From the NCBI GenBank assembly GCA_018340375.1, contig JAFFJZ010000016.1:4595372-4659371 (forward strand): a stretch of 64,000 nucleotides of DNA. The letters run 5' to 3'. Below, piece after piece: positions 1-64,000 of this stretch. Numbering within the stretch: the stretch's first letter is position 1; the number at the start of each line of letters is the position of its first letter. The stretch comes from Gonatopus flavifemur. Taxonomy: Eukaryota > Arthropoda > Insecta > Hymenoptera > Dryinidae. The translations under genes were made by a program, and so were the position numbers. Under the pieces are notes generated by a model. The model had not been told where the DNA came from and made no database searches. It saw only the letters and a program-made list of their open reading frames with translations.

Positions 1-979
1 AACATTGACACAATGTACTATTTTTATGCCACATATTTTTTGTGCATCCTTCTAATATGATGTTTTGATAAGTGAAACCCCGTTTTTGTACACTTTATAA
101 TTTGTATCATATGTATGTTTCATACTATATGTTTGTAACATGTATACTTCGGATATTCTTTATGTGTCATGTTACGCTAAGCATGGATTCGAATCTATTT
201 TCCGTATTTTTGATGATCACATTCTGGAAACTTTTTGATACATGTTTCCCTTCTATCAAGGTGTCGTTTACACCACTAATTCGTTCACAGTTCTTCAACA
301 AAGTCTTAATTAGCACTGAGATTTAAAAATTGTCACCGGTCTGAAATTAAGTGTAATGGAAAAATTGGAAGAAAATATTGCAGGAGAAAATTATTTAGTG
401 CATTTTTAACTTGAATAAATATTTACCACAAATACATATCAATATTTTGAAAGATCTCATTTTCAGTAGATAGACCCAATTCATAACCTCCCGTTTTTAT
501 GAATTCAAAAACACCCGCGAATGAATCCCGATCATAATGGTGATATTCAATTTCGAAACTTATTAATTATATTATTGAAAATCAATCATTATACTACCGC
601 TCACCATCCATCGTGCTGCTGAAATATTTAGATTTCAATTTTTTATAATAAATTAATGAATTGTGGAATAGTTTTCCACAACTCATCGAAAATAGAAGAG
701 AACAGACATTTTGTACCTACTGTACAGTAGATTGCAAAAATCTTCAATATTCAAATAATCACCTAGGCACGGAGAAGAATTAATTCATATTCAACCAAAA
801 CCACTTTATTTCTTCAAGGAGATTTATTTCAAAGACATTTATTGTTCATAACTACAAGAATGATGAAAATCGACGTCAAGTAAATGAATTGGTAATAAAA
901 GGGAACCTATCTTCTCATTCGAGTGGAAAATCTCACTCTTCCCAATTTAGAGAGTACAAATAACAGTATTTTTATAAGT
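1..979. other. AT-rich non-coding stretch
   Basis: No gene, recognisable repeat pair or splice-bounded exon could be supported here. Open frames are short, of low complexity and resemble no protein family I recognise. It may be the far flank or intron of the minus-strand genes that follow. Confidence 0.5.
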
Positions 980-3369
980 TTAAACTGTGTAGCGCATTGT
1001 TATATATTTCTCACCATTAACCATCGCATGGGCATAAACGGGCAAAGGATCTATAAGTTCAACAACATCAATGCAAAGATAATTACATTTCAAAGATCGT
1101 ACTTCATAGGCATGAACATGTTCATAAAATCCTAAAGTTTCCAATATCTCACAAATGAATAATACTGATCCATCATCAATAAGAATCATGTTTATATCAC
1201 CAAACACTGGGCAAAGATCACTATCAACATCGATTGTGACATTCATTCCCGGTTTAAAAATCGTCCCATTGTATTCCACCCATTTCGTGATGAAACCCAA
1301 CCCAGTAGATTTAATTGAGCTGGGCAGTGTAGATTGGAAAAGTGAATATCCTCCAAATTCAACTAAATTCATCATTCCTCCTGGACCTAATGATAACACA
1401 GGTGAAATAGGTTTGTTTATTTTGAATCGATAACATAAATTCAATTGATTTTTTGTTGCCACGGAAAGTGATATATTTTTCCTACACATATTGACCGCAG
1501 CTGATTGTTCCAAATTTCTGTCTCGCCTCAAATCGCATCGCAGGAAAATGTACAGAAGAACCCAGCAATTTGAGAATATATCCGTAATGGGAAATAAAAT
1601 GATATTTAGGTTTCAAAAAACTTTTGGAAAGCTCTAAATACAGTCTGTTATGTTCCAATACAAGCACATTCAGAATATCTGAATAACCAAGAGGAATGCT
1701 CTTTGCTTGAACAATATCTAATATTTGTTTTAGAATAAGATAAAGCCTCCAGAATATATCATTTTCTGGAATAAGGTCTCCAATCATGATACCAAGCACT
1801 TTGATGAAACATGACATTTCTGAAGCTGTCATTTTTAATTTGTTCTTATGTAATCTCCTTCACGTAAAGGACTAGGTTTTGAAGATTCATCAACAGGTCC
1901 GTAAGAGAAGAAAAAAATTCGAGAATTTAATTGATTCAATGTGAAAAGTATACGTTCTATGAAATAATTCAAGATTGAAATCATATCGTAATGACACACT
2001 CCTTCATAAAAATCATGCATCAAATCCATGCAAATATTATTAACCACGTGGAAACTTTCAATTTTGTTGAATACACAATATTCTTTGATTCCAGTTAAAG
2101 ATAAATTCTGTATCTTGATATCGCGTTCATAATTGGTAATAGTTCTTAATGTTGAAATATCAGTTTCAGAGTTTGTTTGCATCAATTTTTTCTCAGTCTT
2201 GGGAATCTACAAGGGAAATTTGAACTGAAACTTTCAACAAATCCTAATATAGAATTCAGCCCAAGATTGTCTCCCAAAATAAGCCCTAATACAAAATAAA
2301 TACAAACGGGTTTCTTATGCGTGTTGATAGAAATGCCTTCAGCCTCTAAATAATTTAATTCCTTGATCAAAGGTGCGAAAATTGAACTATTACCATATGG
2401 CTGTCTACTTTTGGTATCGAACAGTAAAGCCAAGAATATGTTCTCTAATTTTGATTGACAACCAGGAGGCAAACATGGAATTGAGGCATACACAGCACCC
2501 AATTTACCAGAGTGTGGACCTAGTGGATTATTAGGTTCAAAATCATCAAAGTAAATAAATAATGGAAGGACTACATCATCAGGATTATATCTCGCAATCT
2601 TATGTTTCCAATGTTCGCTTTGAATGTAATTGTGAATTACATCATTGTTATTCGACAACAAAGAATTAAAATGGTATCATCAAAAGCTTGGTAACTCAAA
2701 AAATTTCTTCAAGACATCTCTCAGAGGAATATATTGAGCACATTTTTTTTTAATATGAGCCGATTCATTATTCTCAGAATTGCAATTCTGCCAAGTCTGT
2801 CCAACATCGTAAGAAACCGGACGGATAAAATCCCTGCTTGTTTCAAACTGTTTGAATACAAAATATTCTGTAGATACTGAAGTGAAGGATTTATGCCACA
2901 TTTCGAATACAGATTCAATATTTCCGGAAACATCAATATTTTCCTTCTGAACCTGTGGAGTACGAAGGACTTGTGTTTTGAATGTCCCCATAAATGTATT
3001 CATAAACAATTCTTGCACGTCAGTTACGATACTTGAAGCTTGGGAACGAGTGAGTGAAAAATTTGCATACAACTTAGTGATGAATTTTAAAACTTCATCA
3101 GTTATATGTACTTGCAATTCTTCCACTGTTGAATTAGAAATCGATTGTATGTTTTTTTGCGTTACTTGAACTGAAAATTCTGTACGATCTGATGATTCAA
3201 AGTTCGTTTTCATTTTTGCTGACGATATCTTAGAATGAGTGGAACCCAAATGCTTCTTGAAAGACCGTAAAGAATTGAATGTTCTATAACAGTTCGTTTC
3301 ACCGCATTGATAAGAAGAAAAAGGAAATTTCTTGTAATGTTGAACTTTGAAATGCAGTATCAAAGCTGT
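980..3369 (-). pseudogene. Frameshifted C2H2 zinc-finger / Tnp2-like transposase relic
   Basis: I do not know a name for this protein, but similar long proteins occur in many copies in insect genomes. Read 5' to 3' on the minus strand, five consecutive open segments (3363-2680, 2661-2182, 2185-1835, 1832-1482, 1531-980) continue one another with about four frame changes near 2665, 2190, 1845 and 1505. The first carries a C2H2 finger (QCGETNC...H...H). The second has FDDFEPNNPLG followed by LPP and a GN..IF.PLI.ELN stretch. The third has MDLMHDFYEGV. These blocks are arranged like the Tnp2/Transposase_21 domain of CACTA/EnSpm transposases (a DG/NPFG block, then D.MH), which is a remote, inferred similarity. 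A possible acceptor (tttaacag) precedes 3369, so an upstream exon is likely. The frame changes make it a pseudogene unless they are assembly errors. Confidence 0.6.
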
Positions 3370-3845
3370 TAAACTTTGTACAGAAATCTTACAACTTTCA
3401 TAAATTTTTCAATCACATTCGGAATTGAAATTCTAAATCCTTAGTATTCGAATTGAAAATTCATCTACAAGTCATTGAATTTTAAAATTTTCACTATATT
3501 ATATTACACATTTATGTATATTGTCGTCACTGAAATTTCATAAATATTTACGTTGAATGTTCAGTCATGTGATTGGGAAGTGTTTCCGTTACATGTATTT
3601 GAAGTTTTGTCCAAAAATTTTCAAAAGCGTCGTTTTCCCTTGGAAGATGATATATTTTGGAATGTATCTTGCATTTGGTAGAAGAATTACCAAATATATT
3701 CGCAAATATATCACAAAAAAACAAAATATCAAATATGTCATGTTTAAGGAAATTCCTCTCGAAAAATAACCACGAAAACAGGAGAGATAAAAATGCAAAA
3801 GTATAAGATTATTAAAGAATCTGATGTCTAATTTTATGTACTCAC
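3370..3845. other. AT-rich spacer between two minus-strand genes
   Basis: About 480 bases between the transposase relic and the last exon seen of the SAM-domain gene. No coding exon with splice sites was found, although the next exon of the SAM gene must lie here or further left. It contains many short AAATAT runs. Confidence 0.4.
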
Positions 3846-6800
3846 TTCACATTCTTTCGGAAATAATCTTTTAATTTCGTTGGCCAAAAATTTCGCACGA
3901 TCAATTGATATTCTGAAAAAATAGTATTTTGTACACACGCTTTGTGAAGCATTTCAAGGAGTAGATCATATGAAACGAAAGACATTCTAAAGCTCGGAAA
4001 TATCTACAATGCAAAAATACAATAGGGACCTTGGTTAAGAAAATCCACAGAATTTCACAAAATGAAATTTCATGAAATTTGGCAAGAACATTGTCCGAAA
4101 TCCAGTGAGATTTAGCGAGATTAAATCAGAATCACATTGAAGGAATAGATTCATCTGACTAAATCTCATTGATAAATCGTCGGATTGAATGCAATGAGAC
4201 TTTTGTTCAATTCCAAGGCGATTTGGCGAGAATCAAATGGGTTTCTGTAACCAGTGGATGTATATGGAACCAAAATTTAAACATGTAAACGTTGAAATCA
4301 TTTTGAAAAACAATTTGGAAATGTAACAATGCTTGTAGTGAAAATGTAACTTGTAATTTCAAACTCGTTTATGTGGCTGTGATTCGCGATGTCTACGTTA
4401 CATTTTTGATATATAACGTAATCACGTTATAATGACAAAATTTTGTAATACACTGTAAAAAGTCGGACTGAATGTGGCTGCATCTTACTTGAGAAATTGA
4501 CTGAAATTTAGTCTTTTCTAGGGTTCAAAATGACGGAAAAAAACATGAAAAAAACGGGAAAAAACGGTTTTTTTCGGGAATTCTCTCAACGTATTTTTCA
4601 AGAAAAAAATCGGAAAATAAAAATTTCTCATCAGTTTTCAGAATATGAAGGAATATATTCCTTTTTCTTCATTGGAACGTGACATAATGTAATAAAAACA
4701 AAAATCTACACTTCTTTACATGTTTTGGTGTATCAAATATATTCTTATCAATTGAAAGAAAATAAAACGTACGATCTTTTTTAGTATTCATTTGATACTA
4801 GTGTGTTATAATGAAATCCAGGTTTGTAAAGTAAAATAAATTAACATATTCAAATGACACTACGTATCTAAGAATTTACATGACGATTCATAATTGATAC
4901 TTCTGCTAGTTCACACTTGGAGCGCTAAAAACAGTTCTATAGAGTCTTTTGTTGAGTTTATGGCCGTGATGTGTTCCAAGAGGTGACACTAAGTAGAAAT
5001 TCATACATGTCATTTAAATTTTAATCGTTCATTGAAACAAATTGATAATCGAATGTTGGCGAACCTAAAAATATGAACGCTTATAAATTTCTGAATATTC
5101 ATATGCATTTAATATTCTAAGTGAGACAGTGAAGGAGATGGACATTTTGAAAAGCTCTTCCTCCTAGACTTTTGCTTCGATTCACTTGAAATTTTGGAGA
5201 AATATTATTGAAACGTTCCACTATCACATAAAGAAATGAAGAAGGAATCAATTTTTTTAAATTTGGAACCCTATGTAACCCCTTAAATTTCAGAAATTTA
5301 CTTCAATAAGGATTTTACAACATATTCGATTAAAAACTATTTTTTTCGTTTTTTTCGGAAGAAAATCGTTTTTTTCCGTGTTTTTTTTTCTAAAATATAT
5401 TTTTCCTGAAAATTTAGAGCCCTAGTCTTTTCCATTATGTCAGCATTTGTTTTCGGTACCCCCTTTTAGTCAAAACAGGGCTAGTTTTGGTTGCATCTTA
5501 AAATCAGCTAGTATTCAGGATGCAAGTAAGTTTCATTTTTACAGTGTAATATAAGTTACATCCACATCAATGAACGTGAAATTACACATTGCTTGTGCGT
5601 TACTTGTAAAAATTGTTGTTACATCACTGTAATTAGTTCATGGTTGATGAGCATGCGAATTCGGTTCACAATTCCAACTTTAAACGATTGCCTATTGTGA
5701 ATGTTCTTGACTTTCACGGGTTTTTAACACCCGCGTGAGGAAAAAAATTCATTGACATCCAGGGTATTCCTACTACAGCTACTCAAAATACCTTTTATCC
5801 ACATCATCATGTAATTCGTGAGCTATAATACATTCTGCTAGAATATTTCTTATGGATTCGTCTAATTCGCCGCCATGGTCATAAGTTGACAAAACTGTTT
5901 TTCCTTCGCTAGTAGAATTCAAAATCGCTTCCAAGTTCTGTAAAAAACATGTCCACATTAAAATCCATGTCATGAAGACATTAGAATGATTCTGAAAATC
6001 TTTGAAAATATTCCAGACATTTCTGAAAAACTCTCACAATTGACAGTTTATATCTAAGGAGGTCATATCTCTAAAGGATATCTGAAAGACGTGTGAAAGA
6101 TATTTTCCCTAAAGAAAAGTTTCAGATCTCCTAAACAATATTTCTTACACATTGTTCAGAAGTAAAAACTAATTCAGACCTACAGAAAATATTTCTTGGT
6201 GTTACATGAATAAGATGCCTTGAATTTGTGTGGAAGTATTTTCAAAACATGAATTGCTATATGGATAATGAGTGTATTATTTTTACCGTGAGTACTTTTC
6301 CTAGGCATTCAAATGGTTAACCTCTGATAGTTTTCAAATTTTCCATGAAATTTCTATTCCTAAAAAAATAGAATTTCATTCGAAACAGGTGAAAATAGCA
6401 CGCAAATTGGACAATCATGCTTCTGACACTTCACACGGACAAAAAAAATTTGCTGATGCAGCAAATCGAGGTATCATGTACAGAATAGTAAATCTTTTTG
6501 CTAACCTAGCTCAAAATTCGTTGCGACAGCTAACCGGATTGCTGAGAGAGCAACATGATTGTCTGAAGCATCAATTTTCTACCGGATTAGAAAAATTTTC
6601 AGTATTTTATACAGGATAGCAAACAAATTTCGCTGAAGGAGCACAAATTTTTCCCTCCCACAGCTAAAAAATTGCTGTCGCACCTAACAATATTGCGATG
6701 ATAGCAAACAGTTTACTTTCAGAGCAAAAAATTTGTTGCTCCAGTGACATGGACTCAGCAAAATCAGGTTTCGTTGTCACAACAATTTTCTTTTTCCTCG

Positions 6801-8345
6801 GTGCATGAAGTGAAAGCATTGATTTGCCATTCTTACAAATTTAGAAAGTATAGTGATTATGTATAATGAATGTAATGAGTGGTATAGTGATGGGAATTGA
6901 TCATCAATATATCACTCCGCGCATTAGCGATATCATCCAATTCACGCCTCACTAATGAGCATTCCTTGCATTCAGGCAAGCTTTATTTAAAAAGAGTATT
7001 TAGAATATTATTATTCTGTAAGATTATTGTCATTATATGGGCATAGTCTTATGACAATCAGACAAATTCGTGCTGAATATCATATAATACTCACATAGGC
7101 ATCAAATGAAATTTCTTTCTTTTTCGGAACAGGCTCTGGGAGTGTTTCTATTGAATTATCAGACTCGATATTGTTTCGAACTGTTTCTGAATCAACATCG
7201 ATCCCTCCGAAATTTTCATGTGCTGTGGTGTGGTGTTTAGAAGTAGAAGGCAGTATCGATTTTAGGTTCGGGTTTGGTGTAATTTCTGTGAAAAAATTGC
7301 AAAGTATATTGTGACAAAACTTTGAGCGTAAATGGAGTGTGGATTTTTTAACAGATTTCGTGGTATTGCAATTCCCAAGTTTATTTTGATATGAAGAAAA
7401 TTAGTGCTGTTTTTATAAAATATTTTGCTCTAGTGGCTGCTGTGAAATTTCAAATCCAAATCAAAACTGGATTTTGGAATATTTAAAATGGTATGTCTTT
7501 ATTATATCACTTCTCAACTGATTAGAACTTTCCAATTTAAAAATTACCTATATCTGTGAAAGGTTTCGCATAGGTCTTTTCTATTGTATGTTCTCTAACA
7601 ATTGAGGGCATCAATGTCACATCATTATTGACTGTTTCGTCATTATTGTCTTCCTAATATAAAGGGTTATGTTAATGCTTCAAGACTAAATTTCTTTCAT
7701 TGTAAATCACAATATGTTGCTTCTACTGGAAGATACCTTTCCTTGTTCCTCAATATATTTTGCCAGTTTGATTCGAAATTTCGTTCGGTCTCCAATTCTT
7801 GGTATTAAATTATTTAAATCTGTTTCGGTTAAATGCTGCAAAATATCCGCTCCCACCTTTTCGTCTGTGATAACCAAAGATTGTTGATTATTCATTTCAT
7901 ATGGATATTATCATCAAAGATTCTACATTGGGCATGGTCATTGAGAGAGAGATTATACTTTCCTCATCATCATTCAATGAGTACGGACACATGCATAGGT
8001 GTGTGTACAGGCGTAATAGATACATACGAAGAACGATGATTGGGGTACATTTTCCCTCAATGGCAATGCCGAAGTAGAAGCTAATTATCTCGTCACAAAA
8101 CTATCACAAAATTCTTCTGGAATCATGAAACCAATCCAAAAAATTTATAATTGCATGAAAAATTTTACCAACATCAAAAATGTTGAAATAATCTAAGAAA
8201 ATTTTGCAACATATAGAATAAATAATAAAATACATAACGTGGAAACAATCATTCAATTTTTGAATATATAATACATACCTTTAAAATTGGTAATCACCTC
8301 TTCAGGCATATTCCATTGTTTTAATAAATTGACAGTTACATCCAT
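3846..8345 (-). CDS. SAM-domain protein, six-exon gene, 3' end missing
   Basis: Six exons join without a stop into 235 codons. Exons are 8345-8279, 7864-7737, 7653-7548, 7285-7095, 5937-5792 and 3912-3846. Every junction has GT..AG and compatible phase (1, 0, 1, 0, 2, 0). The start is the ATG at 8345 (MDVTVNLLKQWNMPEEV). Residues about 5-64 form a SAM domain: LLKQW, then NF, then LLTETDL-like DLNNLIPRIGDRTKF with the typical final helix. A low-complexity acidic linker follows. Residues about 165-235 are a second conserved region (ELDESIRNILAECI, then DVDKR, ISIDRAKFLANEIKRLFPKE). I recall this pairing from uncharacterised multi-copy insect proteins; SAM domains usually mediate protein contacts, so a binding role is only inferred. 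Exon 6 ends at a donor (gtgagt), so more exons should lie to the left. Introns 4 and 5 hold transposons. The intact frame suggests recent constraint or a young copy. Confidence 0.72.
4451..5546. mobile_element. TIR element, CACTGTAAAAA ends, in SAM-gene intron 5
   Basis: It begins CACTGTAAAAA and ends TTTTTACAGTG, flanked by TAATA at 4446-4450 and 5547-5551 (or simply TA). Its subterminal parts also match in inverted orientation (CATCTTACTTG against CAAGTAAG). Without the nested hAT MITE it would be about 180 bp. No coding capacity. Confidence 0.65.
4519..5424. mobile_element. Nested hAT-type non-autonomous element
   Basis: Ends are TAGGGTTC and GAGCCCTA, an inverted pair with one mismatch. 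An exact 8-bp duplication, GTCTTTTC, flanks it (4511-4518 and 5425-5432). Eight-base duplications and such short termini are typical of hAT elements. Subterminal DNA is rich in poly-A/poly-T with AAAACGG and its complement. No transposase frame. Confidence 0.75.
6434..6803. mobile_element. MITE with CACGG ends in SAM-gene intron 4
   Basis: Left end CACGGACAAAAAAAATT and right end TTTTCTTTTTCCTCGGTG are imperfect inverted copies. CA flanks both sides (6432-6433, 6804-6805). The inside repeats AGCAA and TTGCT motifs with several AAATTTGCTG-like words. Any open frame inside is fortuitous. Confidence 0.55.
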
Positions 8346-8929
8346 TTCTTAACGATAACAGAGAAGGATAAACATATATTTACATGAATCCTGCACAGAT
8401 CGTGTATGATACTGTGTACGATCCATAAAAATTGAGCATAAATGCTTTTTATAAAATCATATATTGTTTCATATATAATTTTGGAAATTATCATACACGA
8501 TTAATTTTAATTTAAAAATATTTTCACATACTTGAGATGAAGGAACTTCAAAATGTTATTCGCGAGCAATCTGACTCACTTTGAAACTGTTTATTAACCT
8601 AGTAAATAATCAATATGAATTATTGACTAACTTCATGTTCATAAAATTTCGATCTTATTAAAAACAATCATAACCACTGACCCAAGCAACCAATGCAATT
8701 GATCAGAGCGGACAGGATTCACACCAGTCAATTCATTTCGACTTCCAGAGTCAGTATTTTGCTCATTTCAGTCGATCTTATATCAAACGGAGGAAATGCT
8801 CATGAACAATCGAATGTCTTGTCAACTGGAGTTCGAACATCATATATTCCACATTGATTCTTATCAGAATTAAACAATCTGAAATTAGAAATGTGAAATT
8901 GGCTGATATGAACAAATTTTTTTTCCGTG
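8346..8929. other. Non-coding region upstream of the SAM gene
   Basis: It lies directly 5' of the SAM-gene ATG, so it should hold that gene's promoter and 5' leader. No TATA box or initiator could be placed with confidence in such AT-rich DNA. No other gene is seen. Confidence 0.35.
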
Positions 8930-9385
8930 CATCCTATAGATCGGATCGAAGGTTCATGAAAGCTAACTTTCAGATTCACAAACGTTTGTCAAAGGTACAA
9001 CGAACGTTGAAATGTCCTCCTCAAAATACTTTCAGGAAATGTAGATGGAAGGTTCATTGAAGATTCATCGTAGGTTTGAGGAAGCTCCACAAAAATATCT
9101 ATACTTGGATTAATTTATAATAATTTATGTTTATTAATGAATTCATTTTTCATATAAATTGATCAAAATTAATATAAGTATAGATATTTGTGTGAAGCTT
9201 CGTCAAACCTTCGATGAACCTTCAGCGAACGTTCCATCTATGTTTCCTGAACGTATTTCAAGGCGGACATTTCAACGTCCGTAGAACCTTTGTCAAACGT
9301 TTGTGAATGTAAAAGTTAGCTCTAGTGAACCTTTAGCCCGATCTATACACATCTGATCTGAAGGTTTGGTGAAACTTCATGTTCT
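8930..9385. mobile_element. Long palindromic foldback MITE, left-truncated copy
   Basis: The two halves are inverted copies: left GATCGGATCGAAGGTTCATG and TCACAAACGTTTGTC are repeated in reverse on the right, with an AT-rich centre near 9150. The right end reads CTTCATGTTCTC, while the matching left terminus is absent. A full copy lies at 10572-11060. Confidence 0.7.
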
Positions 9386-10054
9386 CTTTAAGTGGCTATT
9401 CATTGGTCGAAATTGAGTTAGTCCTGGGAACTGGTCCATCCTTTTGACCAAAATACGAGAATGGTTTCCATCCCTGTTGGAAAAATCGGATAGAAATGGA
9501 TAGATTTTGACGTGCATCCGTTTGAATCCTATTTCTGATCCATTTTTTTCGGGATACAGTGTCATCCGCAGAACGCATAAAAGTTTCATCAATTTTAATC
9601 CACAATATGAATAGTGGATTATTGGGCCCCGTAGCAATCGTATTCGAATGTATCCATATTCCATTCGGAGCCTGAATATGAATCGTATCCATTTGTATCC
9701 GGTGCTTTACGATATCACCTTGATGAGTTCCATCCATTTCTATCCGTTTCTGCATGATTCTGCTGGAGAACAATCTATCCATTCCAATCCGATTTTTTCC
9801 AGAATTGTTTTTTCTTTTGAATTTCCCCACCGGGAACAACAATTAAAAAAAATTATTCCGAACTCATTCAAACATTCGGAAGATTCCGTGGAATCTTCAA
9901 CATCTGTATCTCTATTTCCGCACATGACTTGGGAAATTTATTCCTACCTGCAACGGGTTCGAACAGTCATCGCACTTACTCACCTTACCTACAAGACCTA
10001 CCTACTTAACCTCTAAGCTATCCTGACACGCTGCTCGGAGAGCGCATATTGCCC

Positions 10055-10217
10055 AGGTAGGGGTCAATAGGCCCGAAAGTAAATAGTCCCGAAAGGCAAT
10101 TGTCCAGTCACCGTGATAGTTACCAATTTGTTTTCGGGGCTAATTTCATTCGGGACTATTTCATTATGAACAATTGCCTTTCGGGACTATTTTTTTCGGG
10201 TCTATTGACCTCTACCT
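10055..10217. mobile_element. hAT-like palindromic MITE
   Basis: It starts AGGTAGGGGTCAATAGGCCC and ends with the inverse, GGGTCTATTGACCTCTACCT. ATTGCCC (8 bp if the next A counts) flanks it at 10048-10054 and 10218-10224. The inner arms GTCCCGAAAGGCAATTG also pair. 163 bp, no coding capacity. Confidence 0.72.
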
Positions 10218-10439
10218 ATTGCCCAAGTTACTGTACATTCGTAATGTATTCGTGGCCTCATATAAAATTCTGTGCACTTCTATCCCTTTTTGTTCCGATG
10301 ATGCTTACACTATTCTCATGCATTCTTGTCCATATCTATCATTTGGAGAATATTTATCCAATCTTTTTCCAAATAAGCGTTCTTACGTCTATCAATTCAT
10401 ATCCGATAATTTTACACAAACGATATCTGTTTCGATCCC

Positions 10440-11400
10440 AATCGATCTCTATTTTCATCCATTCCTATCCATGTGTATCAAGAATTCATATTCTCGTATC
10501 TATCGATTTGTACCCAAACAAGCTACGCTGATGTAATTCATTTTCATCCGTTGCGTATCCAAACCCGAAGAGAACATGAAGCTTCAGCGAACGTTCAGAT
10601 CAGGTGTGTATAGATCGGGCCGAAGGTTCGTTAGAGCTAACTTTTATATTCACAAACGTTGGACAAAGGTTCAACGGACGTTGAAATGTCCGCCGAAATA
10701 CGTCCAGGAAACATAGATGAAACGTTCGCTGAAGGTTCATTGAAGGTTTGACGAAGCTCCGCAATAATATCTATACTTATACTAATTTTGATCAATTTAT
10801 ATGAAAAATAAACTCATTAATAAACACAAATTATTATAAATTATTCAAAGTATAGATATTTTTGTGAAGCTTCCTCAAACCTTCGATGAACCTTCAATGA
10901 ACGTTCCATTGATGTTTCCTGAAAATATTTTGAGGCGGACATTCCAACGTTCGTAGTACCTTTGACAAACGTTTGTGAATCTAAAAGTTAGCTTTCATGA
11001 ACCTTCGATCCGATCTATACAGACCTAATATGAACGTTCGCTGAAGCTTCATGTTCTCTTCGGGAACCACATTTCCTCTGTTTTTATCCATTCCTATCCA
11101 TGGGGAATTTTTGTTCCCGGCTATCGATTTCTATCCAATCATCCCGCGTTGATGTTATCCATTTTCATCCCTTGAGTATCCAAATCAATTTCCTCTGTTT
11201 TTATCCATTCCTATCCAGGTATATTCGTGCTCTCGCAGCTATCGATTTGTATCCAATAATCCTGCGTTGATGTTATCCATTTTCATCCATTGTCTATCTA
11301 AATAAATGTGATCTATTTTCATCCATTCCTATCCAGTTTTTTCCAAAGTTCATGTTCTCGTATATATAATTTTGTATTGAATAATGCCGTACTACCAGAG
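10440..11400. repeat. Tandem array of about 115-bp units, interrupted by a MITE
   Basis: Each unit holds TTTTATCCATTCCTATCC, then CTATCGATTTGTATCCAA, then TTGATGTTATCCATTTTCAT. Units begin near 10449, 11087, 11205 and 11315. A 489-bp palindrome sits between the first and second, so the array is older than that insertion. Confidence 0.65.
10572..11060. mobile_element. Long palindromic foldback MITE, full copy
   Basis: Both ends carry GAGAACATGAAGCTTCAGCG in inverted orientation. The arms are about 220 bp and almost perfectly paired around an AT-rich centre near 10820. It interrupts the 115-bp array. Same family as 8930-9385. Confidence 0.8.
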
Positions 11401-11416
11401 TCGAAATTCAAAGCCT

Positions 11417-11864
11417 CCAATACTGTGAATTCCCAGTTTGGGATTCCCAAATTCGCATGGGTCGCATGGGTCTCCACATGGGAAACGCATGGATCGCATG
11501 GGTCTTCCCATGGGAAACTCATAGGCCGCATGGGTCTCTACATGAGAATCGCATGGGTTTCACACGGGAATCGCATGGGTCTTCACATGGGAATGGCATG
11601 GGTTTCACACGGAAATCGCATGGGTCGCATGGATTTCACACGGGAATCGCATGGGTTTCACACGGAAATCGCATGGGTCGCATGGATTTCACACGGGAAT
11701 CGCATGGGTCTTCACATGCGAATCGAGTGGATTGACCTATGTGATTTCCATATGACACCCATGCAACTCATGCGATTCCCATGTGAAGACCCATGCGACC
11801 CACTCAATTCCCATGTGAAACCCATGCGAATTTGGGATTTCCAAACTGGGAATTGACAGTAGGG
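11417..11864. mobile_element. GCATGGG-array TIR element, small copy
   Basis: The left end has ACTGTGAATTCCCAGTTTGG and the right end the inverse, ending CAGTAGGG. Between them lie some 15 copies of CGCATGGG spaced about 21-24 bp apart (forms such as CGCATGGGTTTCACACGG), switching to ACCCATGCG towards the right end. Long open frames here reflect a repeat period divisible by three, not a gene. Confidence 0.75.
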
Positions 11865-11873
11865 TCCTGTCCC

Positions 11874-12366
11874 CCTACATATTGAAGATCAGGAAATTCT
11901 CACCACTTTAGAGGGTGAAGGAAGAGGACTCCTGTCACAGATAGCACAGAGAGTCCTCTACACGTTGCGAAAACGTACTTTTGGTTCCGCATGTTTTGGT
12001 CTCTATGGAGTAGATTTTTCAAACGTTTAGAGTACTTTCCCTTTTGATATCCCTGAATACGTTTTGTGCATGTTCTTTTCATCTACTACGGGACATTCTT
12101 TTCAAGCCTTCTAAACGTACTTTCATGAAAACTAACCTTGAAAGACACAAAGTCACACAGTGAACATTGATGGAACTAAACGGGACATTTGCATGTCTCT
12201 GGGACATGTATGCGACCTTTTGTGAACGTCCTGAGACGTTATTTGCACGTTCTATGTGAAACCAAGCACGTTTTGTGAACGTTCAGAAAACCTCGCGGTG
12301 CTCTATGGGATAATTCTTCCTTTGCCCCTCAAAGTGGTGAAGATTTCCTGATCTTCCATATGTAGG
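11874..12366. mobile_element. Nested palindromic MITEs
   Basis: Outer ends CCTACATATTGAAGATCAGG and CCTGATCTTCCATATGTAGG are inverted copies. Inside, a second element has ends near CACAGATAGCAC and GTGCTCTATGGG and contains TGAACGTTCAGAAAACCTC, a word seen again near 25060. No coding capacity. Confidence 0.65.
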
Positions 12367-14091
12367 AGAAAAGAAGGTTTTGAATTTCGACTCGGGTAAT
12401 GGTCTCCATTTTTATTCGTGAAGTATCCAAATCAATTCTGGATGAAACTGGATTCAAGATCACAACTTGATGGAGGTATGACTCCGGGTCCAGGTGGATA
12501 GAAATTGCATACCTTTCCCTATAATAACGGATACCGCTTTTTGATGGGATACATTTGGATCTAGCCTCTATCCGAAAATACAAATGAAATTGCATGATGC
12601 GTAAAGGCCTGATCTTACGGGAAAGATCCAATTGATTCTGATTCAAAGTTCATACGTTTAACGGATGGAATTGGACCCAGGTCTGAGTTCGGATTTAGTG
12701 GGATTGAATTCTCATCCCTCCTCGCGGATAAAAATGGATACAGGATGATAACTTGATGGAGGTATGACTTCGGATCTGTCTATTCTTTGGATGGACAACA
12801 ATGGATCCGCAACGCTTTTGGATTGGAAACGAATGCAAGTGGATTGCAGGTGTTTGATAATTTCTCACTTTTGTATTGAAACTGTTAAGAATACTCTTTG
12901 AATGGATGAATTTGGATACTTGTGGACAATTCATCGCACTTCATAACAACATCAGATTGATTTGTACAGAAATGTTCAAATATGGATCAGATTCCTATCC
13001 AAACCCATCCATTTCAATCATCGTTTTTCAACAGGGATTGATTCTGATTCGAAGTTCACACGTTCTACGGATGAAATTGGATCAAGCTCTGAATTCAGAT
13101 TTGCTTGGATTGAATTTTCATCCATCTGAACGGATGAAAATGGATTCAGGATCATAACTTGATGAAGGCATGACTTTGAATTCAGGTGGATAAGAATCTC
13201 ATACGTTTGCAGATAGTAACGGACACCGCTCCTTGGTAAGATAAATTTGGATCCAGTCTCTATCCGAAAATACGGATGAAATTGGATTGCACGCATGGGT
13301 ATGATCTCATGAAAGAGTGATAATTGATTCTGATTCAAAGTTCACACGTTCCACGGATGGCATCGGAATAATCTCTGAATTCGGATTTGCTTGGATTGAA
13401 TTTCCATCCATCTGAACGGATGAAAATGGATTCAGGATCATAACTTGATGAAGGTATGACTTTGGATTCAGGTGGATAGGAATCTCATATGTTTTCCAGA
13501 TAGTAAAGGACACCGCTCTTTGATAGGATCGATTCGGATCCAGTCTCTATCCGAAAATACGGATGAAATTGGATTACCCGCACAGGTGTGATCTTATGGA
13601 AAAGTGATCATTCATTGAGATTCAAATTTCATACGTTCCACGGATGAAATCGGATCAAGCTCTGGATTCGGATTCATCCGGATTGAATTCTCGTCCATCC
13701 TAACGGATGAAAATGGGTCCGTAACCCGATTCATAATTTCAAGTCCGAATGAGATTTGTTTGGATAGGAACTCTATCCGTTGCTCGGATGCAAACGAACC
13801 AATGTTGTAGCTCAGATCATTCTGGATGATTTTTTTATCCTCTGAATGGACAGAAATGCATCCGCAACGCTTTTGGATTGGAAAGGGATGCAAGTGGATT
13901 GCAGATCTTCAATAATATCTCAATTTCGGATTGGAACGGATTGGAATCTCCTTTGAATAGATGGAATTGGATACGTATGGACAACTTATTCCACTTCTGG
14001 ACAAAATCAGATTGATTTGGACAGGAAATTTTCAAATACGGATCGAAATCTTATCCAAATCCATCCATTCCAATCGTTTTTTTCAGCAGGG
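12367..14091. repeat. Tandem array of about 290-bp units
   Basis: The marker GATTCTGATTCAAAGTTCA recurs near 12645, 13038, 13327 and (diverged) 13617, giving a 289-290 bp period. Units share CGGATGAAATTGGAT, CATAACTTGATGAAGG and CTCTATCCGAAAATACGGAT. One interval is longer and contains an internal insertion or end sequence (CAACAGGG at 13036). The repeated word GGATGNAATTGGAT is itself near-palindromic. Confidence 0.75.
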
Positions 14092-14564
14092 TAGAAAATA
14101 TACACATTAAAGCAGTACCAACTTCAAAAATTAAAATTGCACAACACTTTTATAAAGTTATAGCTGTTGTTCTTCATCAGGGTAAAAATATTTCTGAAGG
14201 TAATTTCACATGCATGTTACGAAGTAAAGGTACAAAGTGGATATTTATTCATGATTTGCAAGTTGAAGAGCGACATTGGCCACGTAATGCTAAAGACTCG
14301 TATATATATTTCTTTGAAAAACAATAATTTCGCTTCATCATGAAATTAGAATTCAATTACTGTAATATTGTACAGTTTTGGAGAATATAGAATACCTTTA
14401 TAATACCATGACGAACCAAATATTCTTGAGGAATTTTTTCGAATGATTTCGATGGATATTCCACAGAATTCTGAAAAATGTCTGGTACAGTACTAGAAAA
14501 TGTCTTCAATCTGATATCTTGGAGGTATATCTTCTTGTTGCATGATAAATATTTGACATCTCTT
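14092..14564. other. AT-rich non-coding stretch
   Basis: No gene, clear repeat or splice-bounded exon was recognised. Confidence 0.4.
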
Positions 14565-14566
14565 TA

Positions 14567-14825
14567 CCCAGATAGCAAAAGTTCCAAAAACCAGATCCCA
14601 TTGAATCCTTCTGGAACCACAAAATGAATCACTGAAATGTCAGCAGAATGGAGTTCTTGGAGAATTCAAATCGCCTTTTGTCATACTATATACAGTACAG
14701 TATACAGTATGACAAAAGGCGATTTGAATTCTCCAAGGACTCTATTGTGCTGACATTTCAGTAGTTCGTTTTGTGGTCACGAAAGAATTCAATGAGATGT
14801 AATGTTTGGAACTTTTGCTATCAGC
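14567..14825. mobile_element. Palindromic MITE, CCCAGATAG end, TA duplication
   Basis: It begins CCCAGATAGCAAAAGTTCC and ends GGAACTTTTGCTATCAGC, flanked by TA (14565-14566, 14826-14827). The centre near 14700 is a tight hairpin: GACAAAAGGCGATTTGAATT in both orientations. A one-armed copy of the same family lies at 28068-28345. Confidence 0.78.
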
Positions 14826-14827
14826 TA

Positions 14828-15404
14828 CTTTTCACAATGATTAAAAAGAGTGACCGAAGAATTTTTGCTGGAAAGCTATTTTTAGCTTCATGCTAAACAG
14901 TACAAATTCCATCTTGCAAAAAAAATTTCTGTGGATACCTTGAATATATTGTACGCAAGTTTCCTCTGTCTGTAAGATCTATGTTGTTTCGATTTTCTTA
15001 GAATGATTTCTTGAAAACACTGGAAATTTCCGCTCAAGACATGTTCAGCACAATATCGTGGGCTGTTCTGAGCGGCGTGAGCTACTTTGAGCGCTGTGAA
15101 CTGCTTTGAGCGCTTTGAGCTGCTTTGATCGCCAACTTATCAGTCAAGGGAAATTTAGTTTTCGGAATTCTTCACACGTATATTTGTTTATGGGAATTCG
15201 CTTTTCTTCCCTTTTTTCCTTCATTCTTTATTTCGATAATCTATTGCCGTCCAATGATGAGATGACTGATGAAAATTCAAGTCGATTTTTATATCACATA
15301 AGTTATCTGAGAACATTTCCTTCATTCCTACGATTGCCATAAACTCGACAGGGGTATTTCATTTTCATTTGGGTTCAGTTGCAAGTATATTCAGAAAAAG
15401 ACGT
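14828..15404. other. Non-coding stretch with a short GAGCGCT-rich direct repeat
   Basis: At about 15065-15135 a 19-20 bp unit (CTGCTTTGAGCGCTTTGAG and variants) repeats three to four times. Otherwise AT-rich with no supportable gene. Confidence 0.45.
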
Positions 15405-15970
15405 GAAATCCCCCAAAAAACTCCAAAAAGGTAAAAAAAATAACGCCAAGTACATGAAAGTCCCAAAAACAAAGAATGAAAAAATCTAAAAACACATTCT
15501 AAAGGAAAATTTCACTGCATTCAGAATTTAGAGGAGATATAAAAGGATATGCTCCATTTGAAAAAAAAAAGATATGAAATCAATATGAGCGGCCAAGTAC
15601 ATTGGTTATCCGAAGGATATGTGAAACATTTTTGGTATATTGGAACTTCAGTTGGTTTAAACTGTATTGAAGGTAATTTATGATTTCCAAAAAAGCATTA
15701 TTGTATTAAAGAAATAAATAAAACAAGCGTATCTTTCTGCCCGTATATAGATACCAAAAAGTGAAAAAAAGTAGAATTCCACAAAACATACAAATGTCTC
15801 ACAAAAACCCCTAAAAACTCCAACACAGTAAAAAATAACGTCAAATCCCAAAAACCATACAAACGTCTTACAATAACAACACTTATACACACAATAACAC
15901 TTGAAAGAAAATCCTTGAGAAAAATACTTCACTCTTTCCGGAAGATTACTTGATATAACAAATATACTAT

Positions 15971-16202
15971 TAAAAAAAAAAGATACGAAAGGCAACCCTG
16001 TTTCGGAATTCGCATCAACCAGGAACACTTGGCGTGGCCGAAGAAGATTTTATGAAATTATATCATTTAAATTTCTTGTTTAATGTCCTATAGAAATTCA
16101 TTTGCATATAATAAAGGCTAAAAACTCCCACCATCGGCCGCGCCAAGTGTTCCTGGTTGATGCGAATTCCGAAACAGGGTTGCCTTTCACATCTTTTTTT
16201 TG
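15971..16202. mobile_element. Palindromic MITE inside the foldback core
   Basis: Arms of about 65 bp (15971-16036 and 16136-16202) match in inverted orientation. Shared words include GGCAACCCTGTTTCGGAATT and CAACCAGGAACACTTGGCG. Poly-A and poly-T lie at the two ends. No coding capacity. Confidence 0.75.
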
Positions 16203-16207
16203 AATGG

Positions 16208-17330
16208 TAGGGGAGAGTGGGGTATGTTTTCCCACTTTTTCTTTGTCGATTCTTGTATTTTTCCCCGTTGCATATTTCAAGGCGTTTGGGGTACTATTTT
16301 CCTCGTTGAAGCTTCCACTTCAACCTAGTATAAATCAATGTAATGATTTCATAAGCATGTTGTTGCAAAATAGTGTTATTTGCAGTCATGTCACTTGCGA
16401 AAACTTGCCCCACATGCGGGGCAAGTTTTCCAACACCTTCGACCCATATAGGGGCAAATTTTCTCACTCATTCAAAATCGCCAAAAATAGATAAGAAATT
16501 GAAGTTTGAATCCAAATTGAGTATTTTATTCGATTTTTTATTTGGAAATCAATTACAATAGGGGGTACATGTGATGTAGGCAAACGAAATAACGAATGTA
16601 GTACATAGAAAGTAAGCAAAAGTATGAAGAACAAAAAGACAGCTGATTTCATTAAATCATGGCTGTAGGAGCCACGATTCGTTTTCCTTTTATAATTTCA
16701 AACCATCTGTAATCTGTGTAAACTTAATGAGAAATCATATCAAATAATATTCGCTTATCTTTTTCGATAAATTTGCTTGTAATACGTTACAACAATTTGA
16801 TTAAGACTGAGATAATTTTCCGCAGTGAAAAACATTGCTTTATCATTGTTTTCCAACTCTAAACTAACCTCAAATCGCGAAGACTAATCATATAATATAA
16901 GAAATGCATTTGCAACACTCCAAAATCACTTGGTTGAGACCGGGACAAATTCTCCCTGTGACAAAATTTGCCCCGTGTCACGTTGGAAAATTTGCCCCAT
17001 CATCGTTTTTCAACTTGGAACTAGGTTAAAATCGTAAAGACGCAAGTAATTTACGAAAATTATCACATCATTCGATTCAGGGGACTTTTGTTTATAACCA
17101 CATATTCAACCAAACCAATCAGAATAACGTAAGTATGTTTTTTTTCGATTTGAATGAATACATGTAAAGTGTACTCACCAACGACAGAATCGTAAAAACA
17201 GTTCTCTTATTATGATGAAAGCAGCTATTAACCTGATCATTCATCCAGCAGTGCGCTCTTCCAGCATACTAAGAAATTATAACGCATTGGAAAACATGCT
17301 CCTATAGAAAACTTGCCCCACTCTCCCCTA
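16208..17330. mobile_element. TIR element with GGGGAGAGTGGGG ends inside the foldback core
   Basis: The left end TAGGGGAGAGTGGGGTATG and right end TTGCCCCACTCTCCCCTA are inverted. The inside carries further AAACTTGCCCC / GGGGCAAGTTTT palindromes (near 16400 and 16970). No transposase; target duplication not resolved. Confidence 0.65.
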
Positions 17331-17870
17331 TATTTGTTATATCAAGTAATCTTCCGGAAAGAGTGAAGTATTTTTTCCAAGGATTTTCTTTCAAGTGTTA
17401 TTTTAAAACGTTTGTATGGTTTTTGGGATTTGACGTTATTTTTTACTGTGTTGGAGTTTTTAGGGGTTTTTGTGAGACATTCGTATGTTTTGTGGAATTC
17501 TACTTTCTTTCACTTTCTGGTATCTATATACGGGCAGAACGATACGCTTGTTTTATTTATTTTTTTAATACAATAATGCTTTTTTGGGAATCATGAATTA
17601 CCTTCAATACAGTTTAAACAAACTGAAGTTACAATATACTAAAAATCTTCCACATATCCTTTGTATAACCAATGTACTTGGTCGCTCATATTGATTTCAT
17701 ATCTTTTGTTTTCAAATGGAGCATATCCTTTTATATCCCCTCGAAATTCTGAATGCAGTGAAATTTTCCTTTAGAATGTGTTTTTAGATTTTTTTATTCT
17801 TTGTTTTTGGGACTTTCACGTACTTGGCGTTATTTTTTTACTTTTTTGGAGTTTTTTTCGGGGTCGAATA

Positions 17871-18003
17871 TGTAACGAGATAGTGGAAGGAGACAGTTCT
17901 GGTGTGTACACGAGCGTGGCTGCGGCGAGACTGACCATGGTTGGCGTGCTCTCACACCGGGACGCCTCACTCGTTCAAGCGCCCTCTGGTGACTCTCGCC
18001 ACA
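17871..18003 (-). repeat. 3' LTR of the Gypsy-type element
   Basis: On the plus strand it runs TGTAACGAGATAG to CTCGCCACA, with TG..CA ends, in line with the copy at 22206-22338. Because the genes read on the minus strand this is the 3' LTR. Confidence 0.92.
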
Positions 18004-18017
18004 TCCCCCTCTTTTTA
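18004..18017 (-). other. Polypurine tract
   Basis: On the minus strand AAAAAGAGGGGGA lies directly before the 3' LTR, as expected for the plus-strand primer of reverse transcription. Confidence 0.8.
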
Positions 18018-18150
18018 TTCATTAAAATACAGATTACAAATAATGGTAAGTTAACAATGTATATAAAACTCTCAGCTATTAATCAATGGTTCCTTACAAG
18101 CCTCTTTAGTATTACAGGAACAGATAATCTGATTGAGCTTATAACTTGTT

Positions 18151-19529
18151 TCACGCTAAATTACAAACATAATCACTTGACCAGACTGGTGGTCTTTCAT
18201 CTCTACTAGGTCTCCGTGGCTGCACCTTATCATCTTCCGTTTGACTTTCAGCACTCGCATAATCATCTACCTCAGCTTCGTTGTTATTCTCATTTACAAT
18301 ATCATTTTCAATATTTCTAGGTTCATTAACATTGCTGGGCAACGCCCCTTTAATTTCTATTTCTCCAGTCTGAAGTACCGGATGCTGGGTTTTCTCTCTC
18401 CCTACTTTCCCTTTGTACGGGGCTGGCACAAGATGCCATCTATTCCTTCTGAATAGCTCAGATTCTATTTCTACAATATAACTATTGGGGAATTCACCTA
18501 TCTCCTTGACACTGCCATACCTTATAAGATCTATCACCCATACCGAGTCCCCTATATTTAATTTGGGCAGATTACTGGTGCGGTGTCTCTTGTTATAGTT
18601 TTCTCTTTGCTTATCTTTGTACTTTTTTTCCTTTTCTTGCACATCCTCGTTTTTGTAAAAAGAATCTAATTTATCAGGAAGTATCGGAAGTGTTGATCTA
18701 ACTCTCCTGGAAAATAACAACTCCGCAGGACTAAATCCGTTTTCGAGCGGTGCAGTTCTGTATGCTAAAAGTCCCAACTGTAAATCATTTGACTTTTTTA
18801 TAATACTCTTAGCGGTCTTCACAGTTGCTTCTACTTGACCGTTACTCTGGGGATAATAGGGGGAACTGGTAATATGTCTAAACGAATATTCTTTTGCGAA
18901 TTTCCCGCTCTAAATTGCGGGCCATTGTCACTCTTAACAATTTCTGGTATACCAAACCGCGCAAATACCTCTTTGCACGCATTGATAATTTCTTTTCCCG
19001 TCATAATCTTGAGTGGAATTACTTCGAAGAATCTAGTATAGTAATCTGTTATGATTAGATACCACTTCTGCTATTTGAACAGATCTAACGCAACCTTTTT
19101 CCACGGACGACTTGGGAAATCTTCTGAAATGAAATTTTCCTTGTGATTGGCTCGATTTTCCACACATTTAGGGCAGAACTCGACCAAATATTTTATTTGC
19201 GTACTTAAACCCGGCCACCATACAGATTGCTGTGCTCTAGATCTACATTTATTAACGCCGAGATGTCCTTCGTGTATCTTATTCAGTATGTATTCCTGCA
19301 GCACCCTCGGTATAACTATCCTAGTGTTATATACTAGAACTTCATCTACTACTGTCAGATTTTCTCTAAACGGATAATAAGGTATTATTTCCTCTACTAT
19401 CTTGTTCCTCTCCGGCCATTCACTGCTACAATATTCCTTTAGTCTCCTACATATAACGTCATTATCTTTTTCTATAATTATTTTCCTCAACATTTCATCC
19501 GTAGCTGGTACATTTCTAATAACGAAACG
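18151..19529 (-). pseudogene. Integrase half of the Gypsy pol, disrupted
   Basis: The frame runs 19493-19071 and 18822-18151, continuing pol. The first part has the H2C2 zinc-binding region (H.GH, then CPKC), with QQSVWWPGL between. The catalytic core follows: TDYYT near 19040, SDNGPQF near 18915 and the QSNGQVEA glutamate region near 18845. The second part holds the C-terminal chromatin/DNA-binding portion, including WHLVPAPYKG. Three lesions separate it from the upstream frame and break it internally: a one-base frameshift near 19530, a TAG stop at 19071 and a frameshift near 18893. It should therefore yield no active integrase from this copy. The tail (acidic, then arginine-rich) shows no envelope features. 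Confidence 0.88.
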
Positions 19530-22167
19530 CGCATAATGTTTCCGCCTCTAAATTATCCATCACTTTTACATAATTCACCGGGTTACGCGATAATGCATCC
19601 GCCATAACCAACTCTTTACCAGGTGTATACTTGACAATATAATTGAATCTCATTAATCGAAGTCTGAACCTTTGCAGTCTGGGCGTCAAATCGTCTGAAG
19701 GTTTCGTTTGAAGAACTTGAAGGAGCGGCTTATGATCTGTCTCCAACGTCACATTTATACCTGTAATATAATCTATAAACTTTTCCGCAAAATAAGTTAA
19801 TCCGAGTGTTTCCTTTTCGATTTGACTATATTTACATTCTCCCGGTGTTAGTGTTCGAGACGCATAAGCCACTACCTCCCTGCACCCATATCCAGCTTCC
19901 TGCATTAATACCCCACCGATTCCGTAAGAAGAAGCATCGGCTTGTATAATGATATTTTTCTTGTAATCAAAATGTGCTAATACCGGTGCACTTCTCAAAA
20001 TTTTCTTTATTCCATCGAAGGATTTTTGCTGTTGATCAAGCCAAATGAACTGAGCGTTATCTTTGAGTAAAGAGTTAAGGGGCTCCAGAACATCAGAACG
20101 ATCAGGGATGAACTTTGCTGCGAAATTTATCATACCCAAGAATTGAAGCAGCTGATGCTTATTCTGTGGAACCGGAAAATAATCTATCGCTCTCACTCTT
20201 TCAGGAAGAATACTTATGCGTTCGCATGAAATTTGATGTCCCAAAAACTCTAGCTTATCGACGCCAATAACACACTTTTCCTTATTAAGTGTGAATCCAT
20301 TATCGCTTAACTTCCTAAATACTTGTCTCAAAGTTTCTTTATGCTCTTCTGATGTCTTAGAATATATGATGATATCATCGACGTGAACCTCTAACCCTGA
20401 AATTCCTGCAAATAATTGAGAAAAAATCTTTGAAAAATATTCCGGAGCGCAATTGATGCCAAATGGTAATCTCTTGTACATGTATCGACCAAATGGCGTT
20501 ATGAATGTAGTGAGCGGTTTACTTTCATCGTCTAATTCTATTTGATGGAATCCCGCCTTCGCGTCTAACTTCGAGAAAATTTTAGCTCCCTTTAGTTTTG
20601 CTAACGTAATGTCGACTTTAGGTATAGGAAACACAGATCTTTTTACATTACGATTCAATACAGTGTAATCACAACAAAGTCTAATACTATTTGTTTGAGA
20701 ATCTTTGTTCACGCACACGATTTGACTGCACCAATCTGTCGGAAAATCTACTGACTCAATAACGTCCAATTCAATAAGTCGATCTAATTCCTGCTTCAGT
20801 ATGTTCATAAGTGGTAACGGAACCACCCGCGGTACATTTGAAGAGAGTGGTTTTGCATTTTCGATTAGATTGATTTTACACTTTATTTTAAATTTCCCTA
20901 ATCCTTTGAAAACTTGCGGGAATTCCTTTTCAGGGTCAATATCACATGGTGTTTGCTTCTTTTGCGTATTTAGATGGAGTTTTGAATCATCGTCTTTAAC
21001 CATATTTATTCTTTTAAACAAATTCAACTCTAGTATTTCTTTTCTCCCCAATAAAGGCCTCGACAGATTTTTAATAACATACACTTTAATCTTGTAAATC
21101 TTTTCTCGATATCTCAAATTTAGATCAACAAATCCAACAACATGCAATTTCTTTTCATTCGGACCGTAAACACTGATATTTGATTTCTTTATTTGATCCC
21201 TATGCTTTGTTTGTATACTCGCATAAGGTATACATGTAATATCTGCTCCTGTATCTATCAAAAATTCAATTTTATTACCAAAATTCACGTTATCCAAACT
21301 AACCTCTAATTCTGATAAACTTTTCTCTCTTCCGTGTGTGTACGCAATAAACCTAGTGTTTTCACAGTCAGGATCTTCCTCTCTTTCTAATTGCCGAACC
21401 GCTGCTCCGTTCGATCGAATTTTACTCCTGCAATCTCGGTTCCAGTGACCGCTTTTCCCGCATCCTCTGCATGTAGAATTCAGTGCTGGACAAGTCCTTC
21501 CAGCTCCATGTTTTCCCAATCCACAACGCTCGCATTTATTCGTTCCACTTGCTGTTCGATACCGCATGTCCGCCATTTTATTTACCACAACGTCTTCGTC
21601 TTTATCCGCTTGTAGAATCATATTTTCTTTCGCCAACGCCTCGGCTTGCCGTACTGCCAAGATGGCTGTGTCTAACGTCAAGTCGTTTTGTAACTGTAAA
21701 CGTTCCGAAACTCTTTTGTCCCTCACGCCTATGACGATTCTATCACGAATGAGCTCGTCTCTCAGATCACCGTAACTGCATCGCTCTGCTTGAGCATGAA
21801 GAGCTGTGATAAATTCATCGACCGGCTCTCCTTGTTGTTGAATTCTTGAATTAAACTTGTACCGCTCGAACACAACATTCCTTTTTGGCGTGAAGTAATC
21901 ATCAAAAGCTTTACGTACATCGGCAAATTTAGCATTGTCAGGGTTAACCACAACCTGCTTCAATATATCTTCGGCTTTGTCCCCCATACAATAACAAAAC
22001 AGATTTATTTTTTCTGCGTCAGTTTTTGTTGTTAAACCAGCAATCGATAAATATTGATCGAATCTCTTCGCCCATACGGGCCAGTCTCCTGGTTGACCGA
22101 AGTCGAAGTTTCCTGGAGGAGACACTTGAACAATTTGAGTGGTAGTTGCGATTACTGGATCCGGCAT
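19516..22167 (-). CDS. Gypsy-type Gag-Pol: gag, protease, RT, RNase H
   Basis: A single 883-codon frame. The start is taken as the Met at 22167 (MPDPVIATTT), just inside the 5' LTR; the frame stays open upstream into the LTR but that part is nonsense. Residues 1-200 are Gag, with a W.VWAKRFDQYL core. Two zinc knuckles lie at about 212-246 (CERCGLGKHGAGRTC, then CRGCGKSGHWNRDC). The protease active site FLIDTGADI is at 303-311. Reverse transcriptase spans about 470-640, with HVDD at 595-598 in place of the usual YVDD/YLDD box. RNase H spans about 740-865 (ADAS, YSQIEKE, TDHKPL, ADALSR). Gag and Pol are fused in one frame. It stops at 19516 by the frameshift that cuts off integrase. Confidence 0.92.
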   Translation of the reverse strand: MPDPVIATTTQIVQVSPPGNFDFGQPGDWPVWAKRFDQYLSIAGLTTKTDAEKINLFCYCMGDKAEDILKQVVVNPDNAKFADVRKAFDDYFTPKRNVVFERYKFNSRIQQQGEPVDEFITALHAQAERCSYGDLRDELIRDRIVIGVRDKRVSERLQLQNDLTLDTAILAVRQAEALAKENMILQADKDEDVVVNKMADMRYRTASGTNKCERCGLGKHGAGRTCPALNSTCRGCGKSGHWNRDCRSKIRSNGAAVRQLEREEDPDCENTRFIAYTHGREKSLSELEVSLDNVNFGNKIEFLIDTGADITCIPYASIQTKHRDQIKKSNISVYGPNEKKLHVVGFVDLNLRYREKIYKIKVYVIKNLSRPLLGRKEILELNLFKRINMVKDDDSKLHLNTQKKQTPCDIDPEKEFPQVFKGLGKFKIKCKINLIENAKPLSSNVPRVVPLPLMNILKQELDRLIELDVIESVDFPTDWCSQIVCVNKDSQTNSIRLCCDYTVLNRNVKRSVFPIPKVDITLAKLKGAKIFSKLDAKAGFHQIELDDESKPLTTFITPFGRYMYKRLPFGINCAPEYFSKIFSQLFAGISGLEVHVDDIIIYSKTSEEHKETLRQVFRKLSDNGFTLNKEKCVIGVDKLEFLGHQISCERISILPERVRAIDYFPVPQNKHQLLQFLGMINFAAKFIPDRSDVLEPLNSLLKDNAQFIWLDQQQKSFDGIKKILRSAPVLAHFDYKKNIIIQADASSYGIGGVLMQEAGYGCREVVAYASRTLTPGECKYSQIEKETLGLTYFAEKFIDYITGINVTLETDHKPLLQVLQTKPSDDLTPRLQRFRLRLMRFNYIVKYTPGKELVMADALSRNPVNYVKVMDNLEAETLCAFRY

Positions 22168-22186
22168 TTTGTTTTCTTTTTCTCTA

Positions 22187-22205
22187 CCGCGCACTTCTGA
22201 CACCA
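22187..22205 (-). other. Primer-binding site
   Basis: On the minus strand TGGTGTCAGAAGTGCGCGG starts immediately after the 5' LTR. TGG pairs with the CCA tail of a tRNA. The tRNA is not identified. Confidence 0.7.
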
Positions 22206-22338
22206 TGTAACCAGATAGTGAAAGGAGACAGTTCTGGTGTGTACACGAGCGTGGCTGCGGCAAGACTGACCATGGTTGGCGTGCTCTCACACGAGAACGC
22301 CTCACTCGTTCAAGCGCCCTCTGGTGACTCTCGCCACA
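22206..22338 (-). repeat. 5' LTR of the Gypsy-type element
   Basis: 133 bp from TGTAACCAGATAG to CTCGCCACA on the plus strand. It holds the promoter of the element, but no TATA box is evident. It aligns without gaps to 17871-18003. Confidence 0.92.
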
Positions 22339-22343
22339 GAATA

Positions 22344-22781
22344 TACGATGGTACGTCAATCAAATGTCGATTGAATGAATATCCCAGACAGTATTGAAAG
22401 TCCTCTGGACGTTTTAGGAACATAACCTCAGTTCTGCGCGCTTCGTCTCCGGAGAATAGGTTTAAATACGTTCAGAGAACGTTCATTTTTGATGCACCTG
22501 AATCCGTTCCCAGTACGTCTCTTTCATTCACCACGGGACGTTCTCGTTACGTTTCCCAAACGTACTTTCATGAAAACTAACGTTTACAAACATATGCGTA
22601 GTATCGTAGAACGTCATTGACATCTACATCCAACACGTCCCCAGAACGTCGCATCCCACGCAGCAACAAAAGTTCAACATATATACGAAATAGAAACGTT
22701 CATAGAATGTACGAATCAGATACAAAGAACATATGATGAACGTTCATAGAATATTCGAATTGAACTGTTTCAGATATACTT
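22344..22781. repeat. Degenerate CGTTCATAGAA-type interspersed repeat, left piece
   Basis: Rich in ACGTTC/GAACGT words such as AACGTTCATAGAATATTCG. The same words resume after the element at 22782-24729 and recur near 44230-44400. It appears to be an old palindromic element split by that insertion. Confidence 0.5.
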
Positions 22782-23270
22782 CCCAGACAGCACCACCACT
22801 TCACAAAGAATTCTTGAAGAAAACATTTAGAACACCTCAGTTTTTGGGAGAATTCATTTTGTATCCCCAGAATCATCAAAATTAATTCCATGAGACATCA
22901 ACATGTACACCCGTTATGCGACTAAACATGAAAACATATGGAAGGTCAAAAAGAATACCTAGTCCACCCAAAAGAACTCATATTGAACGCCATTAGGGAT
23001 ACATTCTGAGCACATAACGTATTCAGTTTTGAATACAATTGACGGGCATAATGATATCGGTTTTGAATCTATTTCGCGTGCATAATGGTATCAGTTTTTA
23101 ATGCTTGTTGAATAAACAAATAAATGAATGAAATAGTTACTTTGATATTTGAAAAAAGCAGACTCAACGGTTTGAAAAACTTCCGCTTTAAGAAATAATG
23201 TATACCATTTTCAAAGGTTAGTTATGAAAAAAATTCTAATCTAAAATATGGAAATACCATACAATGTTTT

Positions 23271-23575
23271 TTTTCAGACGTTTTCAATTTTTTTTCCAGA
23301 CAAATAGGAACGAAATTGCACTCTGAAAAAACTCTAACAAAGCCCCGAAAAATTTCTAATATTTTTCTGATTATTGAAGTAAAATTTTTTCATTTTCAAA
23401 CACTTTTTCACGTATGATATTTGAATTTAGAATATGAATGCATTCATATAATTTTGAAAATTTTCAATGATCAGAAATTTCTCAGAGTTTTGTCAGAATT
23501 CTATCAGAGTGCAATGTCGTTCCTATTTGTCTGAAGAACTCTGAAAACCTCTGAAAAAAGTCTGAAAAAGTTTAT
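23271..23575. mobile_element. Palindromic MITE
   Basis: CAGACAAATAGGAACGAAAT (23297) and its inverse ending at 23533 bound a paired structure, extended outward by TTTTTTCAGA / TCTGAAAAAA. Repeated CTCTGA words lie in both arms. No coding capacity. Confidence 0.65.
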
Positions 23576-23599
23576 ACAGAATGTTCCTAAAATATTAAA

Positions 23600-23713
23600 G
23601 GTGGGCGAATAAAATACTTATCGAGTTTTGATAAAATTTTTATAGAATTTGACACAAATTGAACATTTTTTTTATACAAAAGATTCGCTTCGTAAAGATT
23701 CGCCCACCTCTAA
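23600..23713. mobile_element. Small MITE with GGTGGGCGAA ends
   Basis: AGGTGGGCGAATA and GATTCGCCCACCT are inverted ends about 112 bp apart, with an AT-rich centre. Flanking duplication not resolved. Confidence 0.55.
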
Positions 23714-24729
23714 AACATATTGGATTTTTCATCAAATTTTCAGAAATTCTCAGAGTTTTTTTTAGAGAAAAAGCGGAGTTCCTCAGGGATTGTTCATGGT
23801 GTTTTCAGCGAAATATTTTCGTACGGGACATCAGGAACTTCTTCACCTGCGCTAAGTATGAACACTACCAAATTATGGGATCTTACAATGTTCAACGCAG
23901 AACTCTCAAAATTCCAACGTATTTTCTCTACGTTATACATAACACTTTCAAAGCATACTCTGATTTTCACTGTTTATACTGGCAATTTAAAAGAAACAAA
24001 AAACAACGCTTTATGCATCATAATTTCATGAATTTCAAAAAGATTTTATGAACTGAATGTTCGCTCTGAATTCCATAATGATCAAGATGAATCCCAAACT
24101 ACTTTTGTCTCTCAACTATTATTAAAAATTTTGATACAATTTGAAAATTGCATTAATCTTTTTTACCCACAGTAAATCCTAACCTCAAAATATTTCATCA
24201 TAGTATTAAAGAGTTTGTATGTTATTCCATTAATGTCAATAATTATAGAATTATTTTATTTATTGCATGTTATTGCAATGAAATCAACTACCACTACACT
24301 TTGGTATTTTATCATCTATGAGCTTTTATACTTGGATAAACAAAATCAATTTAACGATTCCAAGCTTTGAATATGAATATTTTTACTCATTTTAAATGTC
24401 TGACATTTCAATGAATATCAAATAACTTCTGAAAGAATTCGAGTTCTTGCTCTCATTTTATGTTCATTTGGACGAACTGAGAACACATCTTGAACTTCCG
24501 TGGGGATTCATGTTTTGTCGCATAATGGGTGTTCTTTTGGAATACCGTATGTGGTCTTGATGAATGTTCTGCGAGTTCTGATATGCACTCAATAAGAATT
24601 CTCTTTGGAGTCTTTTGGTACTGCATGTATTCTTCCAAATGACATATTGAATTCTCAAAAAAGAGTTCTCAAAGCATTCTTTTCTGTGAATTTTCTGCGA
24701 ATTCAAAAGGGACTGTAGTGCTGTCTGGG

Positions 24730-26009
24730 TTGGAACGTACATAGTACATCCGAAATATACGATATTCATTCAATCGACGTTCCATTGACGTCCTGTCGTA
24801 TATTCAGTTACATACGTTCGATAAATATACATAGCACCTATGGAACGGTCTCATTGGAATGTGCATAGAACATATTTCGAATATTCGAAGAACGTTCATA
24901 GTATATTCTGGTGCTACTTGGGATGGTGGACATGAGATGAACATCACAGAATGTATTCAGAACATCGGTATGCCCCTGGGACGTACATGCGAAGTTTTCA
25001 GAACGTCCTGGGATTTGATTTGGACGTTTTCTGTGAGAGCAAGTACGTTTTCTGAACGTTCAGAAAACCTCCCGATGCTATCCGGGATCGTACATTTTGG
25101 ATGTACTATTTAGATTCTAAGTATATTTAAAACAGTCTCATTCGAATATTCTATGCTCTTCGTGCCTGATTCGTACATTCTACGAACGTGTTTATTCCGC
25201 GTATACTTTGAACTTCTGTTGCTGCTTGGGATATCATCAAAGACTCAAATTCAAACACCCCTTGTGTTGCCCTTCGATTAGCAAAAAGTAACAAAAGAAC
25301 TTTCTTCTATCTCCTCACATAGAAGTGAGCGACGACAAATAATAACATGATGAATAAGTCTCAACAATAATCAGAATTGAATGAGAACACCTAATCCTTG
25401 ATCAATGAAGACACAATCAATGATATAATCATCTATTATGAAAAATGTGCATATCACATTGCAATGATCACCTGAAGCTGAATGACGAGATCATTACGCT
25501 TCATTGGTAAAATTCTCCTCTCTTTACTGAAAGGAAAAAAAAATTAAAATTGATCTCATCTTGGTTGACTATAATTACATACGGCAATTTTCGTCGATCA
25601 TCATACATTGAAACTGATGGAAAATTCCTCCTCTGAATCCTAAATAATCATTTTTCTAGAAGATTCATGAGATAGTGGATGGTAATTAGATCTGAATACA
25701 ATTCTGACCACAATGTTGCCTTTGATTCGCTCTCATTCAAACGGGAAGCTTCAAATGGGACTCACGTTTTACATCCATAGGACTTGAATGAACGATCATC
25801 CATGCAGTGGAAGTTCGTCCAGATCGATTAACTCTATCGATCCTCGTGAATTCAATTGGGCAGCATCTGATGTATTATTTTCAAATTAAAATATTCTCAA
25901 TAACATGATCGTATTTTTCACAGATAAAAACATTACTGCGAACAAAAAAAGAATGCTAACAATTCACAAATTTATACGTTCTACATATATGTACACGTTT
26001 TTGTTGTTA
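24730..26009. other. Repeat-rich then unique AT-rich stretch
   Basis: 24730-25215 carries the CGTTCATAGA family and ACGTTCAGAAAACCTC shared with 12280. From about 25215 to 26009 no repeat or gene was recognised. Confidence 0.4.
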
Positions 26010-26271
26010 CACTGAGAGAAAAAATTTCCGGGAACAATGAAATATTTAATTGAATATTCGTCATAAAATATTTAATTGATTTGAATAAACTTTCATTGAC
26101 TCAATGAAATAATTGTTTCCATTGATGAAATATTCCATAGCATATTAAATATTTGTTTGATTGAATAAATATTTAATCGAGTCGATGAAAATTTATTCAA
26201 ATCAATTAAGTATTTTATGGCGACTATTCAACTGAATATTTTATTGTTCCCTGCAATTTTTTCTCTCAGTG
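26010..26271. mobile_element. Palindromic MITE, CACTGAGAG ends, TA duplication
   Basis: CACTGAGAGAAAAAATT opens it and AATTTTTTCTCTCAGTG closes it. TA flanks both sides (26008-26009, 26272-26273). Arms repeat AATATTTAATTGA words and pair over most of their length. Confidence 0.82.
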
Positions 26272-27360
26272 TAGTTGATATAGACGCTTCTTGTTGATCA
26301 TTCTATTCTAATACGTCACAGAAAATTGTGGCGTGGATTTTATAATATATTACATCACATCTTTCATTCTTGTTTTTTTTTCATTCGCACTACCAACGCG
26401 TTAGATAATATATTTGCCAAGTTTGCAATCCGATCACGACAATTGAGACACACGATTCACGATGCTATGGATTCAAATATCAATTCAACGAGTTGAGTAT
26501 TTAAAATAATAAAATACGATACGATACCATTTTCTGCATTCAATATCTGGTTTTTGCGATTGAGGAATAATCGTGTGAAAAAACGACTTTGTAGTGTAAA
26601 GACACGACTGATTCGTATCCACTACAGTCACCAGGATTGTTTGCGTATTATTGTTTTATAACACGAACTAGTCGTGTGGGCTGCAGCACTCAGTATTGTA
26701 GAATTTTTCCCGTGTAAGCACGAGAAGGAATGAAATATATTTCACAAGAGGGGATACCAGCAGTCTTTGACGATGCAACCCGAGCCTTCAATCCTCTAAT
26801 CTTTTCCGACAAATTATTCAAAAATAAAGCAGTGCAAGGAAGACATCGCTCTGTACGGACCATCTTTACTGATTGGAGAAGGCCTGTACACAGCGATATT
26901 TTGATTTTATTCCTGCTTTTTCGAATAATTTGTCAGAATAGCTTCTTCCTTTTTAGCCACTCATCGGTTTATTTAGTATACCAAGCACGGAGTGCCTATT
27001 GCACCCGCTATCGTACCCTCTGATCACATCTTCTGGAATATTTGAGTAATTCAATTGGGAGTTGGATAGTTTTTCATTTCATTGAATACTGATTAATAAT
27101 CCGTGGGGTTGCTGTCTGTCTGTCTTCGGCATACCTCTGGAACGGGTGAACCAAATTGGTTGAAATTCATAGGGAACCTTCCTCAAACCCCTCCTGAGGG
27201 ATCATTTGATTTTTATTGAAGCCGGACGGGTCCTTCTATTTTTTTTTCTCGCAAAATAGGTGATCTTGGAGAAAATTTTCTCCGCTGTATACACATATAT
27301 ATATATATGATTCATTTTCTTCGCAGTGTTGGAATATTCGTTATTTAGCTTGAATCGATG
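26272..27360. other. Non-coding stretch with weak palindromes
   Basis: CACGACT/AGTCGTG words pair between 26575 and 26670. The open frame at 26730-27023 has no recognisable domain. A (TA)n run lies at 27291-27308. No gene is supported. Confidence 0.35.
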
Positions 27361-27665
27361 GATTATCATGAAACATGGGTTCTAGGAGTTTTTGAGGATG
27401 CTGAATCCGAATCTGATAGCGAATAGGCCATTCAAAATGGCGTATCCAATATGGTGAACGTGAATATAGTCATTTTGGCATTTGTGATCGGATTTTTGTG
27501 AAACACGGGTTCCAAGGGTTGCCGAGGGTGGGGGATCCAAATCTGACGTCAAAAAACAAATTTAAGACAACGCATTCGATATGCCGGGCGTAAATTTAGT
27601 CATTTTGGGATTCACGGACAGATTATCATGAAATATGAGTTCTAGGGGTTTTCGAGGATGCCCTT
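27361..27665. repeat. Tandem repeat of about 120-130 bp
   Basis: Units begin near 27361, 27490 and 27610 with GGATTATCATGAAACATGGG-like starts. Each holds TTCTAGG.GTTTT.GAGGATG and, in the first two, ATTTAGTCATTTTGG. The third unit is incomplete. Confidence 0.7.
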
Positions 27666-28067
27666 TGACTATATAAGTATGGGCTGCTGATGCCTATCCC
27701 CCTCCCAGTCCGCAAATATGGGGAAGTACTTATGGGAGCAAAATTAATTTCACTGCTATGCTACATACATTCAAAGATTCTCGTGTACTTATATACTGGA
27801 TTTAAATGTATTGGTAGGAAGCATCGTAGTAGTATTTCTTAAGAAGTGCTACCATGGTAGTGCTGCTAGAATACTACGAGAGCGCCACTTCAAGAGGTGA
27901 TATGAGGTTCGGTCGCAAGTTGGGAAACATTTAAGGAATAATCCACGATATTGATCGATGATAAGGTTTGAAAGTTTTTAAATTGAATAGTATGATTAGA
28001 ATCGAAATTTATTTGTGGGTGTTGTTAAATTGATGGAATAGGGAGAGAACGAATTAAATCCATCGAC
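27666..28067. other. AT-rich non-coding stretch
   Basis: Includes CTACCATGGTAG, a short palindrome near 27850, and words shared with 29405-29560 (TATGGGAGTA, CTACCA). No gene is seen. Confidence 0.35.
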
Positions 28068-28345
28068 TATACAGTATGACGAAAGACAATTTGAATTCTC
28101 CAAGGACTCTATTCTGCTGACATTTTAGTAGTTCATTCTGTGCTTCCGGAAGAATTCAATAAGACTTAGTTTTTGGAACTTTTGGGTGGGGGCCGAATCA
28201 ACGAAAGGACAAATCAACGAAACCATTGGTTGAAAAGGAAGAGATGTATGATGTATGATGTCTTATTCTTTCCAACTAACAGTTTCGTTGATTTGGTTTT
28301 TCGTTGATTTGGCCCCCATCCGAACTTTTGCTATCTGGATGAGAG
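28068..28345. mobile_element. One-armed copy of the 14567 MITE, split by a micro-MITE
   Basis: From the palindrome centre (ACAGTATGACGAAAGACAAT) it matches only the right arm of the element at 14567, ending GAACTTTTGCTATCTGG. The insertion at 28184-28321 divides it. Confidence 0.7.
28184..28321. mobile_element. GGGGGCC micro-MITE with 8-bp duplication
   Basis: Ends GGGTGGGGGCCGAATCAACG and CGTTGATTTGGCCCCCATCC are inverted. GAACTTTT flanks it at 28176-28183 and 28322-28329. The inner CAAATCAACGAAAC also pairs with GTTTCGTTGATTTGG. A 66-bp relative lies at 57937-58002. Confidence 0.82.
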
Positions 28346-28365
28346 TGTTCAAACTTTTTCACAAG

Positions 28366-28652
28366 CCCAGATAACACACGAAGAATTCTTTTTCAAAAAC
28401 AAGGATAAAATTCTTCAAGAATTCTTTTCGAACTAATGAATTCATAAAGAGCTTTGGGAGAGTTCAATGCTTGGGACATTAACGAGTTCTTCAAAAATTG
28501 CTGAAAGTATTGTTTTAGTACTCTCAAAGGACTCGTTAATGTCCCAAACATTGAACTCTTCCAGAGCTCTTTATGAATTCATTAGTTCGGAAAGAATTCT
28601 TGAAGAATTTTATTCTCGTTTTTGAAAAAGAATTCTTCGTGTGTTATCAGGG
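28366..28652. mobile_element. Palindromic MITE, CCCAGATAACACACG, AG duplication
   Basis: Begins CCCAGATAACACACGAAGAA and ends with the inverse, CGTGTGTTATCAGGG. AG flanks both sides. The arms pair almost completely (AACTAATGAATTCATAAAGA, GGACATTAACGAG). Relatives lie at 29124-29410 and 62441-62745. Confidence 0.82.
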
Positions 28653-29020
28653 AGCGTTTCCTTGTGCCTGTGAAGATATCTTGAATAAAATATCTTTTGA
28701 TATTGCATTAAATATCTCTCTGAATTTTTCAGAATATATTTCAGAATGCTCAAATAGAGTTATCCAAAATTTTTATCTGGAATTGTAAGTTTTTACAACA
28801 CCCCTAAGTTTGATTAAAACTTGATCCGGAAGTGTTGCATGAAATATCTATAAAACATCCTTCAATGATATCCCGAAATATGAATTCCTATATAGTTTAA
28901 GAGTTTGTGTCAAGAAAAAAAAAATATGGAAGAAAACATGGTCAGAAGCAATGTTCAAGAGGATAAAGCGTTCCCTTCTCTTCCTATCGTATAATAGAAA
29001 ATTAGTTAGTCTCCTCGATC

Positions 29021-29111
29021 AATCAGAGAGCACAGGAGTTCTGAAAGAGTTCTATATGAATGAATTGTATTCATTATGAACTCTTTTAGAACTCTTATGC
29101 TATCTGAGTAA
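29021..29111. mobile_element. Short MITE of the CAGATAGCAC family
   Basis: CAGAGAGCACAGGAGTTC and GAACTCTTATGCTATCTG are inverted ends of a 90-bp hairpin. Duplication not resolved. Confidence 0.55.
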
Positions 29112-29123
29112 ATCTGGTATGGT

Positions 29124-29410
29124 CTCAGATGACACACGGAAAATTTTTTTCCCAGAACAAGAATAAAATTCTTCAAGAACTCTCCAAACTAATGAATTCA
29201 TAAAGAGCTCTGAAGGAGTTCCATTTTTGGGACATCAACGAGTCCTTTAAGAATACCGAAAGCATTGTTTCAGTACTCTCAAAGAACTCGTCAATATCCC
29301 AAACATTGAACTTTTCCACAGCTCTCTATGAATTAATTAGTTCGAAAAGAGTTTTTCCAGAATTTTATTTTTGTTCTTGAAAAATAATTTTTCGTGTGCT
29401 ATCTAGGGCA
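29124..29410. mobile_element. Palindromic MITE, diverged copy of 28366-28652
   Basis: CTCAGATGACACACGG to CGTGTGCTATCTAGGG, with the same inner words (AATTCATAAAGAGCTCTG, TGGGACAT, ATCCCAAACATTGAAC). No matching flank, consistent with age. Confidence 0.7.
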
Positions 29411-30524
29411 GTATTGATTTACATACTCCTTATGTTACTACCAGTAGTGCTATGGGAGTATTGATTTACACACTCCTTATGGTACTACCAGTAGTGATTT
29501 CAAATATTGCCCAGCACAAATGGTAGTGAGTTATTGAATACTTATGGGAGTACTAATGTAGTGGAAGTGGGAGCATGCCAGTGTCAAATTCATGAGATGC
29601 TCCTATATTGATATGCCAATGCTACCGCTCACTACTAGCAGTAAAAGAGAAGCATTTTCGCTGAAAATAGAAGCGGTTTGCTGACTGGGCTCCTACGTGA
29701 AATGTGTAACTGAACTGAATATAGCTGGTAGCATGTGAAGCGCCGCCTCGTTGACTAATGACCGGGAAATTCAAATGCAGGTTGAATTCAAATCATTGCA
29801 TTCTAATTCTTGGAATGAAAGTTGAAGAAAAATAAATTTTTTGATGGGTTCTTATAACAATCTGAGCAATGAACAAATATATATGTTCCTTTGCATGTTT
29901 CAATGTATTTTTAATCATAGAAACCAAGAAAAGAGATGTAGGTTATGCTCAGGACAAAGAATCATATTGATAAAATGATTAAAGTACATGAAGAAGTGCG
30001 TACATTGACCAAAAACTGACTGAAAAGTTTTTGAATTTCCAAATATTTCATTTTGCAATTGAAATATTTATCGAATTAAATCGTATGTTGGTGATAGACG
30101 GATGAGGGAATATTTGTTATATTGGATTCATGAAATTTACAAGGTTCAGATTTCTCACATAAAGTATATTCAGAATATTATATATTGTAATTATACAGTG
30201 CTTGCCTCTTGAATTGACCACCTGATGATCTCACATATGTATTTTTCAAACATAGTATTATTATAGAATATTATCAACGGAATATAAAATATTACATTAT
30301 TTGGATTTTACATTTTCAGTTACATTATCTTACTGTCCTTGGAAAATAATAGTTTTAGTTAAAGTATGACGTACAAAAATCAGATGCTTATTCATAGTAA
30401 CATGCTTACCATAGTAATACAATTTTGTCTTAAAATATGATTCAATGATCAATTTTATGAGCAAATATTTATGATTTTCCATCACTTCTAAGTCTTTCAA
30501 ATGTGCGTCGAAGTTCTTAAATAA
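29411..30524. other. Non-coding stretch downstream of the P-type transposase
   Basis: It starts with two copies of a 49-51 bp unit (GTATTGATTTACATACTCCT and CACTACTACCAGTAGTG-like words, 29405-29500). The rest is AT-rich. A poly-A signal and the far terminus of the P-type element may lie here, but neither could be identified. Confidence 0.4.
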
Positions 30525-32450
30525 TTACGTTGAATCAAGATTTCGCATCGTATTACACACCATCTCATAGAATACATTTTTAATATTCAAATTATTTTTA
30601 ATCCAATATAAATTGAAAATTTTCTCTGCAGCCGTAACTACTGAATAAGTATCAATTCTAGGATCTCTTGAAGATCCTGAACTTTTTCTTTTAATAAATT
30701 CCGATGTAACTGCCTCACATTCATTCGAAAGTTTGTAACATGTCTCACATTTCAGAGACTTCAAAATTCTTCTTTCAACGCAACCTGCTATGAACTTCGC
30801 AGCATGATCCAATTGTGCGTGTATTATTTTCAATGGTATATCGTCAATATCAATAATATTAAATTCTTCTTCTTTTCCTTTACAAATGTCTATAGAAGCA
30901 GCTAATTTTTTCTTTGAAGAAACAGTTAAAATATCAGTATGATCGAGAGGCATACAATTACCCCCGGCAGAAGATTTCACATAATTGTGGTGTAATAATC
31001 GTTTATACGATGCCGAAAATTGGGAACAATTTGGATTATTATTAAATCCTCCCATGCTTCGGAAACAAGAAAATAATATTTCCAAATGATCTTGGGACAA
31101 CTTATATGGCAATGTATACTGTGAATATCCAGTTTCTACATAATCATGAAACATATTTTCTAAACTTCGTATGTCTATTATAAAACCAAGAAATCCAATT
31201 TTCGATTTCGTTTGTAATATTGGTCCAAGCTTTGTCTTGGTTTGGATTTTGATAGATGATAGATACTCGGTAGATTTTTTGAAGAACTCAAATGTTGCCA
31301 CAGCAGTATCGCATTTCAAAAGCTTTTCATACCCAGTCGAAAATAAATTTCTAGAGTTGAGGCAGTCGAAGATATTATTTATGGTTTTACAAAATTGTAT
31401 TGTCACGCCACATTGTAAAAAATCGGGATGTTGGTCATCTAATAATTGCTCTAGAACTAGAACACAACTATTGCTGAGAGTCTGAGCTGCCAACTTGGCA
31501 TTCATCTTATTTTTAAACCATTGTACATGTTTTTGATTTAACTTATTGGCCAAATGAAAACAACCCTCGTTTTGCATGTCAATTAGTTTCTGTATAAATT
31601 TCCATTTTATAGGTTGATTACTAGCATCATACAGTACTCCTTTAGAGGCCGAAATGTTCCTGATTAATTTGAGCATATGGGTGGAATCAAAAAATATGAA
31701 AATTGTGTGGCCTTGTACTGGATGAATAGAAGAAGCTTGATGATTACGTACATCTGCACCCAAATATGAACACATGGAAATATTGGCTGGTAGATCGTCA
31801 AAAGTAAATGCAATTACTTGGACTCCGGACTTGCTGACGAAATCTAAAACTTTTCTACTGATTTCGGCTAATTCTTCCAAGTTTAGTCCAGCAACCAAAA
31901 AGTATGCAATTCGAATTTTCCATCGATCATTGATGCCTGTTAGCAAATATACAAGGGCTGATTTTGCCATAGGTAAATTTTCGGGATCTTCTATTACAGC
32001 TCCATAGTCGATATATACGATGAATTTCTTCAAAGAATAATTCGAGACAACTTGTTTTCTCACAGCCATTTCATCTACTGTCAAGCAAGCGAACAATTTT
32101 TCATTCTCCACAATTTCTTGTCTTTTTTTCAAAATATCAAGGGCCTCTTGCGTGAATCCAGGTGACCCATTTGTATTATTATACCAAGCGCGAATAGTAG
32201 AAGAAGCAGGTAACTGGTTTGCAAATGTTTTTTGTACATAATTGTACACCTTCGTACTATGAAAATGCAAAGTTAATGCAAATGCACGTAACTCTGGGGT
32301 ATATTTTCCACGGATTTTCCCTGCTTGAATTTGGTTAATTATATCATTACCTTCCGATATAGCCTGTGTAGAAAGTAACCAATTGGAAAAAATTGTATAA
32401 ACAGAATTTTTCCTGATAGAAGTAGCTTTAGGCATTCTGTATGATCTCAC
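30525..32450 (-). CDS. P-element/THAP9-type transposase without THAP domain
   Basis: An uninterrupted 641-codon frame. It carries the signature blocks of P-type transposases in order: YTPELRAFALTLHF (50-63), LPASSTIRAWY (80-90), TVDEMAVRKQ (124-133), VIAFTFDDLPANIS (212-225), FFDSTHMLKLIRN (253-265), NNIFDCLNSRN (358-368), GFLGFIIDIRSL (419-430) and QDHLEILFSCFRSMGG (453-468). D126, D218 and E457 fall where the catalytic acidic residues of the P/THAP9 RNase-H fold are expected. The N-terminal THAP DNA-binding finger and most of the coiled coil are absent. The likely first in-frame Met is at 32450; a splice acceptor (catacag at about 32436) could instead join it to an upstream exon. Upstream DNA is occupied by a GCATGGG element starting 35 bp away, so a THAP exon may have been displaced; none was found up to 36 kb. 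It is either a domesticated or recently active copy. Confidence 0.85.
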   Translation of the reverse strand: MRSYRMPKATSIRKNSVYTIFSNWLLSTQAISEGNDIINQIQAGKIRGKYTPELRAFALTLHFHSTKVYNYVQKTFANQLPASSTIRAWYNNTNGSPGFTQEALDILKKRQEIVENEKLFACLTVDEMAVRKQVVSNYSLKKFIVYIDYGAVIEDPENLPMAKSALVYLLTGINDRWKIRIAYFLVAGLNLEELAEISRKVLDFVSKSGVQVIAFTFDDLPANISMCSYLGADVRNHQASSIHPVQGHTIFIFFDSTHMLKLIRNISASKGVLYDASNQPIKWKFIQKLIDMQNEGCFHLANKLNQKHVQWFKNKMNAKLAAQTLSNSCVLVLEQLLDDQHPDFLQCGVTIQFCKTINNIFDCLNSRNLFSTGYEKLLKCDTAVATFEFFKKSTEYLSSIKIQTKTKLGPILQTKSKIGFLGFIIDIRSLENMFHDYVETGYSQYTLPYKLSQDHLEILFSCFRSMGGFNNNPNCSQFSASYKRLLHHNYVKSSAGGNCMPLDHTDILTVSSKKKLAASIDICKGKEEEFNIIDIDDIPLKIIHAQLDHAAKFIAGCVERRILKSLKCETCYKLSNECEAVTSEFIKRKSSGSSRDPRIDTYSVVTAAEKIFNLYWIKNNLNIKNVFYEMVCNTMRNLDST

Positions 32451-33118
32451 GAGGCCGTGCGAGGCATTGGTACGACTTTAGCAACCCTACTGTAAATTCC
32501 CAGTCAGTTCGCATGCGAAATTTCCCATGCGAATTTGGGACTGGGTTTATTACGCATGCGATCATATTCCATGGGAAAGTTTCACATGGGTGGCCCATGT
32601 GAAAATGTTGCATGGATTTCCCATGCGAAGGTGTCGCATGGGTTTCCCATGCGAAAATGTCGCATGGGTGTCACATGCGAAAATGTCGCATGGGTGTCAC
32701 ATGAGAAAATGTCGCATGGGGAGACCCATGCGAATTTAAGACTGGGTTTGTTTCGCATGTGATGATGTCCCATGGGGATTTTTCGCATGTGCGTCACATG
32801 TGAAAATGTCGCATGGGAGGATACCCATGCGAATTTGAGACTGGGTATCACATGCGACATTTTCCCGTGAGTCACACATGCGGCAGTGTCCCATGGGTCA
32901 CGCATGGGGAACTGTCGCATGCGTCACTCATGGGAAAATGTGGCATCAACCAAAAAACTTCATAAATGTGCAATAATAGTCGAAAAAATATCTGATATTT
33001 GATATTCAGAGGTTTAGAGGGGTCTTAGAGGCGAAAAAACAACGCTCATCTTCTCATTTTTTTTTTTACATATGAGGAAGACAAGTTATTACTTGCATTT
33101 TTGAGTACATATAAAATA

Positions 33119-33320
33119 CACTGAGAAAAAATGTAGTGGAGCCAATTGCATATGAGTTTGGATACGGCAAATCCCGCCATGCGGTTGACGCAACCGAATA
33201 TCGATTGAAATGACCGAATAAGCATTTGATCCCATCGATATTCGGTTCAGTCAACCGCATGGCGGGATTCGCCGTATCCAAACTCATATGCAGTTGGCTC
33301 CACTACATTTTTTTCCAGTG
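33119..33320. mobile_element. Nested palindromic MITE, CACTGAG ends, TA duplication
   Basis: CACTGAGAAAAAATGTAGTG to CACTACATTTTTTTCCAGTG, flanked by TA on each side. Arms pair nearly perfectly (GTTTGGATACGGC, GCCATGCGGTTGAC) around 33220. Confidence 0.85.
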
Positions 33321-33490
33321 TAACCTTTGAACTATATTTTGTCAAATTTGAATGTTAAAATTCTGGTAATTGAGCCAGTTATAAACATTTCTCCGACGCA
33401 TCTCGGAAAAAAACGGTTGTCAAGATTTCTGAAGAACTACACGACCGATTCTCATGAAATTTCACACAGGTCTTCGAGATTCAATTCACA

Positions 33491-33643
33491 AGAACTTGGA
33501 CGAAGGATGTCTCCTCCTTTCAATTACAATTATTTTTTTTTCTTCAAAATGTAGTGTAAATTTCACCGAAATTTTTATTTTTTTGTGAAAACGTCTGCCA
33601 AAAATCCAATCTTCACTTGTTTTTTTTCCTTCGTCCAAGTTCT
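33491..33643. mobile_element. Inverted pair AGAACTTGGACGAAGGA
   Basis: AGAACTTGGACGAAGGA and its exact inverse lie about 150 bp apart within the core of the GCATGGG element. They may bound a small MITE; duplication not resolved. Confidence 0.45.
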
Positions 33644-34328
33644 ATTTTATGGTCTCAACTAAAACACGGATTTTGGTTTTTTTCATTTTGGATGATTCTG
33701 TTATGAGTTCTGCTGTCAACGCGGATGCACCTTTTTCCGAGGGGTCGTCGGAAATGACGTCGCAATCGCGGAGTTTTGTTCATCTACTACGAAAATTTCA
33801 GAAATTCTTTGTCAAATATGTATCTTTGAGACAGTAAAAAGTTTGAATGAGATATTTCATTTTTTATATGGAGAAAAATTGTTAAAAATAGGCCGAGGAA
33901 ATTTCACCGAGGAAAAAACTCCCGTGATTCATATGGGACGACCCATGCGATCCAGTTGATGCGCATGTGATGACCCATGCGACCCACTTGCTTCCCATGC
34001 GAAGACACATGCAGCCCACCTGATTCCTACGCAAAGACCCATGCGACCCACTTGCTTCCCATGCGAAGACATATGCAACCCATTCGAAGACCCATGCGAC
34101 CCACTTGATTCCTGTGCGAAAACCCATGCGACCCACTTGATTCCCATGCGAAGACCCATGTGACCCACTTGATCCCCATACGAAAACCCATGCGACCCAC
34201 CGAATTCCCATGCGAAGACCCATGCGACCCACCGAATTCCCATGCGAAGACCCATGCGAACTAACTGGGAATTTACAGTAGGGAAGGCTTAATGAATGCC
34301 TACAGCCATTTCTACCAGGACTTATGAT

Positions 34329-34754
34329 TAGGTATGTGCAAGTATCCGAAATGTTCGAGGATGTTCGAGGATCTTCGAGTCGAGTCAGGTTCAGTTTCCA
34401 CGTCCAATTGAATACTTTGTCCTAGTCGAACTTTTGAGCGACTCGAATTTCACCGCGTCCTCAGAATTATTCAAGCTATGTAAGAAAACATTTCGAATAC
34501 ATCAGAAAGTAAATCTTGAAAATTAAAAAAAATTGAAGTACTCGGTACCCTTCCACTTGCGGGAAAGTTTCAAGTACTCGACTCACTTCGACAGAATCAC
34601 CAAGTGCTTCCGATAAATGCTACGAGCAAACAATAGCAATTTTTCGACGAATCAGAAAATTCGGAGGAAATTTTATAATTTTTTGATTGGTGGAAAAATT
34701 GCTACTACTTGCTCGTAGCATTTACCGGAAGCACTCACTACTCGCACATGCCTA
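34329..34754. mobile_element. hAT-like MITE with TAGGNATGTGC ends
   Basis: TAGGTATGTGCAAGTA and TACTCGCACATGCCTA-like ends are inverted. Inside, AAGTGCTTCCGATAAATGCT and its inverse form a large hairpin (34606-34735). Flanks do not give a clean 8-bp duplication. Confidence 0.6.
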
Positions 34755-35740
34755 TTGATTATGGGAATAATGACACAACTATTTTGATTGTTTTGTCATA
34801 AAAAGGATCATGTAGCTTATTCTGAAACATTTCTCAAGTACTTCGATTCACAATAATGGGAAGGATTGAATATACTACATGGTACATGTACAATATGCAA
34901 TGTAAATCATGGAAACAGTAAAAATAGTTCATCCATGAAAAAACGTGATTACTTAAGAACTGTTCAAAGGAGATCCGATGAGATTTTTTTAATCTTCCAA
35001 ACATTACACGTCTTTTTATAGATTTCCAACTATTGATTGGTTCCACAGTTAAGTGGATTGTATATTACAAACTTGTTTGATATAGTAGTTCAGTATTTGA
35101 TAATAGTATTTTGTTTTGATATTGCCAACTCAAGCATTGTTTTGAATACCATTATCTCTTTGAATATTGACACCTAATGTGTTATGATAACATCATTATG
35201 CATTGGATTTATCTAAAGTCACACTGATTTCCATACAATTTTATGCACATAATAATACTCAAATTATTACTATTCGAAAGAATACTATTATACTGTAAAA
35301 TTCAATTAACTGTAGAACCAGAAAATTATTTAAAGCTAAAAAATTATATATTTTATATCATTGAAATTCCAAAAATTCATCACATATCTCATCAACTGTT
35401 TTCAACAACAATTTGATTTTTCATGATATATTTCAAGATTATGTATATAATCAGGAATATTTTCTTGTACAATTTCCCATGATTGATGGGGAATTATTGA
35501 TATAACCTGAAAACTATGAAATCCTGTCTGAGTTGGTACGTTTAACTTTAATAATAAATTACTGCATCATGCAACCAAATGAAATGTATGATTGAAGGAA
35601 GAACAGATAGCTCGGATTCTTGTCAAGTTCACAAGCTTTGGCAGTACATTTTGTAGTTATCAGGTCATGCCCTCAGTTTGCCATCAGTGATGAGACCCCA
35701 GTAAGTACTTTAACGTGTATATTGGATGTAAACTTACATT
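34755..35740. other. AT-rich non-coding stretch
   Basis: No gene, TIR pair or array was recognised. Confidence 0.4.
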
Positions 35741-36008
35741 CCCTGTCCGAAAAGTCCCATAGATTCCCATGGATTCACATAGGTACTGTGACAATAACCG
35801 CATAGAAACCGATAAGCTATTTTATTCCTATCAGAATTAATCAGGTTTTGCCGATCATGCTGATAGAAACCCATGGAACATCAGATTCCACTTAGAATCT
35901 CATAGAAACCCTTGGGTCCTGTGACAATAACCGCACAGAAACCGATAGGATATCATTGATTCCATTAGGATTTCGCCTATCGGTTTCTATTGGTTTTTTC
36001 GCACAGGG
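35741..36008. mobile_element. TIR element, CCCTGTCCGAAAA, TT duplication
   Basis: CCCTGTCCGAAAAGTCC on the left and GGTTTTTTCGCACAGGG on the right are inverted. TT flanks both sides. The inside repeats CATAGAAACC and ACAATAACCGCA, so a 268-bp miniature of the satellite-bodied elements. Confidence 0.72.
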
Positions 36009-36629
36009 TTTAATAAGTAATATCCTCCTCAAGAATATAACAAATTATATCCGCCTTTTTTATATGATTATTAAATGCAGATTGAGTAGAAAATTATCTA
36101 TTACATGTAAGTCTACATCTGATATATACGTTACAAGCAGTATTTTGTGTTTACTGGAAGTTGACTTTTTGCTGGAAAGTATATACCAGGTGTGTAAGTG
36201 TGGAACCGGAATTTGCCCATAGGTGGCGCTAGATGTCGATGCAGTTACCGACACATCACGTCAGCGGTGTCTTGTTATTGTATTGATATCCGACGAAGAT
36301 TTCCAACTCACAATAACACGAGTTTCATTCAGTAGCATTAGTTTATTAAAGATAAACATGTCGAGTTTTGTGCCAACAAATTACGGTTTACGGATAGCAC
36401 TACTTTTCTGTTTTCATCTGAAGAAAACCACAGCCAAATCGCATCGAATGCTTGTGGAAGCGTTTGGTGAGCATGCTCTCGGAAAAACACAGTGTTTCGA
36501 GTGGTTCAAACGGTTCAAAAATGGCGATTTCGACGTCAGGAACGAAGAACGTGGACGACCACCGGAAAAGTGTGAAGACGTGGACCTGCAAGCCTTGTTG
36601 GACGAAGACGACGCTCAAACACAACAACA

Positions 36630-36960
36630 CCCTGGTTGAAAAATCCGATTGAATCCGATAAAAAAAAATTTTATCGGAATGAATTGAGGTTCTGCATCGG
36701 AAATTTCCTATTGATACCAATGAGATCATTTTTAATTGGATTTAATCGGTCTTTCCCCCGGTTGAAAAATCCGATTGAATCCGATGAAAAAACATTTCAT
36801 CGGAATGGATTGAGTTTCTGCATCGGAAATTTCCGATTGATACAAATAAAATAATTTTTAACTGGATTTAATCGGCATTTTCCCTGGTGAAAAAATCCGA
36901 TAAAAAAAACTTATCGGAATGAATTGATTCCTGCATCGCGATTTTCTTATTGAATTTTAT
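36630..36960. repeat. Three tandem copies of the element's left terminus
   Basis: Units begin near 36631, 36757 and 36884 (period 126-127 bp). Each opens with CTGGTTGAAAAATCCGATTG or a variant, then TATCGGAATGAATTG, TGCATCGG and GGATTTAATCGG. Only the first has the true end CCC plus the duplication. Confidence 0.75.
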
Positions 36961-37369
36961 TGGTTGTCAACCTAACCAACGAACGGTTTATATACATTAT
37001 ATACGCGCATTATATATCAATTAAACAAACACATATATCATTTATTCAATCATTGCGTATGACAAATTATTGCTGAAATAAATTCAAACGATCATTTATG
37101 TGTTATTAATATGGTGATCACCCATCCACCTTGTACCGCAGTTGTCGTTGCTTAACCCAGAAGATCGATCTGGAACACCCGCTCGCTCGATGCCGTGGTT
37201 CGCTTCCTATCAATGTGAACTAAATGACTGTCTTATGTCAGGGATGGGTGTCCTATAGTAATGAGATTCAATTGGTAATAGTCCATTGGACATATGAGGG
37301 ATTGTATCGGTCTTAATGAGAGCATGGGAGTTCATTAATAATAAAAATCCCAATGAAGACCAAGAAAAT

Positions 37370-38469
37370 ATTTTCCAATTGGATTCAATCGGTATTTTAT
37401 GATGGATGAAAAGTTCCGATTGATATCAATACAATATTTTTCATTTGAATTCAATCGGTATTTTATCAATTATGAAAATTCTAATTGATACGAGTCAAAT
37501 ATTTTCCAATAGGATCCAATAGGTATTTTATCAATAATAAGAATTCCGATTGATATCAATAAAATATTGTGTAATTGGATTCACTTGGTATTTTATGATC
37601 CATGAAAATTCCGATTGACGCCAATACAATATTTTTCAATTGGATTGAATCGGTATGTTATTAATTATGAAGATTCTAATTGATATCAGTCAAATATTTT
37701 TCAATGGCATCCAATAGGTATTTCATCAATAATAAGAATTCCTATTGATACCAAGAAAATATTTTTCATTTGATTAAATTGAGATTTCATTGATTATTGA
37801 AATTTTAATTGATATCAGTGAAATATTTTTCAATGGAATTCAATGGGTATTTCATTAATCACAAAAATTCCAAATGATACCGAGAGAATATTTTCTAATC
37901 GGATTCAATCGTTATTTTATGGTTGATGAGAAATTCCGATTAATACCAATGAAATATTTTTTAATTGGATTGAATCGGTATTTCATTAATCATGAAAATT
38001 TTAATTGATACCAGTCAAATATTTTTCAATGGGATCCAATTGATATTTTATCAATAGTAAGAATTCCGGTTGATACCAATACAATATTTTTCAATTTGAT
38101 TCATTCGGAGTTTTATCAATCATGAAAATTCTAATTGATACCAGTAAAACGTTTTTCAATGGGATCCAATTGGTATTTCATCAATAATCAAAATTCCAAT
38201 TGATGAAAAAAAAATGTTTCTTATTTGATTGAATAGGTATTTTATTGATCATTAAAATTGTAATTGATATCAGTCAAATATTGTCCAATGGCATCCAATA
38301 GGTATTTTATCAATAATCAAAATTCCAATTCGTACGGACACAATATTTTTTAATTTGATTCAATCGGCATTTTATTAATCATTACAATTATAATTGCTAC
38401 CAGTAACATATTTCTCAATGGGATTCAATGGATATTCCATCACTGATAAGAATTCCGATTGATACCAAT
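37370..38469. repeat. Satellite-like array, about 65-bp monomers
   Basis: Successive monomers alternate between ATTTTTCAATTGGATTCAAT.GG and ATGAAAATTCTAATTGATAC types, giving a roughly 130-bp double unit. Around 16 monomers. The array stops at the hAT insertion. Confidence 0.7.
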
Positions 38470-39670
38470 CAGGGTTGGCATCTGTGGGTCCAACCCAATT
38501 GGACCCAGTGGGTTTTTTCGGGTGGGTACGGATTGAAAAAACCCTCAAAAACCCAGTCAAAAACCCACATGGTGCTCAATTGAATGGTTATTTAATACAA
38601 TGTATTTTTCCATGTTGTTCTTCTTTCTAAATTTGCATCAGTAGAATTTCATTGATTCTACAGTTATAAGTATCCCACTGGATAGAATTGGATGAATTTT
38701 ACTACGTTATGAATTAATACTCACTATTCAGTGAGTGAAAGCTTACCTAAAGCTCGAAATGATGATTGATCGAAATGAGTCATATTTCATTGGGAAACTC
38801 AACACCGAAAAAAATAATTTATTTGATCGAATGAACTGAAGTTAGTTGTGAAAATGAGTTCCGAGTAATAAAAGAATAGAAGCCGGTCATAAAAGCTGTA
38901 GTTAAGGCAACTTCAGATTAGTAACAGCAACTAAAGTCAGAGAAATTAAATTTGAATTCAGTTGAGCCAACGCCCGTTTTAGTTATCCAAATGTCAACAA
39001 CTGTATCTAGTTGCTGGAACTAATTTGGAGTAAGGGTAACTAATAATTTTTTTCGGTGAGTGGATACTCACCAATGCAGTGCATTGGAGTGAAATACTAA
39101 TAATCGCGATCCAGTGGAATTCCACTGATCTAAATACGGGAAGTTATTTAATTGAGATTTGTTCAAATGTTGCTCGAATACCGTTGAAAGACTTGTTCAT
39201 TGAAGTGTGATTTTTTTTATGAAAACGAATCCGTGAAAATTGCCCAGAACTTTTCATGCATATGTGGTACGACTAGCCATTGTTTTGGATCGTCGTTTTG
39301 TATTCTCGAAACCTTCCAAAGCATTGCCTAGCCAGATTATAAACGCTTGAGGAATGTTGAAAAATTTCAAAAAACACGTTTCCTCTAAAACCACACCTCC
39401 ACTTATTAGTCAATAGAATGTGATAACTTCCTTCAAGTATAGAAAAATATGGGAGATAAACATTAATAATTGAAAATGAATTCAATGGAAAATAATTTGT
39501 ACAATGTAGATTTTGATTATGACGAGACAGCATTTAATATGATTCAATAAAATAGCATAAAATCATAATTTGAATATGAATGTTCATATTTCGGTACAAA
39601 TACAATGGTACATATTCATTCTTAATATCTACATAATGGATGAGTTTGATAACTCTGTTTATTTTTCATA

Positions 39671-39912
39671 CACTGAGGGAAGAAATTCATTGGGACAAAA
39701 AAATATTACATCCAATGGTATCTATAAAATATTTCTTGAGATCAATGAAATTTTACTCCAATGGATGAAATGGTTTTTCAGTTGATGAAATACTTCATGC
39801 GGTCAAAAACCATTTCATTCATTCGAATAATATTCAATTGGTTCAAAGAAATATTTTATAGTTACCATTGGATGAAATATTTTCTTGCCTCAATGACTTT
39901 TTTCCCTCAGTG
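39671..39912. mobile_element. Palindromic MITE inside the hAT element
   Basis: CACTGAGGGAAGAAATTCAT to ATGACTTTTTTCCCTCAGTG, flanked by TA on both sides. Inner words CCAATGG, ATGAAAT and AAATATTT pair between arms. Same family as 26010-26271. Confidence 0.85.
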
Positions 39913-40200
39913 TACTTATATGGGTTTTTGTATTTTTTTATTCAAAAAATATCATAATAAAAATGAGGGTGAACTACCGAGTAAATGAACGATGGCCTAA
40001 TGGAATAAAGATTCATAAAAGAAGTAACTATTAAAAATTTCTACTACGTTAAAATAATTCGGTTTTTTTCAAAATAGTAACAACTTCTTATGAAAACAAT
40101 CAAATTACTTTAATGTAGCAGAAATTTTTAATAATTACTTCTTTTATAAATCGTTGATCTACTGGGTAGTGCACCCTATTTTAGAAAGTCTTAGTTGTAG

Positions 40201-40395
40201 TTAATCATCGTGTTGTTCATTTTGATAAAATTTATATAGTTTAACTAATTTAGTGCCCCTTTCTGGAACTAGTCTATTCCTCAGACTATTCTAAATATGC
40301 CCGAATGAGGAAAAAATTCTTTCAATCCCAGCACTGCTAGGTGGACACCTTAACAATTTGGCCAGAAACATGCAAAACCACTTGGTAGATTGTTT
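40201..40395 (-). pseudogene. hAT transposase C-terminal dimerisation relic
   Basis: The minus strand encodes CMFLAKLLRCPPSSAGIERI, then FSSFGHI, a stop codon, NSLRNRLVPERGTKL and LYKFYQNEQHDD before a natural stop at 40201. The S.A.IERIFS...G.I...LRNRL pattern is the hAT C-terminal dimerisation motif. The TAG stands where a Gln is expected. No other part of the transposase was recognised upstream, so most of the gene has decayed. Confidence 0.8.
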
Positions 40396-41252
40396 TGATG
40401 TGCAGTGTGGTCTTGCATCAAAAGTAGAATGGACACAACATACAAGGATTTGTAACGTCCAATTTGAATTGTGGCGATGCTGATCGAATTGCAGTAAAGC
40501 GCGTTAACGGTTGGAGTAAATTGCACTTGGAAATTTCACTAGTTTCAAACTTGATTTCAGCTCATGTAAACACAAATCTTGGTCCAATTTCAATCTGATC
40601 GAGGCCCAACCTTGAAAGCTCAGGCCAAAGTCGAACAAAAATTTATCCCAGATTGGTGCTCACATGAGAGATTAGATGAAAAGTAACTTTTTAGTTTATT
40701 CGGTATTTCCTGGTGACAATATAAAGTAGAATGGAATATGGTAGGGAGTCTTTTGGCAGAATCGACATGATTTGACAATCACTAGTCGCTTTCAGAGAAC
40801 ACTAGGGAATGACTAGCGGTGGTCGAATCATGTTCATTCGGCCAAAAGATCCCTTACCATGGAATATACATATGTAAATGTATTATTCTATATCATCATA
40901 TACGGAAAATGATAACATAGTACGATAAAAATGAAGATTAGTAGGTCATACTAAGAATCATCAGAGGAAACCAATGCCAATCAGCATTGCCAGTATTCCC
41001 TAGAAAAATCTTCAGCATCTAATGATTGGTCATTTCTTGTACAACTGGCCAATCATATTTTCAATTTGGGAAGAAATGACCAATGACAGAAAATCTGAAG
41101 ATTTCTCTAGGAAATACTGGCATCACTGATGCCAATTTGATAAAACCCGAAAAAACCCGGAAAAGCCCGAAAAAACCCGAAAAAACCTGATTGTACCCAG
41201 TGGGGCGGGTTTTGAAGAAAAAACCCGGGTTTTTTCCAACCCTGATACCAAT

Positions 41253-42940
41253 GGAATATTCGCTAATTGGATTCTCTTGGTATCCTACGATTATAGTTTC
41301 TTATTCCAGCAACTTTCCCATTAGTTCCAATACATCGAGGTCACCAGGGATTCCGATAAAAACCAATGATCTGATGCGATGAAAGAAATTTCAAAACTGA
41401 ATCGGTTATTGCCGGTACATACGTATAGGACTTTAGAATCTGTAAACTTGCCTATTATTTCCAATAAATTTGAATGTTGGAATAATCCAATTAAAACCCA
41501 TTGATCAATGAAATCGATACACCCTTAAATGCAGTAAAGAATCTCCCATTAGGAACCCAATCATCATTCAATTTCACAAATTTTCCCATTAGTTCCAATA
41601 GATTGAAATTGTGGAAACTTCCGATAGAAACCGTTTGCCTGATGGAATGGGGAAAATTTCAATCATCCAATCAGATATCTCTTATACAAACTAATAGATT
41701 ATGTGAAGTCTGATTAATTCCCATAGAATGCAGATTTTTTAATTGGTGAATCCCCGATTGAAACCTATAGAAAGAGATTCCGATAAACTCTTATTGATTT
41801 TGAATCGGGGATTGAACTGTTCCGATTGATCCTATGCAGTCCGATTAATTCTGAATCGGTTTCTATCGGATCTTATCGGATTTTTTAACCAGGGCTAATG
41901 CGGTGGAATAAAGTCTAAAATTGAATTGGACATTTCTCATTCAATGCTATTGAATATTCAATCCCGTAAATATTCCTTTTATTTCCCATAAATTGCACTG
42001 AAAAAAAAATGTCATCGAAAATCAATTATATTTTGTTGTTAGGGTAACTGAATATCATAGTCAAGTCAACGAATATACGGCCAGATTGACAGTATAATCA
42101 TTGACTTGACACCATGATGGTTGATTCAACTGCATGTAGTTGAGTCAACAGTGCATGTAGTTGAGGCAACAGTCAGATTCAGTTGGATATATCCAATCGT
42201 ATTCGAATCAACTATATCACCGTTGTCTGTACCCACCTTTTTTTCAGTGTGAGATGATCGAATAATCCAATTGAAACCTATTGACCAATAAAATAAACAA
42301 ACTCAAATCGAATTGGATATTCTGGATAGAAACCCAGTAAGTCTTGAATTTTGTACAATTGTCCCATTGATTCCGATAGACCGAAATCACCGAAAATTCT
42401 GATAAAAACCGATGATTCAATCCGCTGAAAGGAATTCTGAATTCGAATGGGATATTTCTCATTCAATCCTATTCAACTTTCAGATCCGTAAATGGTCCTA
42501 TAATTCCCCATGAATTCGGATAGTGGAATAATCCGATCAAAACCTACAGACCGATCAAATCTGTACGAACTCTAATCGAATTGGACATTCTCCATAAAAA
42601 CCGATTAAATTCCCCATTACGTAACATTTACGATCGGTTCCAATAGCTTTAGGTCATGGAAATTCCCGATAAAAACCATTTGTCTCATGAAATGGAGAAA
42701 TTTTCAAACTCTCAATCAGATATCTGTCACACAAACCGATTGATCACTGAAAGTCATATCAATTCCAATAAAACAAATATTTTTCTATCGATAAATCCTC
42801 GATTCAATCCTATATATACCACGTTCCAATTAATTCCTATTCATCTTGAATCGGTAGTTGAGCCTCTCCGATTGACCCTATTCATTCCGATTAATTTTGA
42901 ATCGGTTTTTATCGGTTTCTATTGGACCTTTTAATCAGGG
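41253..42940. repeat. Right half of the GATTGAATCC array
   Basis: Degenerate units of about 130-150 bp with CCCATTAGTTCCAATAGAT, GATAAAAACCGAT and TTCTCATTCAATCCTATT words, ending in the inverted terminus. More diverged than the left array. Confidence 0.6.
41996..42249. mobile_element. MITE with CACTGAAAA ends, TG duplication
   Basis: CACTGAAAAAAAAATG to CACCTTTTTTTCAGTG; TG flanks both sides. Inner repeats of GTTGA(G/T)TCAAC pair repeatedly. Confidence 0.72.
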
Positions 42941-43786
42941 CAACTGGCGTATCAGTTAAAGGTGACCCGAGAAGCCATCTCCTTTCGGTTGAAAGCCATG
43001 GGGAAGATACAAAAGGTGGGGAGATGGGTTCCACATGAACTCAACGAAAGACAGCAGGAAAACCGCAAAACATCATGCGAAATGCTGCTCGCCAGGTTCC
43101 AAAGAAAGTCATTTCTCCATCGAATTGTGACTGGCGATGAAAAGTGGATATATTTCGAGAATCCTCAGCGCAAAAAGTCATGGGTTACTCCGGGTGAACC
43201 ATCAACTTCGACGGCAAGACCAAACCACTACTGACGAAAGACAATGCTGTATGTTTGGTGGGATCAGAAGGGCGTGATCTACTACGAGCTGCTGAAACCT
43301 GGGGAAACTGTCAATACTCAACGCTACCGACAACAAATGATCGATTTGAATCGAGTTTTGCGTGAAAAAAGACCAGAATACCAAGAAAGACAACACAAGG
43401 TGATTTTGCTGCATGACAATGCACCAGCACACAAAGCAAAACAGGTCCAGGAAACGATAGAGTCGTTCCGTTGGGAGATTCTTCAGCACGCGCCTTACTC
43501 ACCGGACCTTGCCCCATCCGATTACTACTTGTTTGCATCGATGGGACACGCACTTGCTGAGCAGCGCTTTACTTTTCACGAAGATGTACGAAAATGGCTC
43601 GATGACTGGTTTGCCTCAAAAGAGCAACAGTTCTTTTGGCACGGGATCCACAAATTGCCAGAAAGATGGAAAAAATGTATAGATAGCGACGGACAATACT
43701 TTGAATAAGTTATTTTGTATCATATTATTACAATAAACGTGTTTTTTCTGTACAAAAATTCCGGTTTCATACTTACACACCTGGTA

Positions 43787-44715
43787 GTATGTATATATTC
43801 CTAAATATATGTACATTATAAATTCATTCATTAAGCGATTTTGAAAATAGTAGAACTTCAATAATTTGTGTTGATAATTCCTTATGATATATTGTTTTTT
43901 CTCCTTAGACAAAAGAATCAATCTTATCTTTCACATTTCATTTGAAATTACAAGTTACAAAGCGAACTCAATGGTTATAGCAAAATAGAAATATTGATAA
44001 GCAAAACCATTCAAATACATGCGAACTTTTTCCATTCAGGAAAATTTTATCTTGATCTTATGATTTGACATCAGAAGTGTGCCATTTTCTCAGCTGGAAG
44101 TTCGACCAATTATTGAAGTTCAACTATCACGGTTTCACTTACTTTAAGAGGAAGAGACTATCCCTATCTATTATACCTGTAATACATCACAAGAACTTGC
44201 AGACAGAAATTGTTGTTTTCGAAGATCATTCCCAAGTAGCATCAAATGTTCGAAGTATATTCGTATTTAATACAAAATTGAAACGTTCGTAGAATATGCA
44301 TTTCAGGTAATTCGTATGTTCATAGAACATGAATAGTATATTCGAATGGGACTGTTCTATATCAACATGGTATATCCATAGAACGTACGTAAGGGTACGA
44401 TTGCTCGTCTTTTGCACATTGAAATATTCAATATTTATATAATACAATAGTGAAACAAGATCAATAATGTTATAGATTTTATAGATGTAATGTTTAGATA
44501 AAAGTTCAACGAAACAGCAATTTATTTTTGATTGTCAATAATTTTCTGATTTATTGGCAAATTTTATGAAATGATTCATTTGCAATGGTGTCTGAAATAT
44601 ATCAGCACATAAATATCATCGAACTGATCGATGAAACAGCATTAACCAATCAAATGCTTGTTTTGAAAGAAAGCGTAAACTCTGATTGGCATGCTAGGGG
44701 GCCAATGTGCTCTTA
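43787..44715. other. AT-rich non-coding stretch with CGTTCATAG repeat
   Basis: 44230-44400 carries ACGTTC/CATAGAA words of the family also seen at 22344-22781 and 24730-25215. No gene is supported. Confidence 0.4.
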
Positions 44716-45173
44716 CTATGAGTATCCCTGTGCGACATCCTTGTCGAATTCTTGAACCTGTAGAATAAATTATAATTAGTTTTGACATTCACTTCAAAAG
44801 AAAAGGAACGATAACTCTTACCTGGGTAGCATTGTTATCGCAATGCCAAAAGTAAAACCAGTCCAGATTCAACGAAGAAGCCTTCAGGTCTGGATGGTTC
44901 TCCGAACAACTGGTACGATACCTGCAAAAGTTGATGAAGAGAATGAATGAAAGCTAGACGAACAAAATGTAATTAATAAGTCACTTACCAAGAGGCATTG
45001 TGATCACAATGATCGCACTCATGAACCCACTACATGTCATACGAGACAGGTCATACAAGTCATGTCTGGAAATAAAAATAACCATGAAAATACCAGTAAG
45101 TACATAATATAGATAACGTATACTTACCGGGAGACATAACTGGTACATAGAAAGTAATCCTACGTAAATATAC
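44716..45173 (-). CDS. Candidate small spliced gene of tandem mini-exons
   Basis: Four exon-like blocks on the minus strand have good acceptor and donor sites: 45173-45128 (46 nt), 45065-44989 (77 nt), 44921-44822 (100 nt) and a last block 44757-44716. The last three share one open frame: WVHECDHCDHNASW, then YRTSCSENHPDLKASS and DWFYFWHCDNNATQ, then VQEFDKDVAQGYS and a TAG. The frame is closed by stops in the 5' part of the 77-nt block, and the 46-nt block does not join it in phase, so the start is unknown or the gene is decaying. The blocks resemble one another at DNA level (GTACCAGTT; CACAATGCC/AACAATGCT before the donor). The HCD.NA motif is repeated in two exons. I recognise no family. 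A non-coding spliced RNA is an alternative. Confidence 0.35.
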
Positions 45174-45179
45174 CTGGAA

Positions 45180-46665
45180 CAAAATAGAGATAAGATTAAT
45201 TATAGGAACATGCATTATTATAAAAGGTTGTACCGGTAGTAAAGGTTGGCTAAATTACTTGCGAAAGTCAACGTGTTAGTGACTCCGAAAACCCCGTGAC
45301 AAGTAGACGCGCATCCAAAACCGTTTGCTGTAAGTAAATATATATATATATATATATTTTAGAATAATAAGAGCCATTGTGTAGCTAAATAATCGAAACG
45401 ATACGTAAAATACCTTCACCGACTTACCATAGAAGAAATAACCCTGCGCGCGAAGAATTCTAAAAGGATCGACCCGACGATGAAAGTCGGTAATTAAAAC
45501 ACACGCGATAAAATTTCGATAACACTATTACCGTACACGCGCGAAACCGATAAACGAAACGATAATTCAATGTTTACAACCCGTTAAACAGATTGTAAAC
45601 ATTGCCGGTGACCGCCATAATGTTTTATTAAAGGCGAATCCTCAAGGGATCCATATCGATCGCCTTGCGGGAATAACAGGGGATAGCCTCTGTTTTAGAC
45701 AAAGAGACCATGAGTCTTCGTGAAGTGCGAGTCTAGCCGTTAGGATCGCCACTTTCGCTCGCAAGTGAGAATAAGCTTTCCAGGGATTATGAGACGGTAC
45801 GCCGGGTGGAATGACTTCTCAATCTCTTAAGCTGAAAGGTGTGTTTCACTTGCCCGGTAAGCCCCGTTGACAAATAGGAGCATTGAGCTTGTCATTAGAC
45901 ACCGTGGTGCGGTTTTGCATGAGACCTTCTGTCTCTGTTTAGAGTAGGTAGGTTTGTAAGAGGGTGAGTTGTGTTTTACTTTCTCACCACTTAACGCTGG
46001 TTAGTCAAGGGGGGTGGAAAGTGTGTTTCATCTGCTTTTCAACTTAGGGGCAAAGCTCAGCCCAACAGGGATATTAGCGTAGTAGCCAACCTCTCACGGC
46101 TGAAACAATTTCGAATAAACCAAAAATTCTTCCGCGCAGAATATTCCATTCGGTGTCCCTCTGAACCAATGGAATCCAATTGCCATTAGGAAAATTAACA
46201 TTCCATGCTTTACCGTCGCGAATATAGATGTCGTGTCCCTCGCGTACAGTTCATTGGTCAATTCCCTATGAATTAACAAAAAGAGACCACTTTCCGTTGG
46301 ATCCAACTTTTAGTTTATTAGTCGCCGCGTGTGCACACGTTTACTATTCGAATTTACTATCAGGATTAATTTATAGCTGAATACCCGTCATGTAAAATTT
46401 GTATTTATATTGTAAATCACTTAGTTTTATTCAACTTTGATATTATTGTAACCAGTCATGATCAGCCCTGATGTCGTAAGGTTAAATAAACCAAATTTAT
46501 AACATTATTCTACAAGTGTTCATTTTAATAATCTGTGACGCGCGTTCCCCAACCTCACTAGAACTTACCCTGGAGACCGGCGAGCCAGATGCATTCATTG
46601 GGGGCTAATGAATACTTTTAATTAGAGACGAATAAAATCGTCAGCGCGTCAGTTTGAAACGTCAC
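45180..46665. other. Unexplained, somewhat GC-richer stretch
   Basis: No protein domain or TIR was found. A (TA)n run lies at about 45336-45358. Three variants of a stem-like word, GTGTTTCACTTGCC, GTGTTTTACTTTCTC and GTGTTTCATCTGC, occur at about 45840-46030. AATAAA-type signals and GGAGACCGGCGAGCC then TTGGGGGC near 46570-46605 faintly recall an LTR end plus primer-binding site. This could be a degenerate solo LTR or part of a non-coding gene. Confidence 0.3.
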
Positions 46666-46699
46666 ACCTGGTTAAAAAAAACGATTGATCCCGACCAAA

Positions 46700-47590
46700 T
46701 ACTATTGATTAATCGACTAATCGGATTGAATCCAATCGGATTACTGCCATGGGCTGTCTCATTCATGAATAGGAAAAGAAGCGAGTATGACTGATGAATT
46801 GAATAGGCTCCAATGTGTATGAGAACGATAAGCTTCGATTACACTGAATCGCAATCGATTTAGGCATTTGAGAATCTTATTCAATGAGATTGTATCAGCA
46901 TTTTGACAGTTGGGTATCATGTACTGAATCCAGGTGATAACGAATGAACTTAATGAGGATGAATCCGCGTTGGCACATGGGTTTGGGTTTCATGGTCGGT
47001 GATATTAATATCATCTCAATAGAATTCGTTAGGTATCCTGCCGATTCATTGAGAAGTTCCAATGAGCGAGTGGCCGGTTAATTTAGACCAAATTGAATTG
47101 GAATCTACGAGCGGATTCACAGGACAACACAGGGCCTCTCAATCGGATCCTACAGGTTTTCTCATGATTCGAATCGTGATTAACAAACAAGATCCCACAA
47201 ACATTTTGGTGCGATTTGAATGGGTTCAATGAGGCATTCAATGATTCGATGAATGAGACTGTATCTGCATTTGAATGGTGAAATATCACATACTGAATCT
47301 GTGTGATGACGTAAGAACTCAATGAGAATCAATGTGAGTTGTTACATGGTTTTGGGTTGGATGGTCAGTGATATTCACATAGTCATCCCAATAGGATTCA
47401 ATAGGTATTTCGCTGATTCATTGGGGAGTTCCAATGAGCAAGTGGCCGGTTAATTTGGACCAAATTGAATTGGAATCCATAAGTGGATTCACAGGGCAAC
47501 GCAGGACCTCTCGAACAGATCCAATACGTTTTTTCATGATTCGGATCGGGATTGACAACCAAGATCCCACAAACGTTTTGCTGCGATTTG
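46700..47590. repeat. Left array: about 420-bp diverged direct units
   Basis: GAGCGAGTGGCCGGTTAATTT at 47062 and its near-copy at 47435 lie about 373 bp apart, each followed by GACCAAATTGAATTGGAATC, ATTCACAGG and GATCCCACAAAC. GGTTTTGGGTT..ATGGTC precedes each. At least two units. Confidence 0.65.
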
Positions 47591-47594
47591 AATG

Positions 47595-47699
47595 GTGGTA
47601 CGACGGAGAAGCAGCGTAGAGGCAACGGAGAAATGTCCGCACGAAAACACGGCCTGGAAATTCCTCCGTTACTTCTACGTTGCCTGTTCGTCGTACCAC
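47595..47699. mobile_element. Small palindromic MITE
   Basis: GTGGTACGACGGAGAAG and the inverse ending CGTCGTACCAC enclose a hairpin with GCAACGGAG / CTCCGTTAC arms. 105 bp. Confidence 0.6.
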
Positions 47700-47837
47700 G
47701 CTGTATCCACTGCTCCCTTTCTTCTCCCTTCATTCCACGGAGAAGCCACGTGATTCATCGGTGACTGTCACGTGTGGGTGATGATACTCCTTTTATATTA
47801 CTTCGCGGAGCCAATGGACGAGTAATCAAATTTTCAA

Positions 47838-48020
47838 TGTTCCGCAGCAGAGCTGCCAGGTGGGCATTGCCGTTCAGGAGAATAGTACCCCTACTATCGT
47901 TCATATACATATTCTCACCACCACTCGGAACCTTTACACACATGTAACTTACATACACGGAACGATAGTAGGGTACACTTCCGCTCTGCGGGAATACTCA
48001 TCTGGCAGCTCTGTTCCGTA
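47838..48020. mobile_element. Palindromic MITE, GCAGAGCTGCCAG ends
   Basis: TGTTCCGCAGCAGAGCTGCC on the left and GGCAGCTCTGTTCCG on the right are inverted, as are CCCTACTATCGTTC and GAACGATAGTAGGG inside. Abuts the truncated mariner. Confidence 0.65.
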
Positions 48021-48189
48021 GTAACTTCCATTGGAAACTCAGTATGTTCCTCGGACAAAATGTTCACATAGTAAATTCAACTATTTCTTTCCGTGCTAGA
48101 AAGCACAGAGGATCCACGAACATCGATTCGATTATTAATTCGATGGAATCAGAACATATTTGCATGTTGATGGTAATAAATCACTTACG

Positions 48190-48881
48190 TTTTCTCTCAA
48201 ACGCTTCAATACGCTCACGTAATATTCCTTATTCACTGTCTGACCTGGTGGGAGAAATTCGGAGTGGACCACACCACGGCAATCAAAGAAAACAGTCAAC
48301 AAAACCTTGATTTTAGATCGACTCTGTCACGGTTTTTTAGGTTTTGACTCGTCTGAAAAGCGCCATTCTGATGCTTGTTGGTTAGTTTCGATGTTATATT
48401 CATAGACCCATGTTTCGTCACCGGTAATGATACCTTCGATAACATTTTGGCCCAAAGAGAGCATTTGTTTGGCAACATCAATGCCATGCTGTTTCTGCAA
48501 CGAATTCAACACTCTCGGCACAAGCTGTGCTTCAACTCGTCTCATGGCCAAAATATTGTGCATAACGTTCTGCACCGATCCGACCGGGACACCAAGATCG
48601 AATGCTATCTCCCTAATGCTCACACGACGATTGGCGAGGACGATTTCTTTAATTTTATCAATATTTTCGTCAGTGATACTGGTGAGTGGACGACCAGAAC
48701 GAGGCAAATCATCAAACACAATACGACCTGCTTTAAACTCTTTGTACCACTCGTACGCTTGTGTTTTCGACATCATCGAGTCCCCGTAGGTTTCTGTCAA
48801 CATCTTCAACGCTTCCGCACATGAAATTTTGTTAAAAACACAAAATTTTAGACAAACTCTTTGCTCAACCAAATTTGACAT
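48190..48881 (-). pseudogene. Mariner transposase fragment, 3' truncated
   Basis: The start is set at the Met of MSNLVEQRVCLKFCVFNK (48881), typical of mariner N termini; the frame extends upstream without similarity. The helix-turn-helix region (YEWYKEFKAGR, DLPRSGRP) and the first catalytic Asp (ITGDETWVYEY) are present. A TGA at 48327-48329 replaces an Arg codon after KPKKP; beyond it the same frame continues with KVLLTVFFDCRGVVHSEFLP and VNKEYY until about 48190, where similarity ends. The second and third catalytic Asp and the right terminus are missing. It differs from the mariners at 36186 and 55256, being a separate lineage. Confidence 0.88.
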
Positions 48882-48905
48882 TGCGAAATTCGCAGACCAC
48901 AACAA

Positions 48906-50090
48906 ACACTGACTCGTTTACAAGGCAACACGCACTAACTTCTGACGAATGAGGCGTGAACAGACATTTGAGCGCTGTGATGTGAAGAATCATCACAAAG
49001 AGAGTCGCGGGATGGCACCGCGCACGATCCCTATCGATCGTAATCGTAAACATTCATAACGAGTTAGTTCACTCGTAAGAACACAGCTGTCGCTCGCTCA
49101 CACGAGAATCGGGAACACATCTCCTCTCCCTCGCTATTCCTGTCCCCCTCTAATCCCTGTCCTTCTTCTATTTGTTGAGGCGCACACTCACCCATTGAGT
49201 AGTAAGGAGCCACCACCACCCGAGCGCGCAAGTCGAGCTCGAGTGCGCTCCAACGGAAAGTCACCAACGGGGTTTCGTATATGATTTTGTGAACTCACCC
49301 GTCGGTGAAGAAGAAGGAAGTGGCCATGTTGCCTGTCACTTCTTGTGTGGCTGAGCGACCGCAAAGTTCACGTCGAAAACGGATCCTCGAAAATTATTAT
49401 TACGGTGAATGTGCTGTGCCATCGGGGCTCAGGTTTCGACCGCGAATTGGAATACTGCATCTGCCAGGTTTCCCCGCCGTTGTGGAAGTGCTAGTGCGGT
49501 GAAGATTGGTTTCTGTGGTGTAAAATTGGGTTCTTCACGTGGCCACCTCCACGTGTCCTCGTCCCGTGTTTTCTTTCCTCTTACCCGTTGCTTTCGACTT
49601 AGAGTCACCCCCTTCGCCCGTGTTTGCCCTCCCTCGATTGATTTTATGGTCGCGATCTCCCGGTATTTCCCTTTTACTTTTGATTCATGTGAATGGCATA
49701 GTCCGTGTAGTATATTCCCTCGTGGTCGCGCCCTCCTTGTCTCTTTCTTTTCCCCGTGTTACCCTGACTCTTTTATAAATTTACATGGTTATTGTTCTTT
49801 TACCTTCACGCCGAAGTCGTGTGAGTTTTGTACAAATTGAGAGAGTTAAAATATACTGGTGCTGCGAGCACGTGTTTAACCTCGAAATCGAGTATAATTC
49901 CTTTACAATCACTAGAATCGACCCACCCCCTCTCCCTGAGTTTTTCCTTTCCCTTTAAGACCACAAGACTATCGTGAACAATTTACTTGTTTTATTTCAA
50001 TATATTTCAGATCTCGGCTCCTTATAAATATCCACGACAGGAGTCGTGAAGGCGCTCAATAACCCAAGCGCCTCTGTGGATGGATTCAAG
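48906..50090. other. CpG-richer stretch, possible promoter/leader or LTR remnant
   Basis: Base composition shifts clearly: pyrimidine-rich runs (CTCCTCTCCCTCGC), many CG dinucleotides and few A/T runs from 49050 to 49800. Open frames of 65-143 codons occur but show no domain, no signal peptide and no splice logic. ACTGGTGCTGCGAGCACG near 49855 could be the inner edge of an LTR with its primer site. A host promoter with 5' leader is the other reading. Confidence 0.3.
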
Positions 50091-50463
50091 GAATATCCAT
50101 CACAGCGCTAAATAACAGATGAAATAACATGGAAAACAAAAGATTCCGACAATATCTCAAGCGCAGTTTGTTTGAATAGAGAATTCCGAGTACTTTTCGA
50201 TCAGAAGGTATATAATACTTTTTAGGGTGTTCAGTGTGGTTTAGATTTCGTATATTGATATGACTCATTGAATAAGATACAATCCAATCGGCTATACCAT
50301 GATCAGATCCGATTGAGTAGTAGAACCTCTCTTTAATAGAATTTCATTCGTCTACAGATTTTCTGAGTCGACTAAACCTCCATTGAATCCGATTGAGTCA
50401 ATTGGGCGATTCCTGTTTACAACTTACTTGCAATAGTATACCTTGTATATCAGCATCTCAGTA

Positions 50464-50962
50464 CCCTGGTGAAAATGGAAGCAGAAAGGAAAAGTAAATG
50501 AAGCATATGCTGGAAAGTAACAGAAAAGTTAATGAAAAGTATACGGAGCCTCAACGAAAGGTGTAAGAAGAGTATGTGAAGCGGGAATTGAAACAAACAA
50601 AGCGTATACAATCGAAAGAAAAAAAATTGAACTTCTTTGTGGGAATCGAACCAGGGACTCCCACCTTAGTGTAAGAGGGTCTTATCAACTAATCTATAGA
50701 TCACCGTTGGCATTGCCTGCCTCAAAACATTATTTGAACTTAGAATAGATATAATTCGCACACGCTTGATGTAACCTACAGTTACGCCACATGAAGCGTG
50801 TTTAAAACGGGATCAAAAGCTTATGGAGCGTATATGGAACGTATGATTCCATCACTTTACAGCAAACGAGCATCACACGCTCCAGGAAGAGGGAATTGAA
50901 ACCTTTTTCGCTTCGTATGCGCTTCCGTCGCGTTTTGTGTATACACTTCATTTTCACCAGGG
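50464..50962. mobile_element. TIR element, CCCTGGTGAAAATG, TA duplication
   Basis: CCCTGGTGAAAATGGAAGC and ACTTCATTTTCACCAGGG are inverted ends, flanked by TA on both sides. It interrupts a 228-bp array unit. Inside are GAAGCGTAT..GGAG words repeated in both orientations and a tRNA-like segment. Confidence 0.85.
50631..50712 (-). other. tRNA-like segment (pseudo-tRNA or SINE-like head)
   Basis: The minus strand has TAGATTAGTTGATAAGAC, close to a tRNA A box, and GGTTCGATTCC, a good B box, about 45 bp apart, with GTGGG..CCCAC able to pair around the latter. The acceptor stem does not close, so this is not a functional tRNA gene. Confidence 0.35.
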
Positions 50963-52081
50963 TATGATTCCCATCCTCTATTGTGATATGAACCAGTGAA
51001 CTATGGAATACTATAGAATCCAATTGGTGATGTCTCTATCGAATCTGATTGAGTGGTACAGTCTATCTTTGATGAAATTTTATTCGCAAACAGATGTTGT
51101 GAATCGGCTGATTGCCCATTGGATTCGATTGGGTCAGTTGTGCGATTTCTTTTTACAACTCATTTTGAATAGTGTAATTTGCAAAACCATGTTTCGGCGT
51201 GATATCATTGCGTATCGTCATATGACTCATTGATTACGATAGAATCCAATCCATCGTACCCGTAGCGAATCCGGTTGAGTACTAGAGTCTGTCTCTGAAG
51301 AAATTTGATTCACAAACGAATGTTTTGGATCGGTTAAACCCCCATTGGATCCACTTGGGTCAGTCGTGCGATTCCCCTTCATAGCTCACTGTGAATTTTG
51401 CATAACCATTTGCATAATCAGTGTTTTGGTATGCTTCCCATTCCACATCTTAATATAACTTGATGAGTACGATAGAGTCCAGTCGGTCATATCCCTATTG
51501 GATCCAATTGAGTAGTAGACCCGATCTCTGGGAAAATTTCATTCGCCTACAAATGTTTAGAATCAGCTCGGCCCCCATTACACCCCGTTGGGTCAATCCT
51601 GAGATTGCTGTTCGCGGAACACTCAGAATAGTGTACCTCGTATATCAGCGTCTCAGTGTGATTTGCATTTCATACCGTGATACGGCTCAAAGAATACGAT
51701 AGAATGTCATCGGTCATACCACTATCGAATCCGAGTGAGTAGTAGATCCTACACTGATGAAGGTCCACTCGGTTCCAGATGTTTCAAATTGACTGAACGC
51801 TCATTGAATCCGACTGGGTAAATGAGGCGATTCCTGTGTACAACTCACTTGCAATAGTGCACCTTGTATATCAGCGACTGAGCGTGATTTCCATCCCGTA
51901 TCGTAATGTACTAATAGAACTATAGTAGAACGCTATTGGTCATGTTCTTATCAAATCCGATTGAGTAGTAGCGCCTATTTCTGATAGAATTCCAGTCGCC
52001 TACAGATTTTTTGAATCGGTCACATCCCTATTGAATCCGATGCGGTCAATTTGTGCGGATATAGCATTCAATCGTTCATTA

Positions 52082-52358
52082 AACTGAGAAAACAAATATC
52101 CTGAAAATTACCATAATTTATGGATTTTCAGCGCTGGTCTGACCCGAGTCGGAATATTTACTTGCACGAATATCTAAAAGTACTATAATTTCTTGGACTT
52201 TCCAGAATGAGTACGGTACCTTCCTTATGAAAGTCCCAGATATTATGGTACTTTTAGAGGTTTGTTCAGGTAAATATTGAGACTCGGGTCAGACCAGCGC
52301 TAAAAATCCATAAATTGTGGTACTTTTTAAGATACCTTTTTCTCCGTGTATCATATCG
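52082..52358. mobile_element. Palindromic MITE of the CACTGAG family, TA duplication
   Basis: AACTGAGAAAACAAATATCC to GATACCTTTTTCTCCGTG with TA on both sides. Long paired arms share CTGGTCTGACCCGAGTC and its inverse. Confidence 0.75.
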
Positions 52359-52614
52359 AAACCAATTGAGAAACAGAGCCCATTCCTGATGGAATCTCAC
52401 TCGCTCAGAGAGATTCAGGATTAGCAAAACTCTCATTGACTCCGACTGGGTGAATACTCTCAACCTCAGTTGAATCTACCGTGAAAAAATGGAAAATTGC
52501 ATATCAGTATTACAGTGAGTTTTTGAGTCTCAATCGTATCTTGAATCACTGAATACTGTAGAATCGAATCAGCTATTCTCCTGATGAATCTGATTCCGAA
52601 TGTACAGCAGCCCT

Positions 52615-53490
52615 CCCTGGTGAAAGGGAAGCGTGTAATAGAAAGTGTCAGGAACGTAGTTGGAAAGTATTTGGAACGTGGATTCAAGCGTATACCGAGC
52701 GTCAAGTGGAACCACGGTGTAAGAAGAATAGGTGATCCAACTGGCCTCATTTTTTGGTGGTGGGGATGTGACAATTTCTTAGAATTTGTTGACAGTTCAC
52801 TAGATGGCATATGTGCAGCTTGACGAATTTTAACAACAAAAATGGCGTTTTGTTTCCAACACATAACCTGTTATCAGAGTTGGAAATTAACACTTATTTA
52901 TTCATCCATTTGTATTTCTCAAACCCTTAATTCTAACGATGAGTGAGTTATTAATCCTGCATATAACAAGATGCGGGACAGAAATTTTGATGTATTTTCG
53001 ATTTTTTTTCAATTGGGTAATTTGTTGTAAATATGCAAAGTTTGAGAGTAGCTGTCATAATCACTGGATTGCTTCCTCCATCATGTAAAGATAGAGCATT
53101 AAATTGAGGAGTAATCGCGCAGCTGCCATATACTGTTTTGAGGTTATTTGTGTTCCTTGGAGGCTGCCATTATTGTTTACATTATTTGTAATGTCAACAG
53201 CGCTGCTAGTGGTCAAATTCGTAAATACTAAAAAACGATCACAAACGTCACGCCCCCGTTGGATCACCTATTCCTCTTACACCGTGAGTGGAACATTAAG
53301 AGTGGTTCGAACGTATATTTGAAATGTGTGAAGCGTATCCGAAGGAACCCCAATTTCATAGAAACCGGGCTTTACGCACGGAAGCGTAATCCAAGAGTAG
53401 ATAGGAAGCATATAAGAAGTATTAGGGAAGTAATCTGAAACATGCTTACGCTTCCGTTACTCTTTATGACACGCTTCCCTTGCACCAGGG
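52615..53490. mobile_element. TIR element, CCCTGGTGAAAGG, CT duplication
   Basis: CCCTGGTGAAAGGGAAGCGTG and its inverse (ACACGCTTCCC..GCACCAGGG) bound it; CT flanks both sides. A 574-bp hAT MITE is nested inside. GAAGCGTA and TACGCTTCC words recur in both arms. Confidence 0.8.
52713..53286. mobile_element. Nested hAT-type MITE, 8-bp duplication
   Basis: CACGGTGTAAGAAGAATAGG and the inverse CCTATTCCTCTTACACCGTG end it. AGTGGAAC is duplicated exactly (52705-52712, 53287-53294). 574 bp, no transposase frame. Confidence 0.88.
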
Positions 53491-54206
53491 CTTTGACAAT
53501 ATTTTCAACTGGAAAAACTTTCAACGAATCAAATTCGTTCACAACGTTCAAATTCCCTATTCATTGCCATTCCTCAACTCTGTACATTTACCGATTGATT
53601 CTCAAGTATTTATATTGGTTGATTCGTTGGCATGCTCAATAAATCCAATTGTATTCAATCGGGATATCGACTGCACAATGTTCTGATTCAATCTCATTCA
53701 TTTCTCATTGCCACCATTCCCCGTTCATATTGTTCTTCCTCCTATTCAATCTCATTGTCTATTGCGTTTCAACATTACTGGGCAAATGCCGATTCATCCC
53801 CATTCGTCCATCCGTTGATTTCCATATTAATTCCCAATCAATATAATCTCCGATTTTTCTATTTCCAATCGACCATTTGATTCTAAAACAGTGAAACAAT
53901 CATTGAATCCTATCAAATATCATGCGAAAATCGAAATGTTTAAATGACTATTAAATCCAGAAACTTGAATATGTTCAAACCGCATTCGATCTGATTACGT
54001 TTTTTCCCCCATTCCCGTGTGAAGAAGTGTCCCTTGTTCCACCTGTATGTCCCTGATTCAGTACCATTCATCAAAGCATGTCTATTGGTTCTGATTAAAT
54101 CTGACCAATTTTGATTGAGACTCAATCGTCAAATATTGATGCTCCAAAGTAGGTACTATTCATTCAATCAGATTTGGTCAGAATCAATCGTTCATTTGAA
54201 CCAGGG
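53491..54206. repeat. Right-hand degenerate GATTGAATCC array
   Basis: TCAATC..ATTCC words recur in the orientation opposite to the left array, ending in AACCAGGG. No gene. Confidence 0.5.
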
Positions 54207-54260
54207 ATAATTCTAATGGGCAAGTTCGTCTTCTTGTGTCTGAGTTTGGTACACCATGCA

Positions 54261-54597
54261 CGGGGCATTAACTCAAATAGAAAATTTTTCAACTAATTTC
54301 AGCACCGCCGTACGGAAAAGCACTGTAAATAATTTTCATAAATACACTAATACTACTCTAAAAAGTACTGTTTATTCATGACTTGTGTTAGTGTATCCAT
54401 GTAAAATTATTTCCAGTCAGGGATGTCAGCCTCCTGCTTTTTCAACTTCTGTCATTGGTCGTTCCATTGAACCGCTGTACACGATTCGCTAATCCATCGG
54501 AAAGAGACAGGGGGCTGGCAACGCTGTTTCCGGTGCTCTTCCGTACGGCGGCGCTGAAATCAGTCTGAAAATTTTACATTTTAGTTTATGCCCCCCG
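54261..54597. mobile_element. TIR element with about 55-bp inverted ends
   Basis: CGGGGCATTAACT, then TTTCAGCACCGCCGTACGGAA on the left, match the inverse on the right, TTCCGTACGGCGGCGCTGAAA then AGTTTATGCCCCCCG. A 109-bp hAT MITE sits inside. Confidence 0.75.
54418..54526. mobile_element. Nested 109-bp hAT MITE
   Basis: CAGGGATGTCAGCCTCCTGC and its near-inverse ending GGCAACGCTG bound it. TTTCCAGT and TTTCCGGT flank it, an 8-bp duplication with one change. Confidence 0.78.
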
Positions 54598-55253
54598 TCA
54601 CTGTGGAAGTACCAGACATTCCCGACTCGCATGTCAGAAGGAGCGTCTTCACGCCAGCAGGTCAGCAGAATTTTGAAAGGGCAAGTGAACGTTATTCGTG
54701 AAATATTAGTGCAAATATCTGTTTATGATTCAAGTGTCATCCGAATATATGAAAATTAAGTGTATTACCTCGTCAAACTAATAGTTGAAGGTAAGTTTTA
54801 TATATTTTGTCGTGAGAAAAAATACGGAATTTTTCACACGTGATACGAAAAATATGTCGGTTATATGCACATTCGTTTTATATTTGCATTGATAATTCAA
54901 TACGAAAAAAATGCTATATTTGTGGGAATGAATACTCCTTTTATATATCGATATTCACGGGGGGATAGGGTTATAAATTTTGATCATTCATTTTAGACAG
55001 ATAAATTCCAAACGGCATATTTTGAGGATCAAACGCAAGTCATGTGAACGTATAACGGAATGCGCAGAGACAACGGTTTGGTTTCTGCACATTCTTCAGT
55101 TTCTCATGTTCATGTGTACGTAATTTGTGTGTTCAGCTATTACAGCTTTTGATTAATAATATATTACCGGCAGGATTTTCAAAAGGGAAGATCACAACGT
55201 TGGTGAGGACACATTCAATACTGGATGTTTGGACTTGTTCAATAATTTTGAAT
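54598..55253. other. Non-coding stretch, possible spliced leader exon
   Basis: A strong donor (GAAGgtaagttt near 54790) ends a stretch lacking long frames. Without an acceptor partner this is only a hint of a plus-strand 5' leader. The rest is AT-rich. Confidence 0.3.
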
Positions 55254-55255
55254 TA

Positions 55256-56159
55256 CTACTGTGGGCAAAAAGTAAGGTGAATTTTTAATTTAAACTTCGC
55301 GGGCTTGACATTTCTTCTTAAGTTGGCAGGACTGTTAATGACATCTGTGCCAAATTTCATGTCAATGTCATTATCAGTAATACATTTACGCTTGTGTTTA
55401 CCAAAGGATCAAGAGTGCATTTTTCGATTTTTACAATGTCTGATTTAATTGAGCAGAGAAGTGCAATCAAATTTTGTTTGCGGAATGAAATTTCGGCTGC
55501 GGAAACTTTGAGGATGTTGCGGAAGGCCTTTGGTGATTCTACTATGTTGCAGAGAAATGTTTATAAGTGGTACAAAGACTTCAAAGAGGGTCGAGAACGT
55601 GTTGATGACTCGAAGCACTCCGGACGATCATCGACGTCAACAGATGACCAACACGTCGATAAAGTGAAGAAATTAGTGCTCAAAAATCGTCGGTTGACTG
55701 TTAGAGACCTCACTGATATGATCGGAATATCAGAAGGATCTGTGAAAACCAGAATTATGGGCCAACAACTCTTGGTTTTTGCATCACGACAATGCACCGT
55801 ACTCATACTGCACTCGTTCTTCGTGACCATTTCGCCAAAAATTCGACGCATATCGTTCCGCAACCACTGTATTCGCCTGATTTGGCTCCGTGTGACTTCT
55901 GGCTATTCCCAAAACTCAAGAGACCACTCCGGGGAAAGCGTTTCGAGTCGATTGAGGAGATAAAAGCTGAATCGAAGAAGGCGCTGATGGCTATACCGGA
56001 AAGGGATTATTTAGCATGTTTCGGTGATTGGAAAAAACGTTGGCATAAGTGTATTTCATCGAGAGGGTATTACTTTGAAGGGGATGAAATTGATGTAGAA
56101 GAATAAATGAAGATTTTTCATTATACAAACAAATTCACCTTACTTTTTGCCCACAGTAG
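55256..56159 (+). mobile_element. Internally deleted mariner with intact ends
   Basis: CTACTGTGGGCAAAAAGTAA and the exact inverse, ending TGCCCACAGTAG, bound a 904-bp element flanked by TA. Terminal repeats of about 28 bp are perfect by eye. Confidence 0.93.
55436..56106 (+). pseudogene. Mariner transposase with internal deletion
   Basis: Starts MSDLIEQRSAIKFCLRNE at 55436. The DNA-binding half is intact as far as MIGISEGSVKT (YKWYKDFKEGRERVDD, then LKNRRLTVRDL). It then jumps directly to the HHDNAP block of the catalytic domain near 55785, so roughly 150-160 residues, including the first catalytic Asp, are missing. One frame change follows that block; from 55792 the frame reads HTALVLRDHF, YSPDLAPCDFWLFP, KRWHKCISSRGYYFE to the natural stop at 56106. 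Two of three catalytic residues remain, but no active enzyme is possible. It could still bind ends through its N-terminal half. Confidence 0.9.
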
Positions 56160-56161
56160 TA

Positions 56162-57099
56162 TAACACTTGACGAAATGGATATTGATAAACGGCAACTGA
56201 AAGACATTCGTAGGTAAGATACAGTGTACAAATTTTATTCTAAAAACCGTTTTCTTCCATGACGAATTCAAGAATCTCGTGAAAATATTTCGTTGAGTTC
56301 GTTCAATTCTATAATATTTAATTGAATTCTGGTGAATATAATATTGGATTTTTTGAATTTTGAAATGTTTTGGCATAACTCTTCAACAAACATTAATAGA
56401 ATTCAATAAACAACATCATAATTCAACAAACACTGAATAAATATCAACACAACTCGTCGGAATTGTCTATGAATGATGTTGAAAATTTTCAGTGAATATT
56501 TGTAGTATTTATTAAATACGGTTGATTTTTCATGAATAATTGTATCAAAACTAAACAAAATTCGGCAGAATTTAACATCTTTATCAATAAAATTTTGTTA
56601 TATTGGTTACACTTCTGATACATTTCAAGAAATTTGTGTTAACAATAATGTTTAATCTTCAATAAATTGGAAAAAAATGTTTGCTTGAAATGTACTCTCT
56701 AAATTTCTAAGAGTGAACCCAGATAACATTTCATGTGCGCAAATTTCATCACATATTTGCGAGCTAGCTCGTGCGCGATATTTGCTAGTATCTTGCACGT
56801 AAAAAATGTTTGAACTGTTCTTTGCGTGCAAATAACGAGCATATGTATCATGCAATGTGGTGATTAACTTACGCTCCTATATTCATCATGATCACGTCAT
56901 ATTAATGATAAATTATGACACTGGATATCCTGCGACTTGTGCGCAATATTTTCACGTGATATGTTATAATTGATTATAAATTACTTGATTTCTGAATAAC
57001 TGGTAAAAAATGCAAACGTCAATAATTGAGTGAACTTTATACCGTCAGCATTATTTCCCATAAAGAATCAAATGTTTAGATTATTTCACCAGAGTAGTG
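56162..57099. other. AT-rich non-coding stretch
   Basis: AATTCAACAAAC and TTGAATAAA words recur in both orientations around 56280-56640, suggesting an old palindromic element. No gene. Confidence 0.35.
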
Positions 57100-57345
57100 C
57101 ACTGAGAAAACATTTGTTCCAGCCAAACAAAATTTTGATTGAAATAGACTCATAGAAACTTTTTGGTTGGCTGAAATAATATTTATGTGGGATTAACAAA
57201 ATTTGGTCAACAATAATCAATAGCTTCTTACCGACAAATAAATTTTGTTTGTCCTAAACAAATTTTTTTTCAGCCAACCGAAAAATTTCTCCGCATGCAT
57301 TTCAATCAAAATTTTGTTTGGCTGGAACAAACTGTGTTTTCAGTG
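57100..57345. mobile_element. Palindromic MITE, CACTGAG ends
   Basis: CACTGAGAAAACATTTGTTC to AACAAACTGTGTTTTCAGTG. Arms pair over AGCCAAACAAAATTTTGATT. Flanks are TG and TA, an imperfect match. Confidence 0.75.
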
Positions 57346-57690
57346 TATGTATTCAGTCTATATAATGGTCTGTCTACATAGACAAAAAAAACGGAAAACG
57401 TGAACGTAAACGGCTGCGCACAACTCATATACTGTTTCTGCGCATCCGTTCTTACGCTGACGTTGGTTATGTAGACAGACCATATGAAGCACAAAATTTG
57501 CATGTAAGCTCGATCATTTTTCATAGACATAAATAAGCAGTTCACTTTCAGTTGACGCGCAAATCACCCGCAGATGTATCTAGCAAATGACGGGTGATGT
57601 GCACTTAATACTGCTTTCTACTTTTACGCGCAGGATACGAGCAAATAGCAAGAGCGTCACTCACAATCGTGTCTCGCAATTATCAACCCA

Positions 57691-58122
57691 GTGTTGCCAA
57701 TTCTAGAGGTTTCCCTCTAGAACTGAAGGTTTTTTCAAATCCGCGAGGATTTTTTGAGGTTTTCATAATGGATAAAAAATTCTAGAGGTTTCTAAAGGTT
57801 TTTGGGAATTCTATAGAGCCTTCCGAAGTAGCTAATTTTTGATTGGTTGAGAAGCTGATTCGATCACCCAGATCGGCTACTTCGGAAGACTCTTAGGAAT
57901 TATTCATTCATTTCAAGTTTTTTACAGAAATTTCACGGATGGGGGCCAAATCAACGAAACCGTTAGTTGTGAAGAATCTTTTCGTTGATTTGGTTCACAT
58001 CCAATCTCACGCTGTGCTCTGTTGCCAACTAGAGGTTTTTATTTCTTTTTGATTGGACATTCCAATCAGTTGGAAAACGTGATTGATCAATTCTGTTAGA
58101 TGTAGAGGTTTACTGGTAACAG
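57691..58122. mobile_element. CAGTGTTGCCA element, diverged
   Basis: CAGTGTTGCCAATTCTAGAGG on the left and TAGAGGTTTACTGGTAACAGTG on the right are loosely inverted. Several AGAGGTTT copies lie inside. Related words occur at 63860-63960. A 66-bp MITE is nested in it. Confidence 0.5.
57937..58002. mobile_element. 66-bp GGGGGCC micro-MITE
   Basis: GGATGGGGGCCAAATCAACG and CGTTGATTTGGTTCACATCC are inverted. AATTTCAC and AATCTCAC flank it, an 8-bp duplication with one change. Same family as 28184-28321. Confidence 0.78.
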
Positions 58123-58206
58123 TGCTCTGATGCATACTCCTGAAAAGGTTTTGAGGCTACACTGGGGGAATAAAATGCTTATCCAACCTGGGAAGACGGT
58201 TGCATT

Positions 58207-58371
58207 CAGGGTCGGCAAAACGTTTTTCTCTGTCTTTCTCTTCGTCCGTTCACACATTCGAGTTAACAAAGGATACTAAGTGGGTAGCAACTCACCACTT
58301 ACTATCCTTCATTATCCTGCATATGCGAATGGACGAAGAGAAAGACAAAGAAAAACGTTTCGCCGGCTCTG
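58207..58371. mobile_element. hAT MITE with CAGGGTCGGC ends
   Basis: CAGGGTCGGCAAAACG to CGTTTCGCCGGCTCTG; GTTGCATT and GTTGCACT flank it. The arms pair over TTTTTCTCTGTCTTTCTC. Confidence 0.85.
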
Positions 58372-58467
58372 GTTGCACTGACATTAGTAACCAATGTACT
58401 CAGTTCCATGCTGGTATGACATCGAACCAATGCTGCTTCAACATTGGTTCCATGCTAGACTAGCATT

Positions 58468-58606
58468 AGCTGTGTTCGTTCTAACGTGTTCCAAGTTGCC
58501 CCAACCTGCTCCAAATATTTTTGATTCGCTCTTCTAGTTATAAAAACAAATTAATTAGTTTGGTGCAGGTTGGGGTAACTTGGAACACATTAGAACGACC
58601 AAAGCT
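58468..58606. mobile_element. Palindromic MITE with GTGTTCCAAGTT arms
   Basis: AGCTGTGTTCGTTCTAACGTG and its inverse ending AAAGCT enclose arms GTTCCAAGTTGCCCCAACCTG that pair. Duplication not resolved. Confidence 0.7.
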
Positions 58607-59449
58607 TTTGAATTGATCACATTGGTCATCAATGCCAACTCAACTACTTTATTTTCCACACTGTACGATAATATCCTGAGAGAGACTTGTGCTAATGACT
58701 GCCACGCACGACATCATTATGATGCGATTATGCACATGCGATAAAATATGGCACATGAGAAGACAGAAGAGGTCCAAGGTATCTCTCTTTTCTTCTTACG
58801 ACTATCGCACGCATGTTGTAGGCCCCTTAAGCTGGGATCCCGCGGATCGAAATAGTGAACGATCATGATTGGTAGATTCCTAGTCTTATTTGAGAATAAC
58901 TAGGAATTGACCAATGGTAAGCGTTTCGTGTTGCGCTTTTCCGTTCCATAGCAAGTCAGCCTTCCTCGTTTATATTTGCTGATTTTCTATGCCATCTGCA
59001 AGGCATTTCAATAATTTATGTAACCGAAGAACAAAATTTGAAAATTATTTTGATTTACAAAAATCCTGTGATACATTTCCCCAAGGAATTTGGGTCCATT
59101 ATTTACTCATAGAACATATTCGTTCAGACATTCTGTTAACATTCATAGTATATTTGAATGAAACGTTCTCGTACTGCTTGGTGAGAAAAATAAAAATTTC
59201 GAAATCTCGAGGATATTATTTCCCACTTGAATGAATTACTCCCTGAATTTATTCAAATTTCATTCTTTTTATCTGAAAGATGATATTCCTACAATTCAAA
59301 AAAATAAGCATTCAATCAGTGTTTGTTTTGAACGATCTGAAGTGAGACATCCTACGGTACTGTAAATAACGCCTTTCTATTGTTTCATCATTTGTTTGCG
59401 AGATATCATACTGCACACATCTGAACAAAACTTGCATCATTGCGATATA
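58607..59449. other. Non-coding stretch 5' of the hAT gene
   Basis: It should hold the promoter and left terminus of the hAT element, but neither could be placed. The open frame at 58989 has no recognisable domain. Confidence 0.4.
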
Positions 59450-59843
59450 ATGTCTTTTTTAAAATGTAAACAGTATGCTCAGCGGTACAGAAAATTGTGG
59501 GAAGAAGAAGAAATTTTCAAAGGATGGTTGACTGCATATGAAGGTGATTCCACGTACGATTTCTGCAAAGCTTGCAAAGTGAGTGTTGAGTATTGCTATA
59601 TTATTTTTCCCACCTCTTTCAAATTTCAATCAGACTATCTCCCAAGCATATTTACGAACATTCATGTAATATTTGAATATTCCGTACAAGACATTCGTCG
59701 ACGGGTATCTCGCATTTTCATGGCGTGGACAAAAAGAGAGGACCGAGCTTGGAAGCTGCGGGCCATGGTGAAAATGACAGCGTGTAGAAAATGTCATTTG
59801 GAACTCTGCGCTTGAAGTATTAGATCTATGTCCGGTTTTATTA

Positions 59844-60104
59844 CACGGAGAAAAACGTATGGGAAATGTGTAGCACGGTTTACCATAATAATGACAGTTT
59901 TGGGACACATGAGCATTTATGTGCACTTCTCCTTTAATTATGGCAATCTATACCTCATTTTGGTGAAAATAACTTTGCATCTGACACATATTACTATAAG
60001 TTTTGAAAAAGTTAATACAAATTAAAGGAGGAATGTTCATAAACCCTCATGTGTCCCAAAACTGCTATTATTATGAGGATCTCTACTATAAATTTTTCTC
60101 CGTG
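59844..60104. mobile_element. Palindromic MITE in the hAT intron, TA duplication
   Basis: CACGGAGAAAAACGTATGG to AAATTTTTCTCCGTG with TA on both sides. Arms pair over AATAATGACAGTTTTGGGAC. Family of 26010-26271. Confidence 0.82.
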
Positions 60105-60328
60105 TATTCTTCGTACGAAGTTTTTAGCAGAGATGACCTAGGCAGCACAAGAGTTCCAAAACAGATCGATATGAACACATTGTATGCATCATGAACTTTT
60201 TTATAATTTTTGTACTATGTGGGAAGATATTTGCGTAACTTGGGTGACAGTCAAGCTTCGTGACATTTGAAACTATGTTCTTTGAAATTGAAGGACAAAT
60301 GTGTTTGAAATTATTTATATAATATTTT

Positions 60329-60490
60329 CCCTGGTGGAAATCCAAAAGTGACGGAAGAGGGTATTGAAACAAATGAAACGTGGAAATGTTTCAATTCCGT
60401 CCTAAATTACGCTTAGGTGACTCTTTGTTACTCCAAGATGACTCTTCGCTTGCGCTTTCGTCGCGCTTCAACGCTTCATTTTCACCAGGG
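60329..60490. mobile_element. TIR element, CCCTGGTGGAAAT, TT duplication
   Basis: CCCTGGTGGAAATCC and TTCATTTTCACCAGGG are inverted; TT flanks both sides. It lies just before the exon-2 acceptor of the hAT gene. Contains GAAACGTGGAAA and GCTTTCGTCGCGCTTC words as in 50464-50962. Confidence 0.8.
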
Positions 60491-62440
60491 TTGTCTCAAT
60501 TTTTCCACCGTTCACACAAATGTTATGAATTTTCAGATCAAGATTGCTGCTCGAAAGAAAGATTTGACAGATCATGGGAAAACTGTCAAACACCAAAATA
60601 ATATGAATGCAGTAAAAGTAACTCCTCGGATTGAAAAATTTTTACGACTCCCAGCAGACAAAGAAATGAAACGGAAAGAATTGAAACGGGCTGCTTTCAT
60701 CGCTGAACATTCCATCAATACGGATTGGTGATCATCTGAGTGAACTTTTAAAAGCTTTAGATATCGAACATTTCGATCTAAAACTTCATCGAACCGAATG
60801 CACCGGTATTATTACGGAAATCCTTGCTCCAGAATTGAAAAAAGAAATGATTGAAGATATAGGGTCTTCGTCTTTCAGTCTCATTTTAGACGAAAGCATT
60901 GATTGTTCAAATATTAAATGTTTAGGAGCTGTAATAATATATTGGAGTGTAAAAAGAAGAACAATCATTGATACCATGTACTGTCTAGTTCCTTTAGATA
61001 ATTGCGATGCAATTGGTATTACGAATAAGTTATTGGACACCATGAAAAATGATGGGTTAAATATAAAAAATTTATGTGGCATTGGTGTAGATGGTGCTAG
61101 TACAATGGTGGGTAAAAATCACTCAGTAACCACATTGTTGAAAAAAGAAGCAGGAGATCATTTGATAATGAACAAATGTATTTGTCATTCACTGCATTTG
61201 GCAGCATCAAAGGCTTCCGAGACTTCACCAAGAAATCTAGATTTCATGATAAGAGAAACATGTTCATGGTTTTCTTGTTCTCACAAAGGAAAATTGGAAT
61301 ATGAAAGAATATATAAAACAATAAATAGTGACGAACAGCCATTAAAACTCTCAAACCTTAGTTTAACGAGATGGTTAGCTAGGAGAGATGTAATTCAAAA
61401 AATTTTAGATCAATGGGATGCCTTATGCCTCCATTTCAATTCAGCCAGAACCAATGAGCGTTGTTACACAGCTGGATTGTTATATCAGATGTATTCTGAT
61501 TCAACCAACAGAATGTTCCTTACATATGTTCACTATATTTTGGACGATGTATACAAAGTTAATGCTATATTCCAAGCGCAACATCCGAATGTATTAACAA
61601 TGTTCGATGACCGCATTGATTTATATGTGAGTTTGTTGAAGAAAATTGTTGTACCTGGCCAATTGAAAAATTTGAAGAGGGAAAATTTAATGGAATTCGA
61701 TTTCGAAAAATACCTCATGCATACTGCGGGAATGTACTTTGGCTATAAATTTGAATTATTAGCCGCTGCTCATGCACAGCCTCTTGAAATAAAAAGAACG
61801 CTGCAAATCATTTTTAATCGTGATAATTCAAGAAATTAAGAATAGATTACCTAATAATTCAAGCTTGATGCTGATGATGAAAAACTTCGATTCCGCGGAA
61901 GCTGTTAAGATTTAGAGTTCTGCAAATTCCATCCTACCTCTGGCAGTTAGATTTGAAGATTTCGTGGAAGATATAGATCGTTGCATAACTGAATGGACGA
62001 TGTTGAGCTCTGAACCAAAATTGATTGATTTTGTAAAAGAAAGCCCAAAGAATATCATTGAATTTTGGTTTCGCGTTTATGCATTGGAAACTTCTTGTGG
62101 GCAAAGGAAATATAATAATATTGGGAAACTAGCTTTGACATTGCTATCAAGTCCATTATCCAATGGTTCAGTGGAAAGATTATTCTCCCAGATGAATATA
62201 ATATAGGATAAAATAAGAAACAGATTACTTGTATCTTCGACAGAGAAAATTTCATTAGTGAGAGAGTGTTTGAAAAATATTCGCAAAGAGACTTGTATTA
62301 CTTTTACTCCTACAAAAGCGATGTTCAATTTGTTTAATACTAACATTATTCATCCTAAACGTGATGAAAATCAAGAGTTAAATGTATTTGACGTATTGCA
62401 AGCAGATGATGAAAATTGAAGAAAAATTGTTGTGTCATAT

Positions 62441-62745
62441 CCCATATAGCACACAAACGATTCTTTTGTGAGAAGGAGAATAGGACTCTTTGAGAACTCT
62501 TCCCGAACTAATGAATTCGTGAAGAGTTTTAAAAGAGTTCAATGTTTGGGACAGTACCGAGTTCTTTGAGAATATGGGAACAATTCTCCCGGTACTTTAA
62601 AAGAATTCGTTAATGTTCAAAAATTGAACTCTTTCAATGAAAGAATATGAATCTGAATATGAATATTTTATGAATTCATTAGTCCGAAAAGAGTTCGCGA
62701 CGCCTGCTATTCTCATTCTTGAAGAATAATTCTTCTTGTATATAA
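62441..62745. mobile_element. Palindromic MITE, CCCATATAGCACAC, diverged
   Basis: Shares CGAACTAATGAATTCGTGAAG, GTTCAATGTTTGGGACA and GAATTCATTAGTCCG with 28366-28652. The right end is degenerate (TTGTATATAAAT). Lies just after the hAT stop codon. Confidence 0.65.
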
Positions 62746-62890
62746 ATAACCATGTTTGAGAATAACTTTCATATAATAAACATATATTAGACATTAATTT
62801 AGATCAATACAGACTGATTTGTATCAACGTTTATTTATGCGAATAGACCATTTGATTTTTCCATTCAAATCAATCTCGTCACAACTGCAA

Positions 62891-63672
62891 CCAAGAAAGC
62901 ACACAAGAATCCCAAATGAATTCTGAAAAAAAAACTCTTGCAGAACTCTTTCAGAATAGAAACTGTTCCTAAAGAGTTTAAAAAGCATTCGATTCGTCAG
63001 ACATTTGCGAGTTCTATTAAAATTCTTAAGGCCCATAGAGCTCCAGAAAAATGGGCAAAATTTTGCTACGTACTTTTCCAACAACTGAGCATTAAATAAA
63101 GATTATCAATATGCAGTAATGGAACACACTGCCAAGATTAGACTTTGAATATCTGGTTGAATCTGGAAAAGATTCTTGAAAACTATGCTAAGAATTATAA
63201 ACATCCCAGATAGAAAAATGTCTCCATAATGCCACCATAATGGTGACATGCACGCCAAGAAATGTTCGCATCATGGCGCCAAGGTGTTTCCGCATAAAGC
63301 ATTGTTATTGGTAGCAAAGCGAGGTGATGGCACCATAATTGAAACATAATGTTCACATTCTATGCATCATTGCAAGCTGAGCGGAGTTCATGATGGTATG
63401 TTTACGGCACGTTATGTTACGAAACATTCAGAGCATGCTTCTCTATCTGGGATAATAACCTACAAATGTCAATAATTCCCACAAATTATTTTCTTTCATG
63501 TTTAGATATTACTTTGGAGTTTAAATTTATATTCAAAGTCTAACCTTGGCAACATGCTCCATCATTACATATTAAAAAATTTTATTCATCTTGAAACTCT
63601 TTTGGAACACTTTGTATTCTGAAAGAGTTCTTTTTTTCAGAATTCATTTGAGATTCTTGTGTGCTGTCTGGG
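62891..63672. mobile_element. CCCAGACAGCACACAAG-type element with nested copy
   Basis: CCAAGAAAGCACACAAGAATC on the left and GATTCTTGTGTGCTGTCTGGG on the right are inverted; AA flanks both sides. Both arms carry TGAATTCTGAAAAAAA and CTCTTTCAGAAT. The centre is interrupted by 63205-63451. Confidence 0.65.
63205..63451. mobile_element. Nested TIR element, CCCAGATAGAAAA, AT duplication
   Basis: CCCAGATAGAAAAATG and GCTTCTCTATCTGGG are inverted ends; AT flanks both sides. Inner repeats CACCATAATGG and GATGGCACCATAATT. 247 bp, no coding capacity. Confidence 0.75.
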
Positions 63673-64000
63673 AAGTTTATAAACCTTCAATTTTCCAAAA
63701 TCCCGCCAGTACCGTCACCTCTAACAGAACTCTGCCACGAACTTTCCACGTGAAATATACAATTTTCACGTGATATAAATGAGAATAATCGAGTGGAGAA
63801 TCATTACCCATTTGTATTGCCTATTTTTACTGTCGAATTTGGTAAAATCTATAAAAATATCCATCTGGAGGTTTTTTTTTCTAAACCTGCAAAACTGAAG
63901 GTTTCTTGGGCGACATCTAGAGGAAAGTAATATATCCACCTGGCAACACTGCCAATTCTTTTAATCATAAGTACTGTTCAATTTTTCTAGTGTGTATTAT
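63673..64000. other. Non-coding stretch with CAGTGTTGCCA family words
   Basis: 63860-63960 has GGAGGTTTTT, CTAGAGGAAAG and TGGCAACACTG, matching the family at 57691-58122. It runs to the window edge. No gene. Confidence 0.45.

Follow-up and report, generated by a model that had tools for sequence, protein, structure and literature searches.

A gene-less, probably CACTA-type transposon with a tandem array derived from its own terminus in Gonatopus flavifemur

Subterminal repeats of CACTA transposons are known chiefly from plants. Published accounts of plant CACTA/En-Spm elements describe dense direct and inverted copies of a motif that varies by family near the ends, subterminal regions of several hundred bases, large gene-less members, CACTA termini and 3-bp target duplications (PMC2613891, PMC8978399), and characterized CACTA elements are reported to require these repeats in cis (PMC2613891). 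Animal CACTA elements ("TRC"), described from Schistosoma (SmTRC1), Tribolium and Aedes, are reported to have CCC-opening TIRs with a motif repeated inside the TIR, 2-bp target duplications (in 7 of 14 copies) and a protein with a Transposase_21 domain, and SmTRC1 contains a tandem-repeat region (PMC1636069). The foldback element Tetris of Drosophila virilis is described as gene-less, with 8-10 bp target duplications and arrays in both long inverted repeats; its internal tandem repeats share sequence with the terminal domain, vary in number, are 87-94% alike and have expanded to satellites, and its authors propose that they are extra binding sites (PMC4079207). Inverted repeats holding extra transposase-binding repeats are likewise reported for Galileo, of the P superfamily (as cited in PMC4079207).

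The window analyzed here is a 64,000-nucleotide stretch of the dryinid Gonatopus flavifemur (assembly GCA_018340375.1, contig JAFFJZ010000016.1, positions 4,595,372 to 4,659,371), in which an element with termini at 36630 (CCCTGGTTG...) and 42940 (...AATCAGGG) lies inside a Mos1-type mariner frame. The left mariner part aligns with Mos1 residues 1-89, and codon 90 occupies 36625-36627; the target-site duplication CA follows at 36628..36629 and recurs at 42941..42942, the right part resuming with Mos1 residue 91 at position 42941. Since the two parts join at Mos1 residues 90/91, the insertion totals 6311 bp plus the 2-bp CA. As a preliminary description had claimed, removal of the element with one CA leaves the mariner frame intact, with no Mos1 residue gained or lost, and this exact closure on a Mos1-spaced empty site, together with the 2-bp duplications at other copies, bears out its view of a single mobile unit. 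The element had also been called gene-less, and every open frame from 36640 to 43234 is shorter than 120 aa.

The 6.3 kb do not, however, form a single element body as first described, because two other insertions are nested in them. One, at 38470..41244 (CAGGGTTGG...CCAACCCTG), is foreign to the element, 2775 bp long and flanked by the 8-bp duplication ATACCAAT (38462-38469 and 41245-41252); without it the element measures 3528 bp. Ends of hAT transposons are of the CAGGG type, and both such ends and the 8-bp duplication are found here; the insertion is termed a hAT-like non-autonomous one only, because it contains no transposase. It was absent from the first 5 kb of all 20 other copies fetched from the genome. 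The other is a MITE (CACTG...CAGTG, 41996..42249) with the 2-bp duplication TG, which travels with the long form of the element. Other insertions thus make up nearly half of the stretch originally described.

On the left side, the element opens with approximately 2.6 tandem copies of a 126-bp terminal unit (36630..36953, plus strand; TRF period 126), with units beginning at 36630, 36756 and 36882, each opening CCC(T/C)GG; the left-end position is common to 17 of the 20 other copies, namely those with both ends recognized. The stretch at 36954..37336, formerly counted as array, is a spacer without a profile hit between the terminal units and the array proper. The latter, at 37337..38469 (plus strand), comprises 17 units of 65 bp in the window copy, as delineated by TRF (37337-38467, score 905) and by a unit profile, and makes up about one-third of the 3528 bp. 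When the profile built from 312 units was compared with the 126-bp terminal unit, the inner half was matched in direct orientation (E 1e-11) and the outer half in inverted orientation (E 6e-8 and 2e-7), so that, as proposed, the array units share homology with the element's own terminus, and do so with either half of it. The preliminary description had called for a comparison of array lengths, and these differ among the fetched copies, with 5-27 units per copy (18 copies). The nearest relative of a unit is a unit of another copy in 300 of 312 cases, with a mean best identity of 0.98 between copies and a mean pairwise identity of 0.75 within a copy, and the window's 17 units pair in order with units 0-12 and 20-23 of copy L009. 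The left array, inherited and composed of diverged terminal-unit copies, is mostly colinear between copies, its length changing by block loss or gain of units.

The right side is organized differently. It carries two end modules on the minus strand, R1 (41310..41894, ending ...TTTTTTAACCAGGG) and R2 (42356..42940), each 585 bp long and 70% alike, separated by a segment (41895..42355) in which long-form copies are 96-99% alike. R1 is the outermost end of the short form, and R2 that of the long form and of the window copy. The best match of the 65-bp unit profile on the right reaches only E 0.006, so the earlier picture of a body consisting of left and right tandem arrays holds for the left, whereas the right consists of end modules.

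Hundreds of further copies exist: a genome-wide count of the exact 20-base terminus gives 660 (reversed-pattern control, 0). A right end was recognized in 17 of the 20 fetched copies, with 19-20 of 20 TIR positions matching in the accepted ends and CCCTGG at the left end, and a 2-bp target duplication was found in 16 of these 17 (all except L022); no accepted end has a longer match. Two copies, L012 and L016, have both flanks in common, giving 15 independent duplications of 16. R1 is the terminal end in 11 of the 17 copies, 10 of them with the 2-bp duplication, and all six fetched copies ending at R2 have the duplication there; both modules therefore serve as working ends. A 3-bp match at the inner end R1 of L025 is taken as chance. 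The element, bounded by CCCTGG...CCAGGG, inserts as a whole and duplicates 2 bp of its target; examined copies are ~1.2-3.9 kb in size. Copy L029, with termini 9.8 kb apart, was considered as an autonomous copy and rejected; by eye, its long frames resemble mariner and reverse transcriptase, indicating a copy that carries insertions. Exact searches with a 30-mer of the left end against viral_contigs and with a 22-mer against genome_contigs gave no match in collections from which the window's own genome records were possibly excluded. A literature search returned no description of this element family, which does not prove it unpublished.

The element probably belongs to the animal CACTA-type (TRC/EnSpm-like) DNA transposons, as a non-autonomous member that relies on a transposase acting in trans from another locus. 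Whereas the preliminary description held that no known kind fits, its CCC-opening TIR and 2-bp duplication agree with the animal CACTA (TRC) signature as reported (PMC1636069), and the direct and inverted subterminal repeats of the CACTA superfamily are present as well. It differs from SmTRC1 and its relatives in being gene-less and in that its tandem array is terminus-derived, an origin that the available text does not give for the SmTRC1 repeats, and from plant elements in its ends, its 2-bp duplication and its regular array with as many as 27 units of 65 bp. Nor is the layout without a named precedent, as had been stated, since Tetris already combines a gene-less body with internal tandem repeats resembling its own end (PMC4079207). 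In contrast to that foldback element, the window element has a 2-bp duplication, a 65-bp array on the left only and units ~75% alike within a copy. Galileo belongs to a separate superfamily, and its target duplication is longer. Two further candidates were set aside: ATon is AT-specific and short, the available text of its report mentioning no array (PMC3422177), and pvCACTA1 is gene-less and abundant but, in the available text, has no subterminal array (PMC4938662).

Under the CACTA-type reading, the terminus-derived repeats would be enlarged CACTA subterminal repeats to which a transposon-encoded protein may bind, the driving transposase would be of the Transposase_21 kind, and the long form may have arisen by attachment of a related element's right end on the outer side of R1, followed by mobilization of the composite. 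When up to two mismatches were allowed, the terminal motif CCGATTGAATCC was counted 14 times in the array, where 0.32 occurrences would be expected and none of 200 shuffles gave as many, and not at all in the hAT-like stretch or the two mariner parts; R1 and R2 are enriched in its variants (CCGATAGAAACC), to a degree that no shuffle out of 200 attained for R1 or for R2.

It is quite possible, if short of an even chance, that the same element carries a passive array, a duplicated terminus that grew, shrinks by recombination or slippage and has no role in transposition. The wide range of unit numbers favors this explanation, as does copy L023, which has only 5 units yet retains a 2-bp duplication. 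Motif columns are, moreover, no better conserved than the remaining unit columns (0.84 and 0.83 versus 0.81 in L022; 0.84 and 0.83 versus 0.83-0.84 in L009), so that selection on binding sites is unsupported. Against passivity, four separate elements of the window each abound in the motif of their own terminus, terminal 8-mers being enriched in their bodies (observed versus expected, 197 versus 43.6, 167 versus 3.8, 125 versus 36.1 and 70 versus 29.9), and known CACTA elements are reported to need such repeats in cis (PMC2613891). By analogy with the subterminal repeats of CACTA elements, the suggestion that the array repeats are putative transposase binding sites is plausible, while conservation of the motif does not bear it out. 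As to the window's element G, an exact AT duplication flanks 9472-13036 and none was found for 9472-14091.

A bolder and rather improbable reading is that the transposon multiplies its own ends. Array units and end modules being copied from the terminus, the transposase might, on this doubtful view, choose among several ends (R1, R2 and possibly the second and third left units) and so keep yielding new lengths and composite families. Every such family would have a repeat of its own, with which its binding protein might evolve in concert.

It is unlikely that the element belongs to another superfamily, conceivably one not yet described, that has CCC ends and 2-bp duplications and is moved by an enzyme other than Transposase_21. 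The elements are gene-less, and no transposase was linked to the exact terminus: on the contigs covered by a listing of 100 of the 660 termini, none of nine Transposase_21 places lies within 100 kb of a listed terminus, and no transposase bearing this family's own terminus (CCCTGGTTNAAAAATCCGAT ends) was found. However, CCC ends with a 2-bp duplication have been reported as characteristic of animal CACTA elements (PMC1636069), and in this genome a Transposase_21 element has a CCCTGGT end. Transposase_21 matches 90 places in the genome (80 above cut-off; control genomes, 0 of 14), among them this element, with a 788-aa frame (E 1.9e-9), whose three copies are ~99.7% alike and which ends ...TTTTTACCAGGG exactly at the point where the copies diverge. 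Its left end and target duplication were not found in the stretch searched (L033/L034), where candidates at 3288 and 10243 of the joined 19.8 kb were rejected because two copies are still alike beyond them, and two other Transposase_21 places (L030, L031), inspected in 10-kb pieces, showed no CCC-paired ends.

P elements have 8-bp target duplications. The P transposase frame of the window (30525-32477) was rejected as driver because the 2-bp duplication does not match this length, and no inverted ends connect that frame to the element. The frames at 980-3408 were likewise discarded as a CACTA transposase: a scan of the four frames gave no match to Transposase_21, and homologs lacked any Pfam domain among the 100 matches listed.

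Release of the array and its amplification into long satellite arrays, for which Tetris provides a precedent (PMC4079207) and which would suit terminus-derived units of varying number, is very improbable: units are not homogenized within copies, most being nearest to a unit of another copy. In a survey of one unit variant in one assembly, an exact unit 22-mer had 618 genome places, and the 100 listed fall into 67 loci, none with more than 3 hits; among these 100, 41 of 51 comparable loci are situated no more than 5 kb from an exact terminus and 10 are not. Nothing in these observations suggests that the element makes satellite DNA, a possibility raised earlier. A collapsed or misjoined assembly, conceivable in so repetitive a region and earlier named as a possible refutation, can be dismissed given the same layout in other copies elsewhere, each with its own duplication, and the exact mariner closure.

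These results also advise caution in annotation since, with nested insertions, such arrays can be mistaken for satellites or for one large element. Hundreds of animal copies with 5-27 units and two working ends provide a natural series on how many binding sites are needed per end, and the same series bears on the origin of new ends and new repeat motifs. If the transposon does multiply its own ends, four such layouts within 64 kb would make this a principal route by which animal CACTA elements evolve in this genome.

The window (C68:4595372-4659371 of a 636-Mb assembly in 402 contigs) is repeat-rich eukaryotic DNA with a GC content of 36%. Its Mos1-type mariners, and a window protein with relatives in ant, firefly, moth and aphid, point to an insect as the probable host. 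The gene-less element at 36630-42940 lies in a Mos1-type mariner frame, the left part of which (36358-36627) aligns with Mos1 residues 1-89 (E 7.5e-34), with codon 90 at 36625-36627; the frame picks up at 42941 with residue 91 (E 2.5e-38). CA plus 6311 bp separate the two parts, and a second CA occupies 42941-42942. The frame closes across the insertion with CA on both sides, and the insertion therefore produced a 2-bp target-site duplication, confirming that the element interrupts the mariner as one unit.

The left end comprises about 2.6 tandem copies of a 126-bp unit, followed by a spacer (36954-37336) and an array of 17 units of 65 bp (37337-38469). The segment at 38470-41244 opens with CAGGGTTGG, closes with CCAACCCTG, carries a CACTG MITE (39671-39912, duplication TA) and is flanked by two copies of ATACCAAT; this 8-bp duplication lies inside the array, and the segment is thus a later hAT-like insertion. 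Consequently, the 6.3 kb, previously taken as one element body, reduces to 3528 bp. Two right end modules, R1 (41310-41894) and R2 (42356-42940), are 70% alike and are separated by 461 bp containing a CACTG MITE (41996-42249, duplication TG). An open-frame scan of the element found no frame of at least 120 aa, in agreement with the view that it has no gene of its own.

A profile built from 312 array units was run against the terminal 126-bp unit (search space, 0.001 Mb). It matched the inner half directly (E 9.7e-12 and 7.6e-11), and the outer half, which is the inverted repeat itself, in inverted orientation (E 6.1e-8 and 1.9e-7); R1 and R2 matched weakly (best E 0.006). Motif counts agree with the profile match between array units and terminus: allowing up to two mismatches, CCGATTGAATCC has 14 matches in the array (0.32 expected), 4 in the left end (0.17), 3 in R1 (0.17; 2 of 200 shuffles) and 4 in R2 (0.18), with none in the hAT-like insert or the mariner. 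Both right modules are enriched in CCGATAGAAACC (R1, 4 versus 0.04 expected; R2, 5 versus 0.07); GATTGAATCC itself is not enriched in R1 (4 versus 2.04; 39 of 200 shuffles). Of the left and right arrays in the preliminary description, the left is a tandem array of the 65-bp unit, and the right consists of two end modules that are rich in motif variants.

Searching the genome with 601 bases as query produced 1790 first-look candidates, and all 40 that were scored, including the window copy, had a long match at 94-100%. The 20 best other copies were fetched, and the sample is therefore biased toward copies whose left end resembles that of the window copy. In 17 of them a right end matching the terminal inverted repeat (TIR) at 19-20 of 20 positions was recognised, establishing that copies with both termini exist elsewhere; L011, L013 and L028 run out into other sequence without a recognised right end. 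A 2-bp duplication, without a longer match at that end, bounds 16 of the 17 (CA, TT, TA, TC, TT, TA, TA, AA, AG, AT, AT, TA, TA, TA, AA and AT; 13 A/T-only), and L022 has none. Because both flanks are common to L012 and L016, these represent one insertion, giving 15 of 16 independent insertions with a duplication. Copies span 1233-3907 bp, and among 18 of them the mean difference over the left 700 bp is 2.7% (range 0.1-4.1%). The hAT-like insert was not seen in any of the 20 fetched copies; L009 has a single 108-base match to it, located beyond the element's limits. Nested mariner-like and reverse-transcriptase-like frames occur in the copy at L029. Genome-wide, the terminus CCCTGGTTNAAAAATCCGAT has 328 + 332 exact occurrences (100 of the 660 places listed), and the reversed pattern has none.

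R1 is the outermost end in 11 of the 17 copies, 10 of which have the duplication there. Five are of the long form, with R1 and R2 on either side of the segment that holds the MITE, and L023 is R2-ended after internal loss. In all six R2-ended copies the duplication sits at R2; at the inner R1 of the five long-form copies no 2-bp match was reported, except for a 3-bp match in L025 that is taken as chance. Among copies, R1 and R2 are each 94-97% alike (the MITE of L026, 88%), versus 69-71% between R1 and R2; the second end therefore long predates the spread of the long form. It probably came from a related element and became joined here, rather than being freshly duplicated.

Array length varies from 5 to 27 units across 18 copies (the 17 and the window copy). 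For 300 of 312 units the nearest relative lies in another copy, with a mean best identity between copies of 0.98 (raised by the near-identical L012 and L016) versus a mean pair identity within copies of 0.75. Arrays are colinear with block losses: window units 0-12 and 13-16 match L009 units 0-12 and 20-23, and L012 units 0-2 and 3-8 correspond to L009 units 0-2 and 18-23. L009 is also colinear with L018 and L022, with some units shifted, which suggests array duplications besides losses. This kinship and colinearity indicate that the array is inherited with the element and edited internally; it is neither made anew nor homogenised at each insertion site. An exact unit 22-mer occurs 311 + 307 times genome-wide (control, 0), and the first 100 of these 618 places fall into 67 loci, of which 37 hold one match, 27 two and 3 three, with no larger cluster. 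Among places listed, 51 such loci are on contigs also in the terminus list; an exact terminus is present within 5 kb of 41 of them, but not of the other 10. For the listed places, and no further, the result is evidence against satellite arrays formed by this unit variant.

DeMarco et al. 2006 (PMC1636069) report animal CACTA-related elements (Schistosoma, Tribolium, Aedes) whose ends start with CCC and whose target duplications are 2 bp long, SmTRC1 containing a tandem-repeat region. With an E limit of 1e-3, Transposase_21 (PF02992) was found at 90 places in the window's own genome, 80 of them over the cut-off, and in none of 14 control genomes. Three copies of one Transposase_21 element (L032, L033 and L034) share about 99.7% identity across 5.2 kb and diverge exactly after ...CGTTCGATTTTTACCAGGG; the 788-aa frame of L032 matches the family at E 1.9e-9, and a fourth place, C218:47753618, has CGTTCGATTTTTACCAGGG about 3.2 kb away by coordinates. 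These results tie CCCTGGT ends to Transposase_21 in this genome; the main-element family is not so linked to an enzyme of its own, and none of nine Transposase_21 places on contigs covered by the places listed is near its terminus. The L033/L034 element was not traced to its left end: its copies remain alike beyond 15 kb from the right end, and part of this likeness may therefore be segmental duplication. A search around two other Transposase_21 places found no paired ends.

The layout recurs within the window. A gene-less element at 32485-34283 (ends CCCTACTGTAAATTCCCA, TIR 18/18, duplication AA) contains CATGCGA-type arrays; it lies immediately 5′ of a P-element-type transposase frame (30525-32477, minus strand), which is 650 aa long between stops and has four Pfam TNP/P-element domains scoring over the cut-off. 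Element G (9472-13036 or 9472-14091; ends CCCTGTTGGAAAAATC) has a 287-bp array and a right end doubled (13036, 14091) like R1/R2. A related 7.5-kb element (46666-54206; end CCTGGTTAAAAAAAACGATTGAT) has 226-bp and 372-bp repeats and no duplication left; it hosts two CCCTGGTGAAA MITEs, at 50464-50962 (TA) and 52615-53490 (CT). Terminal 8-mers are enriched in the body of their own element in all four (197 versus 43.6 expected, 167 versus 3.8, 125 versus 36.1 and 70 versus 29.9), with clear sharing between elements only for the first and last (77 versus 22.5; 96 versus 39.7); three other comparisons come close to, reach or just exceed the highest shuffled count (F in G, 48 against 48; G in F, 49 against 48; A in G, 36 against 42). 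Six other CCCTG...CAGGG pairs occur in 269,724 bases of fetched loci, three with exactly a 2-bp duplication, one with 4 bp and two without. The window also holds a 268-bp CCCTGT-ended element (35741-36008, 2-bp duplication TT) with an internal stretch, AAACCGATA, that is similar to the right end of the main element, and, besides the two CACTG...CAGTG hairpin MITEs within the main element, two more at 26010-26271 and 33119-33320 (both TA). Transposase-like frames without a Pfam family (980-8350, minus strand) have relatives in ant, firefly and aphid; judged by eye, upstream exons may lie near 7700-8350.

In CACTA elements, TNPA-type proteins bind family-specific subterminal repeats (PMC2613891), and by analogy the terminus-derived repeats are most simply read as extra putative binding sites. 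The motif columns of the array unit are conserved like the remaining columns, so that selection for binding sites is unsupported, and a passive array without a role in transposition is nearly as likely. The preliminary description knew of no family with such a layout, but precedents exist: Tetris has internal tandem repeats with 37 bp in common with its terminal domain, gave rise to satellites, and differs in its 8-10-bp duplications from the 2 bp seen here (PMC4079207), and both subterminal repeats and an internal satellite array are described for plant CACTA elements (PMC8978399). Thus, the layout is a variant of known ones; distinctive here are how regular it is, the use of two right ends, both working, and how many such families one window contains.
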